The notes under the pieces are model-generated. The model saw only the letters and a list, made by a program, of their open reading frames with translations. It did no database searches and was not told where the DNA came from. Shown one piece after another: positions 1-64,000 of a stretch of DNA of 64,000 nucleotides; the stretch's first letter is position 1, and the number at the start of each line of letters is the position of its first letter. The translations under genes and the position numbers were made by a program. The stretch is taken from the NCBI GenBank assembly GCA_029260795.1, contig JAJDCO010000042.1, forward strand, positions 62,001 to 126,000, read 5' to 3'. The DNA comes from Planctomycetota bacterium (GTDB lineage Bacteria > Planctomycetota > OFTM77).

Positions 1-957
1 CTCCTTCTCCTTGCTCTTGCCGTCCTCGGTCGGTGGCGGATCACCGGCTTCGTCTTCGGCGCCGTCATCCTCAGCCGGCGTCTCGCCTTCGTCGCCTTCG
101 GAGCTCTCGCTTTCGTCGTCTTTAGTGGGCTCGGGCTTACGGAAGCGGAACTTGTTGCGCTCGTAGTAGGCCTTGAGATCTTCTTCGGTCGGCTCGGGCG
201 TTCCTTCGGGCAGGTTGGTTTGGATCGAGTCCGGCTCGGCATCGGCAAAGGCGAGGTAGGCCATGCGGAAGGCGACCTCGTCCTCTTGGCGGAACTCGGC
301 CTTGTTGACCGGCTCGAGCTCGTCGTAGAACTCCGTCAGCTGATCATCCGTGACCTGATCCGGCTGGATGTCGGCGGCCGCACCCTTCCAAGGAAAGGCG
401 ACGAACTCGAGCTCGTAGTTGTCGTTCGACGAGCGGAAGTTGTCGAAGATCTCCTTGTCGGTGACGAAGGCGTGGTAGTCGAGTCGCGTGAACTTCTGGA
501 CAATCAGGATCTCGCGCAGGTACTCCTCGAACAGAGCCGGGGTGAGCTGCATCCGTCGCAGGAGGTTGTCATAGTTCTCCTTCGAGATGGGCAACGCCTG
601 CTTCATGAAGTCGATGAGCTCGTTGTCGCTGACGTAGACGCCGTTGCGCCGAGCTTCATCCAGAATCACGATGTGCCTCCAGACGGCACGGTTGTCGACA
701 TTCGACTGCCCGCTGAACGTGCTCTCGATGGTGTGGAGCATGCGCAACTTGGCGTAGAAGTCTTCGGTGCTGACCTCGATCGTCTCACCGGTGCTCGGCG
801 GACGAAACGTGCCCGCGACCTCCGGAACGTCGCTGTCGGCGCCCGAGTCGTCGAAGAGCCCGTAGATCGCGCCCGTAATCGAAAACGTGAGCACCGTGAA
901 GACGGTCAGGACGACCAACAAGCCCTTTTGGTGCTTTTCGAACCACTTGAAAGTCAT
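1..957 (-). CDS. PpiD/SurA-like membrane-anchored foldase, 3' end outside window
   Basis: The frame is open from an ATG at 957 to the left edge, giving at least 319 residues. AAGAGG lies 5 bases before the ATG. The protein begins with a short cytoplasmic stretch, then one transmembrane helix (about residues 12-31, LLVVLTVFTVLTF), then a helical extracytoplasmic region resembling the chaperone domain of SurA/PpiD proteins (repeated SDNEL..FM, TDKEIFD..F patterns) and a low-complexity acidic stretch near the truncated end. PpiD-type proteins sit in the inner membrane and help exported proteins fold. The parvulin domain, if present, would lie beyond the window, so isomerase activity cannot be judged. 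It follows rbsK at 215 bases, and a second SurA-like protein lies at 3415-4425. Confidence 0.78.
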   Translation of the reverse strand, partial: MTFKWFEKHQKGLLVVLTVFTVLTFSITGAIYGLFDDSGADSDVPEVAGTFRPPSTGETIEVSTEDFYAKLRMLHTIESTFSGQSNVDNRAVWRHIVILDEARRNGVYVSDNELIDFMKQALPISKENYDNLLRRMQLTPALFEEYLREILIVQKFTRLDYHAFVTDKEIFDNFRSSNDNYELEFVAFPWKGAAADIQPDQVTDDQLTEFYDELEPVNKAEFRQEDEVAFRMAYLAFADAEPDSIQTNLPEGTPEPTEEDLKAYYERNKFRFRKPEPTKDDESESSEGDEGETPAEDDGAEDEAGDPPPTEDGKSKEKE

Positions 958-1171
958 CGAGGCCTCTTGAGTTCAGGAGTACCGCTAGTCCGCGCCGCCT
1001 CGCGCGGCCGCCCGATCTGACCCGCCTAGACAACGGGCTCCCAGGGAGAAACGCGTATTATACTGGCGCTCATCGCGGTGACAACAGACGCCGTCACCGA
1101 ACCGCATCGCTTTTCAGCGTTGCCCCGCCTTTCGACCGAGGTTTGACGTCGAGAATCCCTCGAAAGACGGC

Positions 1172-2101
1172 TCATTCTTCATCGGCCGCAGACAGCGCTT
1201 CACTCCAATGGAGACGGGGCAGCGACGCCTGCGCACCTCGGCTCAGGACCGAGCGGCTCGCATAGCCGATCGCGGCCCTCACGGCGACCTCCCACTCGGC
1301 GTCCTCGGCCAAAGCCGCCGCCAGCGCACCATTGAAGGCATCGCCGGCGCCCGTCGAGTCGACCGCCACGACCTGAGGAGCGGCAAACACCTGCGGAATC
1401 CTCTCCGACTCCAAGGAGAGGGCCCCCGAAGCTCCCCGAGTGATCAGAATCCGCTCCGGGCCGCGTGAGAGAGCCGCCGCGATCCAGCCTGAGGGGAGGT
1501 CCTCCGGCCCTTTTGGCGGACCGAAGACGGTCGACGCCTCGGAGTCGTTCGGCGTCACCAGCCAGGCATCCCGCAGCGCTTTCTCCAATCCGACCGACTT
1601 CGCCGGCGCCGGATCCAAGATCGTACGAGCCCCTCGCCGGCGACCGATCTCGAAGGCTCGCTCCACGCAGATCAACGGAATCTCGAGCTGGCAGAGGACG
1701 ATGTCGTCGGATTCGAGATCGGCGAGGGCCGCTTCGACTGCGGCGGGATCGAGGCGGGCGTTGGCGCCGGGAGACACGAGGATCGCGTTCTCGCCCCTGG
1801 CATCGACCCCGATCAAGGCGACCCCGGTCGGGGTCAGAGGCTGCGAGTGGAGGTGGCGCGTCTCGATTCCCTCAGAGGCGAGTGAGCTCCGTCCGCGATC
1901 GCCGAAGGCGTCGTCTCCGACACAGCCGACGAAGCGGACCTGGGCCCCGGCCCGCGCCGCAGCGACTGCCTGGTTGGCCCCTTTCCCGCCCTCGAAGGTC
2001 TCCAGGTCCTGACCGGAAACGGTTTCACCCGGCCGGGGCAGGGCCTCGACTCGCACCACGAGGTCGAGATTCAGGCTGCCGACGACGACGACCCGGCCCA
2101 T
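1172..2101 (-). CDS. rbsK: ribokinase (PfkB family sugar kinase)
   Basis: 309 residues, the normal length for ribokinase, which phosphorylates D-ribose with ATP for entry into the pentose phosphate pathway. The N-terminal GGKGANQA signature (about 38-45) and the C-terminal PfkB signature with anion hole and catalytic Asp, DSTGAGDAF (about 248-256), are both present. The Asn-Asp-Ser-Glu stretch (TPNDSEA) is typical of the group. The start lies only 6 bases after the scpB stop, so the two genes are probably co-transcribed. No ribose transporter or RbsR repressor is nearby. A related PfkB kinase with another sugar substrate cannot be excluded, but GGKGANQA favours ribokinase. Confidence 0.88.
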   Translation of the reverse strand: MGRVVVVGSLNLDLVVRVEALPRPGETVSGQDLETFEGGKGANQAVAAARAGAQVRFVGCVGDDAFGDRGRSSLASEGIETRHLHSQPLTPTGVALIGVDARGENAILVSPGANARLDPAAVEAALADLESDDIVLCQLEIPLICVERAFEIGRRRGARTILDPAPAKSVGLEKALRDAWLVTPNDSEASTVFGPPKGPEDLPSGWIAAALSRGPERILITRGASGALSLESERIPQVFAAPQVVAVDSTGAGDAFNGALAAALAEDAEWEVAVRAAIGYASRSVLSRGAQASLPRLHWSEALSAADEE

Positions 2102-2107
2102 CGTTGC

Positions 2108-3406
2108 TCACTGCTCCTGCGACTCGGGAAGCCGAGTGAAGGGCTCGTCGACGTCGTCCTCGTCGATGGGTGGAATCTCCTCTCGAGAGCCTTCCAGCTC
2201 GAACTCGAGGGACTCTCCTTCGATAGCCTCCGGCTCGTCTTCGGCCTCAACTTCTTCGAGCTCGGCGACGCCTGTCTGGAGCTCTTCGATGAGCACAACG
2301 TCCGTCTCGGCGGAAGGATCTGGTTCCTCCTCGAGCTCGGCGGTTCCCGAAGCCGATGTCTCTTCGAGCTCGTCCGCTCTCTCGACCGGCTCGGCCATCT
2401 CGGGATCGACGACGACGTCGACTGGCTGGGGCTCGAGGGATTCCGCTTCGATCATCGCGGTTGGCTCGGGCTCTTCGAATTCGGACTCCTCGTAGTCCGA
2501 CTCGACCCCGTCCTCGTCGACCGGCGCCTCTCGGCCCGTCTCTTCTGCTTCGAGAGTGTCGGATTCCACCTTTTCGGTGTCCCAGGAGTCCTCGGGCAGC
2601 GTCGAGGCCCCCACCTGCAACGATCTTTCGCGCGCGCGGAGCATCTCGGCGCCGGCCAGGAAGAGCTCGCGGCGGAAGTCGGGTGGAGCCGGGATGTCGA
2701 TCGGAACGCCGGCAGCCACCGCCGCGGCCATCGGATCACTCTCCGAGGTCGTGACGAGATCCGCTCCCTTTCGAGGCCGAAGTCCGGGTGCCAGAATCTG
2801 GTCGACGGGGATCGGCGGCCCGGTGTCGACCTCCGATTCGGCGGCGCGGGCCTTGGCCTCGTCCTCCTCGCGCAAAAGCTGCTGCAGCTCCTCGATGCTG
2901 GGCAGATCTCTCAGTGAGCTGAGACCGAACTGGTCGAGAAAACGCTTGGTGGTTCCGTACAGAAGCGGTCGCCCGATCACCTCCGCGCGTCCCGTGATCC
3001 GAACGAGCTTGTGGTCGAGGAGTGTGCGGACGATCTGCCCGGACTGCACGCCGCGCACACTCTCGATGTCGGCACGCGTCAGGGGCTGCTTGTAGGCAAC
3101 GATCGCCAGCGTCTCGAGGCCGGCGGCCGTCAGCCTGTCGCTGGTTCCTTTCACGAGCCGAGTGAGCCAGGTGTGGAACTCGGGCCGCGTGAGCATTTGA
3201 TAACCGCCCGCGATCTCGCGGACGACCAGCGGTCGCCCCGTGCTCTCGAGCGTCTGGTTCAAGGACGCGACGACCGCCTCCAGGCCAGGGCCATCCAGGT
3301 CCTCGAGGATGTCCAAGATCCGTTGAGCCGGCAAGGGATCGGCATGGGCGAACAGCAGCGCCTCGAGGATGGCTTCGGAGCGGGTCGTCGAGCTCTCGGG
3401 TTCCAT
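2108..3406 (-). CDS. scpB: segregation and condensation protein B with long acidic C-terminal extension
   Basis: Residues 1 to about 190 form the two winged-helix domains of ScpB. The hallmark GLETLAIVAYKQPLTRADIE..RGV and GRPLLYGTTKRFLDQFGL regions are intact. ScpB binds the kleisin ScpA and the SMC ATPase in chromosome condensation. Typical ScpB is roughly 180-250 residues; this one has 432, because a tail of about 230 residues rich in Glu, Asp and Ser follows. The tail looks disordered and has no recognised domain. Its start is 8 bases after the lipoprotein stop, suggesting one transcript with 3415-4425 and rbsK. scpA is not in the window. Confidence 0.92.
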   Translation of the reverse strand: MEPESSTTRSEAILEALLFAHADPLPAQRILDILEDLDGPGLEAVVASLNQTLESTGRPLVVREIAGGYQMLTRPEFHTWLTRLVKGTSDRLTAAGLETLAIVAYKQPLTRADIESVRGVQSGQIVRTLLDHKLVRITGRAEVIGRPLLYGTTKRFLDQFGLSSLRDLPSIEELQQLLREEDEAKARAAESEVDTGPPIPVDQILAPGLRPRKGADLVTTSESDPMAAAVAAGVPIDIPAPPDFRRELFLAGAEMLRARERSLQVGASTLPEDSWDTEKVESDTLEAEETGREAPVDEDGVESDYEESEFEEPEPTAMIEAESLEPQPVDVVVDPEMAEPVERADELEETSASGTAELEEEPDPSAETDVVLIEELQTGVAELEEVEAEDEPEAIEGESLEFELEGSREEIPPIDEDDVDEPFTRLPESQEQ

Positions 3407-3414
3407 GGGCGGCT

Positions 3415-4425
3415 CTAGAACTTCAGATCGATGTCGTAGCGTTCGCCAGCGCGCTGGCGCCAGTAGAGGTACTCATGCTCGGCGATGGGCTCGGTTTCGA
3501 GAGACCGCTCCACCTCGACCTCGAGCTCCGGAAAGCTCCCGGCCCGGCCGGTCTCGATCTCGAGGAGCTGCACGAAGTAGTGGAGACGCTCTCCGTCGAG
3601 GTCGATCTGCTCGATCGGTCCGGTCTCGTTCGGCTCGAGCGCAAAGACCGAGGCGACCAGCGGGTCCGGCAGACCTCGGACGATCGTCGGGAGCCTCCCG
3701 CCTTGCGGCGCCGTCGGATGCACGGAGTGCTCTTTCGCCAGGCGTTCGAAGTCCGCTCCCTGGAGGACCTCTTCCCGAAAGCGCTGAGCCTGGCTTCGGT
3801 CGCGGACCGCCAGGATGCGCGCTCGGGCGCGGTCCTCACGGAGCTGCTCGAATCGTACCAGGCGGTCGAGCAGGAGCTCGGTCCCGAGGACCCGGCGAGT
3901 GTAGCTTCGGTACTCCACGACCGTCAGGTTGCGAATCTCCTCCAGGTAGGACTCGACCGTCATCCGTCCCCCGGTCTCCACGCGGACGCGTGTCTCGAGC
4001 TCGGCGAGCTGCTTGTCGACCGCACGAGCCAGAAGGACCTCGTCCAGTCGAACCTCCCAGTGCTCGGCCTCGCGTCGGACCAGTCGCTCGTCGACGAGCT
4101 GCTGCAGGGCCCGCAGAAGGCCTGGCTGCTCGAACAGATAGAAGTAGTCGTAGACGTCGCTCTTGCGAATCGTCTCTCCACCGACCTCGGCGACGACGTC
4201 GTCCTCACCCAGTCGAAAGGGCAGCGGCGAGCGGGAAACGCGCGATCGAATGATCGGCTCGTCGGGGGTCGAGCGCTCCACCTTTCCGGTCGGTCGATCG
4301 GCCGGTCTCACGGGCGTCGCCGCCTCGCGCTCCTCACCCGGAGCACCGCAACCGGCCACGAGGAGCATCAAGAGCCAGGCCCCGCGACCTCGAGATGGTC
4401 GCCGGGCCTCCCTGGTGAGGTCCAT
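3415..4425 (-). CDS. SurA-like peptidyl-prolyl isomerase lipoprotein
   Basis: 336 residues with a lipoprotein signal: basic N-terminus, hydrophobic LLMLLVAGC and the lipidated Cys at residue 26. After a variable linker comes an N-terminal chaperone-like segment (VVAEVGGETIRKSDVYDYF, then long helices), followed by a parvulin-like domain (about 205-310; DRSQAQRF.EEVLQGADFE.LA..HS, then a QGG motif and an acidic region). This is the usual SurA/PrsA/PpiC arrangement, so it probably assists folding of exported or outer-membrane proteins in the periplasm. It ends 9 bases before scpB. Key parvulin residues are partly degenerate, so it may act mainly as a chaperone. Confidence 0.78.
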   Translation of the reverse strand: MDLTREARRPSRGRGAWLLMLLVAGCGAPGEEREAATPVRPADRPTGKVERSTPDEPIIRSRVSRSPLPFRLGEDDVVAEVGGETIRKSDVYDYFYLFEQPGLLRALQQLVDERLVRREAEHWEVRLDEVLLARAVDKQLAELETRVRVETGGRMTVESYLEEIRNLTVVEYRSYTRRVLGTELLLDRLVRFEQLREDRARARILAVRDRSQAQRFREEVLQGADFERLAKEHSVHPTAPQGGRLPTIVRGLPDPLVASVFALEPNETGPIEQIDLDGERLHYFVQLLEIETGRAGSFPELEVEVERSLETEPIAEHEYLYWRQRAGERYDIDLKF

Positions 4426-4635
4426 TCAGTCATCCATGAAGCTGGGGATCGGAAGAAACCGCCGCCTCATGTTACCAGCTCGGTCCCGAACGCGAAACGC
4501 ACGGGACCGCCAGCCGGCGGGTGGTGCGGGCTTCGATCGACGGAAGGTTCAGGCGGACGAGGTGACACCCAGCCCCCACCATCGGTGCCAGGTGTCTCTC
4601 GACTCGCGTCGGTCGAACGGGATGCGGTCCATCGT
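4426..4635. other. intergenic stretch between exported TPR-like gene and lipoprotein gene
   Basis: 210 bases without a convincing reading frame. An interrupted inverted repeat (GACACC with GGTGTC, around 4563-4595) lies just downstream of the stop of the upstream minus-strand gene and could weaken transcription, but no T-run follows. The promoter for the lipoprotein-scpB-rbsK group is expected here; no clear -10/-35 pair was recognised. Confidence 0.35.
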
Positions 4636-6225
4636 CTAGCGGAAGTAGACCGTTCGCTCGAGCCGGAATCGCTCCATGCGGATCTGGTCGTTCTGACCGC
4701 TCCGCCGTCCCGCGCCACCGCCACGGCCATTGCGCCCACGGTTCTGGTTCCGAGCCTGCTGCTCGCGCTGCTGTCGAAGCTGCTCTTCGGCCTCAGGGGG
4801 GAGGGAGTGGTCGCGCGAATAGTTGAACTGCACGCGAACGACCTTCATGTCTCCGCTGAACTCGCCGTAGTAGGCTCGCAGCCACTGCGATCGGATGGAC
4901 GACTTCTGCTCGTTCCACCAGGCGTCAGGATCGGAGTCGGCGCGTCCTTCTTGGCTCTGGGCTTGACGGCCGGAGCTCTTGAAGTACTCCTGCAGTCGAC
5001 GCTGGAAGCTTTCGGAGCTTCCGCCCGGTGTCGCACCCATCGCGCGGCGAGCTTCGGCGCTGCTCTTGACCGGCTGACCGTTGTCGTCATAGACGACCAG
5101 TGCCTTGTCGCCGAGGATGAAGGTCCCGGACGTGTAGTTCGCTCGCTCGATCTTGGAGCGAGATCGATTCGACCAGACCTCCCGCACGCGGCGGGCGTCG
5201 ACGCCCAGGCGCTGGGCCATCTTCTCGGCGGTTTCATCGCCCAGGCTCTTGGTCGCCCAGGTCTGAGCCTCTTTCAGTTGCAGCAGACGATCCCCGACAC
5301 GGTCGTCGATGAGGCGCTTGATGGTATCCCACCATTCCTTCTCGACGTAGTTGGAGATATACGCATTCTCCCGCTCTTGGACCGAGACGATACGCTCCTC
5401 GACATTCGTCTTGAGAGCCGGCGTCGGGGCCGCGGCGATCAGGCCCTTGAGAGCCGTGATGCACTCCTGATACTGCTTTCGGGAAGCCAGCCGCATCGCG
5501 GTGTTCACCTCGTCGAGGTACTTCTGGTTCTCGACGAAGGGTTGGATCGTCTCGAGGAGGTTGGTGATCGTCTCGGTCTCGAAGTCGGGATCGAGCTCAC
5601 GAGCGCGCTCGAGATGGATCTTGGCACGATTCCAGGCATCGAGCTTTCGGAGGTAGTTGGCCAGCTCGAAGTGATCGCTCGCCGAATCGGAGTCCATCGC
5701 GGCCAGCTTCTCACGGTAGAGATCTTCGATCTCGTACACCTCGTTGGCCGGCACTCGAATCGGCTCGATCTCGCGAATCCGACTGCGATCGATGGGCAGA
5801 CGCGTCTCACCGTCGGCGAGAGTGATCGTCCGGTCGTCCTCGGCGACGATGACGCCGACACGGTCGTTGCCGGTCCGGAAGCGGACGCGAACGGCATCGA
5901 CCATCACCTGCTCGCCTTCATCGAAGTCGTAGCCGAGCTGGCGCCGCAGCCGCTTCGCCTCGACCTCGGCCAGGTGGTCCCAGTAGAGGTGGATCACGCC
6001 ACCATCGTCGAGGCGCTTGACGCGCAGCCCGTCCTCGCTCGAGTCCAGGATCTCGACGTAGAGGATGGTCCCCTTTCGGAGCCGAAGCTCTTCGGCGTCA
6101 TTCGCCTCAGCCGCGGAGGCACCGACCATCGCGCCTAAGAGCGCGAATCCGAGCCAGACTCGCCAGCGTCTCTCGTCGCACATCAGACGTCTCCCTGTCG
6201 TTTCCTGTCCGTTTCGATGACTCAT
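4636..6225 (-). CDS. exported helical/TPR-like protein at end of pseudopilin cluster
   Basis: 529 residues from the ATG at 6225, which overlaps the GspI-like stop by 4 bases (ATGA). A second ATG at 6183 (MCDERRWRVW) has a better ribosome site (AGGGAGA) and would place the hydrophobic segment (LGFALLGAMVGASAAEA) as an ordinary cleavable signal peptide; it may be the true start. The mature part has a small beta-rich region (about 45-150, KGTILYVEIL, VIHLYWDHL), TPR-like helices (about 180-300), and an Arg/Gln/Gly-rich low-complexity segment near 485-515 before the C-terminus. I recognise no named family. Overlap with the pilin genes suggests a role in the same assembly. Confidence 0.72.
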   Translation of the reverse strand: MSHRNGQETTGRRLMCDERRWRVWLGFALLGAMVGASAAEANDAEELRLRKGTILYVEILDSSEDGLRVKRLDDGGVIHLYWDHLAEVEAKRLRRQLGYDFDEGEQVMVDAVRVRFRTGNDRVGVIVAEDDRTITLADGETRLPIDRSRIREIEPIRVPANEVYEIEDLYREKLAAMDSDSASDHFELANYLRKLDAWNRAKIHLERARELDPDFETETITNLLETIQPFVENQKYLDEVNTAMRLASRKQYQECITALKGLIAAAPTPALKTNVEERIVSVQERENAYISNYVEKEWWDTIKRLIDDRVGDRLLQLKEAQTWATKSLGDETAEKMAQRLGVDARRVREVWSNRSRSKIERANYTSGTFILGDKALVVYDDNGQPVKSSAEARRAMGATPGGSSESFQRRLQEYFKSSGRQAQSQEGRADSDPDAWWNEQKSSIRSQWLRAYYGEFSGDMKVVRVQFNYSRDHSLPPEAEEQLRQQREQQARNQNRGRNGRGGGAGRRSGQNDQIRMERFRLERTVYFR

Positions 6226-6659
6226 CGGCTCTTTCCAATCTCACGCGCAAAGTCCCAGCGCTGCAACACGATTGTCGGAAACTCCGCACGCCGTCGTCGC
6301 TCTTTGGGTCCCCACAAGACGATGATCTTCGCGACCCACTCGCCTTCACCCGCCTCCGTGAACTCGACCTGGTACTCGTATCCGGGCAGATCCGGAACGG
6401 GCGTCGTCGGGATGTCTTCCGGGTAAGACTCCCCGTCCGACCAACGAGCCTCGAGATTCGAGAGCACCTGCGACTTGACCATCTCGGCCGAGGCCGCTGA
6501 GTTGGTCCGGTCCACCGCCTCCTTGTGAATGCCGAGAGCGAAGGCGAACAGACCGAGCACGCTCACCATGCCCGTCGTCAAAACGCCCAACGCCACCAGC
6601 ATCTCCATCAGCGTGAAGCCAGCCTCGGGGTGTCCGATTCGATTCGGTGGCGACATCAT
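6222..6659 (-). CDS. GspI-like minor pseudopilin
   Basis: 145 residues. The N-terminus has a prepilin peptidase site, AG followed by FTLMEMLVALGVL, with Glu at position +5 of the mature protein and a single hydrophobic helix. This is the class III signal of type II secretion pseudopilins and type IV pilins. GspI-type proteins join J and K at the tip of the periplasmic pseudopilus. The ATG at 6659 overlaps the stop of the GspJ-like gene by one base (TGATG), and the gene ends in an ATGA overlap with the next one. Assignment to I rests on size and neighbours; the globular part is too divergent for certainty. Confidence 0.78.
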   Translation of the reverse strand: MMSPPNRIGHPEAGFTLMEMLVALGVLTTGMVSVLGLFAFALGIHKEAVDRTNSAASAEMVKSQVLSNLEARWSDGESYPEDIPTTPVPDLPGYEYQVEFTEAGEGEWVAKIIVLWGPKERRRRAEFPTIVLQRWDFAREIGKSR

Positions 6660-7738
6660 CAGTAGGCCTCCCGACCCATCGGAATCTCGATGACTCGCAC
6701 GAACGTGCGTCCTTTTCGAACCGGCACGCTGCGTGGATGGGACTCCTCGCGAGTGCTCCGAAGGGCCCGGCCTTGGAGACGGATCCGGTTGCCATTCACG
6801 CTCGCGACCTGAACCCACTCCCCACCCACTTTCAGCAGGTCCCCGTTGGTGACCTTGCCGAGCTTGTCGACATCGTCGACGAGAATCTCCGTGGCCCCAC
6901 GGTCGGCCGCCTTGGCGAGCCGCGTCCGCCGGTCTGCTCCTTCGTCGAGCACGAGGGTCATGCGCACTCGCGCCGGAAAGATGTCCTGGCTGCGATCTGA
7001 GCCGTATCGAGGATCGCGGGCTGCGGAGAAGACCTCAGAGCTCAGCTCCTCGCGCGTCGAATCCCAGAAGCTCTCGGCGCTGTCCCAGTCGCTGGCGCCG
7101 GCACGGGCGAAACGCCAGCCGATGTGGAGCACTCCGTCCGCCACCAGTCGGCAGAGCGCCCGCACCGACTCCTTCGACTCGAGAGCTTCGCTGGCGAACA
7201 GGCCTTGGTCGGTACCGGGCGGCGCGATCACGCCCCGATAGAGCCGCAAGTCACCCGAAAAGGCTCCCGGACGGTCGTCCGGCACCGCCACCCAGGTGAC
7301 CTCGGCCAGCCCGCCGGTCGGCAGATACCCCGGACCCTCCTCGTCCTCGGCGCTCAGTGGAGTTCCGAGTCGGTACACGCGGCTCTCGGGCCCGAGAGTG
7401 CTTTTGCTTCGAAGCCGTCGATCGGCGAGCTCCTCGGGGAATTGACGAACCCAGCGGACTCGGAAGAAGTCTCCGTCGGGCGCCCAATCCGCCAACATGC
7501 GGATGCGCGGGTCGCGATCCGAGGCACTGGCGAGCAAGCGCCAATCTCGCACCAACGTCTCGGCGAAGACCTCGTAGCGCTCGACCACCTCGCGTTGACG
7601 CTCGCCCGTCCGCCACAGCCGAAGGCCGCCACGAACCAGCTGCATCATCATCAGGCCGAGGGCAACGAAGAGCCCCATCGCGACGAGCAGCTCGACGAGC
7701 GTGACACCCGCGGCCGTAGAGTTTCGTCGTTCTCGCAT
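6659..7738 (-). CDS. GspJ-like minor pseudopilin, long form
   Basis: 359 residues, longer than the usual GspJ of about 200. The prepilin motif AAG/VTLVELLVAMGLFVAL keeps the +5 Glu. A large extracytoplasmic beta-rich domain follows. Near residues 275-325 it carries a segment (ILVDDVDKLG, then LLKVGGEWVQV, then RLQGRALRST) that resembles the repeated unit in the neighbouring GspK-like protein. The start overlaps the GspK-like stop by one base. The G-H-K-J-I order and continuous overlaps support one pseudopilus operon. Confidence 0.78.
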   Translation of the reverse strand: MRERRNSTAAGVTLVELLVAMGLFVALGLMMMQLVRGGLRLWRTGERQREVVERYEVFAETLVRDWRLLASASDRDPRIRMLADWAPDGDFFRVRWVRQFPEELADRRLRSKSTLGPESRVYRLGTPLSAEDEEGPGYLPTGGLAEVTWVAVPDDRPGAFSGDLRLYRGVIAPPGTDQGLFASEALESKESVRALCRLVADGVLHIGWRFARAGASDWDSAESFWDSTREELSSEVFSAARDPRYGSDRSQDIFPARVRMTLVLDEGADRRTRLAKAADRGATEILVDDVDKLGKVTNGDLLKVGGEWVQVASVNGNRIRLQGRALRSTREESHPRSVPVRKGRTFVRVIEIPMGREAY

Positions 7739-10700
7739 CAGCGCGTCTCCACATGGGACTCGACATGGGAAGGTGCGATGTAGTCGATCCCTACCATGTG
7801 GAGCCGAGGCGTCTTCTTCCAGGCGTTGGCCAAGAAAGTCTCGCTGTCGAAGGCGCCCGGCTTGAACTCGACGAAGACCCGCAGCTCGAGATCATCCCCT
7901 TGGACCATCAGCTCGTTCCGATTCTGAGCCTCGGCCGGTCGATCGAAGAGACGCAGATAGGGCGTCGCGTTGGGCTCCTCGTCCCAGGCGGCCTTGCCCG
8001 CGATCCGGACCATCACGAGAAGGTCCATGAACTGGGGCTCGGGGATCTCTTCCTTCCAGGTCAACGATCGCCAGAAGGCGCGCGGTTGACCGAGGAAGCT
8101 CTGGAAGTACGACAGCTCGGGATGATCGCTCCGCGCCTGATACCGATCCCAGTATCGGAAAGGCAGCAGGTAGACCACCGAGCCAGACTCGGCCTCGGTG
8201 GGAGCCGTTCCAAAGCGTCCGCGAAGCAGACCTCTCTCGTCGCTCGAGGTGCCATCGGGGTCGACGACCTCGCGCGCGAGCTGGAGGAGCTGATTGTTCG
8301 GCTTGCGAACGTAGGCGATCACCTCGGTTCCGATGAGCACCATGCCGGCATCCGGGAACTGCGAGGCATCGACGACGGCGATCTCGGAGTCGTCCTGTCT
8401 CAACGTCTGCGCCAAGGTCGTGACGCGGAACTGAGGGAGGTAGACGAGTCTCTCTCCGGTCGTGTGAGCCACCGGCTCGGTCAGCAAGAAGCCTCGCCCG
8501 TCTTCGGCGATCTCGAAGTCACCGGATCCGGGGCTCACGGTCTCGTAGACGATCAGCTCTTCACCGATCTGGAGGACGCCGCCACCCGCGAAGAGGCGAG
8601 AGGTGACGCTGCGGATGCCGTAGCTGTCGACATGGTTGACCTCGACCGAGTCCTCGGCGACCCGAAATGCCTGCTCCTCCTCGCTGATGTCCTGAATCAA
8701 CCGGTATCGCGAGTTCGCCCTTTGCCGGACCGGATCCTCGAAACGGCGGAACTCGACCTCGTCGATCATGGCGGCCACGGCCCCGCTGCCGTTGTAGAGA
8801 GCTCCGAACTCCATCTGGGCGCCCGTCTCCACCGACAGCTCTCCGCTGGGGAACTTCACGAGGCGGGTGATCTCGCGCGAGTCCATTTGACTCAAGCCCC
8901 TCTGCTGACCGTTGGCGCCAGTCTGCTCGGTCGGAATGTGCACGTCGACGCCCACCTGAACGAAGGCGAAGTAGCTCTCGGCTTGGTCACCCTGATCGGA
9001 GGGGTCGTCGGCGGTCCAGGCCCAGTTGATGACGTTGCCTTCGCGGGATCCGTTGGGCGTGATGACGGTGACCCAATCGCCGCGGCCGGGTCGGGCCGTG
9101 ATCCGGCCGGTCTTCCAGGCTCGAAAGACCGGAAGCACCAAGGCGTTCGCCGCGTGATCTCTGGGCAGCGTCCCGTACTGACCCCGGAACCGAAGCTCAT
9201 CCTCGACGTGACGCTCGAAGATCTCATCCTTGAGGCTGATACGCGGCTTGATCTCGACGCCGCGCCCCTGCTCGTTCGGCGGAACCTGCTCGGCACGGCT
9301 CCGAGTACGCAGGCTCGTATCCGTGTAGATGTTGGTGCGGATCTGGCCGAGGATCCACGAGTCGTTGCGCGTGACCCAGCCGTCGCGAGTCTGCACCGAG
9401 TCGTATCGCACCCACTCAGTGCTCTCGTCGGTGCCGATCTGCATTCGCTCCTCGGGACGACCGGTCTGCTCGGGATCCAGGAGCGTGTCGCTGGCGAGCC
9501 CGGCCACGCCGACCGAGAGCGGAATGACGACCGTGTAGTCCCCTTCCGAGAAAGCGGCGACGTTCTGGTTGTTGACGCGAATGCGCCAACCTTTGGGCTC
9601 CCAGGTCTCCTCGTCGATGAAGATCGAATCGACCGACGGCTCGCCGGTCGAGCGGAACTCACCGGTCTCGTAGTAGTGGTTGAGATCGCCCCAGCGCTCC
9701 AGGCCACTCAGCGTCCCACTTCCCCAGTCGGCGCGGGAGTAGCGCATGAGCTCTTGTCCGCCGATGGTCATCTCGAGCTGGTTCGTGAAGCCACGCCGGT
9801 CGATTCCGGCGTAGCTCGAGAGCACGAGCACCACACCGCCCTGCTGCGAGAACGCCTCCATGAAGATCCGACTATCGGGGCTCTCGGGTATCGGGCTGCG
9901 CATCAGGAGCTGCTTGTCCTCCATCCCGAGCCCGAGCCCGAGGGGCACCTTCGTGACGGGGTCTTCGAGCTCCGTCTCGCCGCGCAGGATCCCGATGTCG
10001 GGGAGACCGAGGGCGGCGGGAAGGTTTCCGTTGCGCGGCAGGATCGGTGACGAGATCGCGGTCGAGTACCCATATTGCTCGACCGTCGCGCCGGTCGGAT
10101 GCGCCCGCGCCGCCGCCAAGGTTCCGCGCGCTCCACGCCCCCCCCGCTGCTCGCGCGCGACGGTCGTGATCAACGCGTTGCCGGTCACGCCGTTGTACTC
10201 GATGATCTCATTGCCGATCCGCACGACACCCATCGGCGGAAAGCCTTCGGTGCTGACGACCGGAATCCGCTCTTCGAGCTCGGGGAGAGCCCCGGGAACA
10301 TTGGCGTTGATGACCGTCTGTCCGCCTTGCTGATTGCCCGGATTCTGCAGAGGAGCCAGGGACGTCAGGTCGCTGAGTCCTCCGGATAGACGGGTCAGGC
10401 CGCGCCGCTCACCTCGCGGAACGCCGTCCACGGTCATCGTCAGGTCCGAAGGGCGCGAGCCGCGCCAAGAAGCCCCCACGTGATACCAGGTGTTCGCCTC
10501 CATGCCCGAGGGGATCGTCCAACGCACCTCGCCGATCTCCGGCCAGTTCGTGCGCGGATCGTCGAGGACATTGTCGGCGACCTGCAGGATCAGCTCCGAG
10601 CCATCCACTCGTAACGAGAGCCGGCCTTCGAGGTCATTGATCCCCGAATCGAAGATCGGACCGCCGGCCCCTTCGGGTCGGTACCACAAGTCGATGGCGT

Positions 10701-12531
10701 AAGGAACGACGCCGAACTGCCCGACCCAAGAAGCGGGACCGCGATCGCTCGTGCCCGGTCCGACGCTGTAGGTCGTTTCGAGGAGGTCGCGGCCTTCGGG
10801 ATCGCGATCGTTGTCGAAGTGCTCGACGAACACACCGTTCGGCGCGAACTTCCGAACCGGCTCGAGCTGAACGTAGCCTTCCTCGGGATTCTGTGACGGG
10901 AATCGCTCGAAACCGAGGTTCACCGGGACTCGACTCGGCGGCACGTTGAAGCCTTCGAAGCGGTGCTGGCTGATCGGTCCCGTCAAGAAGTACCGGCTGG
11001 CCCGACTCGCAACGATCTGATCCTCGAAGTCGCGCTGTGTGACCCAGGCCTTCAGGAGATCGGCCTGAGGCACGGCGTTGACCACCTGATCGATCGTGTG
11101 CCGTCCTCGCTCGAGCCCCGAGCGAGCGTTCGACACCGCGGTCGCCTCGATGCGAAAGGTGCCGTACGACTCGTAGCAGAACCCCGCGGTACCTCCTCCC
11201 ACCTGGGAGTCCCCCGGGTGCAAGGCGTTCGAGTAGATGGCCCGCATCTGCGAGTCCGAGAGCGCCCCCTCATCATTGGCCGGCTCGAGCACGCGACGAT
11301 AGAGGTCTTCATGCGAGTCGAGGCCGCGCTCGAGGCGAGCCGCGATCAGGCGCTCGACGAATCGGTTGGCCGTCGCGCGATCGATCACGTCTCCGCTGGA
11401 GCCGCCTCCCGATCGAAGCCCGGTGACGAGCGCGATCAGCAACCTCGCCGAAGCGGTGTTGACGTTGACGGGATGACGGGCCAAGGCCCACACGCGTGTC
11501 GTCTCGGCATCGAAGGACTCACCGAGCGGCGTCTCGAGGTAGAGCTGCCAGGCTTGCTGGCCGCGCGGCTCCACCGACGTGACGATCGAGTACTCGGTCA
11601 CGCGGCCGTCGGTGACCTTGATGGTCGTTCCCGGGCCATAGTAGCGACCGTTGGTGATGGTCAAGCCGCCCTGGACTCCCCCCGAAACGGGTTGGAGCAG
11701 AGCCTGAGGGTTGATCCAGCCGCGGCCGACGAGCCGTTTCGATGCGACGGTGACGTCCTCTTCGAGCGTCTCGATCTCCGGCAGCGACCAGGCCTGCGGC
11801 TCGGGGCCGCCCGCGAAGGGCACCTCGCGCAGCGACCAGATCGAGGCGAGCTCCGAGAGCTGGCCCGAGCTCTTACGACTTCGGTAGGCGGCGGCCTCCC
11901 AGGCCTTGAAGGAGACCACGGAGGTCCCGGCCGCGTGCTCGAGTGGCTCGCGAAACCAGCCGAGGTTGTAGAACTCGCCGCGAACGCATCCTTCGAATCC
12001 CGATCCGGTGCGGCGCTCGTATCGAATCACCTCGCCGCCCACGAAGAGCAGCCCACCTCGCTCGGGGAAGGCCGAAGCGTCATCCACGCGCAGCGATCCG
12101 GCCTCCGCCCCGACCTCTTGACTGAGGGTCGTTCCTCCCAAGAGATTGCCGAGCAAGATCGGTGAGACGGAAGTCAGGTTGGCCTTGCCCTGCTCGTCTT
12201 CGGCCCGGGCCGACCACAGGTCACCACGCGGGTCGCGCACGTCGAGCGAGAGCGACTCCCAATCATCGACACGCAGCTCGTCGAGCGTGTCCGCCCGGGG
12301 AGTCGCATCGAAGGTCGTGCCCGGATGCGAGCGGGCGAGGACGTGTACGGCGTGGTTTCGAGCACCTTCGGCACCGAGCCGGACGCGGCTCGCGGCCGAA
12401 GTGACCGCCGACGTCTTGCTGTGATTGCGCATCGAGATCGCGAACGGCGTCGCAATCACGGCCAGCGCCGCCAAGACGATGATCACCGAGACGAGTGCAA
12501 AGCCTTGGCGCGGTTCGATTCTCGCTCGCAT
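7738..12531 (-). CDS. giant GspK-like pseudopilin with LamG-like domain and repeated beta units
   Basis: About 1597 residues from the ATG at 12531, chosen because GAGGTGGG precedes it and GFALVSVIIVLAALAVI follows at once. The pilin helix lacks the +5 Glu (Ser instead), as is usual for GspK, the pseudopilus tip protein. About 300-400 residues in, a NVNTASARLL motif begins the helical region typical of GspK. GspK is normally near 330 residues; the rest is extra. A LamG/concanavalin-like sandwich lies near the middle (AIDLWYRPEG, then NTWYHVGASW). At least four copies of a short unit with the core FP..G...IG.EVI.Y are spread along the chain. The large exposed part may bind a substrate or the surface. 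Confidence 0.8.
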   Translation of the reverse strand: MRARIEPRQGFALVSVIIVLAALAVIATPFAISMRNHSKTSAVTSAASRVRLGAEGARNHAVHVLARSHPGTTFDATPRADTLDELRVDDWESLSLDVRDPRGDLWSARAEDEQGKANLTSVSPILLGNLLGGTTLSQEVGAEAGSLRVDDASAFPERGGLLFVGGEVIRYERRTGSGFEGCVRGEFYNLGWFREPLEHAAGTSVVSFKAWEAAAYRSRKSSGQLSELASIWSLREVPFAGGPEPQAWSLPEIETLEEDVTVASKRLVGRGWINPQALLQPVSGGVQGGLTITNGRYYGPGTTIKVTDGRVTEYSIVTSVEPRGQQAWQLYLETPLGESFDAETTRVWALARHPVNVNTASARLLIALVTGLRSGGGSSGDVIDRATANRFVERLIAARLERGLDSHEDLYRRVLEPANDEGALSDSQMRAIYSNALHPGDSQVGGGTAGFCYESYGTFRIEATAVSNARSGLERGRHTIDQVVNAVPQADLLKAWVTQRDFEDQIVASRASRYFLTGPISQHRFEGFNVPPSRVPVNLGFERFPSQNPEEGYVQLEPVRKFAPNGVFVEHFDNDRDPEGRDLLETTYSVGPGTSDRGPASWVGQFGVVPYAIDLWYRPEGAGGPIFDSGINDLEGRLSLRVDGSELILQVADNVLDDPRTNWPEIGEVRWTIPSGMEANTWYHVGASWRGSRPSDLTMTVDGVPRGERRGLTRLSGGLSDLTSLAPLQNPGNQQGGQTVINANVPGALPELEERIPVVSTEGFPPMGVVRIGNEIIEYNGVTGNALITTVAREQRGGRGARGTLAAARAHPTGATVEQYGYSTAISSPILPRNGNLPAALGLPDIGILRGETELEDPVTKVPLGLGLGMEDKQLLMRSPIPESPDSRIFMEAFSQQGGVVLVLSSYAGIDRRGFTNQLEMTIGGQELMRYSRADWGSGTLSGLERWGDLNHYYETGEFRSTGEPSVDSIFIDEETWEPKGWRIRVNNQNVAAFSEGDYTVVIPLSVGVAGLASDTLLDPEQTGRPEERMQIGTDESTEWVRYDSVQTRDGWVTRNDSWILGQIRTNIYTDTSLRTRSRAEQVPPNEQGRGVEIKPRISLKDEIFERHVEDELRFRGQYGTLPRDHAANALVLPVFRAWKTGRITARPGRGDWVTVITPNGSREGNVINWAWTADDPSDQGDQAESYFAFVQVGVDVHIPTEQTGANGQQRGLSQMDSREITRLVKFPSGELSVETGAQMEFGALYNGSGAVAAMIDEVEFRRFEDPVRQRANSRYRLIQDISEEEQAFRVAEDSVEVNHVDSYGIRSVTSRLFAGGGVLQIGEELIVYETVSPGSGDFEIAEDGRGFLLTEPVAHTTGERLVYLPQFRVTTLAQTLRQDDSEIAVVDASQFPDAGMVLIGTEVIAYVRKPNNQLLQLAREVVDPDGTSSDERGLLRGRFGTAPTEAESGSVVYLLPFRYWDRYQARSDHPELSYFQSFLGQPRAFWRSLTWKEEIPEPQFMDLLVMVRIAGKAAWDEEPNATPYLRLFDRPAEAQNRNELMVQGDDLELRVFVEFKPGAFDSETFLANAWKKTPRLHMVGIDYIAPSHVESHVETR

Positions 12532-12548
12532 GTCCCACCTCGTTGGAG

Positions 12549-13601
12549 TCACTGGGCCCGCTTCTTGTCTTTCGCCTCGGAGGCGACTTCCTCGATGGTG
12601 CCGAGCCACCCGATCCTCAGTCGCCGCATCGAGCCATTCTTGAGCTTCAGCTCGATGTTGACCGCCGCGGTGTGAAACTCGGGATCGAGGTTGCCGCGCC
12701 CATCGAAATGCACCTGACGATCCGGACCGAGCAGAGTGACGCTCTCCGGCAGGGGCGCCTCATCCCCACGGACGGCCAAGGCGATCCGCACCTCGTCGAT
12801 ACGCCCGATCAGGGAGCCCGCCGGCGAACCGATCGTGAGAGGCGCTTCGGGATCCGGAGCCATCTGGAGGCCTTCTTGCTCCGCAACCGTGCCCACCTCA
12901 CGTCCATCGACAAAGAGGCGCAGGCGGAAGCGGTCGTAGATCATCGACACATGCGTCCATCGTCCGGGCGCGACGACGGGCTCTTCGCTGACGACCTCGA
13001 GCCGTCGTGTGGAGATCACTTTACCCCGGCGTCGCTGCTGTACCAGGTTGACGCGACCGACGAGCTCGCCGTCCGGACCGAGCTCGAGAGCGTAGGCTTG
13101 ACCCTTCTCGACGATGCGGCCACCGCTGGTCGAGTCGGGTCGAACCCATGCCTCGATGCCGATGCCATCGACGGGATCGAACACCGGCGCTGTGCCACAC
13201 AAGACCGTGCTCTGCTCGCCCAGCCGGACGCAGTGACCGATCTTACCGTTCGGGTCGAGGTCCGCGCCCGACAGCACGCCGTCCCGACCGAAGGCGCCGG
13301 TCGTCGTCTCGTCCTCGAAGTGCCACTGCCCGACGGTCTTCAGGCCGACTCCGAAGACCCGCTGCTCCTCGCTCGTCGCATCGAGCACGACCAGCGAAGG
13401 CACCGACTCGGCGATCGAGAAGGTCCGGGTGGCGCGCACCGTGTTCTTGATCTGGCTGACAGCCGTCGTCTTGCCCAGGTCCAAGGAGGTGATGGCGCCG
13501 ACGCCCACACCGAGCAGGATTGCGATCATCGCCATCACGACGATCAGCTCGAGCAGGGTCATTCCCGCGCTCGGCACCGTGCATCCCGTCGTCGCTCTCA
13601 T
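12549..13601 (-). CDS. GspH-like pseudopilin fused to LamG-like domain
   Basis: 350 residues from the ATG at 13601. The N-terminus has the prepilin motif SAG/MTLLELIVVMAMIAIL with +5 Glu. After a short pilin-type region the protein carries a LamG/concanavalin A-like domain (about 95-300; GIEAWVRPDS, then GRWTHVSMIYD, then LFVDGREVG, then IGRIDEVRIA). LamG sandwiches bind carbohydrate or protein ligands. GspH is normally about 150-190 residues, so the fusion is unusual and matches the LamG region in the GspK-like neighbour. It lies 16 bases after the GspG gene, and 17 bases separate its stop from the GspK start. Confidence 0.76.
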   Translation of the reverse strand: MRATTGCTVPSAGMTLLELIVVMAMIAILLGVGVGAITSLDLGKTTAVSQIKNTVRATRTFSIAESVPSLVVLDATSEEQRVFGVGLKTVGQWHFEDETTTGAFGRDGVLSGADLDPNGKIGHCVRLGEQSTVLCGTAPVFDPVDGIGIEAWVRPDSTSGGRIVEKGQAYALELGPDGELVGRVNLVQQRRRGKVISTRRLEVVSEEPVVAPGRWTHVSMIYDRFRLRLFVDGREVGTVAEQEGLQMAPDPEAPLTIGSPAGSLIGRIDEVRIALAVRGDEAPLPESVTLLGPDRQVHFDGRGNLDPEFHTAAVNIELKLKNGSMRRLRIGWLGTIEEVASEAKDKKRAQ

Positions 13602-13617
13602 CGGCAGGCCCTTCACG

Positions 13618-14274
13618 TCAGTCGACCCAGATGTGGATGTCATCGTCGGTGCCGAAGGTGCTGTCGGCGCCGGCGGAGAACACCTGAAAGGAGTCCAGGT
13701 TTTGGAAGCTCCCGGTCTTGGTGCTCTTGACCGCCTCGACCTCCACCTCACGGTAGACGTCGGTGTCCGGGTCCTTGACCCAGTACTTCACGACCTTGCC
13801 GTAGTCCCGGTTGTGGATGTAGACGATCGGGTTTTCCCACACGTCTTCAAACTCGAAGAGGTCCGGCTCCTCGAAGATCGTGCGGGACTTGCCGAGCGAG
13901 TCGTTGTCGCGATTCGCCAGGCCTTTCTCCTCACGGCTCCCCGAGTAGTCCTTCGAGAACAAGGACAGCACGAGGGACTCACTGCCTTCGTTGATTCCGT
14001 TGGTCGGTATCTTCGTACGCTTGGTGCGTCCGGGTGCTTCGTCGGCACCGATGTCCTCGAACCGGCTGGGCGGGTAGTCCCCGATCTCGGCGTAGTAGTT
14101 GTCGACGGCGGCTTCGAGCGAGAGGAGCAGTGCTTTGACCTCCTTCTCCTTGCCCATCGTCTGAATCTTCGTGTAGGTCGGAACGACGACGGCGATGAGC
14201 AAGCCGATGATGCCGATCACGACCAGGAGCTCGATCAGTGTGAACCCGGCCTGGCGGGAATCCGACATGCTCAT
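13618..14274 (-). CDS. gspG: GspG-like major pseudopilin
   Basis: 218 residues. The prepilin site QAG/FTLIELLVVIGIIGLLIAVVVP is near-canonical, with +5 Glu and Pro at position 22, the best conserved part of the type II secretion major pseudopilin. The globular part keeps the LLSLEAAVDNYYAEIGDYPP region and the C-terminal DD(D)I..W pattern typical of the calcium-binding loop (FGTDDDIHIW). It is longer than the usual 140-150 residues because of an insertion near 80-150. The ATG overlaps the preceding TPR gene by 4 bases (ATGA). Confidence 0.88.
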   Translation of the reverse strand: MSMSDSRQAGFTLIELLVVIGIIGLLIAVVVPTYTKIQTMGKEKEVKALLLSLEAAVDNYYAEIGDYPPSRFEDIGADEAPGRTKRTKIPTNGINEGSESLVLSLFSKDYSGSREEKGLANRDNDSLGKSRTIFEEPDLFEFEDVWENPIVYIHNRDYGKVVKYWVKDPDTDVYREVEVEAVKSTKTGSFQNLDSFQVFSAGADSTFGTDDDIHIWVD

Positions 14275-16910
14275 CCCTTTCTCCGGATGATTCGAACGCG
14301 ATCGACCACGAACTTCACCTTCTCGGTCAGGCCCGCCTGGCTGAACACGGCCAGGTGGATGCCGAGGCTGTAGCTCTTCATGCTGCTGAACTCGACCTCT
14401 CCCACCTTCTCTCCGTTCACACTCAGCTCGAACATCGGCTCATCGGGATCCGGCCGCTCGATCCGAAGCGTGACCGGACCCTCGGTCGGCCAGGTGGCCT
14501 CGGGCAACGAGGTCCAGTCCTGCTCCGTCTTGTGATTGCGCCGCAGGTAGGTCTGGAGATCTCCCTTGGGTCCGCGCGCGAATCCGAGCTCGGCCCATCG
14601 GTCATCCTCCACTCGTCGTCCGGGTCGCCGGATCTGCAGCAGGAGGCCGTTGCGGAATCGCGCGTTCGGGTCGTCCAAACGGAAGGTCGCCTCGAAGGCG
14701 ACCAGCGCGCGACCGAGCTCCTCGCGGGAGAGCAGCGTGAGGCCTTCGCTCAGGTTGTCTTGCTGCCCCTGGAAGAGGACCTTGCCTTCGTCGATCACGA
14801 CTCGGACGCCGAACGGCTCGCGGGCTTCCCAACCCTTCGTCAGCTGGCGACGGTTGAAGTCGTCGATCCACTGCTCCTTGCTCTCGTTGTCTTCGATCGC
14901 TCGGAGAGTCTCCTCGGCGTACTCGAGTCGCGGAAGATCGGCAGCATCCCCTTGGGCCGCCTGCTGCTCTCGAGTTCGAGCCAGGAGGTTGCGGGCCTCG
15001 CCCGAGTTGCCTTGCTCGTAGTAGCTGATGGCGCGGGCCGCTTGAATGGTCGCGTTCTGCTGCTCTTCGGGCACGCGATCGAAGTACGCGTCCGCTGCCT
15101 CCAACCGACCTTGCCGCAAGGCGATCAACCCGGCCAGCACGAGCAGATAGTGAGAGCCCGGCTCGCGCTCGAGGGCCTTCTCGATGAAGCGGCGCGCCTC
15201 GTCGTACTGACCCAGCTCATAGGTCAGATAGGCCAGCTCGTGGACGACTTCGTACAACCGCCACTCGAGAGACAGCGAGGCCGTCAATGCGGTGAACGCG
15301 CTCGAGTCATCCCCGGCCGCTCGAAGCACTCGGCCCAGATGGTAGTGGGCCATCGGATTCTCGGGCGCCATGGCGACCGCATTGTCGTAGTGCTCGCGCG
15401 CTTCGAGCTGATCACCGTCGAGCTCCGAGAGATATCCTCGGACGATCTCTACCGGCGCTCCAAACATCGGGTCGAGGCGAGCGGATCGGACGAGGTCGGC
15501 GGCCGCGAGATCCGCTTCGTCCAGTCGAATCGCGACCAGAGCCCGATTGAGGCGCAAGGCCGCGTCGTCGTTGCAGCGCTCGAGACCCCGCTCGATCTGT
15601 TGACGAGCACCCGACGCATCGCCGGCCACCAGCAGAGTCGCCGCCAGTCCCGCATATCCCTGCGGCTCGGACTCGCCGAGCTGGATCACTTGCCGAAACG
15701 CGGTCTGGGCACCCTCGAGATCACCGATCGCCAGCCGCCGACGACCTTGCCAGTAGGCGAGGGTCTTGATCTGCTCACCTTCGAGGCTCGCCGAAGCCGC
15801 GGCCTCGAGGTGCTCGCCCGCCAACGCAGCACGACCAGTGCGGACCAGCAAGCGTCCGAGTGCGAGTCGGCCATGCTTGTCGAACGAGTCCTTCTCGACC
15901 AGGCCGCGGTAGATCGCTTCGGCGGCTTCCGGTAGACCGAGCCGCTCGTAGAGATCGCCGAAGTCGACCATCAGCGAAGGGCTGGTGACGCCCTTCTCGA
16001 CCCCCTCGGAAAAGACGGCCATCTCCTTCTCGACGTCGTACTGGGCTCGGTAGACCCGCGCCAATCCCCGGTACGCCTGGCCCTTGTCCGCGCGATCGAT
16101 TCCGAGGAGCACGCGAAACTGCTCGATGGCGAACTCGTAGGCGACAGGGTTCGACGGCGCCTGCTCGAAGCACCATTCGGCGAGGGCCGCGACTCGCGAG
16201 ACGTTGCCGGGTGTCGGCTCGAACTCGCGCTTCTTGATCTCGTAGAGATTCGGCACGGTCGGAGCGAAACGGAACTCGCGGATCTTGTCGCGCTCGATGA
16301 CGTCGATGGCCATCGTGCGACCTTGGCGAACGTGCTCGAATCGGATCGGCTCACTGCGGCGACTGGGAGCTTCCAGGTCGAACTTGTTCTCGTTCAGGAT
16401 CCAGCCGTAGGTCGTCGAGCCATCGGCCGAGCGGACAATGGCGTCATAGACTCGAGCCGGCTCGACCGACTCGGGTCGATCCTGAGCGACCGGAGGAGCC
16501 ACGACGGCGCCCGAGTCCTGCGAATCGTCCTCGGCCGCTTCGTCTTCTTCCTCCTCTTCGCTCGAGCGAATGCGAGGTAGGTGGCGAAGCGGTGCGAGCC
16601 GGTCGGCCTCCGACGCAGGCACTGGAAGCGGCCAGACGATGGGCGGTGGGTCCAAGGGCGGCGCGGCCAAAGCGAGCTTCGGCATGGGAGACACGTCCGT
16701 CGGCGCTTCGAACACATCTCGACCATCGGCGGTCCAGCCACGATCGGTGACGAAGCGAACGGCCGGCGCCCAGCTCTCGGGTAGCTCGACTCCACGACTG
16801 CGTGCCTGGATCGGCTCGGACGCATAGCGGTTTCCGCTCGCGCTCATGAACAACCAGCCCACGAGTACGACGACGATCAGCAGCGTGATCTGTTGCTTGT
16901 TCAGCTTCAT
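14271..16910 (-). CDS. membrane-anchored TPR protein of the secretion/pilus cluster
   Basis: About 879 residues from the ATG at 16910 (MKLNKQQITLLIVVVLVGWLFM), which gives one N-terminal membrane helix and a large periplasmic part. A Pro-rich and acidic linker (about 70-150) leads to a long array of tetratricopeptide-like repeats (about 260-700; RLALGRLLVRTGR, AHYHLGRVLRAAG). The last 200 residues look like a beta-sandwich (RIERPDPDEPMFELSVNGEKVGEV), similar in outline to carbohydrate-binding or LamG folds. TPR arrays are protein-binding scaffolds, so it may organise the pseudopilus assembly. It ends by ATGA overlap with gspG. Confidence 0.78.
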   Translation of the reverse strand: MKLNKQQITLLIVVVLVGWLFMSASGNRYASEPIQARSRGVELPESWAPAVRFVTDRGWTADGRDVFEAPTDVSPMPKLALAAPPLDPPPIVWPLPVPASEADRLAPLRHLPRIRSSEEEEEDEAAEDDSQDSGAVVAPPVAQDRPESVEPARVYDAIVRSADGSTTYGWILNENKFDLEAPSRRSEPIRFEHVRQGRTMAIDVIERDKIREFRFAPTVPNLYEIKKREFEPTPGNVSRVAALAEWCFEQAPSNPVAYEFAIEQFRVLLGIDRADKGQAYRGLARVYRAQYDVEKEMAVFSEGVEKGVTSPSLMVDFGDLYERLGLPEAAEAIYRGLVEKDSFDKHGRLALGRLLVRTGRAALAGEHLEAAASASLEGEQIKTLAYWQGRRRLAIGDLEGAQTAFRQVIQLGESEPQGYAGLAATLLVAGDASGARQQIERGLERCNDDAALRLNRALVAIRLDEADLAAADLVRSARLDPMFGAPVEIVRGYLSELDGDQLEAREHYDNAVAMAPENPMAHYHLGRVLRAAGDDSSAFTALTASLSLEWRLYEVVHELAYLTYELGQYDEARRFIEKALEREPGSHYLLVLAGLIALRQGRLEAADAYFDRVPEEQQNATIQAARAISYYEQGNSGEARNLLARTREQQAAQGDAADLPRLEYAEETLRAIEDNESKEQWIDDFNRRQLTKGWEAREPFGVRVVIDEGKVLFQGQQDNLSEGLTLLSREELGRALVAFEATFRLDDPNARFRNGLLLQIRRPGRRVEDDRWAELGFARGPKGDLQTYLRRNHKTEQDWTSLPEATWPTEGPVTLRIERPDPDEPMFELSVNGEKVGEVEFSSMKSYSLGIHLAVFSQAGLTEKVKFVVDRVRIIRRKG

Positions 16911-16950
16911 CGCTTTCCGTCTCCGGCCAGTGCCGGGTAGCTCTGCGTCT

Positions 16951-17736
16951 TCATTCTTCGAGGTCCAGCGATTCGATGTCGAGGGCTGCCATGACCAGTA
17001 CGGCTTCGGAAGGCCCCGGATCGTCGGGCTCGGGGCCGAGGATTCGACTGTCCTTGGCGAGCACCAGGTAGCTGGCGGGTGCCTGGAGGCTCTCAACCAA
17101 TCGCACCAGAGACGGGGCGCTGCCTCTCACCCGAAAGCGTAGCTCGAGGCGCTCGAGAAAGTCCGCATCGTCACGAGAGCGGCGGTTCCGCTTCGACCGA
17201 GTCGCCCCTTTGGGGATGTCGATGTCCGTGATCGCGAGCACGTCCGCCTCGACCGCCAATCGCACGACTCGCTGGACGACGTCGAGCGCGCGCAGGTAAC
17301 GCTTGGCCTCCTCGCGCGTTCGAGGAGTGGTCGCCGGAAGCCCGAGGTTGTCCGGGAGCTGGATGTTCCGGCGCTCGGCAGCCTCTTCGACCTCGCGCTT
17401 CACCTCGTTGACGACGTTGAAGTACACGTCGTCAGGACGAGCCTCGTCGTCCCGCAGCTCGAAGCGCTTACCGGATTGAAAGATGAGCTTCTCGCTCGCG
17501 GCTTGCCATCGCGCCGCCAAGTCCGACTGGACGTCGCGAATCTCGCGCAGGTTCTTGGCGGTCGGCTTCACCTGTCGCAGCGAGGCCCGCTGGCTGCTCA
17601 GCGTGCGCTCCGACGCTTGCACCTTGCTGGTATAGGACGAGCCGATGATCGTCTCGCCGATCAGGAAGACCAGCAAGCCGGCCGCGACCGCGATGATGAA
17701 CTTCTTGTGCTCTTGCCAGATGTCGTTCAGGTCCAC
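16951..17736 (-). CDS. PilO/GspM-like inner-membrane assembly protein
   Basis: 261 residues with a GTG start at 17736, preceded by GGAGAG at 7 bases. It has a short cytoplasmic N-terminus, one transmembrane helix (about 12-30, FIIAVAAGLLVFLIG), a coiled coil (about 35-70) and a C-terminal alpha/beta domain (LERLELRFRVRGSAPSLVRLVESLQ) that fits the ferredoxin-like domain of PilO/GspM. Such proteins pair with PilN/GspL under the secretin. It directly follows the PilM-PilN gene with a 26-base gap, as expected. Sequence similarity is weak, so topology and position carry the call. Confidence 0.62.
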   Translation of the reverse strand: MDLNDIWQEHKKFIIAVAAGLLVFLIGETIIGSSYTSKVQASERTLSSQRASLRQVKPTAKNLREIRDVQSDLAARWQAASEKLIFQSGKRFELRDDEARPDDVYFNVVNEVKREVEEAAERRNIQLPDNLGLPATTPRTREEAKRYLRALDVVQRVVRLAVEADVLAITDIDIPKGATRSKRNRRSRDDADFLERLELRFRVRGSAPSLVRLVESLQAPASYLVLAKDSRILGPEPDDPGPSEAVLVMAALDIESLDLEE

Positions 17737-17762
17737 GAATGGGCTCTCCGTGTCATTGTCGT

Positions 17763-19427
17763 CTACTGGTCGCCATCTTCGTCGTCGTCGGACGCCACGG
17801 GCGGACGATCGGCGAAGGAGAGCGTCATGGTGAACGTGAAGGGAAGCTGCGTACTGGGCTCGCTGAAGACGACCTGCAGCTCCTCCTCGGCGTCGATGCG
17901 ACGCCGAAAGTCGGAGAAGACGTTCGGCAGTGCCTCGCGTCCTTCCTTGCCATAGCCGCTGACGACGACCACGGGTGTCGTCAGGGTGTCCTCCGAGTCG
18001 ATCTTCACCTCGTCGGCCCGAATCTCCTTGATCCAGAGATCCTCGGGGAGATGCTTCTGGACGAGCGCGATCGCTCGCGAGAGGCCGAGGCCCGGGAGGG
18101 CTTCTCGCTCGAGCCGATGGAGCCGCGCGCGGATCGTCTCGTTCTCTTCGGCCAAGCCGGTGAAGCTGCGCTCGGTTCGGTTCCGCTGCCGGACGAGCTG
18201 TGCCGCTTGGGACAGATCCGCCTGGACCACAGTCAGGTCCGAGGAGCTCGTCAGGAAATCGTAAACGAGGAATCCGAGGAGCAGCACGGCGGCCGCGATC
18301 AGGAAGACCGGGCCGCGCATCAGCTCTCGCCGCTTGCGCTCAGCCTCCGAGAGGATCTCGAGGTTGTACAGATCCGTGTCGACGGCCGCCTCGGCCAGCC
18401 CGAGTGCGACCGTGAAGTCGGTGCCCTGACCTTCGAGGAGCTCGGCATCCTCGGGATCGAGCTGTGAGAGGTCGACGCCGTCCGTCGGGTCGAAGACGCT
18501 GGCAGGGCACCGGAAGCTCGAGCCCAAGAACTGATCCAGCCCTCGCAGGCGGCTTCCCGGTCCCGACAGGACCAGCCGATCGACCTCGAGGTTTTGGAGC
18601 TGCAGCTGCTGCCGGCAGAACATCACGGCGGCGTTGAGCATCGAGTAGACCGTACCGCTCACGCCGGTCAGCGAGTTGGCGATCCGCTCCTCGTCCCGGT
18701 TGGCGTAGTTCGCCTGATCCCGCGGAGCCAAGTTGGCGTGCTTGTCGAGCAGGGACTCGGCCTTCTGCGCCGAGACTCCGAAAGCACCCGACAACGCATC
18801 GGTGTAGAGACGTCGGCCGCCGGAGAGGTTGCGGGCGAACAGGAGGTCGCCATCCTGCTGGAGGATCAGGTCCGTCGTCTCATAGCCGAAGTGGACGATC
18901 AGCACGGTCTGATCCGCGGGGATGTCCCCCGACTTGAGGAAGGCATTGAAGAGGGCGATCGCATTCGGGGTGAAGGCGTTCACCTTGCGTCCGACGGCGG
19001 CGAGCGCCTCGGCTCGCGTCTCGAGATAGCTGTCGCGGGCGAGGGCGAGCAGGACGGTGTCCTCCTCGCTCATTCCGTTGCCTTGGAGCAGATTGAAATC
19101 CGCCGACACCGAGCTGCCGCCTTGCTCGGCGACCTCGTCGATCTCGAACTGCATCAGCGATCGGAGCTGCCAATCCGGGACCGGCGGCACCTGCGTGTAT
19201 CGAAGGATCACCTCCTTGCCGGTGATGCCGACCTGGACCGGGCCCGGCTTGAAGGCCTCCTTCATTCGGAGCTCGCCGAGTGCGGCCGTGAGGCTGCGCA
19301 CGTCGACGGTCCCGTCGATGAACGTCTCATCGACTCGAGTCGGATGGAACATCCCTTTGACGAGCTTGCCTTGCACGACGCGGACGTGTCCGCCATCGAT
19401 CTCGATGCCCGTCCCGAACTTCGCCAT
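17763..19427 (-). CDS. PilM-PilN fusion (GspL-like) assembly protein
   Basis: 554 residues. Residues 1 to about 345 form an actin-like PilM/GspL cytoplasmic domain (FGTGIEIDGGHVRVV at the start; LIVHFGYETTDLIL phosphate loop; LVLSGPGSRLRGLDQFL). A transmembrane helix follows (about 367-388, FLIAAAVLLLGFLVYDF), then a coiled coil and a PilN-like periplasmic domain. GspL combines these parts in type II secretion, whereas type IV pili usually have separate PilM and PilN. It would recruit the motor ATPase, whose gene is not in the window. The start has GAGGAAG upstream. Confidence 0.82.
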   Translation of the reverse strand: MAKFGTGIEIDGGHVRVVQGKLVKGMFHPTRVDETFIDGTVDVRSLTAALGELRMKEAFKPGPVQVGITGKEVILRYTQVPPVPDWQLRSLMQFEIDEVAEQGGSSVSADFNLLQGNGMSEEDTVLLALARDSYLETRAEALAAVGRKVNAFTPNAIALFNAFLKSGDIPADQTVLIVHFGYETTDLILQQDGDLLFARNLSGGRRLYTDALSGAFGVSAQKAESLLDKHANLAPRDQANYANRDEERIANSLTGVSGTVYSMLNAAVMFCRQQLQLQNLEVDRLVLSGPGSRLRGLDQFLGSSFRCPASVFDPTDGVDLSQLDPEDAELLEGQGTDFTVALGLAEAAVDTDLYNLEILSEAERKRRELMRGPVFLIAAAVLLLGFLVYDFLTSSSDLTVVQADLSQAAQLVRQRNRTERSFTGLAEENETIRARLHRLEREALPGLGLSRAIALVQKHLPEDLWIKEIRADEVKIDSEDTLTTPVVVVSGYGKEGREALPNVFSDFRRRIDAEEELQVVFSEPSTQLPFTFTMTLSFADRPPVASDDDEDGDQ

Positions 19428-19454
19428 GGCTGTCTTCCTCTCCTGGCCGCGCCG

Positions 19455-22010
19455 TCAGCGCGCGGCCGCCTTTCGTCCGTGCTCGGTGTTGGGATAGAGC
19501 TGGGCCACCTGCCGGAAGAGCTCTTCGGAAAGATGCTTTCGGTCGGGACGCGTCGAGGCGAGCTCTGCGATTCGGAACAGGCGCGCCGCTCGCTCTTCCG
19601 TCGAGACCTGGCGGAAGGCCTGCGCCTCCGACTCGGCTCGCTCCCGGACCTCGCCAGCTCGGGCGGCGAACTCGCTCCCCGAGAACCGCTGCTCGAGGTC
19701 ACTGGCCAGATCGATCGCTTCGGCGAACGAGTCCGGATGGTGAAAGAAGCTCGCATCCTCGATGCGGCTCTGGATCTCCGCCAGGCCGTCCTCGGCTTCC
19801 CGGCGAAGCTCGTCGCGGGCCTGGCGGGACTTCTCCTGGAGGGCCGGATCGAAGGGGTAGTCACGCAAGATCCGACCGTAGGTCTCGAACGCCTGTCCGT
19901 GCAGACCGGCTCGTCGGTGTTGACCGGCCTCGGTCAGAAGCCGTGTGGCCTCGCGACGCTCCTCGAGGAACGAGGTCTTGATGCTGACCGTCAGCTCCTG
20001 GGCGCGCAACGAGTGCTGCACCAAGTATCCGCCGTCGGTCGCGGTCGCGGAGACATCGGCTGGTGCCGAGGTCGTGAAGCGGAGTCGATCCTCACCCTTG
20101 CCGAAGATCACCGCGGTCGCATCCTCGCGATTGAAGGCACCGCCGTACTCGTAGGTCTCATCGCCGGACACCGCCGCGACGCCGTCGCTCATGAGCTCGG
20201 GTCGAATCCGATACCGGAGGAGGATCACTGCATCTTCGGGGAGCTTCTCGAATGCGTAGGACAGCACGATGCCCTCGTCGCTCTTCGAGACCTCTTGCTT
20301 CAACGGCACCTGTCCATTTCCTAGCCGGAAGTCGCCCGACCAGGCAGCGCGGGGCTCGCGCTCGTCCACCGGGAAGAAGGACTCCTGGGGCCAGGAACGT
20401 CCTCCCCACACGACGGTGAGGCCTCCCCCTTCCAGCAGGCGGTCGCCCAGACGGTCGGCGGCGAAGGAGGCGCCATTGAACTGGAAGTCGAACCCTTCGC
20501 TCTCGAGCTCGATAGCGGCGCTCCGCTCCGAGGCGAGAACGGCGATGTCGTCGATCACGACGCGTCCAGCCCCGACTCCCAGGCACTCGACCAGCGCGTG
20601 CGTGGTGCCTTCGGGGGCTCGCGCTTCGCCCGAGAACTCCACGAACCCGTTGGGTCCCTCACCCCGTCCCGTCTTCAGACTCGGAACGCTCGCTCCCAGG
20701 TCGGTGGTCGTGGGCTGACCGTTCTCGTCGGTTCCTTCGGCCAGCCACAGGAGCCTCAGTCCGCCCGACGCCCCCGCATCGGTTCGAATCCAACCTTGAA
20801 GACGATAGCGGCGCTCGGCCTGCACCGCCATGCGCCCTTGCCAGCGGGCGACGGCGATCGGCGTCTCTTCGCTCAGTCGGGCATCGAGAGCGCCCGATCC
20901 AGAATGCACCATCGCTGCGGTCGTGGTGAAGGCCCCTTCGCTCTCGTCCTCCGAGGGACGCCAAGCGCGATCGCCTTCTCCGGGCTCGAAGGAGCTGACG
21001 TCGGCCGGCAGCAGGTTGCCTTCGACGCGCGCGAAAGTCGCTGTGGCGTCGGCACCGCGGCCGAACTTGTAGTACGCAAAGCCGGCGGCGCCCACCAATC
21101 CGACGGCCAAGAAGAGCGCCACCACGGCTCCCCCCTTTCCGCGCGTCGGGACATCGCTCGCCGAGACGTGATGCAGCACCTCCTCATCGTCGACCGCGGC
21201 TTCTTGAGCCTCGAGCTCCTCGACCTCGGCGACCGAGGAGTCCCAGAACACCAGGCGCTGGTCCCCGAAACGGACTCGTTGGCCATGCTCGAGGACCTGC
21301 TCGTCGATGCGCTTGTCGTCGACGAAGGTGCCGTTGGTGCTGCCGAGATCGCGCACCGTCCACCCGAGCCCCTCATCGATGAGCTCGGCATGCACGCCCG
21401 AGACCTGTGTCGAGGCCAGCGACAAGCCATTATCGGCGTTGCGTCCCACCGTGAATCGCTCGCCGCCAATCTCGACCTGCTCATTGCGTCGCTCGCCTTT
21501 TTCAAAGACCAGGAAGCAAGGGCTCGCGAGCGAGATCTCGAGATCGGCGTCACCGGCGGTGGTCCCCACCGATTGCGGCGGCGTGGATGCGACCGGGTCG
21601 TCCAGCGACAACTCGAGGTCGTCGTCCAGCTGGATCTCGAGCTCGTCGTTGGCGGCTCCTACCGAAGAAGCCGCCGGCTGAGGGATCGCGGCCACCTCCT
21701 CGACCCGGAATCGAAACGGCCCCACCACGACCTCGTCGCCCGGTCGTAGGACGGCGAGCTCGATGTTGCCATCGTTGACCTGAGTGCCATTGGTACTTCC
21801 GAGGTCTTCGATCTGGATGCGACCGCCTTCGGACTGACGGACCACACAGTGATGACGCGATACCTGCGTGTGCTCGAGAACCAATCGATTGTCGGGTGCT
21901 TTGCCGATCGTCAACGGCTCACGATCGAGCGGAATCGGCGGCTGCCCTTCTCCGTCGACCCGGACCAACTGGGCCATACCGACCTCGCCTCCAGTCGTGG
22001 GTGTGCTCAT
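19455..22010 (-). CDS. tandem FHA-domain membrane protein
   Basis: 851 residues from the ATG at 22010 (MSTPTTGGEVG). An alternative ATG at 21977 (MAQLVRV) sits behind GGAGGCGAGGT and begins right at the first FHA strand, so the start is uncertain. Two FHA domains, which bind phosphothreonine, lie at about 12-105 (SRHHCVV, DLGSTNGTQVN) and 170-270 (SGVHAEL, DLGSTNGTFVD), separated by an acidic linker. One transmembrane helix (VVALFLAVGLVGAAGFAYY) follows, then a large beta-rich region and a C-terminal helical TPR-like part. This suggests phospho-signals are passed to the envelope assembly encoded downstream. No Ser/Thr kinase is in the window. Confidence 0.84.
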   Translation of the reverse strand: MSTPTTGGEVGMAQLVRVDGEGQPPIPLDREPLTIGKAPDNRLVLEHTQVSRHHCVVRQSEGGRIQIEDLGSTNGTQVNDGNIELAVLRPGDEVVVGPFRFRVEEVAAIPQPAASSVGAANDELEIQLDDDLELSLDDPVASTPPQSVGTTAGDADLEISLASPCFLVFEKGERRNEQVEIGGERFTVGRNADNGLSLASTQVSGVHAELIDEGLGWTVRDLGSTNGTFVDDKRIDEQVLEHGQRVRFGDQRLVFWDSSVAEVEELEAQEAAVDDEEVLHHVSASDVPTRGKGGAVVALFLAVGLVGAAGFAYYKFGRGADATATFARVEGNLLPADVSSFEPGEGDRAWRPSEDESEGAFTTTAAMVHSGSGALDARLSEETPIAVARWQGRMAVQAERRYRLQGWIRTDAGASGGLRLLWLAEGTDENGQPTTTDLGASVPSLKTGRGEGPNGFVEFSGEARAPEGTTHALVECLGVGAGRVVIDDIAVLASERSAAIELESEGFDFQFNGASFAADRLGDRLLEGGGLTVVWGGRSWPQESFFPVDEREPRAAWSGDFRLGNGQVPLKQEVSKSDEGIVLSYAFEKLPEDAVILLRYRIRPELMSDGVAAVSGDETYEYGGAFNREDATAVIFGKGEDRLRFTTSAPADVSATATDGGYLVQHSLRAQELTVSIKTSFLEERREATRLLTEAGQHRRAGLHGQAFETYGRILRDYPFDPALQEKSRQARDELRREAEDGLAEIQSRIEDASFFHHPDSFAEAIDLASDLEQRFSGSEFAARAGEVRERAESEAQAFRQVSTEERAARLFRIAELASTRPDRKHLSEELFRQVAQLYPNTEHGRKAAAR

Positions 22011-22372
22011 GACCAAACCTGAGGCAAACACGGTGCCCGGTTTCGGTCGCCGGAGATCTCCACGTCCCGGACCTGCTCGCACCTCTCGGGGCGAACCAAC
22101 CACGGACCGTGCGCTCCGTATCTAGCTCGTGCCTCCGCCGCGCTCCCCTGAGCCGGCAGTGGCGTCTCCTGTTCACAAGACCATCTGCGCCGCAATCTTA
22201 CTGAACCTGAGCCCGTAAGTTCAGGAGCTTTTTCGACAGCTTCTCGAGGCGCGTCTCCCGACACTGGACGAGCGAGCTCGAAGACGGTTACGACCGACGG
22301 CGTCAGACGACTCCGCCGACCCCGCCTGGCAACCCGCTGCAAACTTCGTTTGCAGCTCGCGTCATCGAGCTC
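22011..22372. other. intergenic region between sigma54 activator and tandem-FHA gene
   Basis: 362 bases with no convincing gene. Two inverted repeats are visible: CTGAAC/GTTCAG flanking 22203-22225, and the stronger hairpin at 22336-22356. Because the genes on both sides are transcribed leftwards, a promoter for the pseudopilus operon is expected here. I looked for a GG-N10-GC sigma54 site on the minus strand and did not see a convincing one. Confidence 0.4.
22336..22356 (-). terminator. hairpin after sigma54 activator gene, possible terminator
   Basis: A perfect 9-bp stem (GCTGCAAAC with GTTTGCAGC) and a 3-base loop lie about 17 bases past the stop of the activator gene on the minus strand. 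No T-run follows, so it may terminate weakly, protect the 3' end or serve as an operator. Confidence 0.4.
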
Positions 22373-24343
22373 TCAGAGAGCATCCGTCTCCAGCCCATAG
22401 CGATCCATCTTCTTTTGAAGGCCTGGCCGGCTCAGCCCCAGCTGCCGGGCTGTCAACGACTTGTTGCCGTCGCAACGCCTCAGTGCCGCTGCGATGAGCC
22501 GACGCTCGAGCTCCTCGACAGCCTCTCGGAGCGGGCGGATCGGCTGCGCCGCGAATCCGCGCAAGTATCGTCGGACCTCGTCCCGCCGTACGATGCGCTG
22601 ACCCGAGATCGCCGTCTGACTGATCAGATTCTCGAGCTCACGAACGTTTCCTGGCCAGTCGTGCGACATCAGCTCTCGCTCGGCGGCGGCCTCCAGCTTC
22701 AGCGCCTCGGGATCACCGACAGCTGCCCGGGCGAACTGCCGCCAAAGCTCCGGGATGTCCTCGGGACGCTCCCGAAGAGGCGGCACGCCGACCTCGAACA
22801 CGGCCAACCGATAGAAGAGGTCCTCGCGAAACCGATCGGCGGCGACCGCCTCCCGCAGCGGAGTCGACGTCGCTGCCACGATCCTCGCCCTCAGCGGCTC
22901 GCTGCGCTGCGCACCCAGTCGCCGTACCTTGCCTTCTTCGAGCACACGCAGCAGCTTGGCCTGCAGTGCCGGGCTCATCTCGTCGGCTCGATCGAGGAAG
23001 ATCGTGCCCCGCTCAGCCGTCTGGAGGAGGCCCGGGCGAGCTCGGTCGGCACCGGAGAAGGCGCCTCGGGTGTAGCCGAAGAGCTCGGCCTCGATGAGCG
23101 CGTCCGGCAAGGCCGAGCAATCGACCGGAACGAAGGCACCGGAGCGAGCCGGATCGAGCCGATGAAGCAAGGCGGCGAGGAGCTCCTTGCCCGTGCCGCT
23201 CTCGCCGAACAGGGCGACGGGCGCTCGAGCGGGAGCGATTCTCTCGAGGGAGTCGATCGTGCGCCTCATTGCGGGCGAGCTCACGACGAGCACGTGGGAC
23301 CCGAGGGCGATGAGCTCGCCGCGCACGTCCAGCGCATCGCCGAGCTCACCGGGCCCGGTCGTCGAGTGCGAACGGGACTCGAGACGCAGCCGGCGCTCGA
23401 GCTTTGCACTTCGCCGCTCGGTCTGGTTGAGCCTCCGACGGGCGTTGGCGAGATCGGACCGCAGGCTCATGTTCCGCACCGCGAATGCGGCCTGAGCGGC
23501 GAGGGCCTCGACCAGCCTCACCTGCGCAGGTGAGAAGGCACCGGCCTCCGCCCGATGATCGACGTACACGGCACCGAGCGTCTGCCGATTCGCGCGCAGC
23601 GGCACGCAGAGGAGGGAGCGAAGCTCGAGGTCGATGACGCTCGTCATCCCCTGAAGTCCCGCCTCGGCCAGCGCATCCCGAGCGTGAAAGGTCCGGCCAG
23701 TGCGCGCGACGCGCTCGGCGATCGAGTGGCTGATCTCGAACTCGGGATGGAGTATGTCTTCTTGGAGATAGTGACGGGCGACCTTGAAGGTGGGCTGCTC
23801 ACCCTCGAAGAGGAGGAGAAAACCACGCTCGGCTCCCGTGAGCTCCAAGGTCGCGTCGACGATGGTGAACAGGAGATTGTTGAGCGATCGCTCCCGAGCC
23901 AGGTTGCGAACGACCTCGAGCAGCTTGCGAAGCGCTCGATTCTCGAGCTCCAAGGCCCTCCGACTCCCCGGGCGACGCTGTCGACGCCGAGGCTGACTCT
24001 CCAGCTCTTCGAGCAGGCGGTCTCGAACTTCCTCGAGTGCTTGGGTCTTGCGCCCCCCTTCATCGCCGAGAACGAAGATCTCACTCGAGCCGACCCGGAT
24101 CCGGTCCCCGGGTCGCACCAGCGCCTCCTCGACGCGCTCGCCGTTGACGAAGGTGCCGTTGCGGCTGCTCAGATCCTGGACCCACACGCCGTCACGCGCT
24201 TCGAACAGGCGGCAATGATGTCGAGACAGCTTGGTGTCGGACAGCACGACGTCATTGTCCGGTGTCCGACCGATCTCGACCCGGTCCCGCGCGATCGAAA
24301 GCAGGCGTGACTCCCCGTCGGTGTCGAGCCGAAGGCGAATCAT
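22373..24343 (-). CDS. FHA-GAF-sigma54 interaction AAA+ transcriptional activator
   Basis: 656 residues from the ATG at 24343, which overlaps the rsmE stop by 4 bases. Order: N-terminal FHA domain (about 1-95; SRHHCRLF, SSRNGTFVNGE), a coiled-coil linker, a GAF sensor domain (about 140-300), a sigma54-activator AAA+ domain (about 350-590) and a C-terminal Fis-type helix-turn-helix (SLTARQLGLSRPGLQKKM). The AAA+ part has Walker A GESGTGKE, the sigma54 contact loop as GAFSGA instead of GAFTGA, and a Walker B reading FLDRADE, where the usual catalytic Glu after Asp is Arg. It may therefore be a weak or inactive ATPase. It probably regulates the adjacent cluster in response to phosphothreonine or a small ligand. 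Confidence 0.88.
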   Translation of the reverse strand: MIRLRLDTDGESRLLSIARDRVEIGRTPDNDVVLSDTKLSRHHCRLFEARDGVWVQDLSSRNGTFVNGERVEEALVRPGDRIRVGSSEIFVLGDEGGRKTQALEEVRDRLLEELESQPRRRQRRPGSRRALELENRALRKLLEVVRNLARERSLNNLLFTIVDATLELTGAERGFLLLFEGEQPTFKVARHYLQEDILHPEFEISHSIAERVARTGRTFHARDALAEAGLQGMTSVIDLELRSLLCVPLRANRQTLGAVYVDHRAEAGAFSPAQVRLVEALAAQAAFAVRNMSLRSDLANARRRLNQTERRSAKLERRLRLESRSHSTTGPGELGDALDVRGELIALGSHVLVVSSPAMRRTIDSLERIAPARAPVALFGESGTGKELLAALLHRLDPARSGAFVPVDCSALPDALIEAELFGYTRGAFSGADRARPGLLQTAERGTIFLDRADEMSPALQAKLLRVLEEGKVRRLGAQRSEPLRARIVAATSTPLREAVAADRFREDLFYRLAVFEVGVPPLRERPEDIPELWRQFARAAVGDPEALKLEAAAERELMSHDWPGNVRELENLISQTAISGQRIVRRDEVRRYLRGFAAQPIRPLREAVEELERRLIAAALRRCDGNKSLTARQLGLSRPGLQKKMDRYGLETDAL

Positions 24344-25071
24344 CGGCGACTCTCTTCCCCCATCGCGGCCAGCACCGAGGCGGCGGCGATGGCAGCCGTC
24401 TCGACTCGGAGCACGTGACCGGCCCAACGAGCCGCTCGAAACCCGGCTTCGACGAGTCGGCCTTCTTCGGCCGCCGACGCGCCTCCTTCGGGGCCGATCA
24501 CGATGGACCAATCCTGGCAACGCGGTCGCTCACGAATCCGCTCGATCAGAGAGGACGACGACGTGTCCAGACATCCGAAGATCCGTCCCTCCGAGGAGGT
24601 GCTCTCCAGAACGTCCTCGAGCGGGCGAGGCTCGGCGATCGTCAGGAGATCGGCACGTCCGCACTGCTTCGAGGCCGCCTCCGCCAGCCGCTTCCAACGT
24701 TCGAGCCGGCCCGGGCCGGGACGTCCACTCGGTGGCGTGCGTTCCATGAGAAGCGGCTGCCAGCTGACGACTCCCAGCTCGGCGAGCTTCTCCACCAGCA
24801 CGTCGACTCGCCCGCCTTTGGGAGTCGAAGAGGCGATCTGGACACTCATCGTCGAGCCGGTACTGGCGAGAGGCTCCAAGATCCGCACGGAGGCGGCCTC
24901 GTGTGCCAGCGACTCGAGCGCCGCGCGAAACCGGCCTCCGCCACCATCGAAGACCGTGATCTCGTCTCCGACACGGGCGCGCAGCACGTGCACCAGGTGA
25001 TGGAACTCACCACCATCGATCTTGGCCCGTCCGTCGACGGGCGGCTCACTCAAGAGGAACTGCCGGCCCAA
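24340..25071 (-). CDS. rsmE: 16S rRNA m3U1498 methyltransferase
   Basis: 243 residues, normal for RsmE, which methylates N3 of U1498 of 16S rRNA using S-adenosylmethionine. The PUA-like N-terminus (GRQFLLSE, HHLVHVLRARVGDEI) and the SPOUT knot (VIGPEGGASAAEEGRL, then LRVETAAIAAASVL) are intact. The start is called as TTG at 25071 because MGRQFLL matches family N-termini; no good Shine-Dalgarno is visible, so the start is the weakest part. ATGA overlap with the activator suggests co-transcription. Confidence 0.88.
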   Translation of the reverse strand: MGRQFLLSEPPVDGRAKIDGGEFHHLVHVLRARVGDEITVFDGGGGRFRAALESLAHEAASVRILEPLASTGSTMSVQIASSTPKGGRVDVLVEKLAELGVVSWQPLLMERTPPSGRPGPGRLERWKRLAEAASKQCGRADLLTIAEPRPLEDVLESTSSEGRIFGCLDTSSSSLIERIRERPRCQDWSIVIGPEGGASAAEEGRLVEAGFRAARWAGHVLRVETAAIAAASVLAAMGEESRR

Positions 25072-25182
25072 ATCAGATTCGCGCTCAAGAGGGTCGAAGA
25101 GAGATGCTCCAGCGCATCGTGCTGAATCTCAGCATACTCGCATTTCGGACGACGCGCTTGGTGAAAGCTCGCATCGCGATTC

Positions 25183-27192
25183 TCAGCGAATGCGCTCGAT
25201 CACGAGCTGACCGTTGCCCTCGACATCGCGCAGGACGCCGCCATCCAACCCGAGCCACACGGTCACATGATTGTCGTCGACCTGGGCCTTCACCCGAATG
25301 GCCGAGCGCTGCACACCTTCGAAGACGACCGGGCCCGTCTCCTCCACGGTGACGTCCCAGCTCATCAAGGACAGATCCCACGGGCGAAAGCTGGTGAACT
25401 GGTAGCGCTCACCGATCGAGAGGGTGCGGGGAGCGAAGGTCAGCGTCCAGTGGACGAGGTTGTTCCAATCGGTGAGCACGGTCTCGTCGGGGAGCGGCAG
25501 CACGCGCCGCGTGATCTGGTTGCCGTCCTCGCTTCGCACGATGACGCGGCCGGGCATGAAGAGACAGTCTCGCGAGTAGGTCCGGCCGCGCGCCTGCCCG
25601 TCGATCCGATACGTGATCGGCTCGCCGTCGAGTCGCGAGCGTCCGCTGAACCGAGCTTCGAGCGTGCTGGCACCGTCCCCTCCAATCTCGATCGCTCCGC
25701 GGTAGAAGATCTCGGGTCCGAAGGGGCCGGCGACCGCGGGACGGATCTCGTAGTCCGCATGCCCCACCGTTTGGTCCTTGATCGAGAAGCGGAAGACCGC
25801 AGTCCGTCGCTCTCCCCGATCCGTGGCCGGTGACTGGGCGAGGCGAGTGGGCGTGCGGACGACCTGCAGGCGAACGACCTCCGCGGACTCGGGCACGGGA
25901 ACGTAAGCGGTCGGTGGCAGGAAGCACCCACCGATCGCGGGATCGAGGATCAAGCGCACCGCTCGCGACGGTCCCCAGGGCGCGCGGACGGGCACGACGA
26001 TCTCGAGCCATTCGGCCGGCACGAAGCATCCACCCTGGGCAGGACGGTATCCGAGCCCTCGCTCCTGTCGCCCCACGAGCCCCAGCTCACGAGCGGCCGC
26101 CATCACCTGACGAAGTCGCGCCGCATGCGTCTCCCGCGCCGCCGGACCGGGATGGGCGGCCGCGGCATCGGCCGGGATGAGCTTCAACAGTGCCACGAGA
26201 GAGCCCGACATCTCGCTTTCGAAGGGTCCCACCAGATCCAGCCGATCTCGATCGCGGTCGTCGAGCGAGCTCGGAGGAAGAGCGTCCGTCGGTGCGGGGC
26301 GACTCGCCAGATCGAGGATGCCCTCGGCGACGCCGTTGCGAATCAGGCCTCGGAAGGGGCCGTGTGCACCCGAACGCCAGCGGGCCTCGTCTTCGGCGGT
26401 CAGACCTTCGAGGCGCACTCCGAGGGGTGGCAACGTCCTTCCGAACCACTCGGCACCGACCCAGTTGCTCCAGACCGACCTCGGGTGGACAGCGATGGCA
26501 CCGACGGCGAGCGCCCGGGAGCCAGGCTCGATCCGGGACCCCGGGAGATCCACTTTTTTCAGGGATCCGGCAGGAGTGAAGTGATACACCGGCTCGAGCG
26601 GGCTGCTGGAGAATTTCACGCGAACGACCAGGCCACCGTCGTCGGTCTCGCTCGACTCGAGCTGAGCCGGGTGGAGCTTCATGCCTCGGGGATCGAAGAT
26701 CGTGACCTGGCGTCGTCCCTGACTCGCGGCCTGTCGAAGCGAGCGACCGAATCCGAGCACGAAATAATCATCGGGAAGTGGAAGCTCTCCGGTACCGATC
26801 TCTCGTCCGTCGCGCAGCATTCGGTACCGAGCCTGGCCGCCGGAGACGACGACCTCGCTGACGCGGGTCTCGTCATCGAGGAAGGCGGTGATCGAGTACT
26901 CGAGAAGCCGATCGTCAGGATCGTACTCGGAGTGCTCGGCGACGAAGTTGACGAGCGGGCGGCCGACGACGCGGGCATCGACACCGTTGAGCCCGTCGAC
27001 GATACGACGCTCCCCGACTCTCGTCTCGTGGACGAGCTGAGCTCCGATGATAAAACCCTCAGGCTCGGCGAACTGGAGCCAGGCCGACGCGATGCCATCG
27101 TCGGGTGCCTGGGCGGCACCCGGGGCAGCCATCAGGGCAAGGCAAGCGAGGATTTGTAGAGGGCGGATCCGTCGGTGGGCAGTGCGTTGCAA
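25183..27192 (-). CDS. large exported protein of unknown function
   Basis: 669 residues. The N-terminus is a signal peptide (basic RRIRP, hydrophobic LQILACLALMAAPG, AQA cleavage site). The mature protein seems to be mostly beta-strands with several short repeats of the kind found in planctomycete secreted proteins: a segment near 70-200 (DETRVSEVVVSGGQARYRM) and another near 450-640 (YEIRPAVAGPFG, YRIDGQARGRTYSRD). A Cys lies in each of two similar motifs (GGCFVPAEW and GGCFLPPTAY, about 40 residues apart). I recognise no enzyme signature. It lies 111 bases upstream of rsmE and is divergent from the GrdB-like gene. Confidence 0.72.
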   Translation of the reverse strand: MQRTAHRRIRPLQILACLALMAAPGAAQAPDDGIASAWLQFAEPEGFIIGAQLVHETRVGERRIVDGLNGVDARVVGRPLVNFVAEHSEYDPDDRLLEYSITAFLDDETRVSEVVVSGGQARYRMLRDGREIGTGELPLPDDYFVLGFGRSLRQAASQGRRQVTIFDPRGMKLHPAQLESSETDDGGLVVRVKFSSSPLEPVYHFTPAGSLKKVDLPGSRIEPGSRALAVGAIAVHPRSVWSNWVGAEWFGRTLPPLGVRLEGLTAEDEARWRSGAHGPFRGLIRNGVAEGILDLASRPAPTDALPPSSLDDRDRDRLDLVGPFESEMSGSLVALLKLIPADAAAAHPGPAARETHAARLRQVMAAARELGLVGRQERGLGYRPAQGGCFVPAEWLEIVVPVRAPWGPSRAVRLILDPAIGGCFLPPTAYVPVPESAEVVRLQVVRTPTRLAQSPATDRGERRTAVFRFSIKDQTVGHADYEIRPAVAGPFGPEIFYRGAIEIGGDGASTLEARFSGRSRLDGEPITYRIDGQARGRTYSRDCLFMPGRVIVRSEDGNQITRRVLPLPDETVLTDWNNLVHWTLTFAPRTLSIGERYQFTSFRPWDLSLMSWDVTVEETGPVVFEGVQRSAIRVKAQVDDNHVTVWLGLDGGVLRDVEGNGQLVIERIR

Positions 27193-27342
27193 TCGACCTT
27201 CCTTCTGTTAACGTCGAGTAAAGAGGTTTCAGAAAAGAAGAGACATCCCCCCTCAGAAGCGCATGGACCAGCCCATAGGTTGCGCCACGTCTCCACCGGG
27301 AGCCGTCGTGCCCAGACCTTGAAGCGAGGAGAGGAGACTGCC

Positions 27343-28107
27343 GTGGGTCGCCATTCTACCTCGAACGGGATCGCAGGGTGGACCGTTCGTCCACAGCGTT
27401 CGCCGGTCCGTTCCGATGGAACGGACGGAGACGCCTTGCCGTTCGCACCGTTGCGCGGACCCGTCGATCGAAGCTGCGTCGCCTTGCTGACGGGGTCCGG
27501 GGTCTACCTCCCCGAGACTCCGCCCTTTCGACACGCCCGAAACTCCGACTGGCTCCGCGAGATTGATGCACTGCAGCCGCTCGAGCAGCTCGAACTCGAC
27601 CCGGTCGACTTCTCGGCCAGCCAGATCCCCGTCGATCTGAACTGCCTGTTCCCCCTCGAACGGCTCCATGAGCTCGAGAACGAGGGAGCCATTGGCTCGG
27701 TGGCCAGCCACCACTTCAGCCTGTCGCCGTGGTGTGATCCGGCGGACGCGCGCTTCGAGCTCGCCCTGGATCGCATGGCGCAGCGCTGCTGGAACGAGGG
27801 AATCGACCTCGTCATCGGATTGCCGGCGGCTCCCGAAGCCGCCTTGCCGGTGTCGTTGTCGCTGCGCAATCTCGAGTCGGCCGGCATACCGACCGTCCTG
27901 TTGAGCATCGCCCCCGAATCCGATCAGCTCGTCCGTGCGCCGCGCGGTTACCATCTCGACTTCCCGAGCCATTGCCCACTGGGACCGGGATCGGACCGGG
28001 CCCTTCAGCGCAACATCTTGCTCGACTGCCTGCACTTGCTGCCCCGTCTCCAGGCGGGTGACTTCGTCGAGCTGCCGTATCACTGGGCTCAGCCGCAACC
28101 GGGCTGA
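27343..28107 (+). CDS. GrdB/PrdB-superfamily protein lacking catalytic Sec/Cys
   Basis: 254 residues from a GTG at 27343, chosen because GAGGAG precedes it by 6 bases; the frame continues upstream to 27175 but that part has no family features. The text resembles the selenoprotein B subunit of glycine/betaine reductases: VALLTGSGVYLPETPPF near the start, DLNCLFPLERLHELENEGAIG in the middle, and LRNLESAGIPTVLL later. Where catalytic members have Sec or Cys, this protein reads GLPAAPEAA, so reductase chemistry looks lost. No glycine reductase A or C genes are near. Planctomycetes and other aerobes carry many such stand-alone paralogues of unknown role. Divergent from 25183-27192. Confidence 0.58.
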   Translation: MGRHSTSNGIAGWTVRPQRSPVRSDGTDGDALPFAPLRGPVDRSCVALLTGSGVYLPETPPFRHARNSDWLREIDALQPLEQLELDPVDFSASQIPVDLNCLFPLERLHELENEGAIGSVASHHFSLSPWCDPADARFELALDRMAQRCWNEGIDLVIGLPAAPEAALPVSLSLRNLESAGIPTVLLSIAPESDQLVRAPRGYHLDFPSHCPLGPGSDRALQRNILLDCLHLLPRLQAGDFVELPYHWAQPQPG

Positions 28108-28341
28108 GCCGCTCTTGGTTGGTGGGCGAGCCGGCCAGCGCTCCCACGATCGTGCCTTCGGAGTACGCCCGGGGGTGGGCGTGAGGGGTCTGCGGCCAGC
28201 TCGAGCGAGGACGGCCGCCGAGAAAAGCTCGACCGGGCGGTGCCTCGGGGGTCACGATCTCGTATGTTCGTCTCGGAGACCATCGCGATCGCCCCGCTGC
28301 GGGGCCTGTCTCCCGATGAATCCCCGGAGGAGGTTTTCTCA

Positions 28342-30783
28342 ATGGTCTGCCGTGTCGCTCTGATTCTCTTGGCTGCTAGCGCTCTCGGTTTCGCGCAGGA
28401 TGGCCCCTATCGACGCGTGATCGTGCCCGGTAACGATCCCTTGACGATCCAACGCCTCCAGTCGTTGGATCAAGACATCGTCTTCATCGAGCGCGGCGAG
28501 GAAGGCGGCAACGTTCGTCTCGTTGCCGATGACGCCGATCTCGACACGCTGACGCGAGCCGGCATCCCGTTCGAAGTCGTCATCGAAGACCTCGTCGCCT
28601 GGTACCAGTCGCGCCTGATGCCGCCGACCGCGCCGGGAGATTTCGGCAACGGCAGCATGAGTGGTTACTACACCTACTCCGAGATGGTCACACAGCTCGA
28701 CCGGATGCGGAACGACTACCCGGGGCTGATCAGCGCCAAGACCAGCATCGGGACGACCCTGCAAGGGCGGTCAATCTGGATGGTGAAGATCTCTGACAAC
28801 CCGGACACTGATGAGAACGAGCCCGAGGTGCTGATCGACGCCATGCACCACGCCCGTGAGCCACAGTGCATGATGTCGCTGCTCTACTTCATGTGGCACC
28901 TACTCGAGAACTACGGCATCGATCCCGAGATCACCTTCCTGGTCGACAACCGCGAGATCTACTGCGTGCCGATCGTGAATGCCGACGGCTACGTCTACAA
29001 CGAGCAGCAGAATCCGAACGGCGGCGGCATGTGGCGGAAGAACCGCCGCAACAACGGCGGCGGCAGCTTCGGCGTCGACCCCAACCGCAACTACTCCTAC
29101 CAGTGGGGCTACGACAACAACGGCTCCAGCTCGAGCCCGAGTAGCGACATCTATCGCGGCCCGAGCGCCTTCTCCGAGCAGGAGACCCAGGCCATCCGAG
29201 ACCTGGTGCTGTCGCGCAACCTCTCGGCACACGCCAGCAACCACACCTACGGCGGGTATGTCCTCTACCCGTGGGGCTACGAATCGAACTTCACGAATGA
29301 CGAGGCCCTGCTCAACGAGTACGGCCAACGCCTGAACGGCAGCCTCGGCTACGCGGTCGGACCGGCCTGGCAGGTGCTCTATGAGGCCAATGGCGTGACC
29401 TTCGACTGGAGCTACGGCAACCAGTCGATCCTGGCCGCCTTCACGGTCGAGATCGGATACGGGTCCGACGGCTTCTGGCCTTCGACGTCGCGCATCATCC
29501 CGATCGCTCAGGAGACGCTTCCGATGCACGTCGAGCTGCTGAAGATCGGCGGCGACTTCCTCGAGATCACGAATCAGAACATCAGCCAGACGTCCGGGGA
29601 CGGTGACGCCTACTACGAGCCGAACGAGTCCTTCCAGATCGCACTCACGGTGTTCAACTCGGGCCAGGCCACGACCGGAACCGGTGTCGGTGTGACGCTG
29701 CAGAGCCCGAGCAGCGACATCGTCGTCACGTCGGGCTCCGACTCACTCGGCTTCGTCGGCTCACGGGCCTCGGCCTCGACCTCACCCGGGAGCCTCGCCT
29801 TCACGATCGCCTCGGGGGCCCCGAGCGGCACGACGGTCGACCTCGACCTCGGCCTCACCTACGACGGCACGACCTTGAGCCAGGTCATCTCGATCGACAT
29901 CGGGACCGTCCGCCGCTTCTTGGTCGAAGACGTCGAAGCACCGCGAGGCTGGATCCTCAGCGCGCCCGGTGACAACGCCTCGACCGGCCTCTGGGAGCGA
30001 GGCAACCCGAACGGCACGACGTCGAACGGCGAGCAAGTCCAGCCGGAGAACGACAACACGCCCGGCGCCGGCAACGACAACGCCTTCGTCACCGGCAACG
30101 GCAGCGGCTCGGCCGGCAGCGACGATGTCGACGGCGGACCAACGACTCTGCGCTCGCCGATCTTCGATCTGAGCGGTGTCCCGAACGCGACCCTCGCCTA
30201 CCATCGCTGGTTCAGTGACTTCTCGACCGCGGACGACAACCTCCGCATCGACGTCTCGAACAACGCTGGCGGGAGCTGGACGAACCTCGAGACGGTCACG
30301 ACCACCGACAACGCTTGGCGCCGCGTCGAGCGTCGAATCGCCGACTACGTCGCGCCGACCACCCAGATGCAGCTCCGCTTCATCGGCAGCGATAACCCGA
30401 ACAACTCGCTGTACGAGGCGGCTATCGACGACCTCGAGCTCTGGGCCGCCTCCGAGTCGGCACTGCTCAGCGTGTTCGGAGGGGCCGGGCTCAACGACAC
30501 CGTCGACGTGCACTTGGCGGGCAACGTCGGAGCCAGCTTCACGGTCTACGTCGGCTTGATCCCGGCCAGCATTCCGGTTGGCAACCTCGGCGTGTGGGGC
30601 ATCGACCCGAGCATCCTGATCCCGATCGTGATCGGAAACGTGCCGGCCGGCGAGCTCGCGACCCAAGCCGTCACGATACCGAATCTGCCGACCTTGCCCG
30701 GCAAGACGCTGTACTTGCAGGCGGTCGTCAATGACGGTGGTCAGTTCTCGTTCTCGAACCGGACTCAGACCACGGTCCAGTAG
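28342..30783 (+). CDS. secreted M14 zinc carboxypeptidase with C-terminal beta domains
   Basis: 813 residues from the ATG at 28342, preceded by GGAGGAGG. Signal peptide at 1-19 (ALILLAASALGFAQ). The peptidase M14 (carboxypeptidase T-like) domain covers about 95-400: zinc ligands in MHHAREPQ (His, Glu) and later in SAHASNHTYGG (His), substrate-binding VDPNRNYSYQWG, and the catalytic Glu in FTVEIGYG. The remaining 400 residues look like beta domains: a CARDB-type segment (TVFNSGQATTGTGV) and a MAM/jelly-roll-like region (LAYHRWFSDF). It cleaves C-terminal residues from extracellular peptides. A strong terminator follows. Confidence 0.9.
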   Translation: MVCRVALILLAASALGFAQDGPYRRVIVPGNDPLTIQRLQSLDQDIVFIERGEEGGNVRLVADDADLDTLTRAGIPFEVVIEDLVAWYQSRLMPPTAPGDFGNGSMSGYYTYSEMVTQLDRMRNDYPGLISAKTSIGTTLQGRSIWMVKISDNPDTDENEPEVLIDAMHHAREPQCMMSLLYFMWHLLENYGIDPEITFLVDNREIYCVPIVNADGYVYNEQQNPNGGGMWRKNRRNNGGGSFGVDPNRNYSYQWGYDNNGSSSSPSSDIYRGPSAFSEQETQAIRDLVLSRNLSAHASNHTYGGYVLYPWGYESNFTNDEALLNEYGQRLNGSLGYAVGPAWQVLYEANGVTFDWSYGNQSILAAFTVEIGYGSDGFWPSTSRIIPIAQETLPMHVELLKIGGDFLEITNQNISQTSGDGDAYYEPNESFQIALTVFNSGQATTGTGVGVTLQSPSSDIVVTSGSDSLGFVGSRASASTSPGSLAFTIASGAPSGTTVDLDLGLTYDGTTLSQVISIDIGTVRRFLVEDVEAPRGWILSAPGDNASTGLWERGNPNGTTSNGEQVQPENDNTPGAGNDNAFVTGNGSGSAGSDDVDGGPTTLRSPIFDLSGVPNATLAYHRWFSDFSTADDNLRIDVSNNAGGSWTNLETVTTTDNAWRRVERRIADYVAPTTQMQLRFIGSDNPNNSLYEAAIDDLELWAASESALLSVFGGAGLNDTVDVHLAGNVGASFTVYVGLIPASIPVGNLGVWGIDPSILIPIVIGNVPAGELATQAVTIPNLPTLPGKTLYLQAVVNDGGQFSFSNRTQTTVQ

Positions 30784-30843
30784 TCGAGCAAGCAACCGAA
30801 CCGGGCGCCCCACTCCAAGGCGCCCGCGACTCTCGAGACAAGA

Positions 30844-30880
30844 GGGCCGTTCGCCGACAGGCGAGCGGCCCTTTTTGTTC
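30844..30880 (+). terminator. Rho-independent terminator after M14 carboxypeptidase gene
   Basis: A 12-bp stem (GGGCCGTTCGCC with GGCGAGCGGCCC, one G-T pair, loop GACA) is followed at once by CTTTTTGTTCTT. It lies about 60 bases past the stop. A smaller GGGCGCC/GGCGCCC repeat lies between the stop and this hairpin. Confidence 0.92.
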
Positions 30881-31353
30881 TTGGGTTCCGCGCCTGCGAG
30901 CGCCCCGGGAATCCCGGAGGTCTGGCTTTATCTTAGCCGGGACGGTTACGCCGGGTCGTTGCGTGGCCGTCCGGTTGTCTCTGTTCCTTCGGACCGCCGG
31001 CGTTTTGCAACGCCAGGGTTCAGCCTGGTGGGAGGTCGTACCCGACGAGTCGGTCGGACCAAAACGAGCTCGGGTATATCGCGCCCCACTCTCTCTTCCA
31101 CGTCATTCGAAAGCGAATCACCTCGCCCGTCGGGCCACGAAGATTGGGCGGCGCGAGGTGTCGAACTCCGTTCGGGTCTCTGTTTCACGAAGCAGTGCGC
31201 GTACGCAGGAGGTGCAGAGTGTGCTCTACCGCGCCGGATCCTCAAGATGGGCAGGGTGGGTTACACTCCTCCTCGGATTCGGATCGTGAGCTCGTGTTGT
31301 GCTGCCGGACGCTCTCCGATCCTATGCTGGCGCGGCTCCTGGAGACCTCTCGA
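30881..31353. other. gene-poor stretch upstream of RlmD-like gene
   Basis: 473 bases between the terminator and the methyltransferase. Open frames here are short, lack good ribosome sites and have no family resemblance. I searched by eye for tRNA T-arm signatures and found none. It probably holds the promoter of the downstream gene; no distinct motif was recognised. Confidence 0.35.
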
Positions 31354-32673
31354 ATGACCCTCGGCCCAGTTCTGCCTCATGCTTGGTCGTCGGGTGGCGA
31401 GGCGTCAGCCACGGCGGACGATGGTCGTGAGATCTTGATCTTCGGGGGAGTTCCCGGCGAGGCGTGCGAGGTCGAGTTGCTCGGGGCGGGACAGCATCGG
31501 ATCGCCGCGGTCTGGAGTCAGGCGTCGGCCCACTCCCTGGATCGCCGGCTCGAGGTGCCCTGTCGGATCTGGCAGCAGTGCCGGAGCTGCGACTGGATTC
31601 ATCTGACCGACGTTGCGCGAGCGCGGGAGAAGCGCGACTCGGTTTGCCGAGCCTTGGACGGAGTGGGACTTTCCTCAGACTCCGTGTCTGCGATCTGCTT
31701 CGGCTCGCAGGCCTTCGCGTACCGCGCGCGGGCCATCTACTCTTGGGATCCGGAGGCGGGTCGTCTCGGGGGACACGCGCGCGGCACTCACGATATCATC
31801 GACACGCTCGACTGTCCGATCCATCATCCCGACCACGGTCGGCTGGCGGCGGTCGTCGCCGAGCACGCTCGCCATTCGAAGCTGCGCGAGACCTTGCGGT
31901 ATCTGCTGGCGCGCCGCAGCCGAGCGGGTGCTCTGCAGGTCGTGCTCACGCTGCGCCCTCGTGGCTCGGACTCCGCGCTCGCGTTGCTTCCACGACTTCA
32001 CGAAGCAGCGCCCGGCGTCCCGCTCGGCCTCTTCTCGTGTGAGGTTCCCGATTCGAGCAATCGGGTGTCGAGTCCCCCCTACCGCCACCTCCATGGCCCG
32101 GCCGAGCTCATCGAGCGAGTCGGGGACCTGCGCCTCTCGCTCGGTCCCGGTGACTTCTTCCAGGCCAACCCGGCCCTCGCCGAGGACCTGGCCGAGCATC
32201 TGCTCACCCTCGCCGCCATCGAGCCCGGCGACCGGGCGCTCGACCTTTACTGTGGCGTCGGTCCGCACGCCTTGGGGTTGGCCCAACGGGGCGCGCGCGT
32301 CTTGGGCGTCGAACGATCCTTGGCCGCCATCGAAGCGGCGAGGCGCAATGCGATCGCCAACGGGATCGACGGCGCGGAGTTCTCAGCCGGCCCGATCGGG
32401 GAAGACGATCCGGAAGCCTGGATCCGGACGCTAGGAGGACCGCCTCGCGTGGTGGTCGTCAATCCGCCGCGGCGAGGACTGGAGCCCGCAGTCCCGAAGC
32501 AGATCGAACGGCTGGGGCCCGAGCGCTTGATCTACGTGTCGTGCGCACCGGAAGCCCTCGCCCGCGACGCGGCGGCTCTTCGGGAGGTCGGCTATCGCCT
32601 CGTCGACGCCTGGCCCTACGACCTGCTCCCGCAAACGCGCCACGTGGAGACGCTGGCGCTGCTCAGGCGTTGA
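31354..32673 (+). CDS. RlmD/TrmA-family (uracil-5-)-RNA methyltransferase
   Basis: 439 residues from the ATG at 31354 (GGAGA at 8 bases upstream); an in-frame ATG at 31324 is possible. The N-terminal region carries the Fe-S cluster cysteines C70-x5-C76-x2-C79, with a fourth Cys in DTLDCPIHH. Residues about 250-439 form the methyltransferase: GDFFQANPALAEDL, the SAM loop ALDLYCGVGPHALGLA, VVNPPRRGL, and the catalytic Cys in YVSCAPEALARD. This enzyme forms 5-methyluridine in rRNA or tRNA. RlmD (23S U1939), RlmCD and TrmA cannot be separated reliably here. Confidence 0.86.
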   Translation: MTLGPVLPHAWSSGGEASATADDGREILIFGGVPGEACEVELLGAGQHRIAAVWSQASAHSLDRRLEVPCRIWQQCRSCDWIHLTDVARAREKRDSVCRALDGVGLSSDSVSAICFGSQAFAYRARAIYSWDPEAGRLGGHARGTHDIIDTLDCPIHHPDHGRLAAVVAEHARHSKLRETLRYLLARRSRAGALQVVLTLRPRGSDSALALLPRLHEAAPGVPLGLFSCEVPDSSNRVSSPPYRHLHGPAELIERVGDLRLSLGPGDFFQANPALAEDLAEHLLTLAAIEPGDRALDLYCGVGPHALGLAQRGARVLGVERSLAAIEAARRNAIANGIDGAEFSAGPIGEDDPEAWIRTLGGPPRVVVVNPPRRGLEPAVPKQIERLGPERLIYVSCAPEALARDAAALREVGYRLVDAWPYDLLPQTRHVETLALLRR

Positions 32674-32682
32674 ACGACGCTG

Positions 32683-33957
32683 TCAGGCGTAGATGCCGCG
32701 GGTGAGCGTTGTGTAGGCCACGCGATCGATGCCGAGCATGTAGGCGCCCAATCGCATGGACACGTCGAACTTCTCGGCGACGGTCGCGACGTCGCGGAAC
32801 GCTTTCACCATCGTGTTCTCGAGTCGATCGTTGACTTCGGCCTCTTCCCAGTAGTAGCCGTAGCGGTTCTGGACCCACTCGAAGTAGGAGACCGTCACGC
32901 CGCCGGCGTTGGCGAGGATGTCGGGCACGACGAAGATGCCCTTCTCCTCGAGCAGCGCGTCGGCCGCGGCCGTCGTCGGACCGTTGGCGCCTTCGACGAT
33001 GATGCGGGTCGAGATGCGATCGGCGTTGCGGCTCGTGATCTGATTCTCGGTGGCGGCCGGCAGGAGAATGTCGGTCTGGACCTCGAGGAGCTCCTCGTTG
33101 GTGATCTCGCTGCTGCCCGGGAACCCACGCACGGTGCGATTGGCGCGGGCGAACTTGAGCAGCTCGTGCACGTTCAAGCCGGCCGGGTTGACGATGCCGC
33201 CGTGCACGTCGCTGACGGCGACGATGTTCGCTCCGTCCTCATACAGCAGACGAGCTGCGATGGATCCCACGTTGCCAAAGCCTTGCACGACGACGCGCGC
33301 GCCCCGCAGAGGAATGTCGAGGTAGGCCATCGCCTCTCGCGTGACGACGTCGAGGCCGCGACCGGTGGCTTCGGTGCGACCCAAGGAGCCTCCGAGGCCG
33401 ATCGGCTTGCCGGTGACGATGGCGGGAACGGCGTGACGAGCGTGCATGGAGTAGGTGTCCATGATCCAAGCCATCACGTTCTCGTTCGTGTTCATGTCGG
33501 GCGCCGGCACGTCCCGCTCGGGTCCGATGATGTCGATGATCATCGCGACGTAGCGCCGCGTGATGCGCTCGATCTCGCGTCGCGAGAGCTGGCTGGGATC
33601 GCAGATCACGCCACCCTTGCCGCCACCGAAGGGCACGTTGGCGATCGCGCACTTCCAGGTCATCCAAGCGGCGAGGGCGCGGACCTCGTCGAGCGTCACT
33701 TCGGGCGAGAAGCGGATGCCGCCCTTGCACGGGCCGGACGCCATGTTGTGCTGGACGCGATAGCCCTGGAATACGCGATAGGAGCCGTCATCCATCTCGA
33801 CCGGGATCGAGACGGCCAGCTCGCGGTCCGGCGTCTTCAGGATCTCGTAGAGCCCCGGGTCCAGCCCCAGCTTTCGGGCTGCAACCTCGAATCGTGCCGA
33901 CATGGCCTCGAAAGGATTGCCTTCTTTGGCACTGATCGACCCGCTGCTACCCGCCAT
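32683..33957 (-). CDS. gdhA: glutamate dehydrogenase (first copy)
   Basis: 424 residues, the length of hexameric GDH, which interconverts glutamate and 2-oxoglutarate plus ammonia using NAD(P). Substrate residues sit in GPCKGGIRF and FGGGKGGV; the catalytic Asp is in PAPDMNTN; the Rossmann loop reads [13 protein letters not shown]. The C-terminal EGANGPTT and [15 protein letters not shown] are textbook. It converges with the RlmD-like gene (9-base gap) and is divergent from 34192-35088. A second, distinct GDH lies at 38474-39769. Confidence 0.93.
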
Positions 33958-34191
33958 GTCTCCTGCGCGCTCCTGCGCCGGCGAATTCGGCAGAAGAACG
34001 GTTCGGCACCGAGCCCGACTGCAAGCTCATCAACGCCGTTCACCCGCCAGAGTAAAGCGCGCGAGTATAGCATCGCCGATCGGGTGCTCAATCAAGAATC
34101 CCCTGCGCATCGCCGAAGACACACGATCTCGCATCTGGTCGCGTGATCCGTTAGGTTGCCGTCCTTCCGATGCTTCGTTCTCCGAGGAATC

Positions 34192-35088
34192 ATGAGCCTG
34201 AACAGCGGACAGATCTTCGTCGCGACCGAGGACTTCGAGACCCTCGGCCAGGAGCTTCTCTTCTACCTCGGCGACTGGTTCGAGAAGCGCTACCAGGCGA
34301 TCGATCGCGCAGCGGACCTCAGCGCCCACTTTCTCGACAAGGACCGGCGGCGGGCCGTGCTCGCCCTGCCGGCCTGCGAAGGCTGGTGCACGGTTCTCGA
34401 GAAGCGGCCCGACCGTGCCGACCCGGCCCTGGCCGCTCACCTGAGTCGACGACTCTCGGCGCGCGTCGTCTGGTTCGAGCTCCAAGGATCGCACCTTCGC
34501 TGGCGACGCCAGATCTTCGAGGCGGGGCGACCCGAGCCGCCCCACCTCCAGCCCGAGCGCGTCTGGATACCGCTCAAGCAGGAGCTCTTCCCGATGGTGC
34601 CCTACGCGGACATCGAGCCCATCGCGTATCGCGAGCTCCAGGCTCTTGGGCTGCCGCAGCAGCGCCTGCTGCTGACGGCTGACGACATCTCGGTGGCTGC
34701 GGGGGATGGATCAGCCCTCTATGCGCTCATGCTCCAAACACCGGAAGGATCCCGCTTCGAGCATGTTCGTTTTCAGCCGCAGTGGTCGTGGCAGATCCAC
34801 GACGACGAGCCGGTGCGAGAGGACTTTCACGGAGTGCATCAAGACGGCCATCGGACGATCACGCTCGAGACCCGTTGGCTCCGCGGTGTTCCCGACATCG
34901 CGGCTGCCCTCAATCTGGTGCGTCTCGAGCAAGCAGCGCGCGAGCGTCTGGAGCACGATCTCGTCCGCCGGGGATTCGATCTCGAGCGACACGTGATCGA
35001 CTTCCGCTATCGGAGCGAAGATCACGACACGACCCAGCTCGAGGCGCTGGTTCGTCAAGCACGCCTGGAGACGGCTCACCGCGAGTGA
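34192..35088 (+). CDS. conserved-looking protein of unknown function
   Basis: 298 residues from the ATG at 34192 (MSLNSGQIF), with GAGGA just upstream. It has no signal peptide or membrane helix and appears cytoplasmic. The composition is ordinary for a coding gene: mixed alpha/beta, rich in Leu, Arg and Glu, with motifs such as EGWCTVLEKRPD, RVVWFELQGSHLRWRR and DFRYRSEDHDT. I recognise no family. Codon use matches its neighbours. It is divergent from gdhA (234-base gap) and converges with the DUF481-like gene. Confidence 0.62.
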   Translation: MSLNSGQIFVATEDFETLGQELLFYLGDWFEKRYQAIDRAADLSAHFLDKDRRRAVLALPACEGWCTVLEKRPDRADPALAAHLSRRLSARVVWFELQGSHLRWRRQIFEAGRPEPPHLQPERVWIPLKQELFPMVPYADIEPIAYRELQALGLPQQRLLLTADDISVAAGDGSALYALMLQTPEGSRFEHVRFQPQWSWQIHDDEPVREDFHGVHQDGHRTITLETRWLRGVPDIAAALNLVRLEQAARERLEHDLVRRGFDLERHVIDFRYRSEDHDTTQLEALVRQARLETAHRE

Positions 35089-35102
35089 GCCAAGAGGCGG
35101 GC

Positions 35103-35133
35103 CGCGCCTCGAGCCGGCTGGGCTGGAGGCGCG
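35103..35133. terminator. inverted repeat between convergent genes
   Basis: A perfect 8-bp repeat (CGCGCCTC with GAGGCGCG) encloses 15 bases that can themselves pair. It lies between two stop codons facing each other and so could end transcripts from both sides; there is no T-run. Confidence 0.42.
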
Positions 35134-35151
35134 ACCCATTCAGGCGCTGAA

Positions 35152-36216
35152 TCAGAACGTGTAGCCAATCGCGGCGTAGAATCGCAGATCGTTGCGTTTG
35201 ATGCCCTTCGGCGGCGAGTTGTCGTATCGATCTTCCGCCCCGAGCTCGAGGTAGAGATTCTTGTCGAGCGCTACGCGAAACTCGAGGATCGCGCGCAGCA
35301 GGTAATCGTTGAATGGGTCCTCGACGCTGGGCAGATACTCGGCGAAGTGCCGCAGCTGGACCGAGTCGTTCATCTTCCAGTTGACGGTCTCGGCAAGCCG
35401 AGCCGAGAGGTACTCGTCGTCCGAGGTCTTCAGGGTCGGGTCGGCCGTTCTCTCGCGAGCGGTCGGTTCCTTGAAGTCGTCGATGGTGTAGGTCAGACCG
35501 AGCTCGCCCGCGAAGTCGATGTCTTCCTCGTCGACGAACTTGTAGCCGCCGCCGACGCCGATCTGCGATCGCAGGTTCAAGGAGCGAAAGCTGTCCGTCA
35601 ACCAGTCGGCGGAGCCGTACCCGTAGGCACGCTCGGTGAACTTGTAGTCGGCCCGGACACCCCACGAGTAGTTCTCGGCATTCCGATCACCATCGGAGCG
35701 CTGGAAGAAGCTCGTGAAGTAACCGGCGAGCACGGTCTTCTCGGTCTCGTGCTGCACGCGAGCCGAGGTGCCGAGGGTCGCCGTGTTGGAGTTTCCTTGC
35801 GTGGTGGAGAAGTCCAGCCGGAGGCTACCGCTCCACGGAGAGACCTCCTTGGCCTGCTCCTCGCCCATCACCTGGAAGCCGTTGCGATCGACGCTCTCTT
35901 CGTCCCCAGCCGCGGTCGTGATGCGGGCATCTCCAGCCGCGGGCACGTTGAGTCGTGCCATCACCTGTCGACCATCGGACATCTGGATCGCGACCGCCTG
36001 CTCCGTCTGGAGCGAAACGACGGCATCCCATGGGATCTCGATGTCGGAATCGGTCACGTCCGAATGAAAGACGAGCTTGCCGTCTCCGACCGTCACGACG
36101 CGACCGGTGAGCTGATCTCCGTTTCGAAGCGAGACGGAGTCGGCCATCGTCATCGTCGCAAACGACGCCATCCACACCCAGGCGGCGATCAGCGCCGTCA
36201 GTGTCTTGCGATTCAT
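35152..36216 (-). CDS. DUF481-like outer-membrane beta-barrel protein
   Basis: 354 residues from the ATG at 36216, with GGAG five bases upstream. Signal peptide at about 1-25 (LTALIAAWVWMASFATMTMA). The first part is a small SH3-like beta region (SVSLRNGDQLTGRVVTVGDGKLVF, IPWDAVVSL) common in planctomycete exported proteins. From about residue 130 alternating strands follow (LRLDFSTTQGNSNTATLG, YRYG-type turns), as in DUF481 barrels, ending with Phe (AAIGYTF), the outer-membrane insertion signal. DUF481 barrels are salt-induced outer-membrane proteins of unclear function. Confidence 0.82.
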   Translation of the reverse strand: MNRKTLTALIAAWVWMASFATMTMADSVSLRNGDQLTGRVVTVGDGKLVFHSDVTDSDIEIPWDAVVSLQTEQAVAIQMSDGRQVMARLNVPAAGDARITTAAGDEESVDRNGFQVMGEEQAKEVSPWSGSLRLDFSTTQGNSNTATLGTSARVQHETEKTVLAGYFTSFFQRSDGDRNAENYSWGVRADYKFTERAYGYGSADWLTDSFRSLNLRSQIGVGGGYKFVDEEDIDFAGELGLTYTIDDFKEPTARERTADPTLKTSDDEYLSARLAETVNWKMNDSVQLRHFAEYLPSVEDPFNDYLLRAILEFRVALDKNLYLELGAEDRYDNSPPKGIKRNDLRFYAAIGYTF

Positions 36217-36530
36217 GGAACTCCAACCATTCTCAAGGGACTCGAGTCGAGGACTCTTCAACGCGCTGGCCGCGCATCGAGGTGAAGCCACCTGGAAAGC
36301 GGACGCTTCTCCTGAGTGCCGGGGTCGGGCGTGAGGACGTCGGCCGGCCGACTCGAGATTCTGTTTGCCCGAGCCGCATCTCGATGGCTGCTCGGTCTCC
36401 CTCCCAACGAGGGGGGGCTCTCATCCCGCCCGTATCCGATCCGGTCACGAACGAGGACTGCCGATTGAGGGGGACCGAAGATACGGAACCGGACCCGCAA
36501 GCGCCAGCCTCGACTCGCCGCCTTCTTTCG
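36217..36530. other. intergenic region upstream of DUF481-like gene
   Basis: 314 bases between two minus-strand genes. No reading frame with family resemblance was seen. A G-tract of seven and a short CCCTC/GAGGG repeat lie near 36400-36417. The promoter for the barrel gene should be here. Confidence 0.35.
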
Positions 36531-37541
36531 TCAGGCGACACAGAGAAAATCGCTCGTTTCGACGAAGCCCTCGCCCGCGAGACGAGCTCGAATCTCTGCC
36601 CGCGCGCCACGAGAGCCGACGGCCGCCAGGAGAGGGTGTCCTTTCCATTCGGACAGGTCGTCCGGAGAGAGGATCGGCGCGCCCTTGAGCTCTCGACCGA
36701 TCTTGCGGGGATCGATGTCGATGAAGGCTGCCACCTTCAATCCTTCACGCAGCAGGTGCTTGGCGAGACGCCGGCCCATCATGCCCGCTCCCCAGATCAC
36801 CAGCGGCGGACGCTCGAGGAGCGGACCGCGGGCGAGATGGTGAGCCTTGCAGCGCAGGAAGCTCTCGACCGAGTACCGAGCATCCTGTCGTGAGAGGCGC
36901 TCTTCGTGATCCCGCCACAGATGCAAGAGCCTCGGCACCTTGCCGAAGCGCGCGCCCGACCGCCACAGGCGCAGCCACAGATCATAGTCCTCTGGCCAGC
37001 CCTGATCACGATAGCCTCCGACGTGCTCGACCGGCCCCCGCCGCATCATGACCGACGGATGGGCGAGGGGACTCTCGATGAAGATCTCTCGGGCGATGTC
37101 GGCGTGGTCGACGAGCCCGTTCAGCCAGTCCTCGTAGATCCGATAGCCCTCGCGAACATTCCGGGCCGGAACGCTGTGCACCAAGCAGCTCACCACATCG
37201 AGCTCGGAGCGGCCCGAGAGCAGGCGCCACTGAAGCTCCAGGCGCCGCCTCAATGCGACATCGTCCGCATCCAAGCGCGCGATCACGGGTGCTCGGCAGG
37301 CCTGCCAACCCACTTGCAGAGCTGTCACGATTCCGGTGCCCGGACCGTCGACGATTCGCACACGACCGTCTCGGCGCCGCCAGCGCTCCAAGATCTCTCG
37401 CGTCCCGTCCGTCGAAGCGTCATCGACCGCGATCACCTCGAAGTCCGAGAACGTCTGCCGGCTGAGGCTCCGCAGACAAGACGTCAAAGTACGCTCCGAG
37501 TCTCGGATGGGAAGTAGGACCGAAACCTTGGGACCGATCAC
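36531..37541 (-). CDS. GT2 glycosyltransferase with C-terminal Rossmann-like domain
   Basis: 336 residues from a GTG at 37541 that overlaps the NRDE gene stop by 4 bases (GTGA). The GT-A fold of family GT2 covers about 1-230: KVSVLLPIRDSERTL, VDDASTDGT, the DXD metal site in RLDADD, and the acceptor-side GWPEDYDLWLRLW (ED..LW pattern). It would transfer a sugar from a nucleotide donor to a glycan or lipid. The last 100 residues look like a small nucleotide-binding fold (VIWGAGMMGRRLAKHL, FIDIDPRKIG), an unusual addition to a GT2 enzyme. Confidence 0.86.
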   Translation of the reverse strand: MIGPKVSVLLPIRDSERTLTSCLRSLSRQTFSDFEVIAVDDASTDGTREILERWRRRDGRVRIVDGPGTGIVTALQVGWQACRAPVIARLDADDVALRRRLELQWRLLSGRSELDVVSCLVHSVPARNVREGYRIYEDWLNGLVDHADIAREIFIESPLAHPSVMMRRGPVEHVGGYRDQGWPEDYDLWLRLWRSGARFGKVPRLLHLWRDHEERLSRQDARYSVESFLRCKAHHLARGPLLERPPLVIWGAGMMGRRLAKHLLREGLKVAAFIDIDPRKIGRELKGAPILSPDDLSEWKGHPLLAAVGSRGARAEIRARLAGEGFVETSDFLCVA

Positions 37542-38263
37542 GAATCGTCTCCCAATGCCAGGCTGGGGCAAGGCTCGAAGCGTCCTTGGCAGGGAGGCCC
37601 GCTGCAGAACTCGAGGCGCGGCGAGGCACCCAGCGTCAACAAGGCAGAGGAGAGCGTTCCGTAGTGCTCGCCGTGCTTGCAGATCGCGTAGTCCGTCTCG
37701 TCCCACGAACGATGGTCGCGAAGAAGATCGACGATCACCGTGGGCAGCGACTCGGGGTCTCGATCGAGGGAGTCCTGAACCCGGACCCGCACCGGCGCGA
37801 GCAGCTCGGCGTCGAGGTCATGGCGGTTGGTCAGGACATGGGGACCCGGCGTCACGGTCGTTCGCTCGTCGCAGTCACCATGATGATGAACGAACGCCTC
37901 CCGGCGATCGGCGACGAGCAGATGGAAGCCGGCGAAGGGCGCCTCTCGGAGTCGCCGATCGAGCTCGAGGGCCGCTGTGCGCCCGTCCGGCAGGCCGAGC
38001 AGCGAGCGTACCAGATCACCTCGGGACGGCGAGTCGGGCTGTGGCTCCGGGCCGCGTCCGTTCGTGATGGCGACGCAGAGGCCACGGGCATTGAAGCCGA
38101 GCCAAGTGCCGCCGGCGCCCTCGTCCCGGGGCGCCAGATACGGTACCGAGCCCGCCTGCCAGCGAGGCGGCGACCAGGGTCGCGCGCGGAGCTCGTCCCG
38201 ATTCGCGCCCAGCCACAAAGGCACGTCGCGATCCGGCTGCCATACGAAGATCAGGACACACAT
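37538..38263 (-). CDS. NRDE/TANGO2-family protein
   Basis: 241 residues from the ATG at 38263 (MCVLIFVW). The N-terminal Cys at position 2 and the family motif GANRDEL are present, followed by GGTWLGFNARGLCVAITNG. TANGO2-type proteins resemble Ntn-type hydrolases and have been linked to heme handling and lipid metabolism; the biochemical role in bacteria is not settled. The gene overlaps the GT2 start (GTGA) and is divergent from the second GDH. The same frame stays open far upstream, but that part is antisense to the GDH and has no ribosome site. Confidence 0.86.
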   Translation of the reverse strand: MCVLIFVWQPDRDVPLWLGANRDELRARPWSPPRWQAGSVPYLAPRDEGAGGTWLGFNARGLCVAITNGRGPEPQPDSPSRGDLVRSLLGLPDGRTAALELDRRLREAPFAGFHLLVADRREAFVHHHGDCDERTTVTPGPHVLTNRHDLDAELLAPVRVRVQDSLDRDPESLPTVIVDLLRDHRSWDETDYAICKHGEHYGTLSSALLTLGASPRLEFCSGPPCQGRFEPCPSLALGDDS

Positions 38264-38473
38264 CACTCGAGGGATCGCAACGATACCGGAGTCGATCACG
38301 CGCTGCCCGCCAAGCCCTGGGTGTCGGGCGCTCACTTCACTCCAGGCGCGGCGAGGATTAGACTCTATCATCCTCGCAGCGAGATCACATCGATCGACTG
38401 AGAGGCCCGGCATCGCAGCACTTTGGGCCGACCATCGAATCACTCGGCTCGTGAATCCTCTTGGAGTCCTCGC

Positions 38474-39769
38474 ATGTCGTCTCCTCCTGTCTCCTTCGAG
38501 AGGCCGGCGTCCGAGTCTCGCCCGGGCGAGTACAACGCCTGGCACATGGCGTTGGCTCAGCTCGATGCCGTGGCCGAGCGCATCCACCTCGATCCCGACA
38601 TGCACGCGATCTTGGCGCGCCCCCGACGCGAGCTGATGGTCGCCTGCCCCATTCGTCGTGATCGCGGTCACATCGAGGTGTTCACCGGGATACGGGTTCA
38701 ACACAGCCAAGGCCTCGGCCCGACCAAAGGCGGTATCCGATACCACCCGAACGTCACGCTGGACGAGGTGCGGGCCCTCGCGATGTGGATGACCTGGAAG
38801 TGCGCCGTGATGGGTCTTCCCTATGGCGGCGCCAAGGGCGGTGTGATCTGTGATCCGAAGACGATGTCGATGCGCGAGATCGAGGCGCTGACGCGGCGCT
38901 TCGCCTCGGAGCTGGTGGCCGTCATCGGCGAAGACATCGACATTCCGGCTCCCGACGTGAACACGAACGCGCAGACCATGGCCTGGATCATGGACACTAT
39001 CTCCATGACGAAGGGCCACGCCTCTCCGGCCGTGGTCACCGGAAAGCCCGTCGAGCTGGGCGGCTCGCTGGGGCGGCGCGAGGCCACGGCACGCGGCTGT
39101 GTCTTCGCGATCGAGAACATCGCACCGAGAATCGGTGTCGACCTGAGTCGAGCTCGCTGTGTGATTCAAGGGTTCGGCAACGCCGGATCGGTCGCGCACC
39201 AGCTCATCGAAGGACTCGGCGTCCGCGTCGTCGGCGTGAGCGACTCTCAGGGCGCCATCTATTCGAGCCGCGGTCTCTCGTTTCAACGAGTCTTCGAGCA
39301 CAAGACCCAGACCGGCAGCGTCGTCGGTTGTGCCGAGTCCGAGACGATCACGCCCGAGGACCTCCTCGGACTCGACACCGAAGTTCTCATTCCGGCCGCG
39401 CTCGAGAATCAGATCCATGCCGGAAACGCGAGAAGCATCCGCGCCCGCATCATCGCCGAAGCGGCGAATGGCCCGACGACTCCCGAAGCCGATGCGATCC
39501 TCGACGAAGCCGGAACGATCATCATTCCCGACATCGTCGCCAATGCGGGCGGTGTCACCGTCTCGTACTTCGAGTGGGTGCAGTCCCTCCAATCGTTCTT
39601 CTGGGAAGAGGAACAGGTCAACTCACGACTGCGACGCATCATGGACAAGACGGTCGACCGCATGTGGGAGACGCACCTCGAGGAAGGCTGCAATCTCCGC
39701 ATGGCCGCTTACATCCTGGCGCTGACTCGCGTCGCCACCGCCTACCGGATGCGCGGCCTGTTCCCCTGA
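38474..39769 (+). CDS. glutamate dehydrogenase (second copy)
   Basis: 431 residues from the ATG at 38474, with GGAG eight bases upstream. It shares the full GDH layout with 32683-33957: [67 protein letters not shown]. The two copies differ clearly over their whole length, so this is not a recent duplication. One may be NAD- and the other NADP-preferring, or they may form mixed hexamers. It converges with the A2M-like gene (72-base gap). Confidence 0.93.
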   Translation: MSSPPVSFERPASESRPGEYNAWHMALAQLDAVAERIHLDPDMHAILARPRRELMVACPIRRDRGHIEVFTGIRVQHSQGLGPTKGGIRYHPNVTLDEVRALAMWMTWKCAVMGLPYGGAKGGVICDPKTMSMREIEALTRRFASELVAVIGEDIDIPAPDVNTNAQTMAWIMDTISMTKGHASPAVVTGKPVELGGSLGRREATARGCVFAIENIAPRIGVDLSRARCVIQGFGNAGSVAHQLIEGLGVRVVGVSDSQGAIYSSRGLSFQRVFEHKTQTGSVVGCAESETITPEDLLGLDTEVLIPAALENQIHAGNARSIRARIIAEAANGPTTPEADAILDEAGTIIIPDIVANAGGVTVSYFEWVQSLQSFFWEEEQVNSRLRRIMDKTVDRMWETHLEEGCNLRMAAYILALTRVATAYRMRGLFP

Positions 39770-39841
39770 GGAGCGGTTGAACGCTCGAGCGACCCACGAC
39801 AGGGTTGAAACCTCGGGCTCCTCTCTCTTCGAGCCGGCGAG

Positions 39842-42800
39842 CTACTTCGCTTGCCGGACTTGGATGCCTGCGCGCTCCTTGTTCATCTCTTGCTGAAGTC
39901 GCTGACGGCGGATCTCTTGCCGGCGGTCGTTCTCGCGGAAGATGTTTCGGAAGTAACCGGGGATCCCCTCGACCTCCTGGCCGGGCGAGTCTCGGCTGTC
40001 CCTTCGATTCCGGACCGCTGCCCCCAAGGCGATCGCACCACGGTGGAATGCGTACCGGTTCTCGGCCGCACGCGCGATGACCGTCGCTTGGCCCGCGATA
40101 GCATCGGCAACGAACACGCCTCGGAGGTCCGTGCGTCCTCCTTCGAACGTGTGATTGCTCGAGCCGATGACCTTCACCTCGACGCCACTCTGGTAGCGAC
40201 CACTCGCTCGATCTTGCACGACGACGCGCACTCGCCCCGAAACCGGATCCTCGTCGACCTCGAGCTTCAGCGGGCTGACCAGCACTAGCCCGGAGGTATG
40301 GCGATCTCCCGAGCGAGCGATCACCAGGTAAGCGCCGGCTTCCTCGAGCTCGAGCGGGACCCGAGTCTCCTGTGTGACGAAGTCCTGTCCTGTCCCGAGG
40401 GTCACCTCCCGACGGAAGGTCGGCTGGATGCCGGCCAGATTGACGGAGGTCACCGAGCGGAGACTCTTCTCGCGGAGCGTCAGGGTCATCAGGTCGACCG
40501 GGTAGGCGAGAAGCTCGACGCTCTTCAGGTTGCGATGCCGAAGCTCCAACGCCAGCGAGTCCCCGGGCGCCGCCGTCGTGACCTCGGCCAAGTCGAGGCG
40601 CTGCTCGCGGAAGTAGGCGATCGCTTCGCGGGCATCGGAGAACTCCTCCTTCACCTGCTCGTAGTACCGGATCGCTTCGGTCGGCTTCTGCTGAGCGTGA
40701 TGAATCTGCCCCAAGATGTAGAGTGCGAGGCTTCGATTCTCCGAAGGTTGCTCTCGACCGTCGTCCCCCATCGCCGTGGACTCGGCGACGCGACCGGCGA
40801 GCTGGATCGCTCGGTCGAGGTGACCCGCCGACCACTCCGCAACCGCCTGAGCGTACAAGAAGTGATCTTGGAAGCGGTCCTGCTGGACACGTTGGCCGAG
40901 ACGCTCGGCCAGCTCGGCAGCCGTTTCGAAGTCGCGCATCGCGAGGTAGGTGCTCACGAGACTGAGGCCCGCCTCGTCGGCGAGAGGATCCCCCGAGTAC
41001 AAGGCGAGAAACCGCGAGAGGACGCGCACGGTCTCGAGGAGCAGGAGCGGACCATCAACACCGAGGCTTCGAAGACGCTCGTCCTGGCTGGCGGTAGCAA
41101 CACGCGCGCTGAGCTGGTCCGAGAGCGTCAGGTATGCCTGCACCACTTCGGGCGTATCTGGGAACTCCAGCCACAAGCTTCGCAGGGCTTCGACCGAAGC
41201 GACGAACTCGCCTTGCTCTGAGAGAACTCCCGGGACCTTGAGATCGCGACCGAACGTCTCGACGATCGCGGCCCGGAACACGAGCGAAGCGCGCTCGAAC
41301 TCCTCCATCTGGCGATAGGCATCTCCGACCGCGAGGACCTGATCGAAGGGAATCGTCAGCTCAGGATAGCGCTCCTTCAGGACTTCGAAGGTCTCGACGA
41401 CCTGCTCGGCATCGCGACGGGCGACACTGATGAAGAACATCTGACGAACCACCTCGCGCAAGACGTCCGCACGTAATGACTCTCGCCACACGGTCAGCAG
41501 AGGCAAGAGATGATCGTGCGCTGAGTCGAAGTCGCCCTGGGTGAAGGCAGCGGAGCCAAGCGCGAAACGCTCGTCGGGCGTCGCTCGATAGGCGTCGGCG
41601 CTCGTCGCTCCGCGGGCGAGGACCCTCCGGTCCTTCATCACACGGGCCGCTCGCCGACTCGGTTCATAGGCACTGCTCGCCACGACCGGGAGCGAGCGGT
41701 AGCGACCGGTCACCGAGCCCACGACCTCGAACTCCAGTCGGGTCGCAACCCGGCTCGGTGGCACGTAGAACCGCAGTGCTCCGAGACCCGGCTCCCAGCT
41801 CACGCCCGCGCGATCGCAGGCCTCTTCCACCGAGCCCTCGAGCCAGGTCATTCCCGCCGGCAGGGGAACGTCGATCACGACGTAGTCTCCCGACTCGACC
41901 TGTTCGCGCGGGTCCACTCGGCGGACGAGCTCGATCTCGCAACGCGCCGTCTCACCGGTCGGCAGCTGAGTCACCTCGTTCTCCCACCGCTCGCCCGGCT
42001 CCGACAGGATCGAGAATCCGGTGTCGACGCTCCGGCCTCCGACTCGAGGGGCAGCCGCCAACAGGGTCGCGCTACGAATCGAGAACTGCTCGCACTCGAC
42101 ATCGACCACGTCGTCCGACAACCCGGTCAGCACGGCCGCGAAGCTCAGGTCGCCGCGGCCTGCTGAGCGCAAGGTGAGCGTCACCGATCCGGAACCCAGC
42201 TCGTCGCCTTCCCAAGCCCGTTGGAATCGTGCACGAGCTCGTGACAGGTGCACGCTCTCGACCACCTGATCGCCGATCAAGATCTCGACACGGGCCTCGG
42301 TCACGGCCAACGGCTGCCCGGCGGCGTGGGCCGAGAGCGCGGCGAGCGCAAGCCCCTTTCCCTTGCCCGAGGGCCAGGGCCGACTCGCGTGCAAGCTCTC
42401 GACGGCTCTTGGAATGGCGGATCCCCCGGCTTCGGCTCGCTCCAGCGCCAGAAGCGCCAGGGCCGTCATCTCCACGGGCCGACGCGTCCAAGCGTCGTTC
42501 TGCTCGAGTGGCCACGGACAGCGTCTTCGATCCTCGGAGAGCTCTTCGCTCGCCCGAGCGGTGAGCAGGGACGCCAGCTCGCGAGCCATGGAGCTGCGCT
42601 CGAGGTCGACCAAGGCGAGCATGGTGTAGGCGAGTGCGGCCGGGGACAGGTCCATGCGTTGACGATGCAGGCGGTTCGCGGCGCTGAAGTCGCCTCGGCC
42701 ATGCCGGGTGAGCGCGGCGAGGAGGAGGGCCTTCCGATCGGGATCGCCACTCGCCACCTGGCTGAACTGCTCCGTGACGTAGGCGAGGGCTCGAGCGACG

Positions 42801-45800
42801 CTATCGGGAGGAATCTCGAAGGCCGCGCGCTGTGCTTCGCCAAGGGCCCACAACGCCAAGGCCGAGGTCGCGGGGTCTGGCGTCACACTCGTGCCATGCC
42901 AGGCCCAGCCGCCGGCCGATGTCTGCGAAGCGACGAGCCGAGCGACCAGCGCCTCGGCGCGCTCTCGCAAGTCACGACGCACGGCGATGGAGGCCTGGTC
43001 GATCCGCTCGAGATAGGTGATCACGCTGCACAGGCCGATCAGCTCCCCTGAGACGTCCGCTTGCGTACCGAGGATCGAGCGTCCGAGACGCATGCCCCAG
43101 GATCCGAGCGCTTCGGTGATCAGCAGCTCTTCGGTGCCGATGCCAAGCTCGAGCTCCAAGCGACGTCCGCGCACGCGCGGCGAGCCCAGGTCGAGCTCGA
43201 CCCGAGCCTCGCCACCGGTCAGTCGCCCGCTGCGCGAGTCGGCGACCGGAAGACCGTAGGCTTGAACGGGCACCGTCAACAGGAGCCGATCGCCCCGCTC
43301 CGCTCCAGCGAGCTCGCCCTGGGCCTCGACGTCGATCTTTACTGCGTCGGTCAACGGAATCGGATCCGTGCTCGCCAGGAGGAACTCGTGGATTCCCGCA
43401 CCTTCGAGGCGAACCGTGCGCGATTGCACCGAGCCGCCTTCGGCATGGCCCAGCCGCAGCTTGAGCTCGATGTCACCCGACGCCTCGATCGCGCTATGCA
43501 CTCTCACGAGGAGCTCGGGACGATCGCCCTCGATCAGCCGGGCTGGCCGTTGGACCTCGAGGAAGAAGTCCTGACGCGTGATGACCTCAGCCTGCGTCTG
43601 ACCGACCAGGGACTCGGTCGTCACACCGCGACACTGGAGACGCCAGCGAGTCGCTTGGTCGGGCATCGTGAATCGCACGGTTGCTCGGCCCCGATCATCG
43701 GTCGCGACGGCCGGGGACCAGAAGGCCGTTTCCCGCAGGTCCGCTCGCGGTTGTTGATCTCGACGGACTCGCCGGCCACCCGCGCGACCGCCGAACTTGC
43801 CGCCGGCGCCGCCACCCAATCCGATCATGTCGTTGAAGTCTTCGGCCTCGAATCTCTCGTCATCGGCACTGAGACGATCGAATGCGAATGCTCGTCCCGC
43901 GACCGACTGGGCGTTCTTCCGGGCAGCCAGACCGCCGAGGTCGCGCGCCTTGTCTTGAATGGCCTCGAGCTTCTTCAACGCCTTCGACTCGGCCTCGACT
44001 CGGCGCTCCTCGGCCAGGACCTCCTCCGAGATCGTGCGAGTGACCCCTTGATAAGCGAACGTGCAGGTGGCGATCGTTCGGAAGCTCGCCGCTCGCTGCG
44101 CTCCACTCTGGAAGAACGTGAGGATGTCGGGCGTGCGGTCCGGATGCACCGCGAGCACCGCCGCGTCGATGACGCCGATCGCGAGCTCCGCGCGCACCGG
44201 CCGCCCGAGCTGATCGCGAGCGATCAGGTCGACCTCCAGCTCTTCACCCGGTGCCAAGACGCTCTTTCGGGGACTGATGGTGACGTCGAGCTTCCGTGCG
44301 ACATGGAAGTCGGCGCTGGTTTCGAAGAACGCATCGTCCCCCATCAGAGCCGCGGCGAGGACGAAGTTCGGGAAGTGCTGGTGGTCGATGTCGAAGCTCA
44401 GCTCGTTGGAGCCTACCTCGAGTCGAACCAAGCGATGCTCGAAGATGCGGTCGCCCTCGAAGGTCACGAGCGCCAAGCCTGGACCGGCGCGATTGTGGAG
44501 AACCAAGCGATGCCGCTCTCCGACGCGGAGCTGCTGGGTCTCGCTCAGCCATCTCAGCTTGATCTCATCCTCGGCGCCCGAGATCGTCACTAGCCGCTCT
44601 GCCGAGATCGGCTGTCGGAAACGATCTTGGCCTTCGACCCGGAGCGTGTAGGAGCCGCCCTTCTCGACCTGGATGTTCCGCCGAGCGTGGCCTGTGTCGT
44701 CGGTGCTCACCGCGTGGCTTCCGACCTCGACCTCTGCCCAGGTGTCGCCGCGCGATTCGCGGCGCAGCACCCGCAGTCGCAGGTTCTGTGCGACTGGTGA
44801 GCCGTCAGGCGCTCGTGTCTCGACAGCCACGTCGAACGATTCGCCTTCGAGATACACGTCCCGCGAGGTCGCGACGGTCGCACCGAATCCCGTCGTCGAG
44901 AGGAAGACACTCTCCTGGGTCGACACGCCTTCACCCAGGAGCTCGGCCACGAAGGTCAGGCTTCCTGAGGACGGTCGCGCGGTGGTGTCGAACTCGAGTC
45001 GCGCACGGCCGGAATCATCGGTCCGAAAGCTCTCTTCGCGTCCATCGGGCCAGCGAACCTTGACCGATCCTCCTCGAATGGGCTCGCCGTAGTACGTGCG
45101 CGCCGTAACCGTTCCCGTCACCGTCTCGCCGCGGTAGTAGACCACTCGCTCGAGATCGAGCGAGAGCTCGATCTTCTGCAGCTGATACTCACGCACCTCG
45201 AAGCTGCCTGCGAAGACCGGCCCGGTCGCGGCTTGGCAGCGGATGATGTAACGACCGACTGGCGCATAGCGATCGAGGGCGAGCTCGGTGGCGAGCGTCC
45301 CATACTCGCTCAACGGCAAGGATCGCTTTGCGAGCGGGCGTCCCGCGCTGTCGAGAACCTCGAGCCAGTAGGCACGGCCGGCCTTGAAGTCATAGGAGCC
45401 CTGGACGACCTCTCGCAGCACGCCGCGGATTCCGACGATCTGCCCAGGCCGGTAGACCGGCCGATCGGTCGTGAGATAGCCGCGGGGCTCGAGGCTCTTG
45501 GCGAGGTTCAAGCCGCCGAGTGATAGCGCGTTGGAGGCGATGCCGAGATCCGAGACGGCGAAGACACGCACCTCATCGGCTCGCTCCAGGCCGGGATGAC
45601 GAAAGCGAAAGATCCCCTCGGCGTCGGTCGTGCCTTCGAACATCCCACCTTCGCCTTCCTCCAGCGCCCCCTCGGGCAAGCTGACCAGAACGCGCACGCC
45701 GGAGGCCGGCGCGATCTGCCGCATGTGCTCGGCGAAGACGAAGAGCTCATGACGAGAGCTCTTGATGATCAGATCGAGATCCGAACGCACGACGAGGGTC

Positions 45801-47788
45801 GTCGCGCGGAACTGATCGGACGTCACGGCCACGGCCACCACGCCCGGCCCATCCGACATCGGGATCGCAATCCGTTGCTCGAGAGCGCGGTAGGGCGAGT
45901 AATCGTCGAGCGCGATCTCGAAGGTCTGACCTGGCTGAATGAGGTCGAGGTCGAGATCCTCGACGCCTCCGATGGTTCGCTGCTTGCGGAAGTAGCCGTC
46001 GAGATCCAGCTCATAGATCGAGACCTCGACTCGCTCGAGGTTGCGAGCCTGAACGGCGATCTCGGCTTTCTGACCGGACCGAAAGACTCGCTCTGTCGAG
46101 ACAGCCAACGACTTGCGCGTCATTTGAAGCAGCCGCTGCGAGGACGGCCCGTGCCAGCTTCCGAAGTTGCAGCTTCGATAGGCCACGATGGCGGCGGTGA
46201 GCTCTCCCAAGTCCAGCTCGAGAAGCAGTCCCGACTCGTAGAGTCCCCGCGACGCGATGTTGCTCCCCGGGAACTTGCTCGCCAGCCGGCGCCATTGCTC
46301 GATCGCCCGTCGATAGAGCCCCTGCTGACGCTCGACCCTGTCGGCATCGTCAACCTCGAGGCCGCGCGCCTCGGCGACCCAGGTCTCTCCGAGCGCGAAG
46401 TAGATCTCGGGAACGCGCTCGTCCAGCGGATGGCGTTCCAGGAATCGATTCCAAGCGGCTCTGGCTCCCGACCAGTCCTTGGCCGCGAAAGCAGCTCCGC
46501 CGGCCGCGAACTCGGCTGCGATGATGCCTCGCTGCGAATCCGACCAAGCGCTTCCGTTCGGGAAGCGATTCACGTAGTCGGAGAACGCGCGGATGGCATC
46601 GTCGAACCGCTGCTGGGCGAGCAAGACCTGGCCCCGCTCAAAGACCGCTTGACGCTCGAGCTCGGCGGCCTTCTCTCGCGCCGTGTCCGTGGTCGCTCGG
46701 TATCCGCTACCGGCGAGGTACGCATCGTAGGCCTCGAGAGCATCTTCTTGACGGCCGATGGCGGCGTACAACGAAGCGATCGAGAAGGCGGCCTCCGCGG
46801 ATCGATCATTCGCCGGATAGGACTCGAGAAAGCGGCGCCGGCTACCGATCGCCGCCAACGCCTCATTCGGTTGAAACGCTTCCCCGATGCGAAACAGCGC
46901 CTCGGCCCGAATGGCGTCCCAGGCCTGCCGACGATCCGCATCCGCTTGCAGCGCCCCCCACGGCTCCTCACCCCGCAACGCACTCGCAATCTCGCCGGCC
47001 AAGTCCTCCCAAGCCTGCCGGGCCGGAAGGAGCTGTCCCTGCCGCCACAAGGCGAGGCCGAGCGATCGACGCGCTTCGAAGACCCACTGGCCCGCCGAAC
47101 GATTTGGGTCACCCTTCGTGGGATCGAACTCATTCAGGTACCGAGTCCACGCCGCACTCGCCTCGCCCCATTGCTCCTGCTGCTCCAGGCACCAGGCCAC
47201 GCGATAGAGCGCGCGGTCATCGACCGGTCGGGGCGCACCGAGCTCGAGGATCTTTCGGTAGAGCTCGAGGGCCCGGGAGAGATTCGAAGGCGGATCGCCG
47301 GGTCGTGACGGATCCGGCTCTCGGCTCGCCGCGTCGGCATGGGTGAAGAAGATGTCGGCCAACGCCGTCTTGCGATCGGCCGACATCAGGCGCCGAGCCT
47401 CCCGTTCAAAGAGCTCCTCGGCCTCGGCCGCGCGTCCGATCTGCCGCAACGTCTCGGCTCGATAGAATCGCGCCTTCGGGAGCCAGGCGCTGTCCGGGAA
47501 TCGTCGCTCCAGCGCCTCCCAAGTCGCCAAGGCCGGCCCGGGCTCCCCGACACGCAGCTTGGCCAGTCCGAGCAGGAACGTCAGGTAATCGTCGATCTCC
47601 TCGCTCGCCTGGATGCGCGACACGGCTTCGGACCAGTCCCCCGCGATGAGGGCAGCCTTGATCGGCGGAGGGGCCGATGCCAGCTCGCGAAACGGGGAAT
47701 CGACTTGGGCCCGAGCGTCCGAGGACGCCGCCCACGAGACCAGCCAAAGCGCGACGACGACGGAAACGCGACTCGGATTGCAGATCAC
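39842..47788 (-). CDS. giant alpha-2-macroglobulin-like protein without thioester motif
   Basis: 2648 residues with a signal peptide (VVALWLVSWAASSDARAQ). Order: N-terminal TPR-like helical region (about 30-600), macroglobulin beta domains (about 600-1250; TDRPVYRPGQIVGIRG is the MG2 signature), a region with R-rich linker, the A2M region (about 1350-1450; DLRETAFWSPAV, TMPDQATRWR), an alpha/alpha toroid (about 1560-1800), a receptor-domain-like part, a second TPR-like segment (about 2080-2350) and a C-terminal MG-like domain. Where trap-type A2Ms have CGEQ/CTEQ before the toroid, the sequence reads GELIGLCSVI, so no thioester can form. Bacterial A2Ms trap proteases at the cell surface; here the role may be structural. 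Confidence 0.86.
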   Translation of the reverse strand: MICNPSRVSVVVALWLVSWAASSDARAQVDSPFRELASAPPPIKAALIAGDWSEAVSRIQASEEIDDYLTFLLGLAKLRVGEPGPALATWEALERRFPDSAWLPKARFYRAETLRQIGRAAEAEELFEREARRLMSADRKTALADIFFTHADAASREPDPSRPGDPPSNLSRALELYRKILELGAPRPVDDRALYRVAWCLEQQEQWGEASAAWTRYLNEFDPTKGDPNRSAGQWVFEARRSLGLALWRQGQLLPARQAWEDLAGEIASALRGEEPWGALQADADRRQAWDAIRAEALFRIGEAFQPNEALAAIGSRRRFLESYPANDRSAEAAFSIASLYAAIGRQEDALEAYDAYLAGSGYRATTDTAREKAAELERQAVFERGQVLLAQQRFDDAIRAFSDYVNRFPNGSAWSDSQRGIIAAEFAAGGAAFAAKDWSGARAAWNRFLERHPLDERVPEIYFALGETWVAEARGLEVDDADRVERQQGLYRRAIEQWRRLASKFPGSNIASRGLYESGLLLELDLGELTAAIVAYRSCNFGSWHGPSSQRLLQMTRKSLAVSTERVFRSGQKAEIAVQARNLERVEVSIYELDLDGYFRKQRTIGGVEDLDLDLIQPGQTFEIALDDYSPYRALEQRIAIPMSDGPGVVAVAVTSDQFRATTLVVRSDLDLIIKSSRHELFVFAEHMRQIAPASGVRVLVSLPEGALEEGEGGMFEGTTDAEGIFRFRHPGLERADEVRVFAVSDLGIASNALSLGGLNLAKSLEPRGYLTTDRPVYRPGQIVGIRGVLREVVQGSYDFKAGRAYWLEVLDSAGRPLAKRSLPLSEYGTLATELALDRYAPVGRYIIRCQAATGPVFAGSFEVREYQLQKIELSLDLERVVYYRGETVTGTVTARTYYGEPIRGGSVKVRWPDGREESFRTDDSGRARLEFDTTARPSSGSLTFVAELLGEGVSTQESVFLSTTGFGATVATSRDVYLEGESFDVAVETRAPDGSPVAQNLRLRVLRRESRGDTWAEVEVGSHAVSTDDTGHARRNIQVEKGGSYTLRVEGQDRFRQPISAERLVTISGAEDEIKLRWLSETQQLRVGERHRLVLHNRAGPGLALVTFEGDRIFEHRLVRLEVGSNELSFDIDHQHFPNFVLAAALMGDDAFFETSADFHVARKLDVTISPRKSVLAPGEELEVDLIARDQLGRPVRAELAIGVIDAAVLAVHPDRTPDILTFFQSGAQRAASFRTIATCTFAYQGVTRTISEEVLAEERRVEAESKALKKLEAIQDKARDLGGLAARKNAQSVAGRAFAFDRLSADDERFEAEDFNDMIGLGGGAGGKFGGRAGGRRVRRDQQPRADLRETAFWSPAVATDDRGRATVRFTMPDQATRWRLQCRGVTTESLVGQTQAEVITRQDFFLEVQRPARLIEGDRPELLVRVHSAIEASGDIELKLRLGHAEGGSVQSRTVRLEGAGIHEFLLASTDPIPLTDAVKIDVEAQGELAGAERGDRLLLTVPVQAYGLPVADSRSGRLTGGEARVELDLGSPRVRGRRLELELGIGTEELLITEALGSWGMRLGRSILGTQADVSGELIGLCSVITYLERIDQASIAVRRDLRERAEALVARLVASQTSAGGWAWHGTSVTPDPATSALALWALGEAQRAAFEIPPDSVARALAYVTEQFSQVASGDPDRKALLLAALTRHGRGDFSAANRLHRQRMDLSPAALAYTMLALVDLERSSMARELASLLTARASEELSEDRRRCPWPLEQNDAWTRRPVEMTALALLALERAEAGGSAIPRAVESLHASRPWPSGKGKGLALAALSAHAAGQPLAVTEARVEILIGDQVVESVHLSRARARFQRAWEGDELGSGSVTLTLRSAGRGDLSFAAVLTGLSDDVVDVECEQFSIRSATLLAAAPRVGGRSVDTGFSILSEPGERWENEVTQLPTGETARCEIELVRRVDPREQVESGDYVVIDVPLPAGMTWLEGSVEEACDRAGVSWEPGLGALRFYVPPSRVATRLEFEVVGSVTGRYRSLPVVASSAYEPSRRAARVMKDRRVLARGATSADAYRATPDERFALGSAAFTQGDFDSAHDHLLPLLTVWRESLRADVLREVVRQMFFISVARRDAEQVVETFEVLKERYPELTIPFDQVLAVGDAYRQMEEFERASLVFRAAIVETFGRDLKVPGVLSEQGEFVASVEALRSLWLEFPDTPEVVQAYLTLSDQLSARVATASQDERLRSLGVDGPLLLLETVRVLSRFLALYSGDPLADEAGLSLVSTYLAMRDFETAAELAERLGQRVQQDRFQDHFLYAQAVAEWSAGHLDRAIQLAGRVAESTAMGDDGREQPSENRSLALYILGQIHHAQQKPTEAIRYYEQVKEEFSDAREAIAYFREQRLDLAEVTTAAPGDSLALELRHRNLKSVELLAYPVDLMTLTLREKSLRSVTSVNLAGIQPTFRREVTLGTGQDFVTQETRVPLELEEAGAYLVIARSGDRHTSGLVLVSPLKLEVDEDPVSGRVRVVVQDRASGRYQSGVEVKVIGSSNHTFEGGRTDLRGVFVADAIAGQATVIARAAENRYAFHRGAIALGAAVRNRRDSRDSPGQEVEGIPGYFRNIFRENDRRQEIRRQRLQQEMNKERAGIQVRQAK

Positions 47789-48134
47789 GATACTCTCCCG
47801 GAAGTGCGAGCGAGGCCTACGGTGTCCCTGGCGACCGCGGCCCTTGGACTCGGTCGACCGAATCGAGTTCTGGGGGCGCAGGACGGAGCCAGTGTGTCTG
47901 AACGGCGCGCCTGGAGAAAGGTTCTGAGCGCCGGAGTCCGAGTTTACCGTGCTCGGACGAGGGCCTTGCTTCGGTCGGTCTCACGGGCTCGATCGCCGAT
48001 CCGCGTCTGGGCCGTCGCCAGCGCCCTTCTGGATTTGTCGTTTTGAGATCGTCAAGCGGCGGGCCGCCTCCGTCTAACCGATTCGAGAAGACGAGCCGAG
48101 GAACGCAGCGCGGACGAGGAGTGACCGGAGCGAG
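47789..48134. other. divergent promoter region between A2M-like and sigma factor genes
   Basis: 346 bases between two divergent starts. No gene was recognised. A GTCTAA sequence near 48072 resembles an ECF-type -10 element, but I could not pair it with a convincing -35 AAC element. Confidence 0.35.
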
Positions 48135-48689
48135 ATGCACGACCCCGACCGAGAGCTGATCCAGCGGTTTCAGGACGGAGAGCCCGAAGCCTTCGAGCGC
48201 TTGATCCGCCGCTGGAGCCATCGGATCCTGAATCTCGCGTTTCGTCTCGTCGGCGACCTCGACGAGGCGCAGGACATCCGACAAGAGGTGAACTGGCGTC
48301 TCTACCGGGCGCTGACCGATTATCGCGGAAAGGCGATCTTCTCGACCTGGCTGCACCGCGTCGTTCTGAACTGCAGCCGCGATCATCTGCGGGCGCGCCA
48401 GTCGCGTCGGCGTCTTCTCGAGCGCGCTCGCGAAGAGCGAGCCCCCTCCGAGGGCAAGGTGGAGGTTCCACTGGCCGAGCGCGCCGAGCAGTGGCACGAG
48501 GTCTCCCGCGCACTCTCTGCCCTTCCCGACCGCGAGCGTGAAGTGGTGGTGCTGCGGCACTACCAGGGTCTGCGCTTTCGACAGATCGCCGAGATCCTCG
48601 AAGCACCGATCACGACCGTCCAGTCGCGACTCCATCGAGGCTTCGAGCTCCTCCGCGCCCGCTTGCAGCGGGCCGAACTCCCGGACTGA
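48135..48689 (+). CDS. ECF-type RNA polymerase sigma factor
   Basis: 184 residues with sigma-70 region 2 (about 10-80; FERLIRRWSHRILNLAFRLVGDLDEAQDIRQEV) and region 4 (about 118-180; LSALPDREREVVVLRHYQGLRFRQIAEIL, TTVQSRLHRG), and no regions 1 or 3. It would direct polymerase to a small regulon. The next gene, 4 bases on, encodes a zinc-finger anti-sigma factor, so activity is controlled by release from the membrane. The A2M-like gene is transcribed divergently and is a candidate target. Confidence 0.92.
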   Translation: MHDPDRELIQRFQDGEPEAFERLIRRWSHRILNLAFRLVGDLDEAQDIRQEVNWRLYRALTDYRGKAIFSTWLHRVVLNCSRDHLRARQSRRRLLERAREERAPSEGKVEVPLAERAEQWHEVSRALSALPDREREVVVLRHYQGLRFRQIAEILEAPITTVQSRLHRGFELLRARLQRAELPD

Positions 48690-48693
48690 GAAC

Positions 48694-49347
48694 ATGGACT
48701 GCCCCGAAGTCTCCCGTCAGCTGACTGCTCTTCTTTATGATGAGCTCGCGCCCGAGTCGCGGGACCGGATCGATTTGCATCTCGAAGGCTGTGCCGAGTG
48801 CCAAGCCGAGTGGCAGAGCCATCGCCGCACTCTGACGTTCTTGGATCGCTGGCCTGATGCCGAGCTCCCACTCGACATGTCGCGCCTGCCTCGAGAGCGC
48901 CCGGTGCGACGGCGAGCCGTCCGCACGATCGCGCTGGGGCTCGCCGCCGGCGTCATCGGATTCCTGCTGATGCTGTGGGTCGGCGCGGATCTTCAGCTCT
49001 CGCAGGGCGAGCTGACCTTGCGACTGGGGCGGCCGGTGACTCCGGCCGTGGTGGAGCCGGTCGACGACCCTTGGCAGCCGGAGTTTCGAGAGCTCGCGCG
49101 TCGCGAGCTTCGACGACAAGTCGAGCTGCTCGCGAGCGATCTCGATGAGACGTTCGAATCCTGGAACATGGATCGTCAACGGCGCGATGCCGTCTTGGTG
49201 CGCTCGATCGATGACCGCCGCGAGGAAGACCTCGATCGCGTCCTGAGCGTCTTCGAGGATTCGCTCGAGGAGGCTCGAAAGCGCGAGAGCCGCCTCGCCG
49301 CGGCATTGCAGCTCTTGATCGAGCGCGACATGCGACGCGACGACTAG
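48694..49347 (+). CDS. zinc-finger anti-sigma factor with one membrane helix
   Basis: 217 residues from the ATG at 48694. The N-terminal zinc-binding anti-sigma motif is H29-x3-C33-x2-C36 (HLEGCAEC). A transmembrane helix lies at about 78-98 (TIALGLAAGVIGFLLMLWVG), and a helical, charged extracytoplasmic coiled coil follows (about 130-215). This matches ZAS-domain anti-sigma factors that hold the ECF sigma at the membrane until a signal arrives. The sensory part is not from a recognised family. Confidence 0.84.
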   Translation: MDCPEVSRQLTALLYDELAPESRDRIDLHLEGCAECQAEWQSHRRTLTFLDRWPDAELPLDMSRLPRERPVRRRAVRTIALGLAAGVIGFLLMLWVGADLQLSQGELTLRLGRPVTPAVVEPVDDPWQPEFRELARRELRRQVELLASDLDETFESWNMDRQRRDAVLVRSIDDRREEDLDRVLSVFEDSLEEARKRESRLAAALQLLIERDMRRDD

Positions 49348-49414
49348 CGGATTCCGACGACTCGAGACCCGCGAACCTCTCTCAACCTCAAACGACCCGA
49401 AACAGGAGCCGACC

Positions 49415-50191
49415 ATGCATCATCGACTTTGGATTCTCGGCCTCGCCTTCGTTCTTGGAGCTTCGAGCGCCCTCGCTCAAACCGACATCGAGGAGATTCG
49501 CTCGCGGTCCGATTCCGCCGATGCCGAGGCCCTCGCCGAGCTGGACGAGAGCATCTCGATCATGGCCCGCGTGCTGAGAAAATCGATCGAGCGCCGCTTC
49601 GAAGCCCGAGAGACCGAGGAGACCGATCGGCAAGGTGAGACGGCCTTCGGAACGAAGAAGTCACAGAACCAGCAGAATGCCAACTTGGCTCTGTTCGCGG
49701 CGATCGCGGCCGGCCAGGACAACCAGCGGCAGGTCACGAGCTCACGCGGATTCGTGCTTCCGGGCGTTGGGGTCGTGTTCGTAATCAACGTCGAGCTTCC
49801 CGTCGAGAAGGTCGAGCAGCCCAGTGACGCCTCCCTTTGGGACGAAGCCAAGGACGAGATCGAGCGGGGCACGAGTGCTCGCGAGGCCTCCAATCCGTTC
49901 TTGGCCTACGGCGGTCAAGTGGCTGAGAAGTACCGCTTCGCCAAGGGCCACGTCGGCGACGTTCGCGATGCGGTTCTCGAGGCACTCGCGCAGAACGGCC
50001 GTCGACTCGAAGGTGTCGGCAATGATCAAAGTGTCTTCGTCACGATTCGCCTCGGCAGTCGAAGTGCCCTCGCCTGGATCGCGGACGGCCGCAATCTCGT
50101 CATCCGAATTCCAATGCAGAGCCTCGGCGACCTCGGCCGCAACGCTCGAGCCGACGACCTCCAGCCTCGGGTCACGATGAAGCGCTACTGA
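49415..50191 (+). CDS. exported protein downstream of sigma/anti-sigma pair
   Basis: 258 residues from the ATG at 49415; GGAG lies upstream. Signal peptide 1-21 (WILGLAFVLGASSALAQ). The mature part has a helical coiled region (about 25-90, rich in Glu/Arg), a strand (RGFVLPGVGVVFVINVELPV), and an alpha/beta C-terminal part (GDVRDAVLEALAQNGRRLEGV, FVTIRLGS). I do not recognise the family. The 67-base gap behind the anti-sigma gene suggests the same transcript; it could be the sensed envelope protein or a regulon product. Confidence 0.66.
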   Translation: MHHRLWILGLAFVLGASSALAQTDIEEIRSRSDSADAEALAELDESISIMARVLRKSIERRFEARETEETDRQGETAFGTKKSQNQQNANLALFAAIAAGQDNQRQVTSSRGFVLPGVGVVFVINVELPVEKVEQPSDASLWDEAKDEIERGTSAREASNPFLAYGGQVAEKYRFAKGHVGDVRDAVLEALAQNGRRLEGVGNDQSVFVTIRLGSRSALAWIADGRNLVIRIPMQSLGDLGRNARADDLQPRVTMKRY

Positions 50192-50216
50192 GTCGAAATG
50201 CGCTCGAGAACCAAGG

Positions 50217-50247
50217 AGCCGGGCCGGTCGAGATGACCGGCCCGGCT
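50217..50247 (+). terminator. perfect 13-bp hairpin after exported-protein gene
   Basis: AGCCGGGCCGGTC pairs perfectly with GACCGGCCCGGCT around a 5-base loop (GAGAT), 25 bases past the stop of the last plus-strand gene of the sigma factor set. The following bases (TCGATATC) are not a T-run, so termination may be partial. Confidence 0.58.
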
Positions 50248-50277
50248 TCGATATCGGGATCTCACCCGTGTTGTGAA

Positions 50278-50430
50278 TCAGGGTGTGATCGTGACCGCGA
50301 CGGCATTGGCCGACGCGAAGGTGATCGTGCCGGTTGAGATATCGGCTCCGGTGATGCTGAAGCACTTGCCGGTAAAAGAATGCACGGACGCACAGTCGGG
50401 CTCGGCGCGGACGACTTTACGATCCCTCTG
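50278..50430 (-). pseudogene. 3' remnant of a small exported protein split by the IS3-family element
   Basis: The minus strand reads about 50 codons to a stop at 50278, ending CFSITGADISTGTITFASANAVAVTITP (shown in two overlapping parts: CFSITGADISTGTIT, FASANAVAVTITP). It has no start of its own and enters directly from the left end of the IS element. A matching 5' piece with signal/membrane helix lies at 52188-52313 on the other side of the element, in the same strand and orientation. Joined, they would give roughly an 85-90 residue membrane-anchored or exported protein. No family was recognised. Confidence 0.5.
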
Positions 50431-50449
50431 TGTCAATAATCGTGAGACA
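50431..50449 (+). repeat. left terminal inverted repeat of IS3-family element
   Basis: TGTCAATAATCGTGAGACA. It matches the right repeat at TGTCAA, AT and TGAGACA with two substitutions and a one-base gap. Confidence 0.7.
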
Positions 50450-50493
50450 CAAACCGGTAGGTAAATTAGTGTGGAGGGCGGGGAGGCACACTG

Positions 50494-50922
50494 GTGGTGG
50501 ATACCCAGACATTGGCGAAGATTAGATCGTCGAATTCTTCTCGGCCCGGCAACCCTGATCCCGAGGTGACGCCAATCGCAAAGAGGCGTCGTTTCTCTCT
50601 TGAGTACAAGCGTCGGATCGTCGAAGAGGCCGACGCGTGTTCCGAGCCAGGTGAGGTCGGCGCGCTGCTGCGACGAGAGGGCTTGTATTCCTCCCTTCTG
50701 ACGGCCTGGCGCCGTCAGCTCCGGGAGGCGCCGAAGAAGCGTGGTCGCCCCGCGAGGCCGAACGGTGAACTGAGGAAGGAGAACGACCGGCTGGCTCGTG
50801 AAAATGCCCGGCTGAAGGCTCGTCTGATGAGAGCTGACAAGCTGCTCGAGCTTCAAGAAAAAGCGGCCGAGATTTGGGAGACGCCACTGGAGGACCTCGA
50901 GTCCGGCGAGAAGGACTCATGA
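50494..50922 (+). CDS. IS3-family transposase OrfA
   Basis: 142 residues from a GTG at 50494, with GGGAGG seven bases upstream. A helix-turn-helix (about 30-70; RRRFSLEYKRRIVEEA, EVGALLRREGLYSSLLTAWRR) is followed by a basic segment and a leucine-zipper-like helix (LRKENDRLARENARLKARL). This is the standard OrfA layout for binding the terminal repeats and pairing with OrfB. It ends in an ATGA overlap with orfB, allowing translational coupling or frameshifting. Confidence 0.92.
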   Translation: MVDTQTLAKIRSSNSSRPGNPDPEVTPIAKRRRFSLEYKRRIVEEADACSEPGEVGALLRREGLYSSLLTAWRRQLREAPKKRGRPARPNGELRKENDRLARENARLKARLMRADKLLELQEKAAEIWETPLEDLESGEKDS

Positions 50923-51929
50923 ATCTCGTCGATGAGTACGCGGAACTGGTAGGGATTCGACCGGCATGCGAGACGATCGGTGTTTCCCGAGCAACGTTCT
51001 ATCGGAATCGCCGCCAGAGGCGTCGAGCGGGTCGGTCGGAGCGAGTAGACCGACCATCACCGCGCGCGCTCAAACCCGAGGAACGGGAGTCGGTCCTGGC
51101 TGTTCTTCACTCGCCTCGGTTCGTTGATACGGCGCCCGCTGAGATCTACGCGACTCTCCTCGACGAGGGTGAGTACCAGTGCTCGGTATCGACGATGTAT
51201 CGGATCCTGTGGGAAGCCGATGAGGTCCGCGACCGTCGGAATCAAGCGCGCCGTCCGAACTACGCGAAACCTGAGCTGCTGGCGACGGGACCGAACCAGG
51301 TGTGGTCTTGGGACATCACCAAGCTCCTGGGGCCGCGCAAATGGACCTACTACTACCTCTACGTCATCCTGGACATTTTCAGCCGTCACGTCGTCGGTTG
51401 GATGATCGCCGAGAGGGAATCAGCGACCCTGGGCAAGAGGCTGATCTCTGAGACGGTCGAGAAGGAGGGCGTCTCATCCGAGGAGCTCACGCTTCATGCT
51501 GACCGCGGCTCATCGATGCGATCCAAGCTCGTGGCGCAGCTCTTGGGAGATCTCGGGGTCACCAAGACGCACTCGAGGCCCTACGTATCGAACGACAATC
51601 CTTACTCGGAGTCTCAGTTCAAGACGATGAAGTACCGGCCGGAGTTCCCCTCGCGTTTCGGTTCGCTGGAGGATGCCACGACGTTCGGCCGGTCTTTCTT
51701 TCGCTGGTACAACACCGAGCACCGACACAGCAGCCTCGGCTACATGACGCCGGAATCTGTGCATCGCGGAACAGCCGAGCATTTGCGCTCGATGAGGCAA
51801 CAGGTCCTCGAGGCCGCAGCCAACCGACACCCAGAACGATTCGTTCGCGGTACACCCGTTCCGCCGAGAATCCCCACCGAGGCCTGGATCAATACGCCGT
51901 GTGCGAAGGAGACAACACTGAGTACATGA
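50919..51929 (+). CDS. IS3-family transposase OrfB, DDE integrase
   Basis: 336 residues from the ATG at 50919. An N-terminal HTH_21-like region (ARRPNYAKPELL) precedes the rve/RNase H core. The DDE residues are seen in WSWDITKL (Asp), HADRGSSM (Asp) and NPYSESQFK (Glu), with the final W/R..YN..R.HSSL motif (FFRWYNTEHRHSSLGY). The order and spacing are those of IS3 transposases, and no frameshift or stop breaks the frame. It is followed by 270 bases of non-coding element sequence. Confidence 0.93.
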   Translation: MNLVDEYAELVGIRPACETIGVSRATFYRNRRQRRRAGRSERVDRPSPRALKPEERESVLAVLHSPRFVDTAPAEIYATLLDEGEYQCSVSTMYRILWEADEVRDRRNQARRPNYAKPELLATGPNQVWSWDITKLLGPRKWTYYYLYVILDIFSRHVVGWMIAERESATLGKRLISETVEKEGVSSEELTLHADRGSSMRSKLVAQLLGDLGVTKTHSRPYVSNDNPYSESQFKTMKYRPEFPSRFGSLEDATTFGRSFFRWYNTEHRHSSLGYMTPESVHRGTAEHLRSMRQQVLEAAANRHPERFVRGTPVPPRIPTEAWINTPCAKETTLST

Positions 51930-51947
51930 GCGTATGACGGTCGCATC

Positions 51948-51984
51948 AAAAAAAATCGAGGCGAAGTGCATCGACTTCGCCTCG
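51948..51984 (-). terminator. minus-strand Rho-independent terminator inside IS element
   Basis: An 11-bp perfect stem (CGAGGCGAAGT with ACTTCGCCTCG, loop of 6) is preceded on the plus strand by eight A, so on the minus strand the hairpin is followed by a U8 tract. It would stop transcription entering from the right, for example from the promoter of the interrupted gene, before it runs antisense through orfB. Confidence 0.75.
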
Positions 51985-52183
51985 CCGTTTACCGATCACC
52001 TGGCGCGGCGCTCGGGTTGCTCCTCAGCAGAGCCCTATCCTCCGACCAGGCAGCTCCACGATAGTCGAAGAGTGATTGACATTCCCAAGTCCATTTACTG
52101 ATCCCGAAAGCGAAAAACCTCGAGCGGAAAGAGGCGGTCGATCACCGATGAACTCGAGGCGTCACTGATTCGTTCAGAACCGC

Positions 52184-52201
52184 TGTCTCATATCGTTGAC
52201 A
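52184..52201 (-). repeat. right terminal inverted repeat of IS3-family element
   Basis: Read on the minus strand: TGTCAACGATATGAGACA, the partner of the left repeat at 50431-50449. Confidence 0.7.
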
Positions 52202-52313
52202 CGTTCCGTGGGCGCTGACCTGCTGGGAGATGCGAAAAGAACAGCCAAGCGCCGAGGCCGATCGCCGCGCCGGCAATCAGCACCATCATCCAGGCAATCG
52301 ATCGATTCATCAT
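52188..52313 (-). pseudogene. 5' part of small membrane-anchored protein gene cut by the IS element
   Basis: An ATG at 52313 with GAGG eight bases upstream opens 41 codons: MMNRSIAWMMVLIAGAA then a hydrophobic stretch to WLFFSHLPAGQRPRN, a clear single membrane or signal helix. The frame crosses the right end of the IS element and stops at 52188 within the terminal repeat. The likely missing 3' end is at 50278-50430. The split protein is too short and plain to assign to a family. Confidence 0.5.
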
Positions 52314-52559
52314 TTCGGCAACCTCAAGACGCTTTGCACAAGCCGATCATACGATCTCAGATCCTGGGGCTGCCTGACAAGAGTGATGTGTGAGGCCTCG
52401 GGCCAGCGAAAAGCCCGTGCTCCCAGGTCGGCATGCGAGCGGATGCCTCGAGCCGGCGGAAAGCTCCCGGAAGACCCAAACCTCATATCGTTGGACTCGG
52501 CTCGTCCTTTCGACTTACGATCTCTGCTTCTCCTCTCGGCGATAGGAAGGCCAAAACCA
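52314..52559. other. divergent intergenic region before ThuA-like gene
   Basis: 246 bases that should hold promoters for the interrupted small gene (leftwards) and the ThuA-like gene (rightwards). No confident promoter elements or RNA genes were recognised. Confidence 0.3.
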
Positions 52560-54032
52560 ATGATCCCTTCTCTCCTTGCTTCCCTGCTGACGGTCTTCGC
52601 AACCGCCGTCGCTTTCGCGGACGACACTCTGTTGCTCAAGGGCGCCTCCGGTCCGGGTCACGGCAAGCGGATCGTGATCGTCACTGGAGACGAGGAGTAT
52701 CGATCCGAAGAGTCGGGTCCGATGCTCGCCAAGATCCTCTCGCAGCGACACGGCTTCGAGTGCACGGTGATCTTCTCCTGGACCGACGACTTCATCGACC
52801 CGAACAATCAGAGCGGGCTGCGTGGACTCCAAGCCCTCGAGTCGGCCGACCTGATGATCGTCTTGACGCGGTTCCGGCAGCCCTCTGAAGAAGAAGCCGC
52901 GCACGTGACGCGGTTCCTGAACGCCGGCAAGCCCGTCATCGGACTCCGCACGGCCACGCACGCGTTCACGGGTCGAGCGAAGTTCGGAGACGGCGATTCG
53001 GCGATCGCCTTCGGCGACTTTGGAATGCGCGTCCTCGGCGAGCGTTGGGTCCGACATCACGGCGGGCACAAGCGTCAGGGATGCCGCGGAGTCCCGGAGA
53101 CCGCAAATGGCGATCACCCGATCCTACGTGGCGCGACCGACCTGTTCGCCCCGTCCGACGTCTATGGCGTCGAGCACCTGACCGAGGCGGATACGATCCT
53201 CCTGCGTGGCGCCGTCACCGAGTCGCTCGCTCCGGACTCCCCCATCCTCACAGGAAAGCTGAACGACCCGATGCAGCCGTTGGCCTGGCTCCATCGGTAT
53301 ACGGCGCCCGACGGCAAGACGACGGGCGAGTCGTTTTGTACGACCGCCGGCGCTTCGGTCGACTTCGTCTCCGAGGGACTTCGCCGCTTGGTCGTGAACG
53401 CTTGCTACCACCTCACCGGCCTCGACGTGCCTGCGAAAGCGAACGTCGACTTCGTCGATCCCTTCTACCCGAGCTTCTACGGATTCATCCAGAAGGAAGG
53501 TTGGTACGAGAAGGCCTCTCGGCGCCCCGAGGACCTCGCGCTCGGCAAGAGCCCCTTCAGCGAAGATCCTCCCGGCTCGCCGGACTGGCCGTTTCGAGCG
53601 ACGCCACCCGGAGTCCAACCAAGCGGCTCGGGAAAGGAAGCGGCGCGCGGCGACGCACCGTGGTCCCGCATGGATTACGGGCCCTTTCTGTCGACGCCCG
53701 TCGGCCGGGGCGAGGGCGTCCCTCCCGTGAACAAGGGTCTCGTCGTCGCGCTGCGCACGCCGGCTGGCAAGGAGAGTGGTCTCTCGGCCGTGTTCGATAC
53801 CGACCTCCTGTCCTGGCGCTGTGTTTGGGAGGGCGAGCTCGAGCTGCGGGGCATCGTGTTCGATGGTCCGCACGGTACGTTTCCGCGCATCGAGGGCGAG
53901 CCCTGTTTTCGAGCGCCGCTCCCCGCCGGTGTCCGGCCGGGGACCCAACAGGGAGTGCGCAACACCGACCCGCGAGACGAACCGGCCATGCAGATCGACG
54001 TCACGTGGTCGATTCGCGACGCGGAAGGATGA
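52560..54032 (+). CDS. exported ThuA-like (glutamine amidotransferase-fold) protein
   Basis: 490 residues from the ATG at 52560, with AGGAAGG upstream. Signal peptide at 1-18 (LLASLLTVFATAVAFA). The ThuA-like domain covers about 30-290: KRIVIVTGDEEYRSEES, ADLMIVLTRFRQPSEEE, KPVIGLRTATHAF, and later GHPI-type and PLAWLHRY segments. ThuA proteins have a class I glutamine amidotransferase fold and take part in trehalose/sugar metabolism; planctomycetes have many exported versions. The C-terminal 170 residues (FVDPFYPSFYGFIQKEGWYEK, LRTPAGKESGLSAVFDTDLL) are a planctomycete-type extension. It converges with the pupylation operon (63-base gap). Confidence 0.86.
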   Translation: MIPSLLASLLTVFATAVAFADDTLLLKGASGPGHGKRIVIVTGDEEYRSEESGPMLAKILSQRHGFECTVIFSWTDDFIDPNNQSGLRGLQALESADLMIVLTRFRQPSEEEAAHVTRFLNAGKPVIGLRTATHAFTGRAKFGDGDSAIAFGDFGMRVLGERWVRHHGGHKRQGCRGVPETANGDHPILRGATDLFAPSDVYGVEHLTEADTILLRGAVTESLAPDSPILTGKLNDPMQPLAWLHRYTAPDGKTTGESFCTTAGASVDFVSEGLRRLVVNACYHLTGLDVPAKANVDFVDPFYPSFYGFIQKEGWYEKASRRPEDLALGKSPFSEDPPGSPDWPFRATPPGVQPSGSGKEAARGDAPWSRMDYGPFLSTPVGRGEGVPPVNKGLVVALRTPAGKESGLSAVFDTDLLSWRCVWEGELELRGIVFDGPHGTFPRIEGEPCFRAPLPAGVRPGTQQGVRNTDPRDEPAMQIDVTWSIRDAEG

Positions 54033-54095
54033 AGGCTGGAGCACGCGGCCCATCTGACGATTCACGCGCTTCACGACAGCCAGTAGCTCAGTCGC

Positions 54096-55805
54096 TCAAA
54101 GCTGGTCCAGTTGCGGGGTGCTCTCCTCGTCTCGCCTCTCCCGCTCTGGCAGAGGCGAGACGCGGTCGCCTCTCGATCGACGCTCCCCGTGGAGCTGCTC
54201 GAGCATGGCTTGCAACCTCTCTGAACTGGGCCGACCGGACAGCTCATCCCCCTCGCTAAAGTCTGCCCACTCGGCCGTGGTCGTGAACGGGTCGCTCAAG
54301 TCCAGGATCTGGCTTCTGCTGAAGTCGTGGATGCGATGCCAGGTGCAGTAGCGCCCCTTCGGCTCCTCACTCAAGGCGGCGATGGTCTGGCCGCGAAGCT
54401 GAGCCCGACTGCCTTCGGGAGGATGATGCATCGCGGTGTCGATCGCCTCGACGCCCGCAACGTGATGGGCGAGCGCACCCGCTCGGTCGAGCCGGGCGAA
54501 GACACCCTCCGGCAGCTCCGAGAACCGCACGTCCAGCTCTTGCAGCTCGGCACGAATGGCCGGGAACCGCTCCAAAGCGTCTCGCCTCAACTCACGCTCT
54601 TCCAGCGTCGCATCGAGCTCGCGGCCCTCTTCCTCGTTCAGCTGAGCCCTAGCCTTCCGAGGCGAGAGGCCTTGCCGAGGCGAACGATCCTCCCCGCTCC
54701 GCGGACAGTAGAGGATCTCGCATGCGCGGCTCAACGCGTCGACGTCGGCCCATTCCAGCCCGTGCGTCGCCAGGCGCTTCCCGTAGAGGAGATGCTTGGT
54801 GGACCAGTCGAGTCGCCCCGCCCCCCGCGACGTCGGGTCGGCGAGGCGATCGAGCGTGCTGCGCCAAAGCTGGCAGGCCTCCATCGCCCAAGGGGGCAGG
54901 CGTGAATCCTCCAGGTGCGCTTCCACCTTTTGGAGGAGGCGCTGTTGGATCTCGATCGCTGATCGACACACCCGGCCCGACCCGACTCCCACGCGGACCG
55001 TGAGGGTCGGGTCTTGGCTGAAGAGGTGGAGTGATTCCAAGGCATCGTGAGGCTGCAGTCCTCGAGACACGGAGACACCCATCTCGATGAGCGTGAGCAG
55101 CAGCGAGGTGGTCGCGGCTCGAAGCCACAAGGCCGTCTCCGAGCACAGGCTCTCGCCACAGATCAAGTGCAGACGACGATACCCACCGGCACAGAGCGGC
55201 TCGTTCTTGGTGTGGAAGATGCCCCGTCCGTCGGTCGAGTGCGAGGACACCTCGTACTCGAGATGGGGCACGCGGGGCGAAAGAAGAAAGGTCAGCCCTG
55301 GGGAGCGGCTGTCGAACCCACCGGCGCCGGTGAAGATCTGCCGCGAGATCAGGTGCGGCATCAGCTCTGTGGACAGGCGTCGCGGTTCCACACGGTGAAG
55401 ATACGACTCGTGGCAGCCCCAAGTGGCGCCGCTCGCGTAGTCGACGTTGTGCTTGCCGAGGAACAGCGAGATGCTCTGCTCGGCTGCGAGCTCCTCCACG
55501 CACGTCCCCAGCAGGCGCTCTCCGGCGAGAGCGTATCGAACCAGATCCTGCGGAGAACGGCACTCCGGCGTGCACAGCTCGGGATGGGAGCCCGCATCGA
55601 CGTAGAAGCAGCCCCCGTTGGAGAGGTACCAACGGGGGCCATCGCTGCCGGGCAAGCCCGACACCTTCTCTCGCACCCGTCGCACCAGCGCCCGCAGCAG
55701 CGCCTCGTGTCCGGATCGTCGTCGCGGGCTCCGTGGAAGCGCACTCGGCACTGCGAATGCCAGCTCGACCTCGAGCCCCATCAGAGAAGGCGTGACCTCG
55801 TTCAC
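54096..55805 (-). CDS. pafA: PafA-like Pup ligase (PafA/Dop family)
   Basis: 569 residues from a GTG at 55805 that overlaps the pup stop by 4 bases. The family's glutamine-synthetase-like fold is visible: nucleotide-site Glu in MGLEVELAF, nucleophile Asp and HPE in FYVDAGSHPELC, GATWGCHESYL, HTKNEPLC, and a C-terminal SRAQLRGQTI..WHRIHDF..LDLSDPF. The SHPE pattern and the RAxLRG-to-DPF end look more like PafA than Dop, so ligase is preferred. It would join the C-terminal Glu of Pup to target lysines using ATP. An insertion of about 80 residues (near 380-460) and a charged C-terminal tail of about 45 make it longer than the usual 450-480. Last gene of the operon. Confidence 0.82.
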   Translation of the reverse strand: MNEVTPSLMGLEVELAFAVPSALPRSPRRRSGHEALLRALVRRVREKVSGLPGSDGPRWYLSNGGCFYVDAGSHPELCTPECRSPQDLVRYALAGERLLGTCVEELAAEQSISLFLGKHNVDYASGATWGCHESYLHRVEPRRLSTELMPHLISRQIFTGAGGFDSRSPGLTFLLSPRVPHLEYEVSSHSTDGRGIFHTKNEPLCAGGYRRLHLICGESLCSETALWLRAATTSLLLTLIEMGVSVSRGLQPHDALESLHLFSQDPTLTVRVGVGSGRVCRSAIEIQQRLLQKVEAHLEDSRLPPWAMEACQLWRSTLDRLADPTSRGAGRLDWSTKHLLYGKRLATHGLEWADVDALSRACEILYCPRSGEDRSPRQGLSPRKARAQLNEEEGRELDATLEERELRRDALERFPAIRAELQELDVRFSELPEGVFARLDRAGALAHHVAGVEAIDTAMHHPPEGSRAQLRGQTIAALSEEPKGRYCTWHRIHDFSRSQILDLSDPFTTTAEWADFSEGDELSGRPSSERLQAMLEQLHGERRSRGDRVSPLPERERRDEESTPQLDQL

Positions 55806-56005
55806 TGTCCGCCTTCCTGTCGACTCTGCTGAAGGAAGGCCTCGCTGTCGCCGGACAGGGATCGATCGCAGATCTCATCGCCGATCTCGAGAAGATCATG
55901 GCACTGGGCGAGCAGCTTTTGGCTCTCTGTCGGTGGACGCCGTTCCTGAGTCGCGGGTGTGGACTCGCTCGGATCGGCCGGACGTCGTCGCTCGCGTGAA
56001 CTCAT
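55802..56005 (-). CDS. pup: Pup-like protein modifier ending in GGQ
   Basis: 67 residues, the size of Pup. The N-terminal half is polar and disordered (Arg, Pro, Ser), followed by a helix (about 28-50, LLAQCHDLLEIGDEICD) that in Pup pairs with the coiled coil of the ATPase, and a C-terminus SEAFLQQSRQEGGQ close to the actinobacterial pattern EDFVRAYVQKGGQ. The final Gln implies deamidation to Glu by Dop before ligation. The gene overlaps both the Dop-like gene before it and the PafA-like gene after it by 4 bases. The UBact family of other Gram-negative phyla is the alternative, but the GGQ end and helix favour Pup. Confidence 0.86.
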   Translation of the reverse strand: MSSRERRRPADPSESTPATQERRPPTESQKLLAQCHDLLEIGDEICDRSLSGDSEAFLQQSRQEGGQ

Positions 56006-57651
56006 CGCATCATCTCCTGATCCGGTGTGTCATTCGGGACGAGCGCGGCTCGCCCTGTCCTGTACGTCGCGTTTCGCATGACGGGTTGAGCATCGAGTCG
56101 AGCCAACACGTCTTCCCAGCTCAGGCCGGCGGCCAACACGCTGCTCAGCTCGGCCTCGGTTCCACGGCTCGGATCCGACAGCAGCAAACAGAGCGGATCG
56201 GCGTGATCGGGCGATTGGAGCTCGAGACGGTGCCAGTCGATCGACACGACACGATCGAGCCCTGCGATATCCAGCAGCCGTGAGCGCGCCCAAGCGCGGG
56301 TGTCGGACGGGGCCGAGACCTCACGACGACGCACATCGCCCTCGGTCACGAGCCGCTCGACGAGACCGGCACGCTCACAAGTCCAATAGAGCCCCTCTTC
56401 GGGATCGAGGCTGGAGTAGAGGTGATCGAGGTGCTTCAGCTTGGGATCCTGCCAATCGAGCCCGTGGCGGCGGCGCGTGCGCTCGAGCAGGGAGCGCTTC
56501 AGCACCCAGTCGAGCCGACTGGCCAGTGCAGGCCAGTCACGAGCCGCGAGCTGCTCCAAGGTGTCGTTCCAGATCGACAAGATCTCCGGCGCTCTGGGGA
56601 CGAAGTCGACGACCTCCCCTCGCTCGACGAAGCGCCGGGCACGCTCTTGAAAGCGACGCTGGAGATCGATGGCCGTGACGCGCTCGCCGGAGATCAGACG
56701 GGCGGTCGCCGTGAGCGTGACGTCCCGGCTCCAGCGATGAACCGCGTCGACCGGATCCTCGAGCGCAAGCGCCGGATCCACGTCCTCCGCCTCGAGCATC
56801 GCGGTCACGATCTGAGTCGGTCCGACCTTGAGCAGCGAGGCGACGTGGCACAGCCCATTGTCGAAGTTGATCAAATGAAGTCGGGCCAGCTTCAGAGAGT
56901 CGGCCAGCGCCTCGTCTCGTGCATTGACCAACGGTCGCGCAAAAGTGGTCTGTGATCCGACCAACCTCTCGAAGAAGTCCGCTCGCTGTGAAATCTGGAA
57001 GTCGACGCGCGGCTGCCGGTTCTCGGAGCCGACCTTCCCAGCGCCCGTCATCACGATCGAGCTGGCCAGGTACGAGCCGAGCACGAGAAGGTGATGCAGC
57101 CTGCGATGGAACAGGTTGATCCAGGCGCGCCGCGTCAGCAGGAACGAGTAGTGGCTTCCATAGCTGTGTCCGAGGCCGTCGGTGTTGTTCGCGAGCAGGA
57201 GGATTCTCTGTCCTGCTGCGAGCTTCTCGTTCGCACGCGTCAAAGCACCTTGGGCGACGCGCACCATCGCGTGCCAGGCCGCGACGTGATCGAAAGCACA
57301 CCGCGTCTCGGGCAAGGCCAGCTCGAGATGATCGAGATCGATGTAGGCGCACCCCCCGTTCGCGGGCAGGAACTTCCGGCCCCAGTCTTGCTCGTCTTCG
57401 AGATTACCAGCGCCGGCGTCCCGATCGCTGAACCAGGTGGAGCGAGACGACGACCATCGGTCCGTGGTCGCGTGCCATCGAGGCTGTGGCTCGGCGAGCG
57501 GTGCGCGATGAGGAATGCCATCGATCTCGCGCAGCAAGGCGCGGGAGGCTCGGCGTCCGGTCCCTCGTGCGTCGGAGCGCATCGGTGCGCCCAGCAGAGC
57601 GTTACCGAGCTCGATGTCGGCACCGTGGATCTTGGCGACCCGATCGTTCAT
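56002..57651 (-). CDS. dop: Dop-like Pup deamidase/depupylase (PafA/Dop family)
   Basis: 549 residues from the ATG at 57651, overlapping the ATPase stop by 4 bases. Family motifs: Glu in HGADIELGN near the start, NGGCAYIDLDHLE, NNTDGLGHSYGSHYSFLL, ISQRADFFE, PLVNARDE, LKVGPTQIV, and SRLDWVLKRSLL. GLYWTCERAGLVERLVTEGDV and DTRAWARSRLL resemble Dop (GLY..LV.RG..KRLVTE, DTRA). Dop converts Pup-Gln to Pup-Glu and removes Pup from substrates. The HPE of the active-site strand reads HLE here while the nucleophile Asp is kept, so activity may differ. Which of the two paralogues is ligase and which depupylase is an inference from these motifs. Confidence 0.8.
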   Translation of the reverse strand: MNDRVAKIHGADIELGNALLGAPMRSDARGTGRRASRALLREIDGIPHRAPLAEPQPRWHATTDRWSSSRSTWFSDRDAGAGNLEDEQDWGRKFLPANGGCAYIDLDHLELALPETRCAFDHVAAWHAMVRVAQGALTRANEKLAAGQRILLLANNTDGLGHSYGSHYSFLLTRRAWINLFHRRLHHLLVLGSYLASSIVMTGAGKVGSENRQPRVDFQISQRADFFERLVGSQTTFARPLVNARDEALADSLKLARLHLINFDNGLCHVASLLKVGPTQIVTAMLEAEDVDPALALEDPVDAVHRWSRDVTLTATARLISGERVTAIDLQRRFQERARRFVERGEVVDFVPRAPEILSIWNDTLEQLAARDWPALASRLDWVLKRSLLERTRRRHGLDWQDPKLKHLDHLYSSLDPEEGLYWTCERAGLVERLVTEGDVRRREVSAPSDTRAWARSRLLDIAGLDRVVSIDWHRLELQSPDHADPLCLLLSDPSRGTEAELSSVLAAGLSWEDVLARLDAQPVMRNATYRTGRAALVPNDTPDQEMMR

Positions 57652-59375
57652 CGCTCAGCTCCCGATGCCGACAGCTCCTTCTGCTCCACTTCACCGAACG
57701 AGAGATGACGAAGGAATCGGTGGCGCCGCGCCTGGGAGGGAGAGGACACGGGGTCGAGCTTGACGATGTCGACATCGGATCGCAGATCGACCACGTGGCT
57801 TCGAACGTTGCGGAGATCGAGCCAGCGCACGACCTCGCGGCGCTCCGATTCCAGAGCTCCCAGCACGTCGTGCAGAAGGATGCCGGGTTCCCCTTCGCCG
57901 CGAACCTCTCGCAGGCAGGCTCGCTCGATCGCGACCCGCCCCATCTTCTCCAGCATCGCCCCGCTGAGGAGGTCGGGGAGGCGAATCGCTCGCGTCGTGC
58001 CGTCGCGGTAGGTCAGGAGAAAGAGATCCGACTCCGCGTCCGAACGAAAGACCTGCGAGACCGTGGCCTGAATCAGATCGAGGCGCCTCCGCGAGGGGTC
58101 GCTCTCACCCGCATAGGGAAGATCGGAGCGGAGCGTCTTGCCCAGAATGTCCTCGGCGGCCTCGCGATTCGGACGTGGCACCGACAGGATGAGATCACCG
58201 AGTCGGCCCGGCCGAGTGAGGGCTGGATCGAGGACATCGGCTCGATTGGTCGCCGCCACGACCAGGATGTTCCCCCGATCGGTCAACCCGTCCAGCTCGG
58301 CCGACAAGGCGAGCATCACGCGCTGATCGACGTGATGGCTCGCCTCCGATCGCCGGGTGCCGATCGAGTCGATCTCGTCGAAAAACATCACGACCGGGAC
58401 GTCGGGCTCCTTCTTGCTGGCGTGTCGGGCGGCCGAGAACGCCTCGCGGATCCGCTGCTCGCTCTGCCCGAACCACATGCTGTGAAGCTGTCCGGGCTGA
58501 ATCGCCATGAATCGGGAGCGCCCCGACCGACTGCGCTGCGCCACCTCGTGTGCCAGTGCCCGCGCCAGCAGCGTCTTGCCGCCTCCCGGAGGACCGACGA
58601 GCAACACCGAGCGCGCGGGCTTCAGTCCATAGCGCGCCACGATCTCGGGATGCTCGAAGCGCATGCGGATCGGACGCGTCAGCTGATCGATCTGAGCCGC
58701 GAGCCCACCGACGTCTTCGAAGCTCTGCTCGGGCGTGTGCTCCAAGAAGAGGGCGCTCTCCTCCTCCCCACCCGCACGGGCGAAGGCGAGCCAGTCCGCA
58801 CGGCTGAAGAGCACCTTCTCGCCAGCGCGCAGCACGGTCTCGCGAAGCTCGCCTCCGAGATCGACGACCAGCTCTTCGTCGCGCGAGCGAATGATCGCTC
58901 GACCGCCGGGTCGCGCGCTCTCGAACGTCGCCACCTCGCCACAATCCGAATGGGGCGCCGTCGCCATCACCCGATTGAGGTCGCTGTTCAGGAAGACGCT
59001 CCCACCCATGGACAGATTCTCGACGTCCTCACCCATCGACACGACACGCAGAGTGCCCGCCTGTCGCACCAGAACCCGGTCCGGCTGGGCACCCAGCGCG
59101 CCCAGGTAGATGGCGGGAAACCAGGGCGGCTGCCCGAGCTGCTCGACGAGCTCGCGGAGCCGATCGTGATTGGCGCGCAGCCCTGCCAGGGCACCATGCA
59201 GGCGTGCGTTCTCCTCGATCAGGAGGCGGTCGATGTCCTCGCCCGGTTGATCGGGGAATCCCGCCCGCAGGCGAGCGAGGAGTGCGGCCTTCTGGTCGCT
59301 GTCATCGTTTCGGGCCATGAGGCGCCGAAGCATCATGTTCAGTCGATTCCGGGAGCTTCCATTCTGAGTGCTCAT
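57648..59375 (-). CDS. arc: ARC/Mpa-type proteasomal AAA+ unfoldase
   Basis: 575 residues from the ATG at 59375, which overlaps the JAMM gene stop by 4 bases (ATGA). Order: N-terminal coiled coil (about 45-80) where Mpa binds Pup; OB-type domains (about 85-210); AAA+ module with Walker A GPPGGGKT (261-268), pore loop MWFG (about 300-303), Walker B FFDEID (331-336), sensor AATNRADVLDPAL and the second region of homology RPGRLGD. The hexamer would thread pupylated proteins. The C-terminus ends SASGAER, without the hydrophobic-Tyr-X end that opens the 20S gate in Mpa and PAN. No 20S subunit gene is adjacent. Confidence 0.92.
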   Translation of the reverse strand: MSTQNGSSRNRLNMMLRRLMARNDDSDQKAALLARLRAGFPDQPGEDIDRLLIEENARLHGALAGLRANHDRLRELVEQLGQPPWFPAIYLGALGAQPDRVLVRQAGTLRVVSMGEDVENLSMGGSVFLNSDLNRVMATAPHSDCGEVATFESARPGGRAIIRSRDEELVVDLGGELRETVLRAGEKVLFSRADWLAFARAGGEEESALFLEHTPEQSFEDVGGLAAQIDQLTRPIRMRFEHPEIVARYGLKPARSVLLVGPPGGGKTLLARALAHEVAQRSRSGRSRFMAIQPGQLHSMWFGQSEQRIREAFSAARHASKKEPDVPVVMFFDEIDSIGTRRSEASHHVDQRVMLALSAELDGLTDRGNILVVAATNRADVLDPALTRPGRLGDLILSVPRPNREAAEDILGKTLRSDLPYAGESDPSRRRLDLIQATVSQVFRSDAESDLFLLTYRDGTTRAIRLPDLLSGAMLEKMGRVAIERACLREVRGEGEPGILLHDVLGALESERREVVRWLDLRNVRSHVVDLRSDVDIVKLDPVSSPSQARRHRFLRHLSFGEVEQKELSASGAER

Positions 59376-60451
59376 CTTGGGATCTCTCGCTGCCGGGAGC
59401 CGGAGCTTGTAGGCGCCGACTCGTTTCTCAGGAGTTGAAAGCCACGCTGACGGAGCCCCTCTCGACACCAACCGAACAACGCCGGCTCGAAGGCGAAGGA
59501 CTCTCCGACGACGCGGTCGACGAGTACGAGGGCGAGCGAGTGGGCCCGTGAGAACACGCTCGCCTGAAAGATGCGGTCGGCTTCACTGAGGAACGGGCGC
59601 GTGAGGGAGCACGCCGAACGACGCTCGAGTGGACATGCGTGGCACCAAGCGTGAGCCGGGTGTGAGTGCCACCAGCCGACCATGATCTCGTCCGGCCGGC
59701 GGCGCAGAGCCATCGTGTCCTCGATCTCCGACCAGGTCTCGGGCGTGAAGGTGAGGCGCGTCGACTCGGCGATGGCTTGACGAGCCGGGATCTGGCAAGT
59801 GACCTCCAAGAAGAGCTCTGCCTGCGCCGGATCCCGGAGCAACCGGCCCAGGAGCACACCGCCCGTCTCCACCTCGCCGGCAGCGTCCGCTTGCTCACGC
59901 GCCTCGCGGATCACGTCTTCGGGAATGAAGACCGGTATCTCGCCCTCGAGCTCTTGCGTCGGCGATCGGGTTCGGAGCCGAAGGTCATCCAGGCTCGCCT
60001 CGCCGACCGGCATCGGACACGGCATCTCCCGCACACCCGACGACTCCAACAGCACCGGTGGCGCCGGGTAGGCGTTCACGACGTAGCGGACGGCTTGCTC
60101 GGGCACTGACTGCCGCTTTCCGTCCGCCTGCTGCGCCAAGACGGCATAGACTCGATCGGCGAAGTCGACCGGGCGGAGCTCCTCGACCCAATCGGGCTCA
60201 GTACGATCAAGGCGGACGATGGCGAGCCGGATGGCGGCGAGGCGGGGTCGACCCAGCTCGTCACTGAAGATGGGATCGAGTCGCGCTCGAAGCGGAACAC
60301 CCGACTCGTCGAGCCGTCCCCTTCGAAGTGCTTGCAGAGCCGCCCATTCGGCCACGGGTCGGAAGTGGTCCTTCTCGAGTGAGGTCTGCGAGAGCGCGCG
60401 ACCGGCCTCAAAGAGCTCGAGCACGAATCGAAAGTCTGCTTCGATCAGCAT
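59372..60451 (-). CDS. JAMM/MPN+ (Rpn11-like) isopeptidase with novel N-terminal domain and Cys insertion
   Basis: 359 residues from the ATG at 60451, chosen for AGGAGGGG seven bases upstream. Residues 1 to about 165 match no family I know. The JAMM domain (about 170-335) has Glu195 (VETGGVLLG), His262 and His264 (WWHSHP), Ser289 and Asp292 (FLSEAD), all needed for the zinc site. The usual spacing of about 10 residues between the second His and Asp is 27 here, because of an insert with Cys270, Cys273 and Cys281 (WCHACPLERRSAC), which could hold a second metal. It would process the Ubl C-terminus and/or remove Ubl from substrates. The ATGA overlap with the unfoldase recalls Rpn11 beside the Rpt ring. 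Confidence 0.88.
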   Translation of the reverse strand: MLIEADFRFVLELFEAGRALSQTSLEKDHFRPVAEWAALQALRRGRLDESGVPLRARLDPIFSDELGRPRLAAIRLAIVRLDRTEPDWVEELRPVDFADRVYAVLAQQADGKRQSVPEQAVRYVVNAYPAPPVLLESSGVREMPCPMPVGEASLDDLRLRTRSPTQELEGEIPVFIPEDVIREAREQADAAGEVETGGVLLGRLLRDPAQAELFLEVTCQIPARQAIAESTRLTFTPETWSEIEDTMALRRRPDEIMVGWWHSHPAHAWCHACPLERRSACSLTRPFLSEADRIFQASVFSRAHSLALVLVDRVVGESFAFEPALFGWCREGLRQRGFQLLRNESAPTSSGSRQREIPR

Positions 60452-60512
60452 GAGACGACCCCTCCTGGACCCGTCGACAGTGAAAGAGACGAGCTCGCAG
60501 CCCATCCGATGA

Positions 60513-60800
60513 TCACGAGAGTGCCGAACGCCGGCCGCCGGCATCGATGTTGGCGTGCAGTGTGATCGTCTCCTCCTGATCGAGCTCGTCGCCGATTCGC
60601 GCGGAGCCGAAGAGGTGCTTTCCGTCCCGATCGCGGCGGGCTGCATAGGTGATCGGTCGACCGTCCGGCCCAGCCGTGGGCAGGTGCATCGCTTGGACGA
60701 GATCGTCGATCAAGGTCGAGACCGATCGCGCGGACTGGGACTCGATGCGAACGTTCTTCTGTCGCGAGACGTCATGTGCCTGAAGCGTGGTGACCGTCAT
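60513..60800 (-). CDS. ubiquitin-like (YukD-type beta-grasp) protein with masked Gly-Gly
   Basis: 95 residues from the ATG at 60800, with AGGAGG five bases upstream. Alternating strands and a helix (VRIESQSARSVSTLIDDLVQAM) fit a beta-grasp fold, and the end ITLHANIDAGG followed by RRSALS matches the C-terminal strand and Gly-Gly (88-89) of bacterial Ubls found beside E1, E2 and JAMM genes. Six residues follow the Gly-Gly and must be removed before E1 activation, presumably by the JAMM enzyme encoded next. It overlaps the previous gene by 29 bases. The assignment depends on context as well as on the tail. Confidence 0.76.
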   Translation of the reverse strand: MTVTTLQAHDVSRQKNVRIESQSARSVSTLIDDLVQAMHLPTAGPDGRPITYAARRDRDGKHLFGSARIGDELDQEETITLHANIDAGGRRSALS

Positions 60801-61650
60801 GAGGTCCTCCTGTCGAGATTGAAGAAAGAGATCCGTGCCAGCTCGTGACTTCCAGGAACTGGCGAGCGATAGAGTCTTCGCGGAGCGCTTCGACCTCGGC
60901 GCGGCAACGATCCCGAGCGAAGGCGCAAGCCGAGAGCGCGGTGTCGATGGCCGCCCTGCTTGCCATCCGCGGAAGCCAGGCCGTCAGGCCGGCGACGGCG
61001 TTCTCAGACTCACCAAGAATGGCGGTCGTCACGCCGCGGAGTGTCTGTGCAGCTGACGTCAGAAAAACGGAGATCGCGGCTCGGGCTTCGACCGAGATCG
61101 AGTCGAGTCGGGCGAGCTCGCAGCACACCACGAGGTCGTTCCCCGCAGCTCGCAAGCTCGCCTCGCCGTGGGCAGCCGAGGCGGATCGCCAGCGGACGAT
61201 CCTCTCGGTATCGATGCGATCGACCAGCCAGCCCGCCTCGCGGCAAAGACCTTCGATCCGCTCGAGATGCGCCGCGTCCCGCTCTTCGCTCACGATCTGG
61301 TCGAGCGCCTCCGCCTCGGAGCCAGGCCAGCTCGCCAGCCGATCCGAGAGCCACACCGCCGTCTCGCTCGGCTCCTCGAGGGAATGCTCGGCTCGTCTCA
61401 GTAGGCGATGGGACACTCCCTCGAGCGCGAACGCGATCCGTCCACCAGTTCGGCCTTGGACCTCCAGCACCTTCCACAGTGTCGGGAGGTCGGGCTCTTC
61501 CATTCGCTCCTCGAGCACGAGCCAGCCCGGCTCGAGTCGTACAGAGACCGGGTGCTCTCCCACCACGATCCGCCACCGACCAGATGCGAGTCGACGAGCG
61601 CCGGCAGACTCCAGCACATCTTCGAGACGAGGGATCACCAGGGCGGTCAT
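60772..61650 (-). CDS. unknown protein of the Ubl-Pup operon, possibly two related halves
   Basis: 292 residues from the ATG at 61650, which overlaps the E2 stop by 4 bases (ATGA). No named family was recognised. It is soluble, mixed alpha/beta, with no metal-binding cluster. The two halves look broadly alike: a helix, strand-turn-strand, then longer helices (IPRLEDVLESAGARR...GRWRIVV and IERIEGLCREAGWLV-type, then RIVRWRS), suggesting a duplicated fold such as the YbjN/type III chaperone-like fold, which I give only as a guess. Its fixed place between E2 and Ubl suggests an adaptor or chaperone for conjugation. Confidence 0.7.
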   Translation of the reverse strand: MTALVIPRLEDVLESAGARRLASGRWRIVVGEHPVSVRLEPGWLVLEERMEEPDLPTLWKVLEVQGRTGGRIAFALEGVSHRLLRRAEHSLEEPSETAVWLSDRLASWPGSEAEALDQIVSEERDAAHLERIEGLCREAGWLVDRIDTERIVRWRSASAAHGEASLRAAGNDLVVCCELARLDSISVEARAAISVFLTSAAQTLRGVTTAILGESENAVAGLTAWLPRMASRAAIDTALSACAFARDRCRAEVEALREDSIARQFLEVTSWHGSLSSISTGGPHDGHHASGT

Positions 61651-62168
61651 CGCTCCTCTCCGACAGGCGCTCGCCACTTGAGAGGTCGAGAGTCGATCGG
61701 AAAGCGGTCGCGATGAGCGCGCGCCCACACACAAGCTGCGTGGTTGAGTGCGTCGTCCTCGCGCATGGTCACCTTCTGGTAGGTGAGCACGTCGTAGACT
61801 TGAAAGAGGATGTCGATCAGCCCGATCCCGGGCGTGAGATGTCCGAGGCAAAGAAACGGCGGACGCGCATTCGGGTGAAAGAGACTCGGTGGACTCAGGA
61901 TCGTGACCAGAAAGAACGGCTCCACACGGCGCAAGTGGTGATCCGGAAAAGTGACTCCGACTTCGAACGGGCTCGCCTTGGAAACGACACCGGTGGAAGG
62001 ATCCTGCACGAGGCCGGTGCAGTGGAAACGGGCGATGAAGCGACGCGGGGGATCTCCCTCAGTCTTCTGGCTGAAGAGCTCGAGGAGATCGCTGTCGGCC
62101 GCGAGGGCTTCGGCCTCGCGTTGCTGGCTCATCAGGAACGCCGTGAGCACACGATCGTGTCGTTTCAT
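61647..62168 (-). CDS. E2-like ubiquitin-conjugating (UBC-fold) protein
   Basis: 173 residues from the ATG at 62168, which shares one base with the E1 stop. The UBC core is visible: strands FEVGVTFPDHHL and FFLVTILSPP, the HPN motif at 98-100 (LFHPN), the catalytic Cys at 107 (FLCLGHL), and the following helix IDILFQVYDVLT. The HPN-x6-Cys spacing and the helix after it are those of E2 enzymes, which receive the modifier from E1 as a thioester. It is close to the bacterial E2 group associated with JAMM and Ubl genes. An upstream extension of the frame exists but is antisense-like and has no ribosome site. Confidence 0.86.
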   Translation of the reverse strand: MKRHDRVLTAFLMSQQREAEALAADSDLLELFSQKTEGDPPRRFIARFHCTGLVQDPSTGVVSKASPFEVGVTFPDHHLRRVEPFFLVTILSPPSLFHPNARPPFLCLGHLTPGIGLIDILFQVYDVLTYQKVTMREDDALNHAACVWARAHRDRFPIDSRPLKWRAPVGEER

Positions 62169-63367
62169 CACATCGATCCCTTCGGAGGAGGTGGCTCGGG
62201 GAGCATTGCTGGGCCAAGCTCGACGTGGCGCGTACGGTCGGCGCCACCCCGGATCGTGACGATGTCCCCCGTGCGCACTCGGAGGCTGCGCAGCGATCGG
62301 TCGAGGAGATCGGGAGCGTCGTCGGGCGCGAGCCAGGCGTGGGTGTGAGCTGGATTCGGGAGAAGGTCGCGGTCGCAGTGCCGACAGCGCGATCGTCGTC
62401 CGGAAGATCGACCGACCACTCCGAGCTCCGAGACGCCCCCTCCGCACCGGAGACAGGTGAGCTCTGTGGTCCAACCCGTCTCGGCGACACGGATGGCGAC
62501 TGGACCCTTGCCCACGATCTCGAGCGCTGTCTGAAACAGGTCGCCCAATGAGCTCCTCTCCCGATCGATGGTCAGGGGCTCGATGGTCCAGCGCTCGTGG
62601 TCGAAGCGACACTGCGGGTTGCGAGTGAAGTGCGTCCGATCGTGGTGATGGTGCTCGAGCTCGAGCACCACTCGACTCGAGAACAGCGGCCCGACCCGGC
62701 CCTCGCCCAGCAGCTTCTCGCACTCGAGTGCGAGGAGGCCCGCCGCGACGCCTCCCAGGCTCGAGGATCCGCCGGTCCGGAAGTCCTGCTTCGAGCACGC
62801 ATGCACGGCCTCGAGGGCATCGTAGTCACGGCCGTCCCAAGCACATTCGAGGCAAGGCGCCTCGGCGGCTGGCCGATAGGCGCTCACCCGGACCAGACGC
62901 TGCTCGGCACGAACACCGGCATCGATCCAGGGCACACCGAGCCGCCAGGCGATCTCGTTCACGAGCTGCCGCGCCCGGCGCGAGTCGAGGCACGACACCA
63001 GTGCGTCGGCTCGGAGCCGGCCCCACGGCACCGCTTCGAGCCGATGACCGATCGCGCGCACCGAGAGCCCCGGGTGAATCGCCTCGAGACGCCGCCACTG
63101 CACCGCCACCTTGCGGTGACCGACGTCCTTCGGCGTGATGTCTTGGCCGACGAGATTGCTCGAATCGTAGATGTCGTCATCGATCAGGACGAGCTCCTTC
63201 AAGAGCGATCCCAACCTGGCAAGGTGAGGAACCAAGTGCGATCCGAGCAAGCCCAGGCCGATGAGGACGAGGCGTCCCCGGCGAGCACGATTCGAGTGCG
63301 GAGGAGTCGGATGGAGTAATCCGACCTCCCGCGATCTGTCCGCCGTCACTCGTCCTCGGGCGTCCAT
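62168..63367 (-). CDS. E1-like ThiF-family activating enzyme with C-terminal zinc ribbon
   Basis: 399 residues from the ATG at 63367, preceded by AAGGAGGT. The adenylating domain (about 30-245) has the ATP loop VLIGLGLLGSHL, the metal Asp in LIDDDIYDSSNLVGQ, the Lys in GHRKVAV and SCLDSRRAR. A CLEC pair and a Cys in VHACSKQ before GGSSSLGGVAAGLLALE are candidates for a zinc ligand pair and the catalytic thioester Cys. The C-terminal third carries a second pair of CxxC motifs (LTCLRCGG and RCRHCDRD), a zinc ribbon. It would activate the Ubl C-terminal Gly. The start overlaps the RING-like gene by 22 bases. Confidence 0.9.
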   Translation of the reverse strand: MDARGRVTADRSREVGLLHPTPPHSNRARRGRLVLIGLGLLGSHLVPHLARLGSLLKELVLIDDDIYDSSNLVGQDITPKDVGHRKVAVQWRRLEAIHPGLSVRAIGHRLEAVPWGRLRADALVSCLDSRRARQLVNEIAWRLGVPWIDAGVRAEQRLVRVSAYRPAAEAPCLECAWDGRDYDALEAVHACSKQDFRTGGSSSLGGVAAGLLALECEKLLGEGRVGPLFSSRVVLELEHHHHDRTHFTRNPQCRFDHERWTIEPLTIDRERSSLGDLFQTALEIVGKGPVAIRVAETGWTTELTCLRCGGGVSELGVVGRSSGRRSRCRHCDRDLLPNPAHTHAWLAPDDAPDLLDRSLRSLRVRTGDIVTIRGGADRTRHVELGPAMLPEPPPPKGSM

Positions 63368-63843
63368 CGGAAACCTCCTTCGAGCTCGGTGGATTGTGAG
63401 CAGCCCGCTGCACATCGCGGGGCGTAGTCCCAGCAGGGCAGCTCGTCAGTCTGGTGATGCGCGACACCACATGTCGGGCAGATCACGGCGGCCTGGCTTG
63501 TCTCGATCAGGAGCTTGCAACGTGGGCAAGGCGTCGGCTCCCCGAGGTGATTCGCGCTCCGGGCGAGGCTTTCGCTGGAGAAGAAGAACCGATGCGTCGC
63601 CGTTCGGATCTCGTCGCGGTCCGTGAGGACTCGTGCGCCTTGCAAGACCGGCAGCCCGTTCACCGTGATCCGGTCGTGGTCTCCCGCCAGGAGAATCCAG
63701 CGCGCGGGTCGAGCCGCGCCAAACGGCACGAGGGTCGAGGCGACCGCCGGCTCGCCCACCGGCTGGGTAATGGGAACCGCCACCGACTCGAGGACCAAGC
63801 AGGCCCACTCTCGCCGTCCTGTCTCTTGCCAGAGCACCGCCAT
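63346..63843 (-). CDS. FHA-like plus RING-like zinc protein, E3 candidate
   Basis: 165 residues from the ATG at 63843, with GAGGAG upstream. The first 95 residues resemble a degenerate FHA domain (WILLAGDHDRITVNGLPV, VLTDRDEIR, HRFFFSS). The last third is a cysteine/histidine cluster: C106-x2-C109, C122-x2-C125, H129-H130, C137, C144, C148 (CPTCGVAHH, then PCWDYAPRCAAGC). The CPxC..HH...CW...C..GC layout fits prokaryotic RING domains, as in E3 ligases that bring E2 and target together. It is first in the operon. The RING call rests on metal-ligand spacing alone; a zinc ribbon is the alternative. Confidence 0.76.
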   Translation of the reverse strand: MAVLWQETGRREWACLVLESVAVPITQPVGEPAVASTLVPFGAARPARWILLAGDHDRITVNGLPVLQGARVLTDRDEIRTATHRFFFSSESLARSANHLGEPTPCPRCKLLIETSQAAVICPTCGVAHHQTDELPCWDYAPRCAAGCSQSTELEGGFRWTPEDE

Positions 63844-64000
63844 CGCGCTCTCCTCGAATCGCGGTTGCCACCGAAGAGCGCGATGGCTCCGATGCCCGGT
63901 CGCGTCTCGATTGCAGTGCCACCCTAGGGTCGATTCGAGATCACCGAACCAGTGGCCGGCAAGATCACGGCGGCTCGGTTCGCAAGTCGAAGATTCTCAA
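63844..64000. other. upstream region of the Ubl-Pup operon
   Basis: 157 bases to the right edge with no supported gene. It should contain the promoter or an upstream gene junction. I saw no convincing -10/-35 pair or operator on the minus strand; the operon may begin beyond the window. Confidence 0.3.

Follow-up and report, generated by a model that had tools for sequence, protein, structure and literature searches.

A conserved planctomycete operon combines candidate ubiquitin-like and Pup conjugation genes with an ARC-type ATPase

Ubiquitin-type conjugation (E1, E2 and a beta-grasp tag) and pupylation (enzymes of the glutamine-synthetase fold and a disordered tag) are a textbook case of convergent evolution. 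In the pupylation system of Corynebacterium glutamicum, as portrayed in the sections of PMC12288473 drawn on here, ARC takes apart pupylated ferritin without a proteasome. The planctomycete Pup loci known earlier have one ligase copy, according to the relevant parts of PMC7947786, and the Rhodopirellula ligase carries a 4-TM insertion (PMC2588565). Bacterial operons for ubiquitin-like proteins (Ubls), including BilABCD, Bub and other E1-E2-JAMM-Ubl operons, form a further group, in which BilA is a two-domain Ubl, as the consulted portion of PMC11354881 has it. Our literature search, which did not extend to Burroughs, Iyer and Aravind 2011 (prokaryotic RING fingers), found no published combination of Ubl and Pup.

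Here we describe a locus in a 64,000-nucleotide stretch of a Planctomycetota contig (the window), where ten minus-strand genes spanning 54096-63843 encode a RING-like protein, an E1, an E2, an unannotated protein, a Ubl, a JAMM protease, an ARC-type AAA ATPase, Dop, Pup and PafA (Table 1). The Ubl-side genes make up an unbroken upstream block and the Pup-side genes a downstream block. As the first-pass annotation had proposed, nearly all of the genes overlap: its coordinates agree with ours, and eight of the nine junctions are overlaps (-22, -1, -4, -29, -4, -4, -4 and -4 nt), the sole gap being the 61 nt from Ubl to JAMM. Start codons were refined from ribosome-binding sites for E1 (63367, not 63415), E2 (62168) and JAMM (60451).

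Table 1. Genes of the operon, in order of transcription, with the positions given for the window.
Product	Coordinates	Strand	Length (aa)	Features
RING-like protein; candidate E3	63346..63843	-	165	C-terminal Cys/His zinc-finger region
E1-like activating enzyme	62168..63367	-	399	ThiF PF00899 1.3e-26; C-terminal extension with two CxxC pairs
E2-like conjugating enzyme	61647..62168	-	173	HPN motif, candidate catalytic Cys107
Unannotated protein; candidate adaptor	60772..61650	-	292	C-terminal half type III secretion chaperone/YbjN-like in model
Ubiquitin-like protein	60513..60800	-	95	Conserved ...AG end, then 7-residue tail
JAMM metalloprotease; candidate Ubl processing/deconjugating enzyme	59372..60451	-	359	Prok-JAB 1.4e-06
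ARC/Mpa-type AAA ATPase	57648..59375	-	575	Pfam AAA 3.7e-33; TIGR03689
Dop-like depupylase/deamidase	56002..57651	-	549	Pup_ligase PF03136 6.1e-102
Pup-like protein	55802..56005	-	67	Ends RQEGGQ; between dop and pafA, 4-nt overlaps both sides
PafA-like Pup ligase	54096..55805	-	569	GTG start; PF03136 1.1e-81

With the C. glutamicum system the operon has in common ARC, Pup, PafA, Dop, a Pup ending in Gln or Glu and the lack of a detected 20S core, whereas Ubl, E1, E2, JAMM and a chaperone-like gene are not described as parts of that system in the source sections used, and the ARC of the operon, at 290.9 bits, scores below the equivalog cut-off of 504.75 in TIGR03689. The single-ligase planctomycete system (Rhodopirellula, membrane-type) shares with it the phylum, Pup and the absence of a linked proteasome, going by PMC2588565 and the relevant parts of PMC7947786; the operon differs in having two ligase paralogues in other clades, together with ARC and the Ubl set. 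E1, E2, JAMM and a Ubl, mostly with a trimmable tail, recur in the bacterial Ubl operons, but here the E1, E2 and JAMM genes are separate, RING-like and chaperone-like genes are added, and the whole is linked to ARC-Dop-Pup-PafA. Unlike the two-domain, ISG15-like Ubl of BilABCD, the Ubl of this operon is predicted by its model to be a single domain.

The ten-gene set is not peculiar to one genome. Six further Planctomycetota genomes have an identical gene order within one contig (seven genomes including the present one), and in one more, the seventh other and the eighth overall, it is divided between two contigs. The carriers span five classes, and the flanking ORFs are hardly common to the loci (four other loci tested). 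Recurrence of the order in seven further genomes led us to reject chance and misassembly, and the co-occurrence in other planctomycetes that the first-pass annotation had suggested looking for is borne out; this recurrence, together with the tight packing, likewise confirms its central claim that Ubl and Pup conjugation sets lie in one operon. All eight genomes in which the E2 family of the operon was detected have Dop and PafA, two of which genomes (G569 and G507) were picked up by their E2 and only afterwards shown to have Dop, Pup and PafA. E2 scores were 110-271 bits in the eight carriers and 66 bits or less for other planctomycete E2s in a 392-genome draw, and database relatives of the family amount to 246 protein clusters at E <= 1e-3. 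Pup-side genes also exist without the Ubl half, at L038 (Pup, PafA, Dop) and L042 (ARC, Dop, Pup, PafA), and L047 holds a lone ligase of the PafA clade with the Ubl half absent; the two halves are therefore separable. In total, 37 Pup-ligase genomes were found, 19 of them known from search rows and small loci alone. At a further locus (L039, genome G319), a RING gene lies beside Dop on a 5.7-kb contig without E1-E2, and this was excluded from the operon count.

Profile searches of the ten proteins placed E1, JAMM, ARC, Dop and PafA in Pfam families, left the RING-like protein below its cut-off and returned no Pfam match for E2, Ubl, Pup or the unannotated protein. Profile, fold and tree tests nevertheless support the E2, Ubl, Dop and PafA assignments. 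The RING-like call is a weak one: the protein matches Prok-RING_1 at 3.7e-06, its 27.2 bits falling short of the Pfam cut-off of 29.1, and three of the six members scanned match this model. Five Cys residues are invariant in the alignment (6/6 rows), the second Cys of the first CxxC is lost in the two second-group members aligned, and the N-terminal domain is FHA-like by eye alone. In E1, the GxGxxG glycines, D63, K86, D128 and the candidate catalytic C191 are invariant in all eight rows, as are the cysteines C172/C175, C305/C308 and C328/C331, so that the protein appears to possess the adenylation site and catalytic Cys of a ubiquitin-type system. The E2 family keeps H98, P99, N100 and C107 in 40/40 rows, pointing to an HPN motif and catalytic Cys as in known E2s; every one of the best 60 of 88 matches of its profile to the PDB (E <= 1) is an E2 entry or an E2 fusion, the top one at 6.7e-05, and the earlier E2 call is thereby upheld. 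UQ_con was found in 6 of the 40 family members, the window's own E2 not being among them.

Homologue searches returned one relative each for the unannotated protein and the Ubl, besides the window's own, and the models of both consequently rest on four-row alignments. The AlphaFold 2 model of the Ubl has a beta-grasp form (best pLDDT 85.7, the other four 54-66, with residues 88-95 under 50), and its PDB matches are led by SUMO/ubiquitin (E 3.1e-05), with the bacterial Ubl-deubiquitinase 8tyx at rank 22. The AG pair is invariant in 6/6 alignment rows and is seen again in L094, L097 and L098 (9/9 in all). Model and motif thus bear out the Ubl call, with a predicted beta-grasp fold and C-terminal Gly. 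A lysine at a D-[VI]-S-x-Q-K site was taken to be invariant in the first 7/7 Ubls, a rule then broken by L098. In the unannotated protein, the modelled C-terminal half probably adopts the alpha-beta fold of type III secretion chaperones and YbjN; the protein differs from these in having no family match by sequence and about double the length, and its operon contains no secretion genes. In the VIA list approximately residues 124-258 are well covered and the N-terminal half barely, and the helix/strand order of the N-terminal half resembles that of the C-terminal half in the model. The top Foldseek rows (Arp2/3 subunits, rmsd 17-19) were disregarded because they superpose poorly. JAMM keeps E195, H262, H264, S289 and D292, together with C270, C273 and C281, in 5/5 rows; these motif residues are those of a putative deconjugase, with extra Cys residues between HxH and SxxD and an unassigned N-terminal region.

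Since the NCBIfam models for Dop and PafA fail to separate the two ligases, they were dropped in favour of PDB alignments and a tree. Such models were also judged insufficiently discriminative in the portion of PMC7947786 consulted. The Dop-like protein has Dop as its best PDB match (5lrt, 217 bits, versus 164 for PafA 4b0t), aligns with Dop over the Dop-loop region ahead of the NG motif, and falls in a clade of nine rows (support 100/99). The PafA-like protein carries GSHPE as in the PafA chain, and its NG motif lies at residue 63 (57 in the PafA chain, 87 in the Dop chain), a spacing that suggests the absence of a Dop-loop; it belongs to a clade of ten rows (support 97/94). As its best PDB score is again to Dop (164 versus 119 bits), its proposed role rests on motif, spacing and clade. 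The tree was built without actinobacterial reference rows, and some ligases are called "membrane-type" on the basis of split matches. Two Pup-ligase family genes in two supported clades would correspond to the paired PafA and Dop of a Pup system, and the Dop-like, Pup, PafA-like order read earlier fits both alignments and tree. Among the window's 124 ATG-initiated ORFs of 45-110 aa, one has a G[EQ] end, that of the pup gene, and its counterparts in other operons end likewise, consistent with a small Pup encoded beside its ligase. None of eight Pups scanned has a Pfam or NCBIfam Pup match, a library negative that is uninformative because four control Pups from single-ligase planctomycete loci go unmatched in Pfam as well.

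The ARC protein matches TIGR03689 at 1.8e-86 over model positions 13-481 of 512 and keeps Walker A and B in 8/8 rows (seven operons and L042), marking it as a probable ARC/Mpa ATPase, though one below the equivalog cut-off. No recognisable C-terminal proteasome-docking motif is present in the same eight ARC tails. No 20S proteasome core was found in the nine genomes searched, six of them operon carriers (all carriers but G569 and G507; drafts, 90-98% complete). PF00227 matches in G265 and G050 were ruled out as 20S subunits, both passing HslV cut-offs.

Taken together, we tentatively favour, at slightly less than even odds, one shared, non-proteolytic pathway, with Ubl and Pup as marks that would direct proteins to ARC. 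JAMM would trim the Ubl to its ...AG end where a tail is present, and E1 and E2, aided by the RING-like protein, would join it to lysines of the target. On the Pup side, Dop would deamidate a Gln-ending Pup, and ligation of Pup would fall to PafA. The chaperone-like protein may hold tagged or partly unfolded segments and hand them to ARC; threading of the target by ARC would begin at the Pup end, unfolding it or taking it apart, before JAMM and Dop remove the tags again. Since neither a 20S core nor a docking tail on ARC was found, the expected outcome would be disassembly or refolding, not proteasomal degradation, as for pupylated ferritin and ARC in C. glutamicum. One motor likely pulls apart proteins with either tag, and both tags would then act in a common pathway; that this proteasome-free motor reads both, perhaps requiring both on one target as a two-key signal, is a more doubtful proposal. 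We counted in favour of the single pathway the tight packing, conserved order, unshared flanks, the tie of the E2 family to Dop and PafA in 8/8 genomes, the conservation of key residues in E1, E2, JAMM and the motor ARC, and the lack of a 20S core in six operon genomes. Counted against it were the Ubl-less Pup genes of the same clades, the RING score together with the Cys lost in the second-group members, and the draft state of the genomes in the 20S search.

Because same-clade Pup genes occur alone (L038, L042, L047), Pup and ARC can dispense with the Ubl half, which together with the block arrangement of the genes favours two self-sufficient modules, co-inherited and co-transcribed, with separate targets and ARC serving Pup only. 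We nevertheless consider this rather unlikely, given that the Ubl half of the operon's family, wherever found, came with the Pup half (8/8) and that gene order and content persist across five classes with hardly any sharing of the tested flanks. One tag might instead act on the other (Ubl on Pup enzymes, or Pup on Ubl to give hybrid tags), one system switching the other. In favour of this, PafA is itself pupylated, as reported in the sections of PMC7947786 drawn on here, and the D-[VI]-S-x-Q-K lysine is present in 8/9 Ubls and is the only lysine of the L088 Ubl. However, L098 has Arg at this position and the Pup of L088 lacks lysine altogether, so that Ubl on a Pup lysine cannot be a general rule, and we hold such cross-tagging to be unlikely. 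Known bacterial E1-E2-JAMM-Ubl operons protect against phage, work on CBASS Cap2 reportedly being counted alongside, and Ubl and Pup could tag phage or host proteins upon infection. PADLOC matches were obtained for E1 (E1-E2 models, at best 8.9e-13), JAMM (JAB, 1.8e-07) and the AAA domain of ARC (TRIP13, 8.4e-27; IetA, 3.8e-24), but those of E1 and JAMM are partial and weak and those of ARC reflect a common AAA domain. By eye, the operon contains no effector gene and its flanks no defence genes, and PADLOC models gave no match at E <= 0.01 to E2, the unannotated protein, Ubl, Dop, Pup or PafA, leaving a defence role improbable. A match of the RING-like protein to Cas12f (0.0093) was discarded as noise.

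A conserved unit with both tags, a motor and no proteasome found could show how unrelated tags split or share labour, what tagging achieves when no degradation follows, and whether Pup-family unfoldases can be recruited by a Ubl. The operon is a compact ten-gene set that lends itself to reconstitution, it brings a divergent E2 family with many database relatives, and the type III secretion chaperone fold may have acquired a new role in it. If both tags are indeed read by one motor, two independent inventions would have been welded into one heritable unit.

Ten genes follow one another on the minus strand of the window, encoding in turn a RING-like protein, E1, E2, an unannotated protein, Ubl, JAMM, the AAA ATPase ARC, Dop, Pup and PafA. 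Neighbouring genes share between 1 and 29 nt at eight of the nine junctions and are separated by a 61-nt gap at the remaining one; good Shine-Dalgarno sequences precede the E1 start at 63367 and the JAMM start at 60451. The GC content of these genes (0.61-0.67) is in line with that of the window (0.65). A small gene lies about 470 nt upstream of the operon, and its product, judged by eye, resembles a winged-helix regulator.

Coordinates of the operon and associated features (L, locus; G, genome)
Feature	Locus	Coordinates	Strand
Ten-gene operon	window	63843 to 54096	minus
Ubl	window	60513-60800	minus
JAMM	window	59372-60451	minus
Dop-like	window	56002-57651	minus
PafA-like	window	54096-55805	minus
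Small upstream gene	L006, just past window end	6314-6934	as operon
Pup-like genes in tandem	L097 (G569)	1727-1933; 2016-2369	
RING-like gene and Dop	L039 (G319)	1-5700	

The E1 possesses a ThiF domain (1.3e-26), and all eight aligned rows share, without exception, its GxGxxG glycines, D63, K86, D128, C191 and CxxC pairs; one other ThiF gene is present in the assembly containing the window (size 8.1 Mb, completeness 94%). The window's own E2 has no Pfam match and UQ_con was detected in 6 of 40 family members, while the HPN motif and candidate catalytic Cys are invariant in 40/40 rows. When the E2 profile was searched against the PDB, the 60 matches listed, of 88 at E <= 1, were all E2 entries or E2 fusions. 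There were 246 relatives at E <= 1e-3, most of the 120 listed being nameless (from jgi, ena, lgn and some ncbi sources). The RING-like protein scores slightly under the cut-off for Prok-RING_1, which matched three of six members scanned at E <= 0.1.

The Ubl is predicted to adopt a beta-grasp fold (pLDDT 85.7 for the best of five models, 54-66 for the remaining four), confidence being low in the tail, from residue 88 on. Foldseek returned 227 matches to this model at E <= 0.001, with SUMO and ubiquitin on top; ranked 22nd was a bacterial Ubl-deubiquitinase complex. Across the Ubls compared, the conserved end ...AG is followed by 0 to 7 further residues, which is consistent with trimming by JAMM; those of L044, L094, L097 and P0124 terminate exactly at AG, so that trimming would be unnecessary there. 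A lysine in the motif D-[VI]-S-x-Q-K (K15 in the window) is kept in eight of nine Ubls, L098 having Arg; it is the sole lysine of the L088 Ubl, and the L088 Pup has none. The JAMM Glu, HxH and SxxD were kept in 5/5 proteins, as were three extra invariant Cys between HxH and SxxD, a pattern that suggests an additional zinc site. Its N-terminal ~170 aa have no family match.

On the Pup side, the Dop-like protein is closest in the PDB to Dop (217 bits, versus 164 for PafA), with which it aligns across the stretch preceding the NG motif, where the Dop loop is located. The top PDB score of the PafA-like protein is likewise a Dop (164 versus 119); it carries GSHPE, which the PafA chain also has, with the NG motif at residue 63, compared with 57 in the PafA chain, 87 in the Dop chain and 98 in the Dop-like protein. 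A tree was built from 31 planctomycete rows, without actinobacterial references, and rooted at its midpoint; in it, the window Dop and PafA fall in separate clades of 9 (support 100/99) and 10 rows (97/94), and a third clade holds 12 ligases from single-copy or membrane-type loci (100/99). PMC7947786 describes single-copy homologues in some Planctomycetes, and PMC2588565 describes Rhodopirellula Pup, which is accompanied by a 4-TM ligase but is not linked to a proteasome. Among 124 short window ORFs, one has a G[EQ] end, the Pup candidate. The tandem Pup-like genes of L097, flanked by dop on one side and pafA on the other, end in NEPGQ and NGPGQ, possibly a two-Pup version. No further Pup-ligase gene was found in the window's assembly.

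Pup ligases occur in 37 of 392 genomes of the phylum, for which we examined wider regions in the window and 17 others. E2 matches were found in 41 of the 392, six of which (G000, the window's own, with G013, G049, G018, G191 and G265) stand out at 144-271 bits, the others scoring <= 66. Among 397 genomes drawn from G265's class, the carriers were G265 and the new G569 (133 bits) and G507 (110 bits), the latter two both having Dop, Pup and PafA as well as the gene order of the operon. With 1/17 genomes in G013's class, 2/14 in G018's, 1/2 in G049's and 1/1 in G000's, carriers thus span five classes. All ten genes lie on a single contig in seven genomes (window, L036, L037, L044, L046, L097, with its second Pup, and L098), PafA reaching the contig end in L044; in G191 they are divided between the ends of two contigs (loci L094 and L045). 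The operons fall into two groups, one with the window, G013 and G049 and the other with G018, G191, G265, G569 and G507, and two operon contigs, JAFGQW010000257.1 and JAJFFH010000037.1, are named Planctomycetota MAGs. BLASTP (1e-6) among 225 six-frame ORFs of >= 120 aa on either side of L036, L037, L044, L046 and the window operon gave only two matches, at 27-28% identity: L037 with the window, and two stretches within the window's own contig.

Pup-side genes of the same clades also occur without Ubl genes, as Pup-PafA-Dop in L038 (G050; no ARC found on the contig), ARC-Dop-Pup-PafA in L042 (G036) and a solitary PafA-clade ligase in L047 (G237), which shows that the Pup half can be separated from the Ubl half. 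The operon-type E2 was found in no genome without Dop and PafA, both being present in 8/8 carriers. In L039, a RING-like gene sits immediately upstream of a window-type Dop with a weak E1 scrap between, the locus being a truncated form of the operon or else a product of misassembly.

ARC matches TIGR03689 at 1.8e-86, under the model cut-off, and keeps Walker A and Walker B, and a recognisable proteasome-docking tail is absent in all eight rows (seven operons and L042). PF00227, to which proteasome and HslV subunits belong, had no match in the window's assembly, and no 20S core was found in nine genomes searched (six of eight operon genomes and three others). PF00227 matches in G265 and G050, the only ones, were rejected as 20S, both passing HslV cut-offs. 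As reported in PMC12288473, ARC in C. glutamicum disassembles pupylated ferritin without a proteasome. Following this precedent, the operon system is likely one of targeted disassembly or unfolding, to which the Ubl arm would contribute target choice: two taggings and two un-taggings would meet at one motor, ARC, as putative reader of both tags.

Every component falls in a known superfamily. We found no paper joining Ubl conjugation with pupylation in a literature judged mainly by titles and abstract openings, with subscription journals thinly covered, which does not establish absence from print. If a working system, the combination of Ubl and Pup would be of a new kind.
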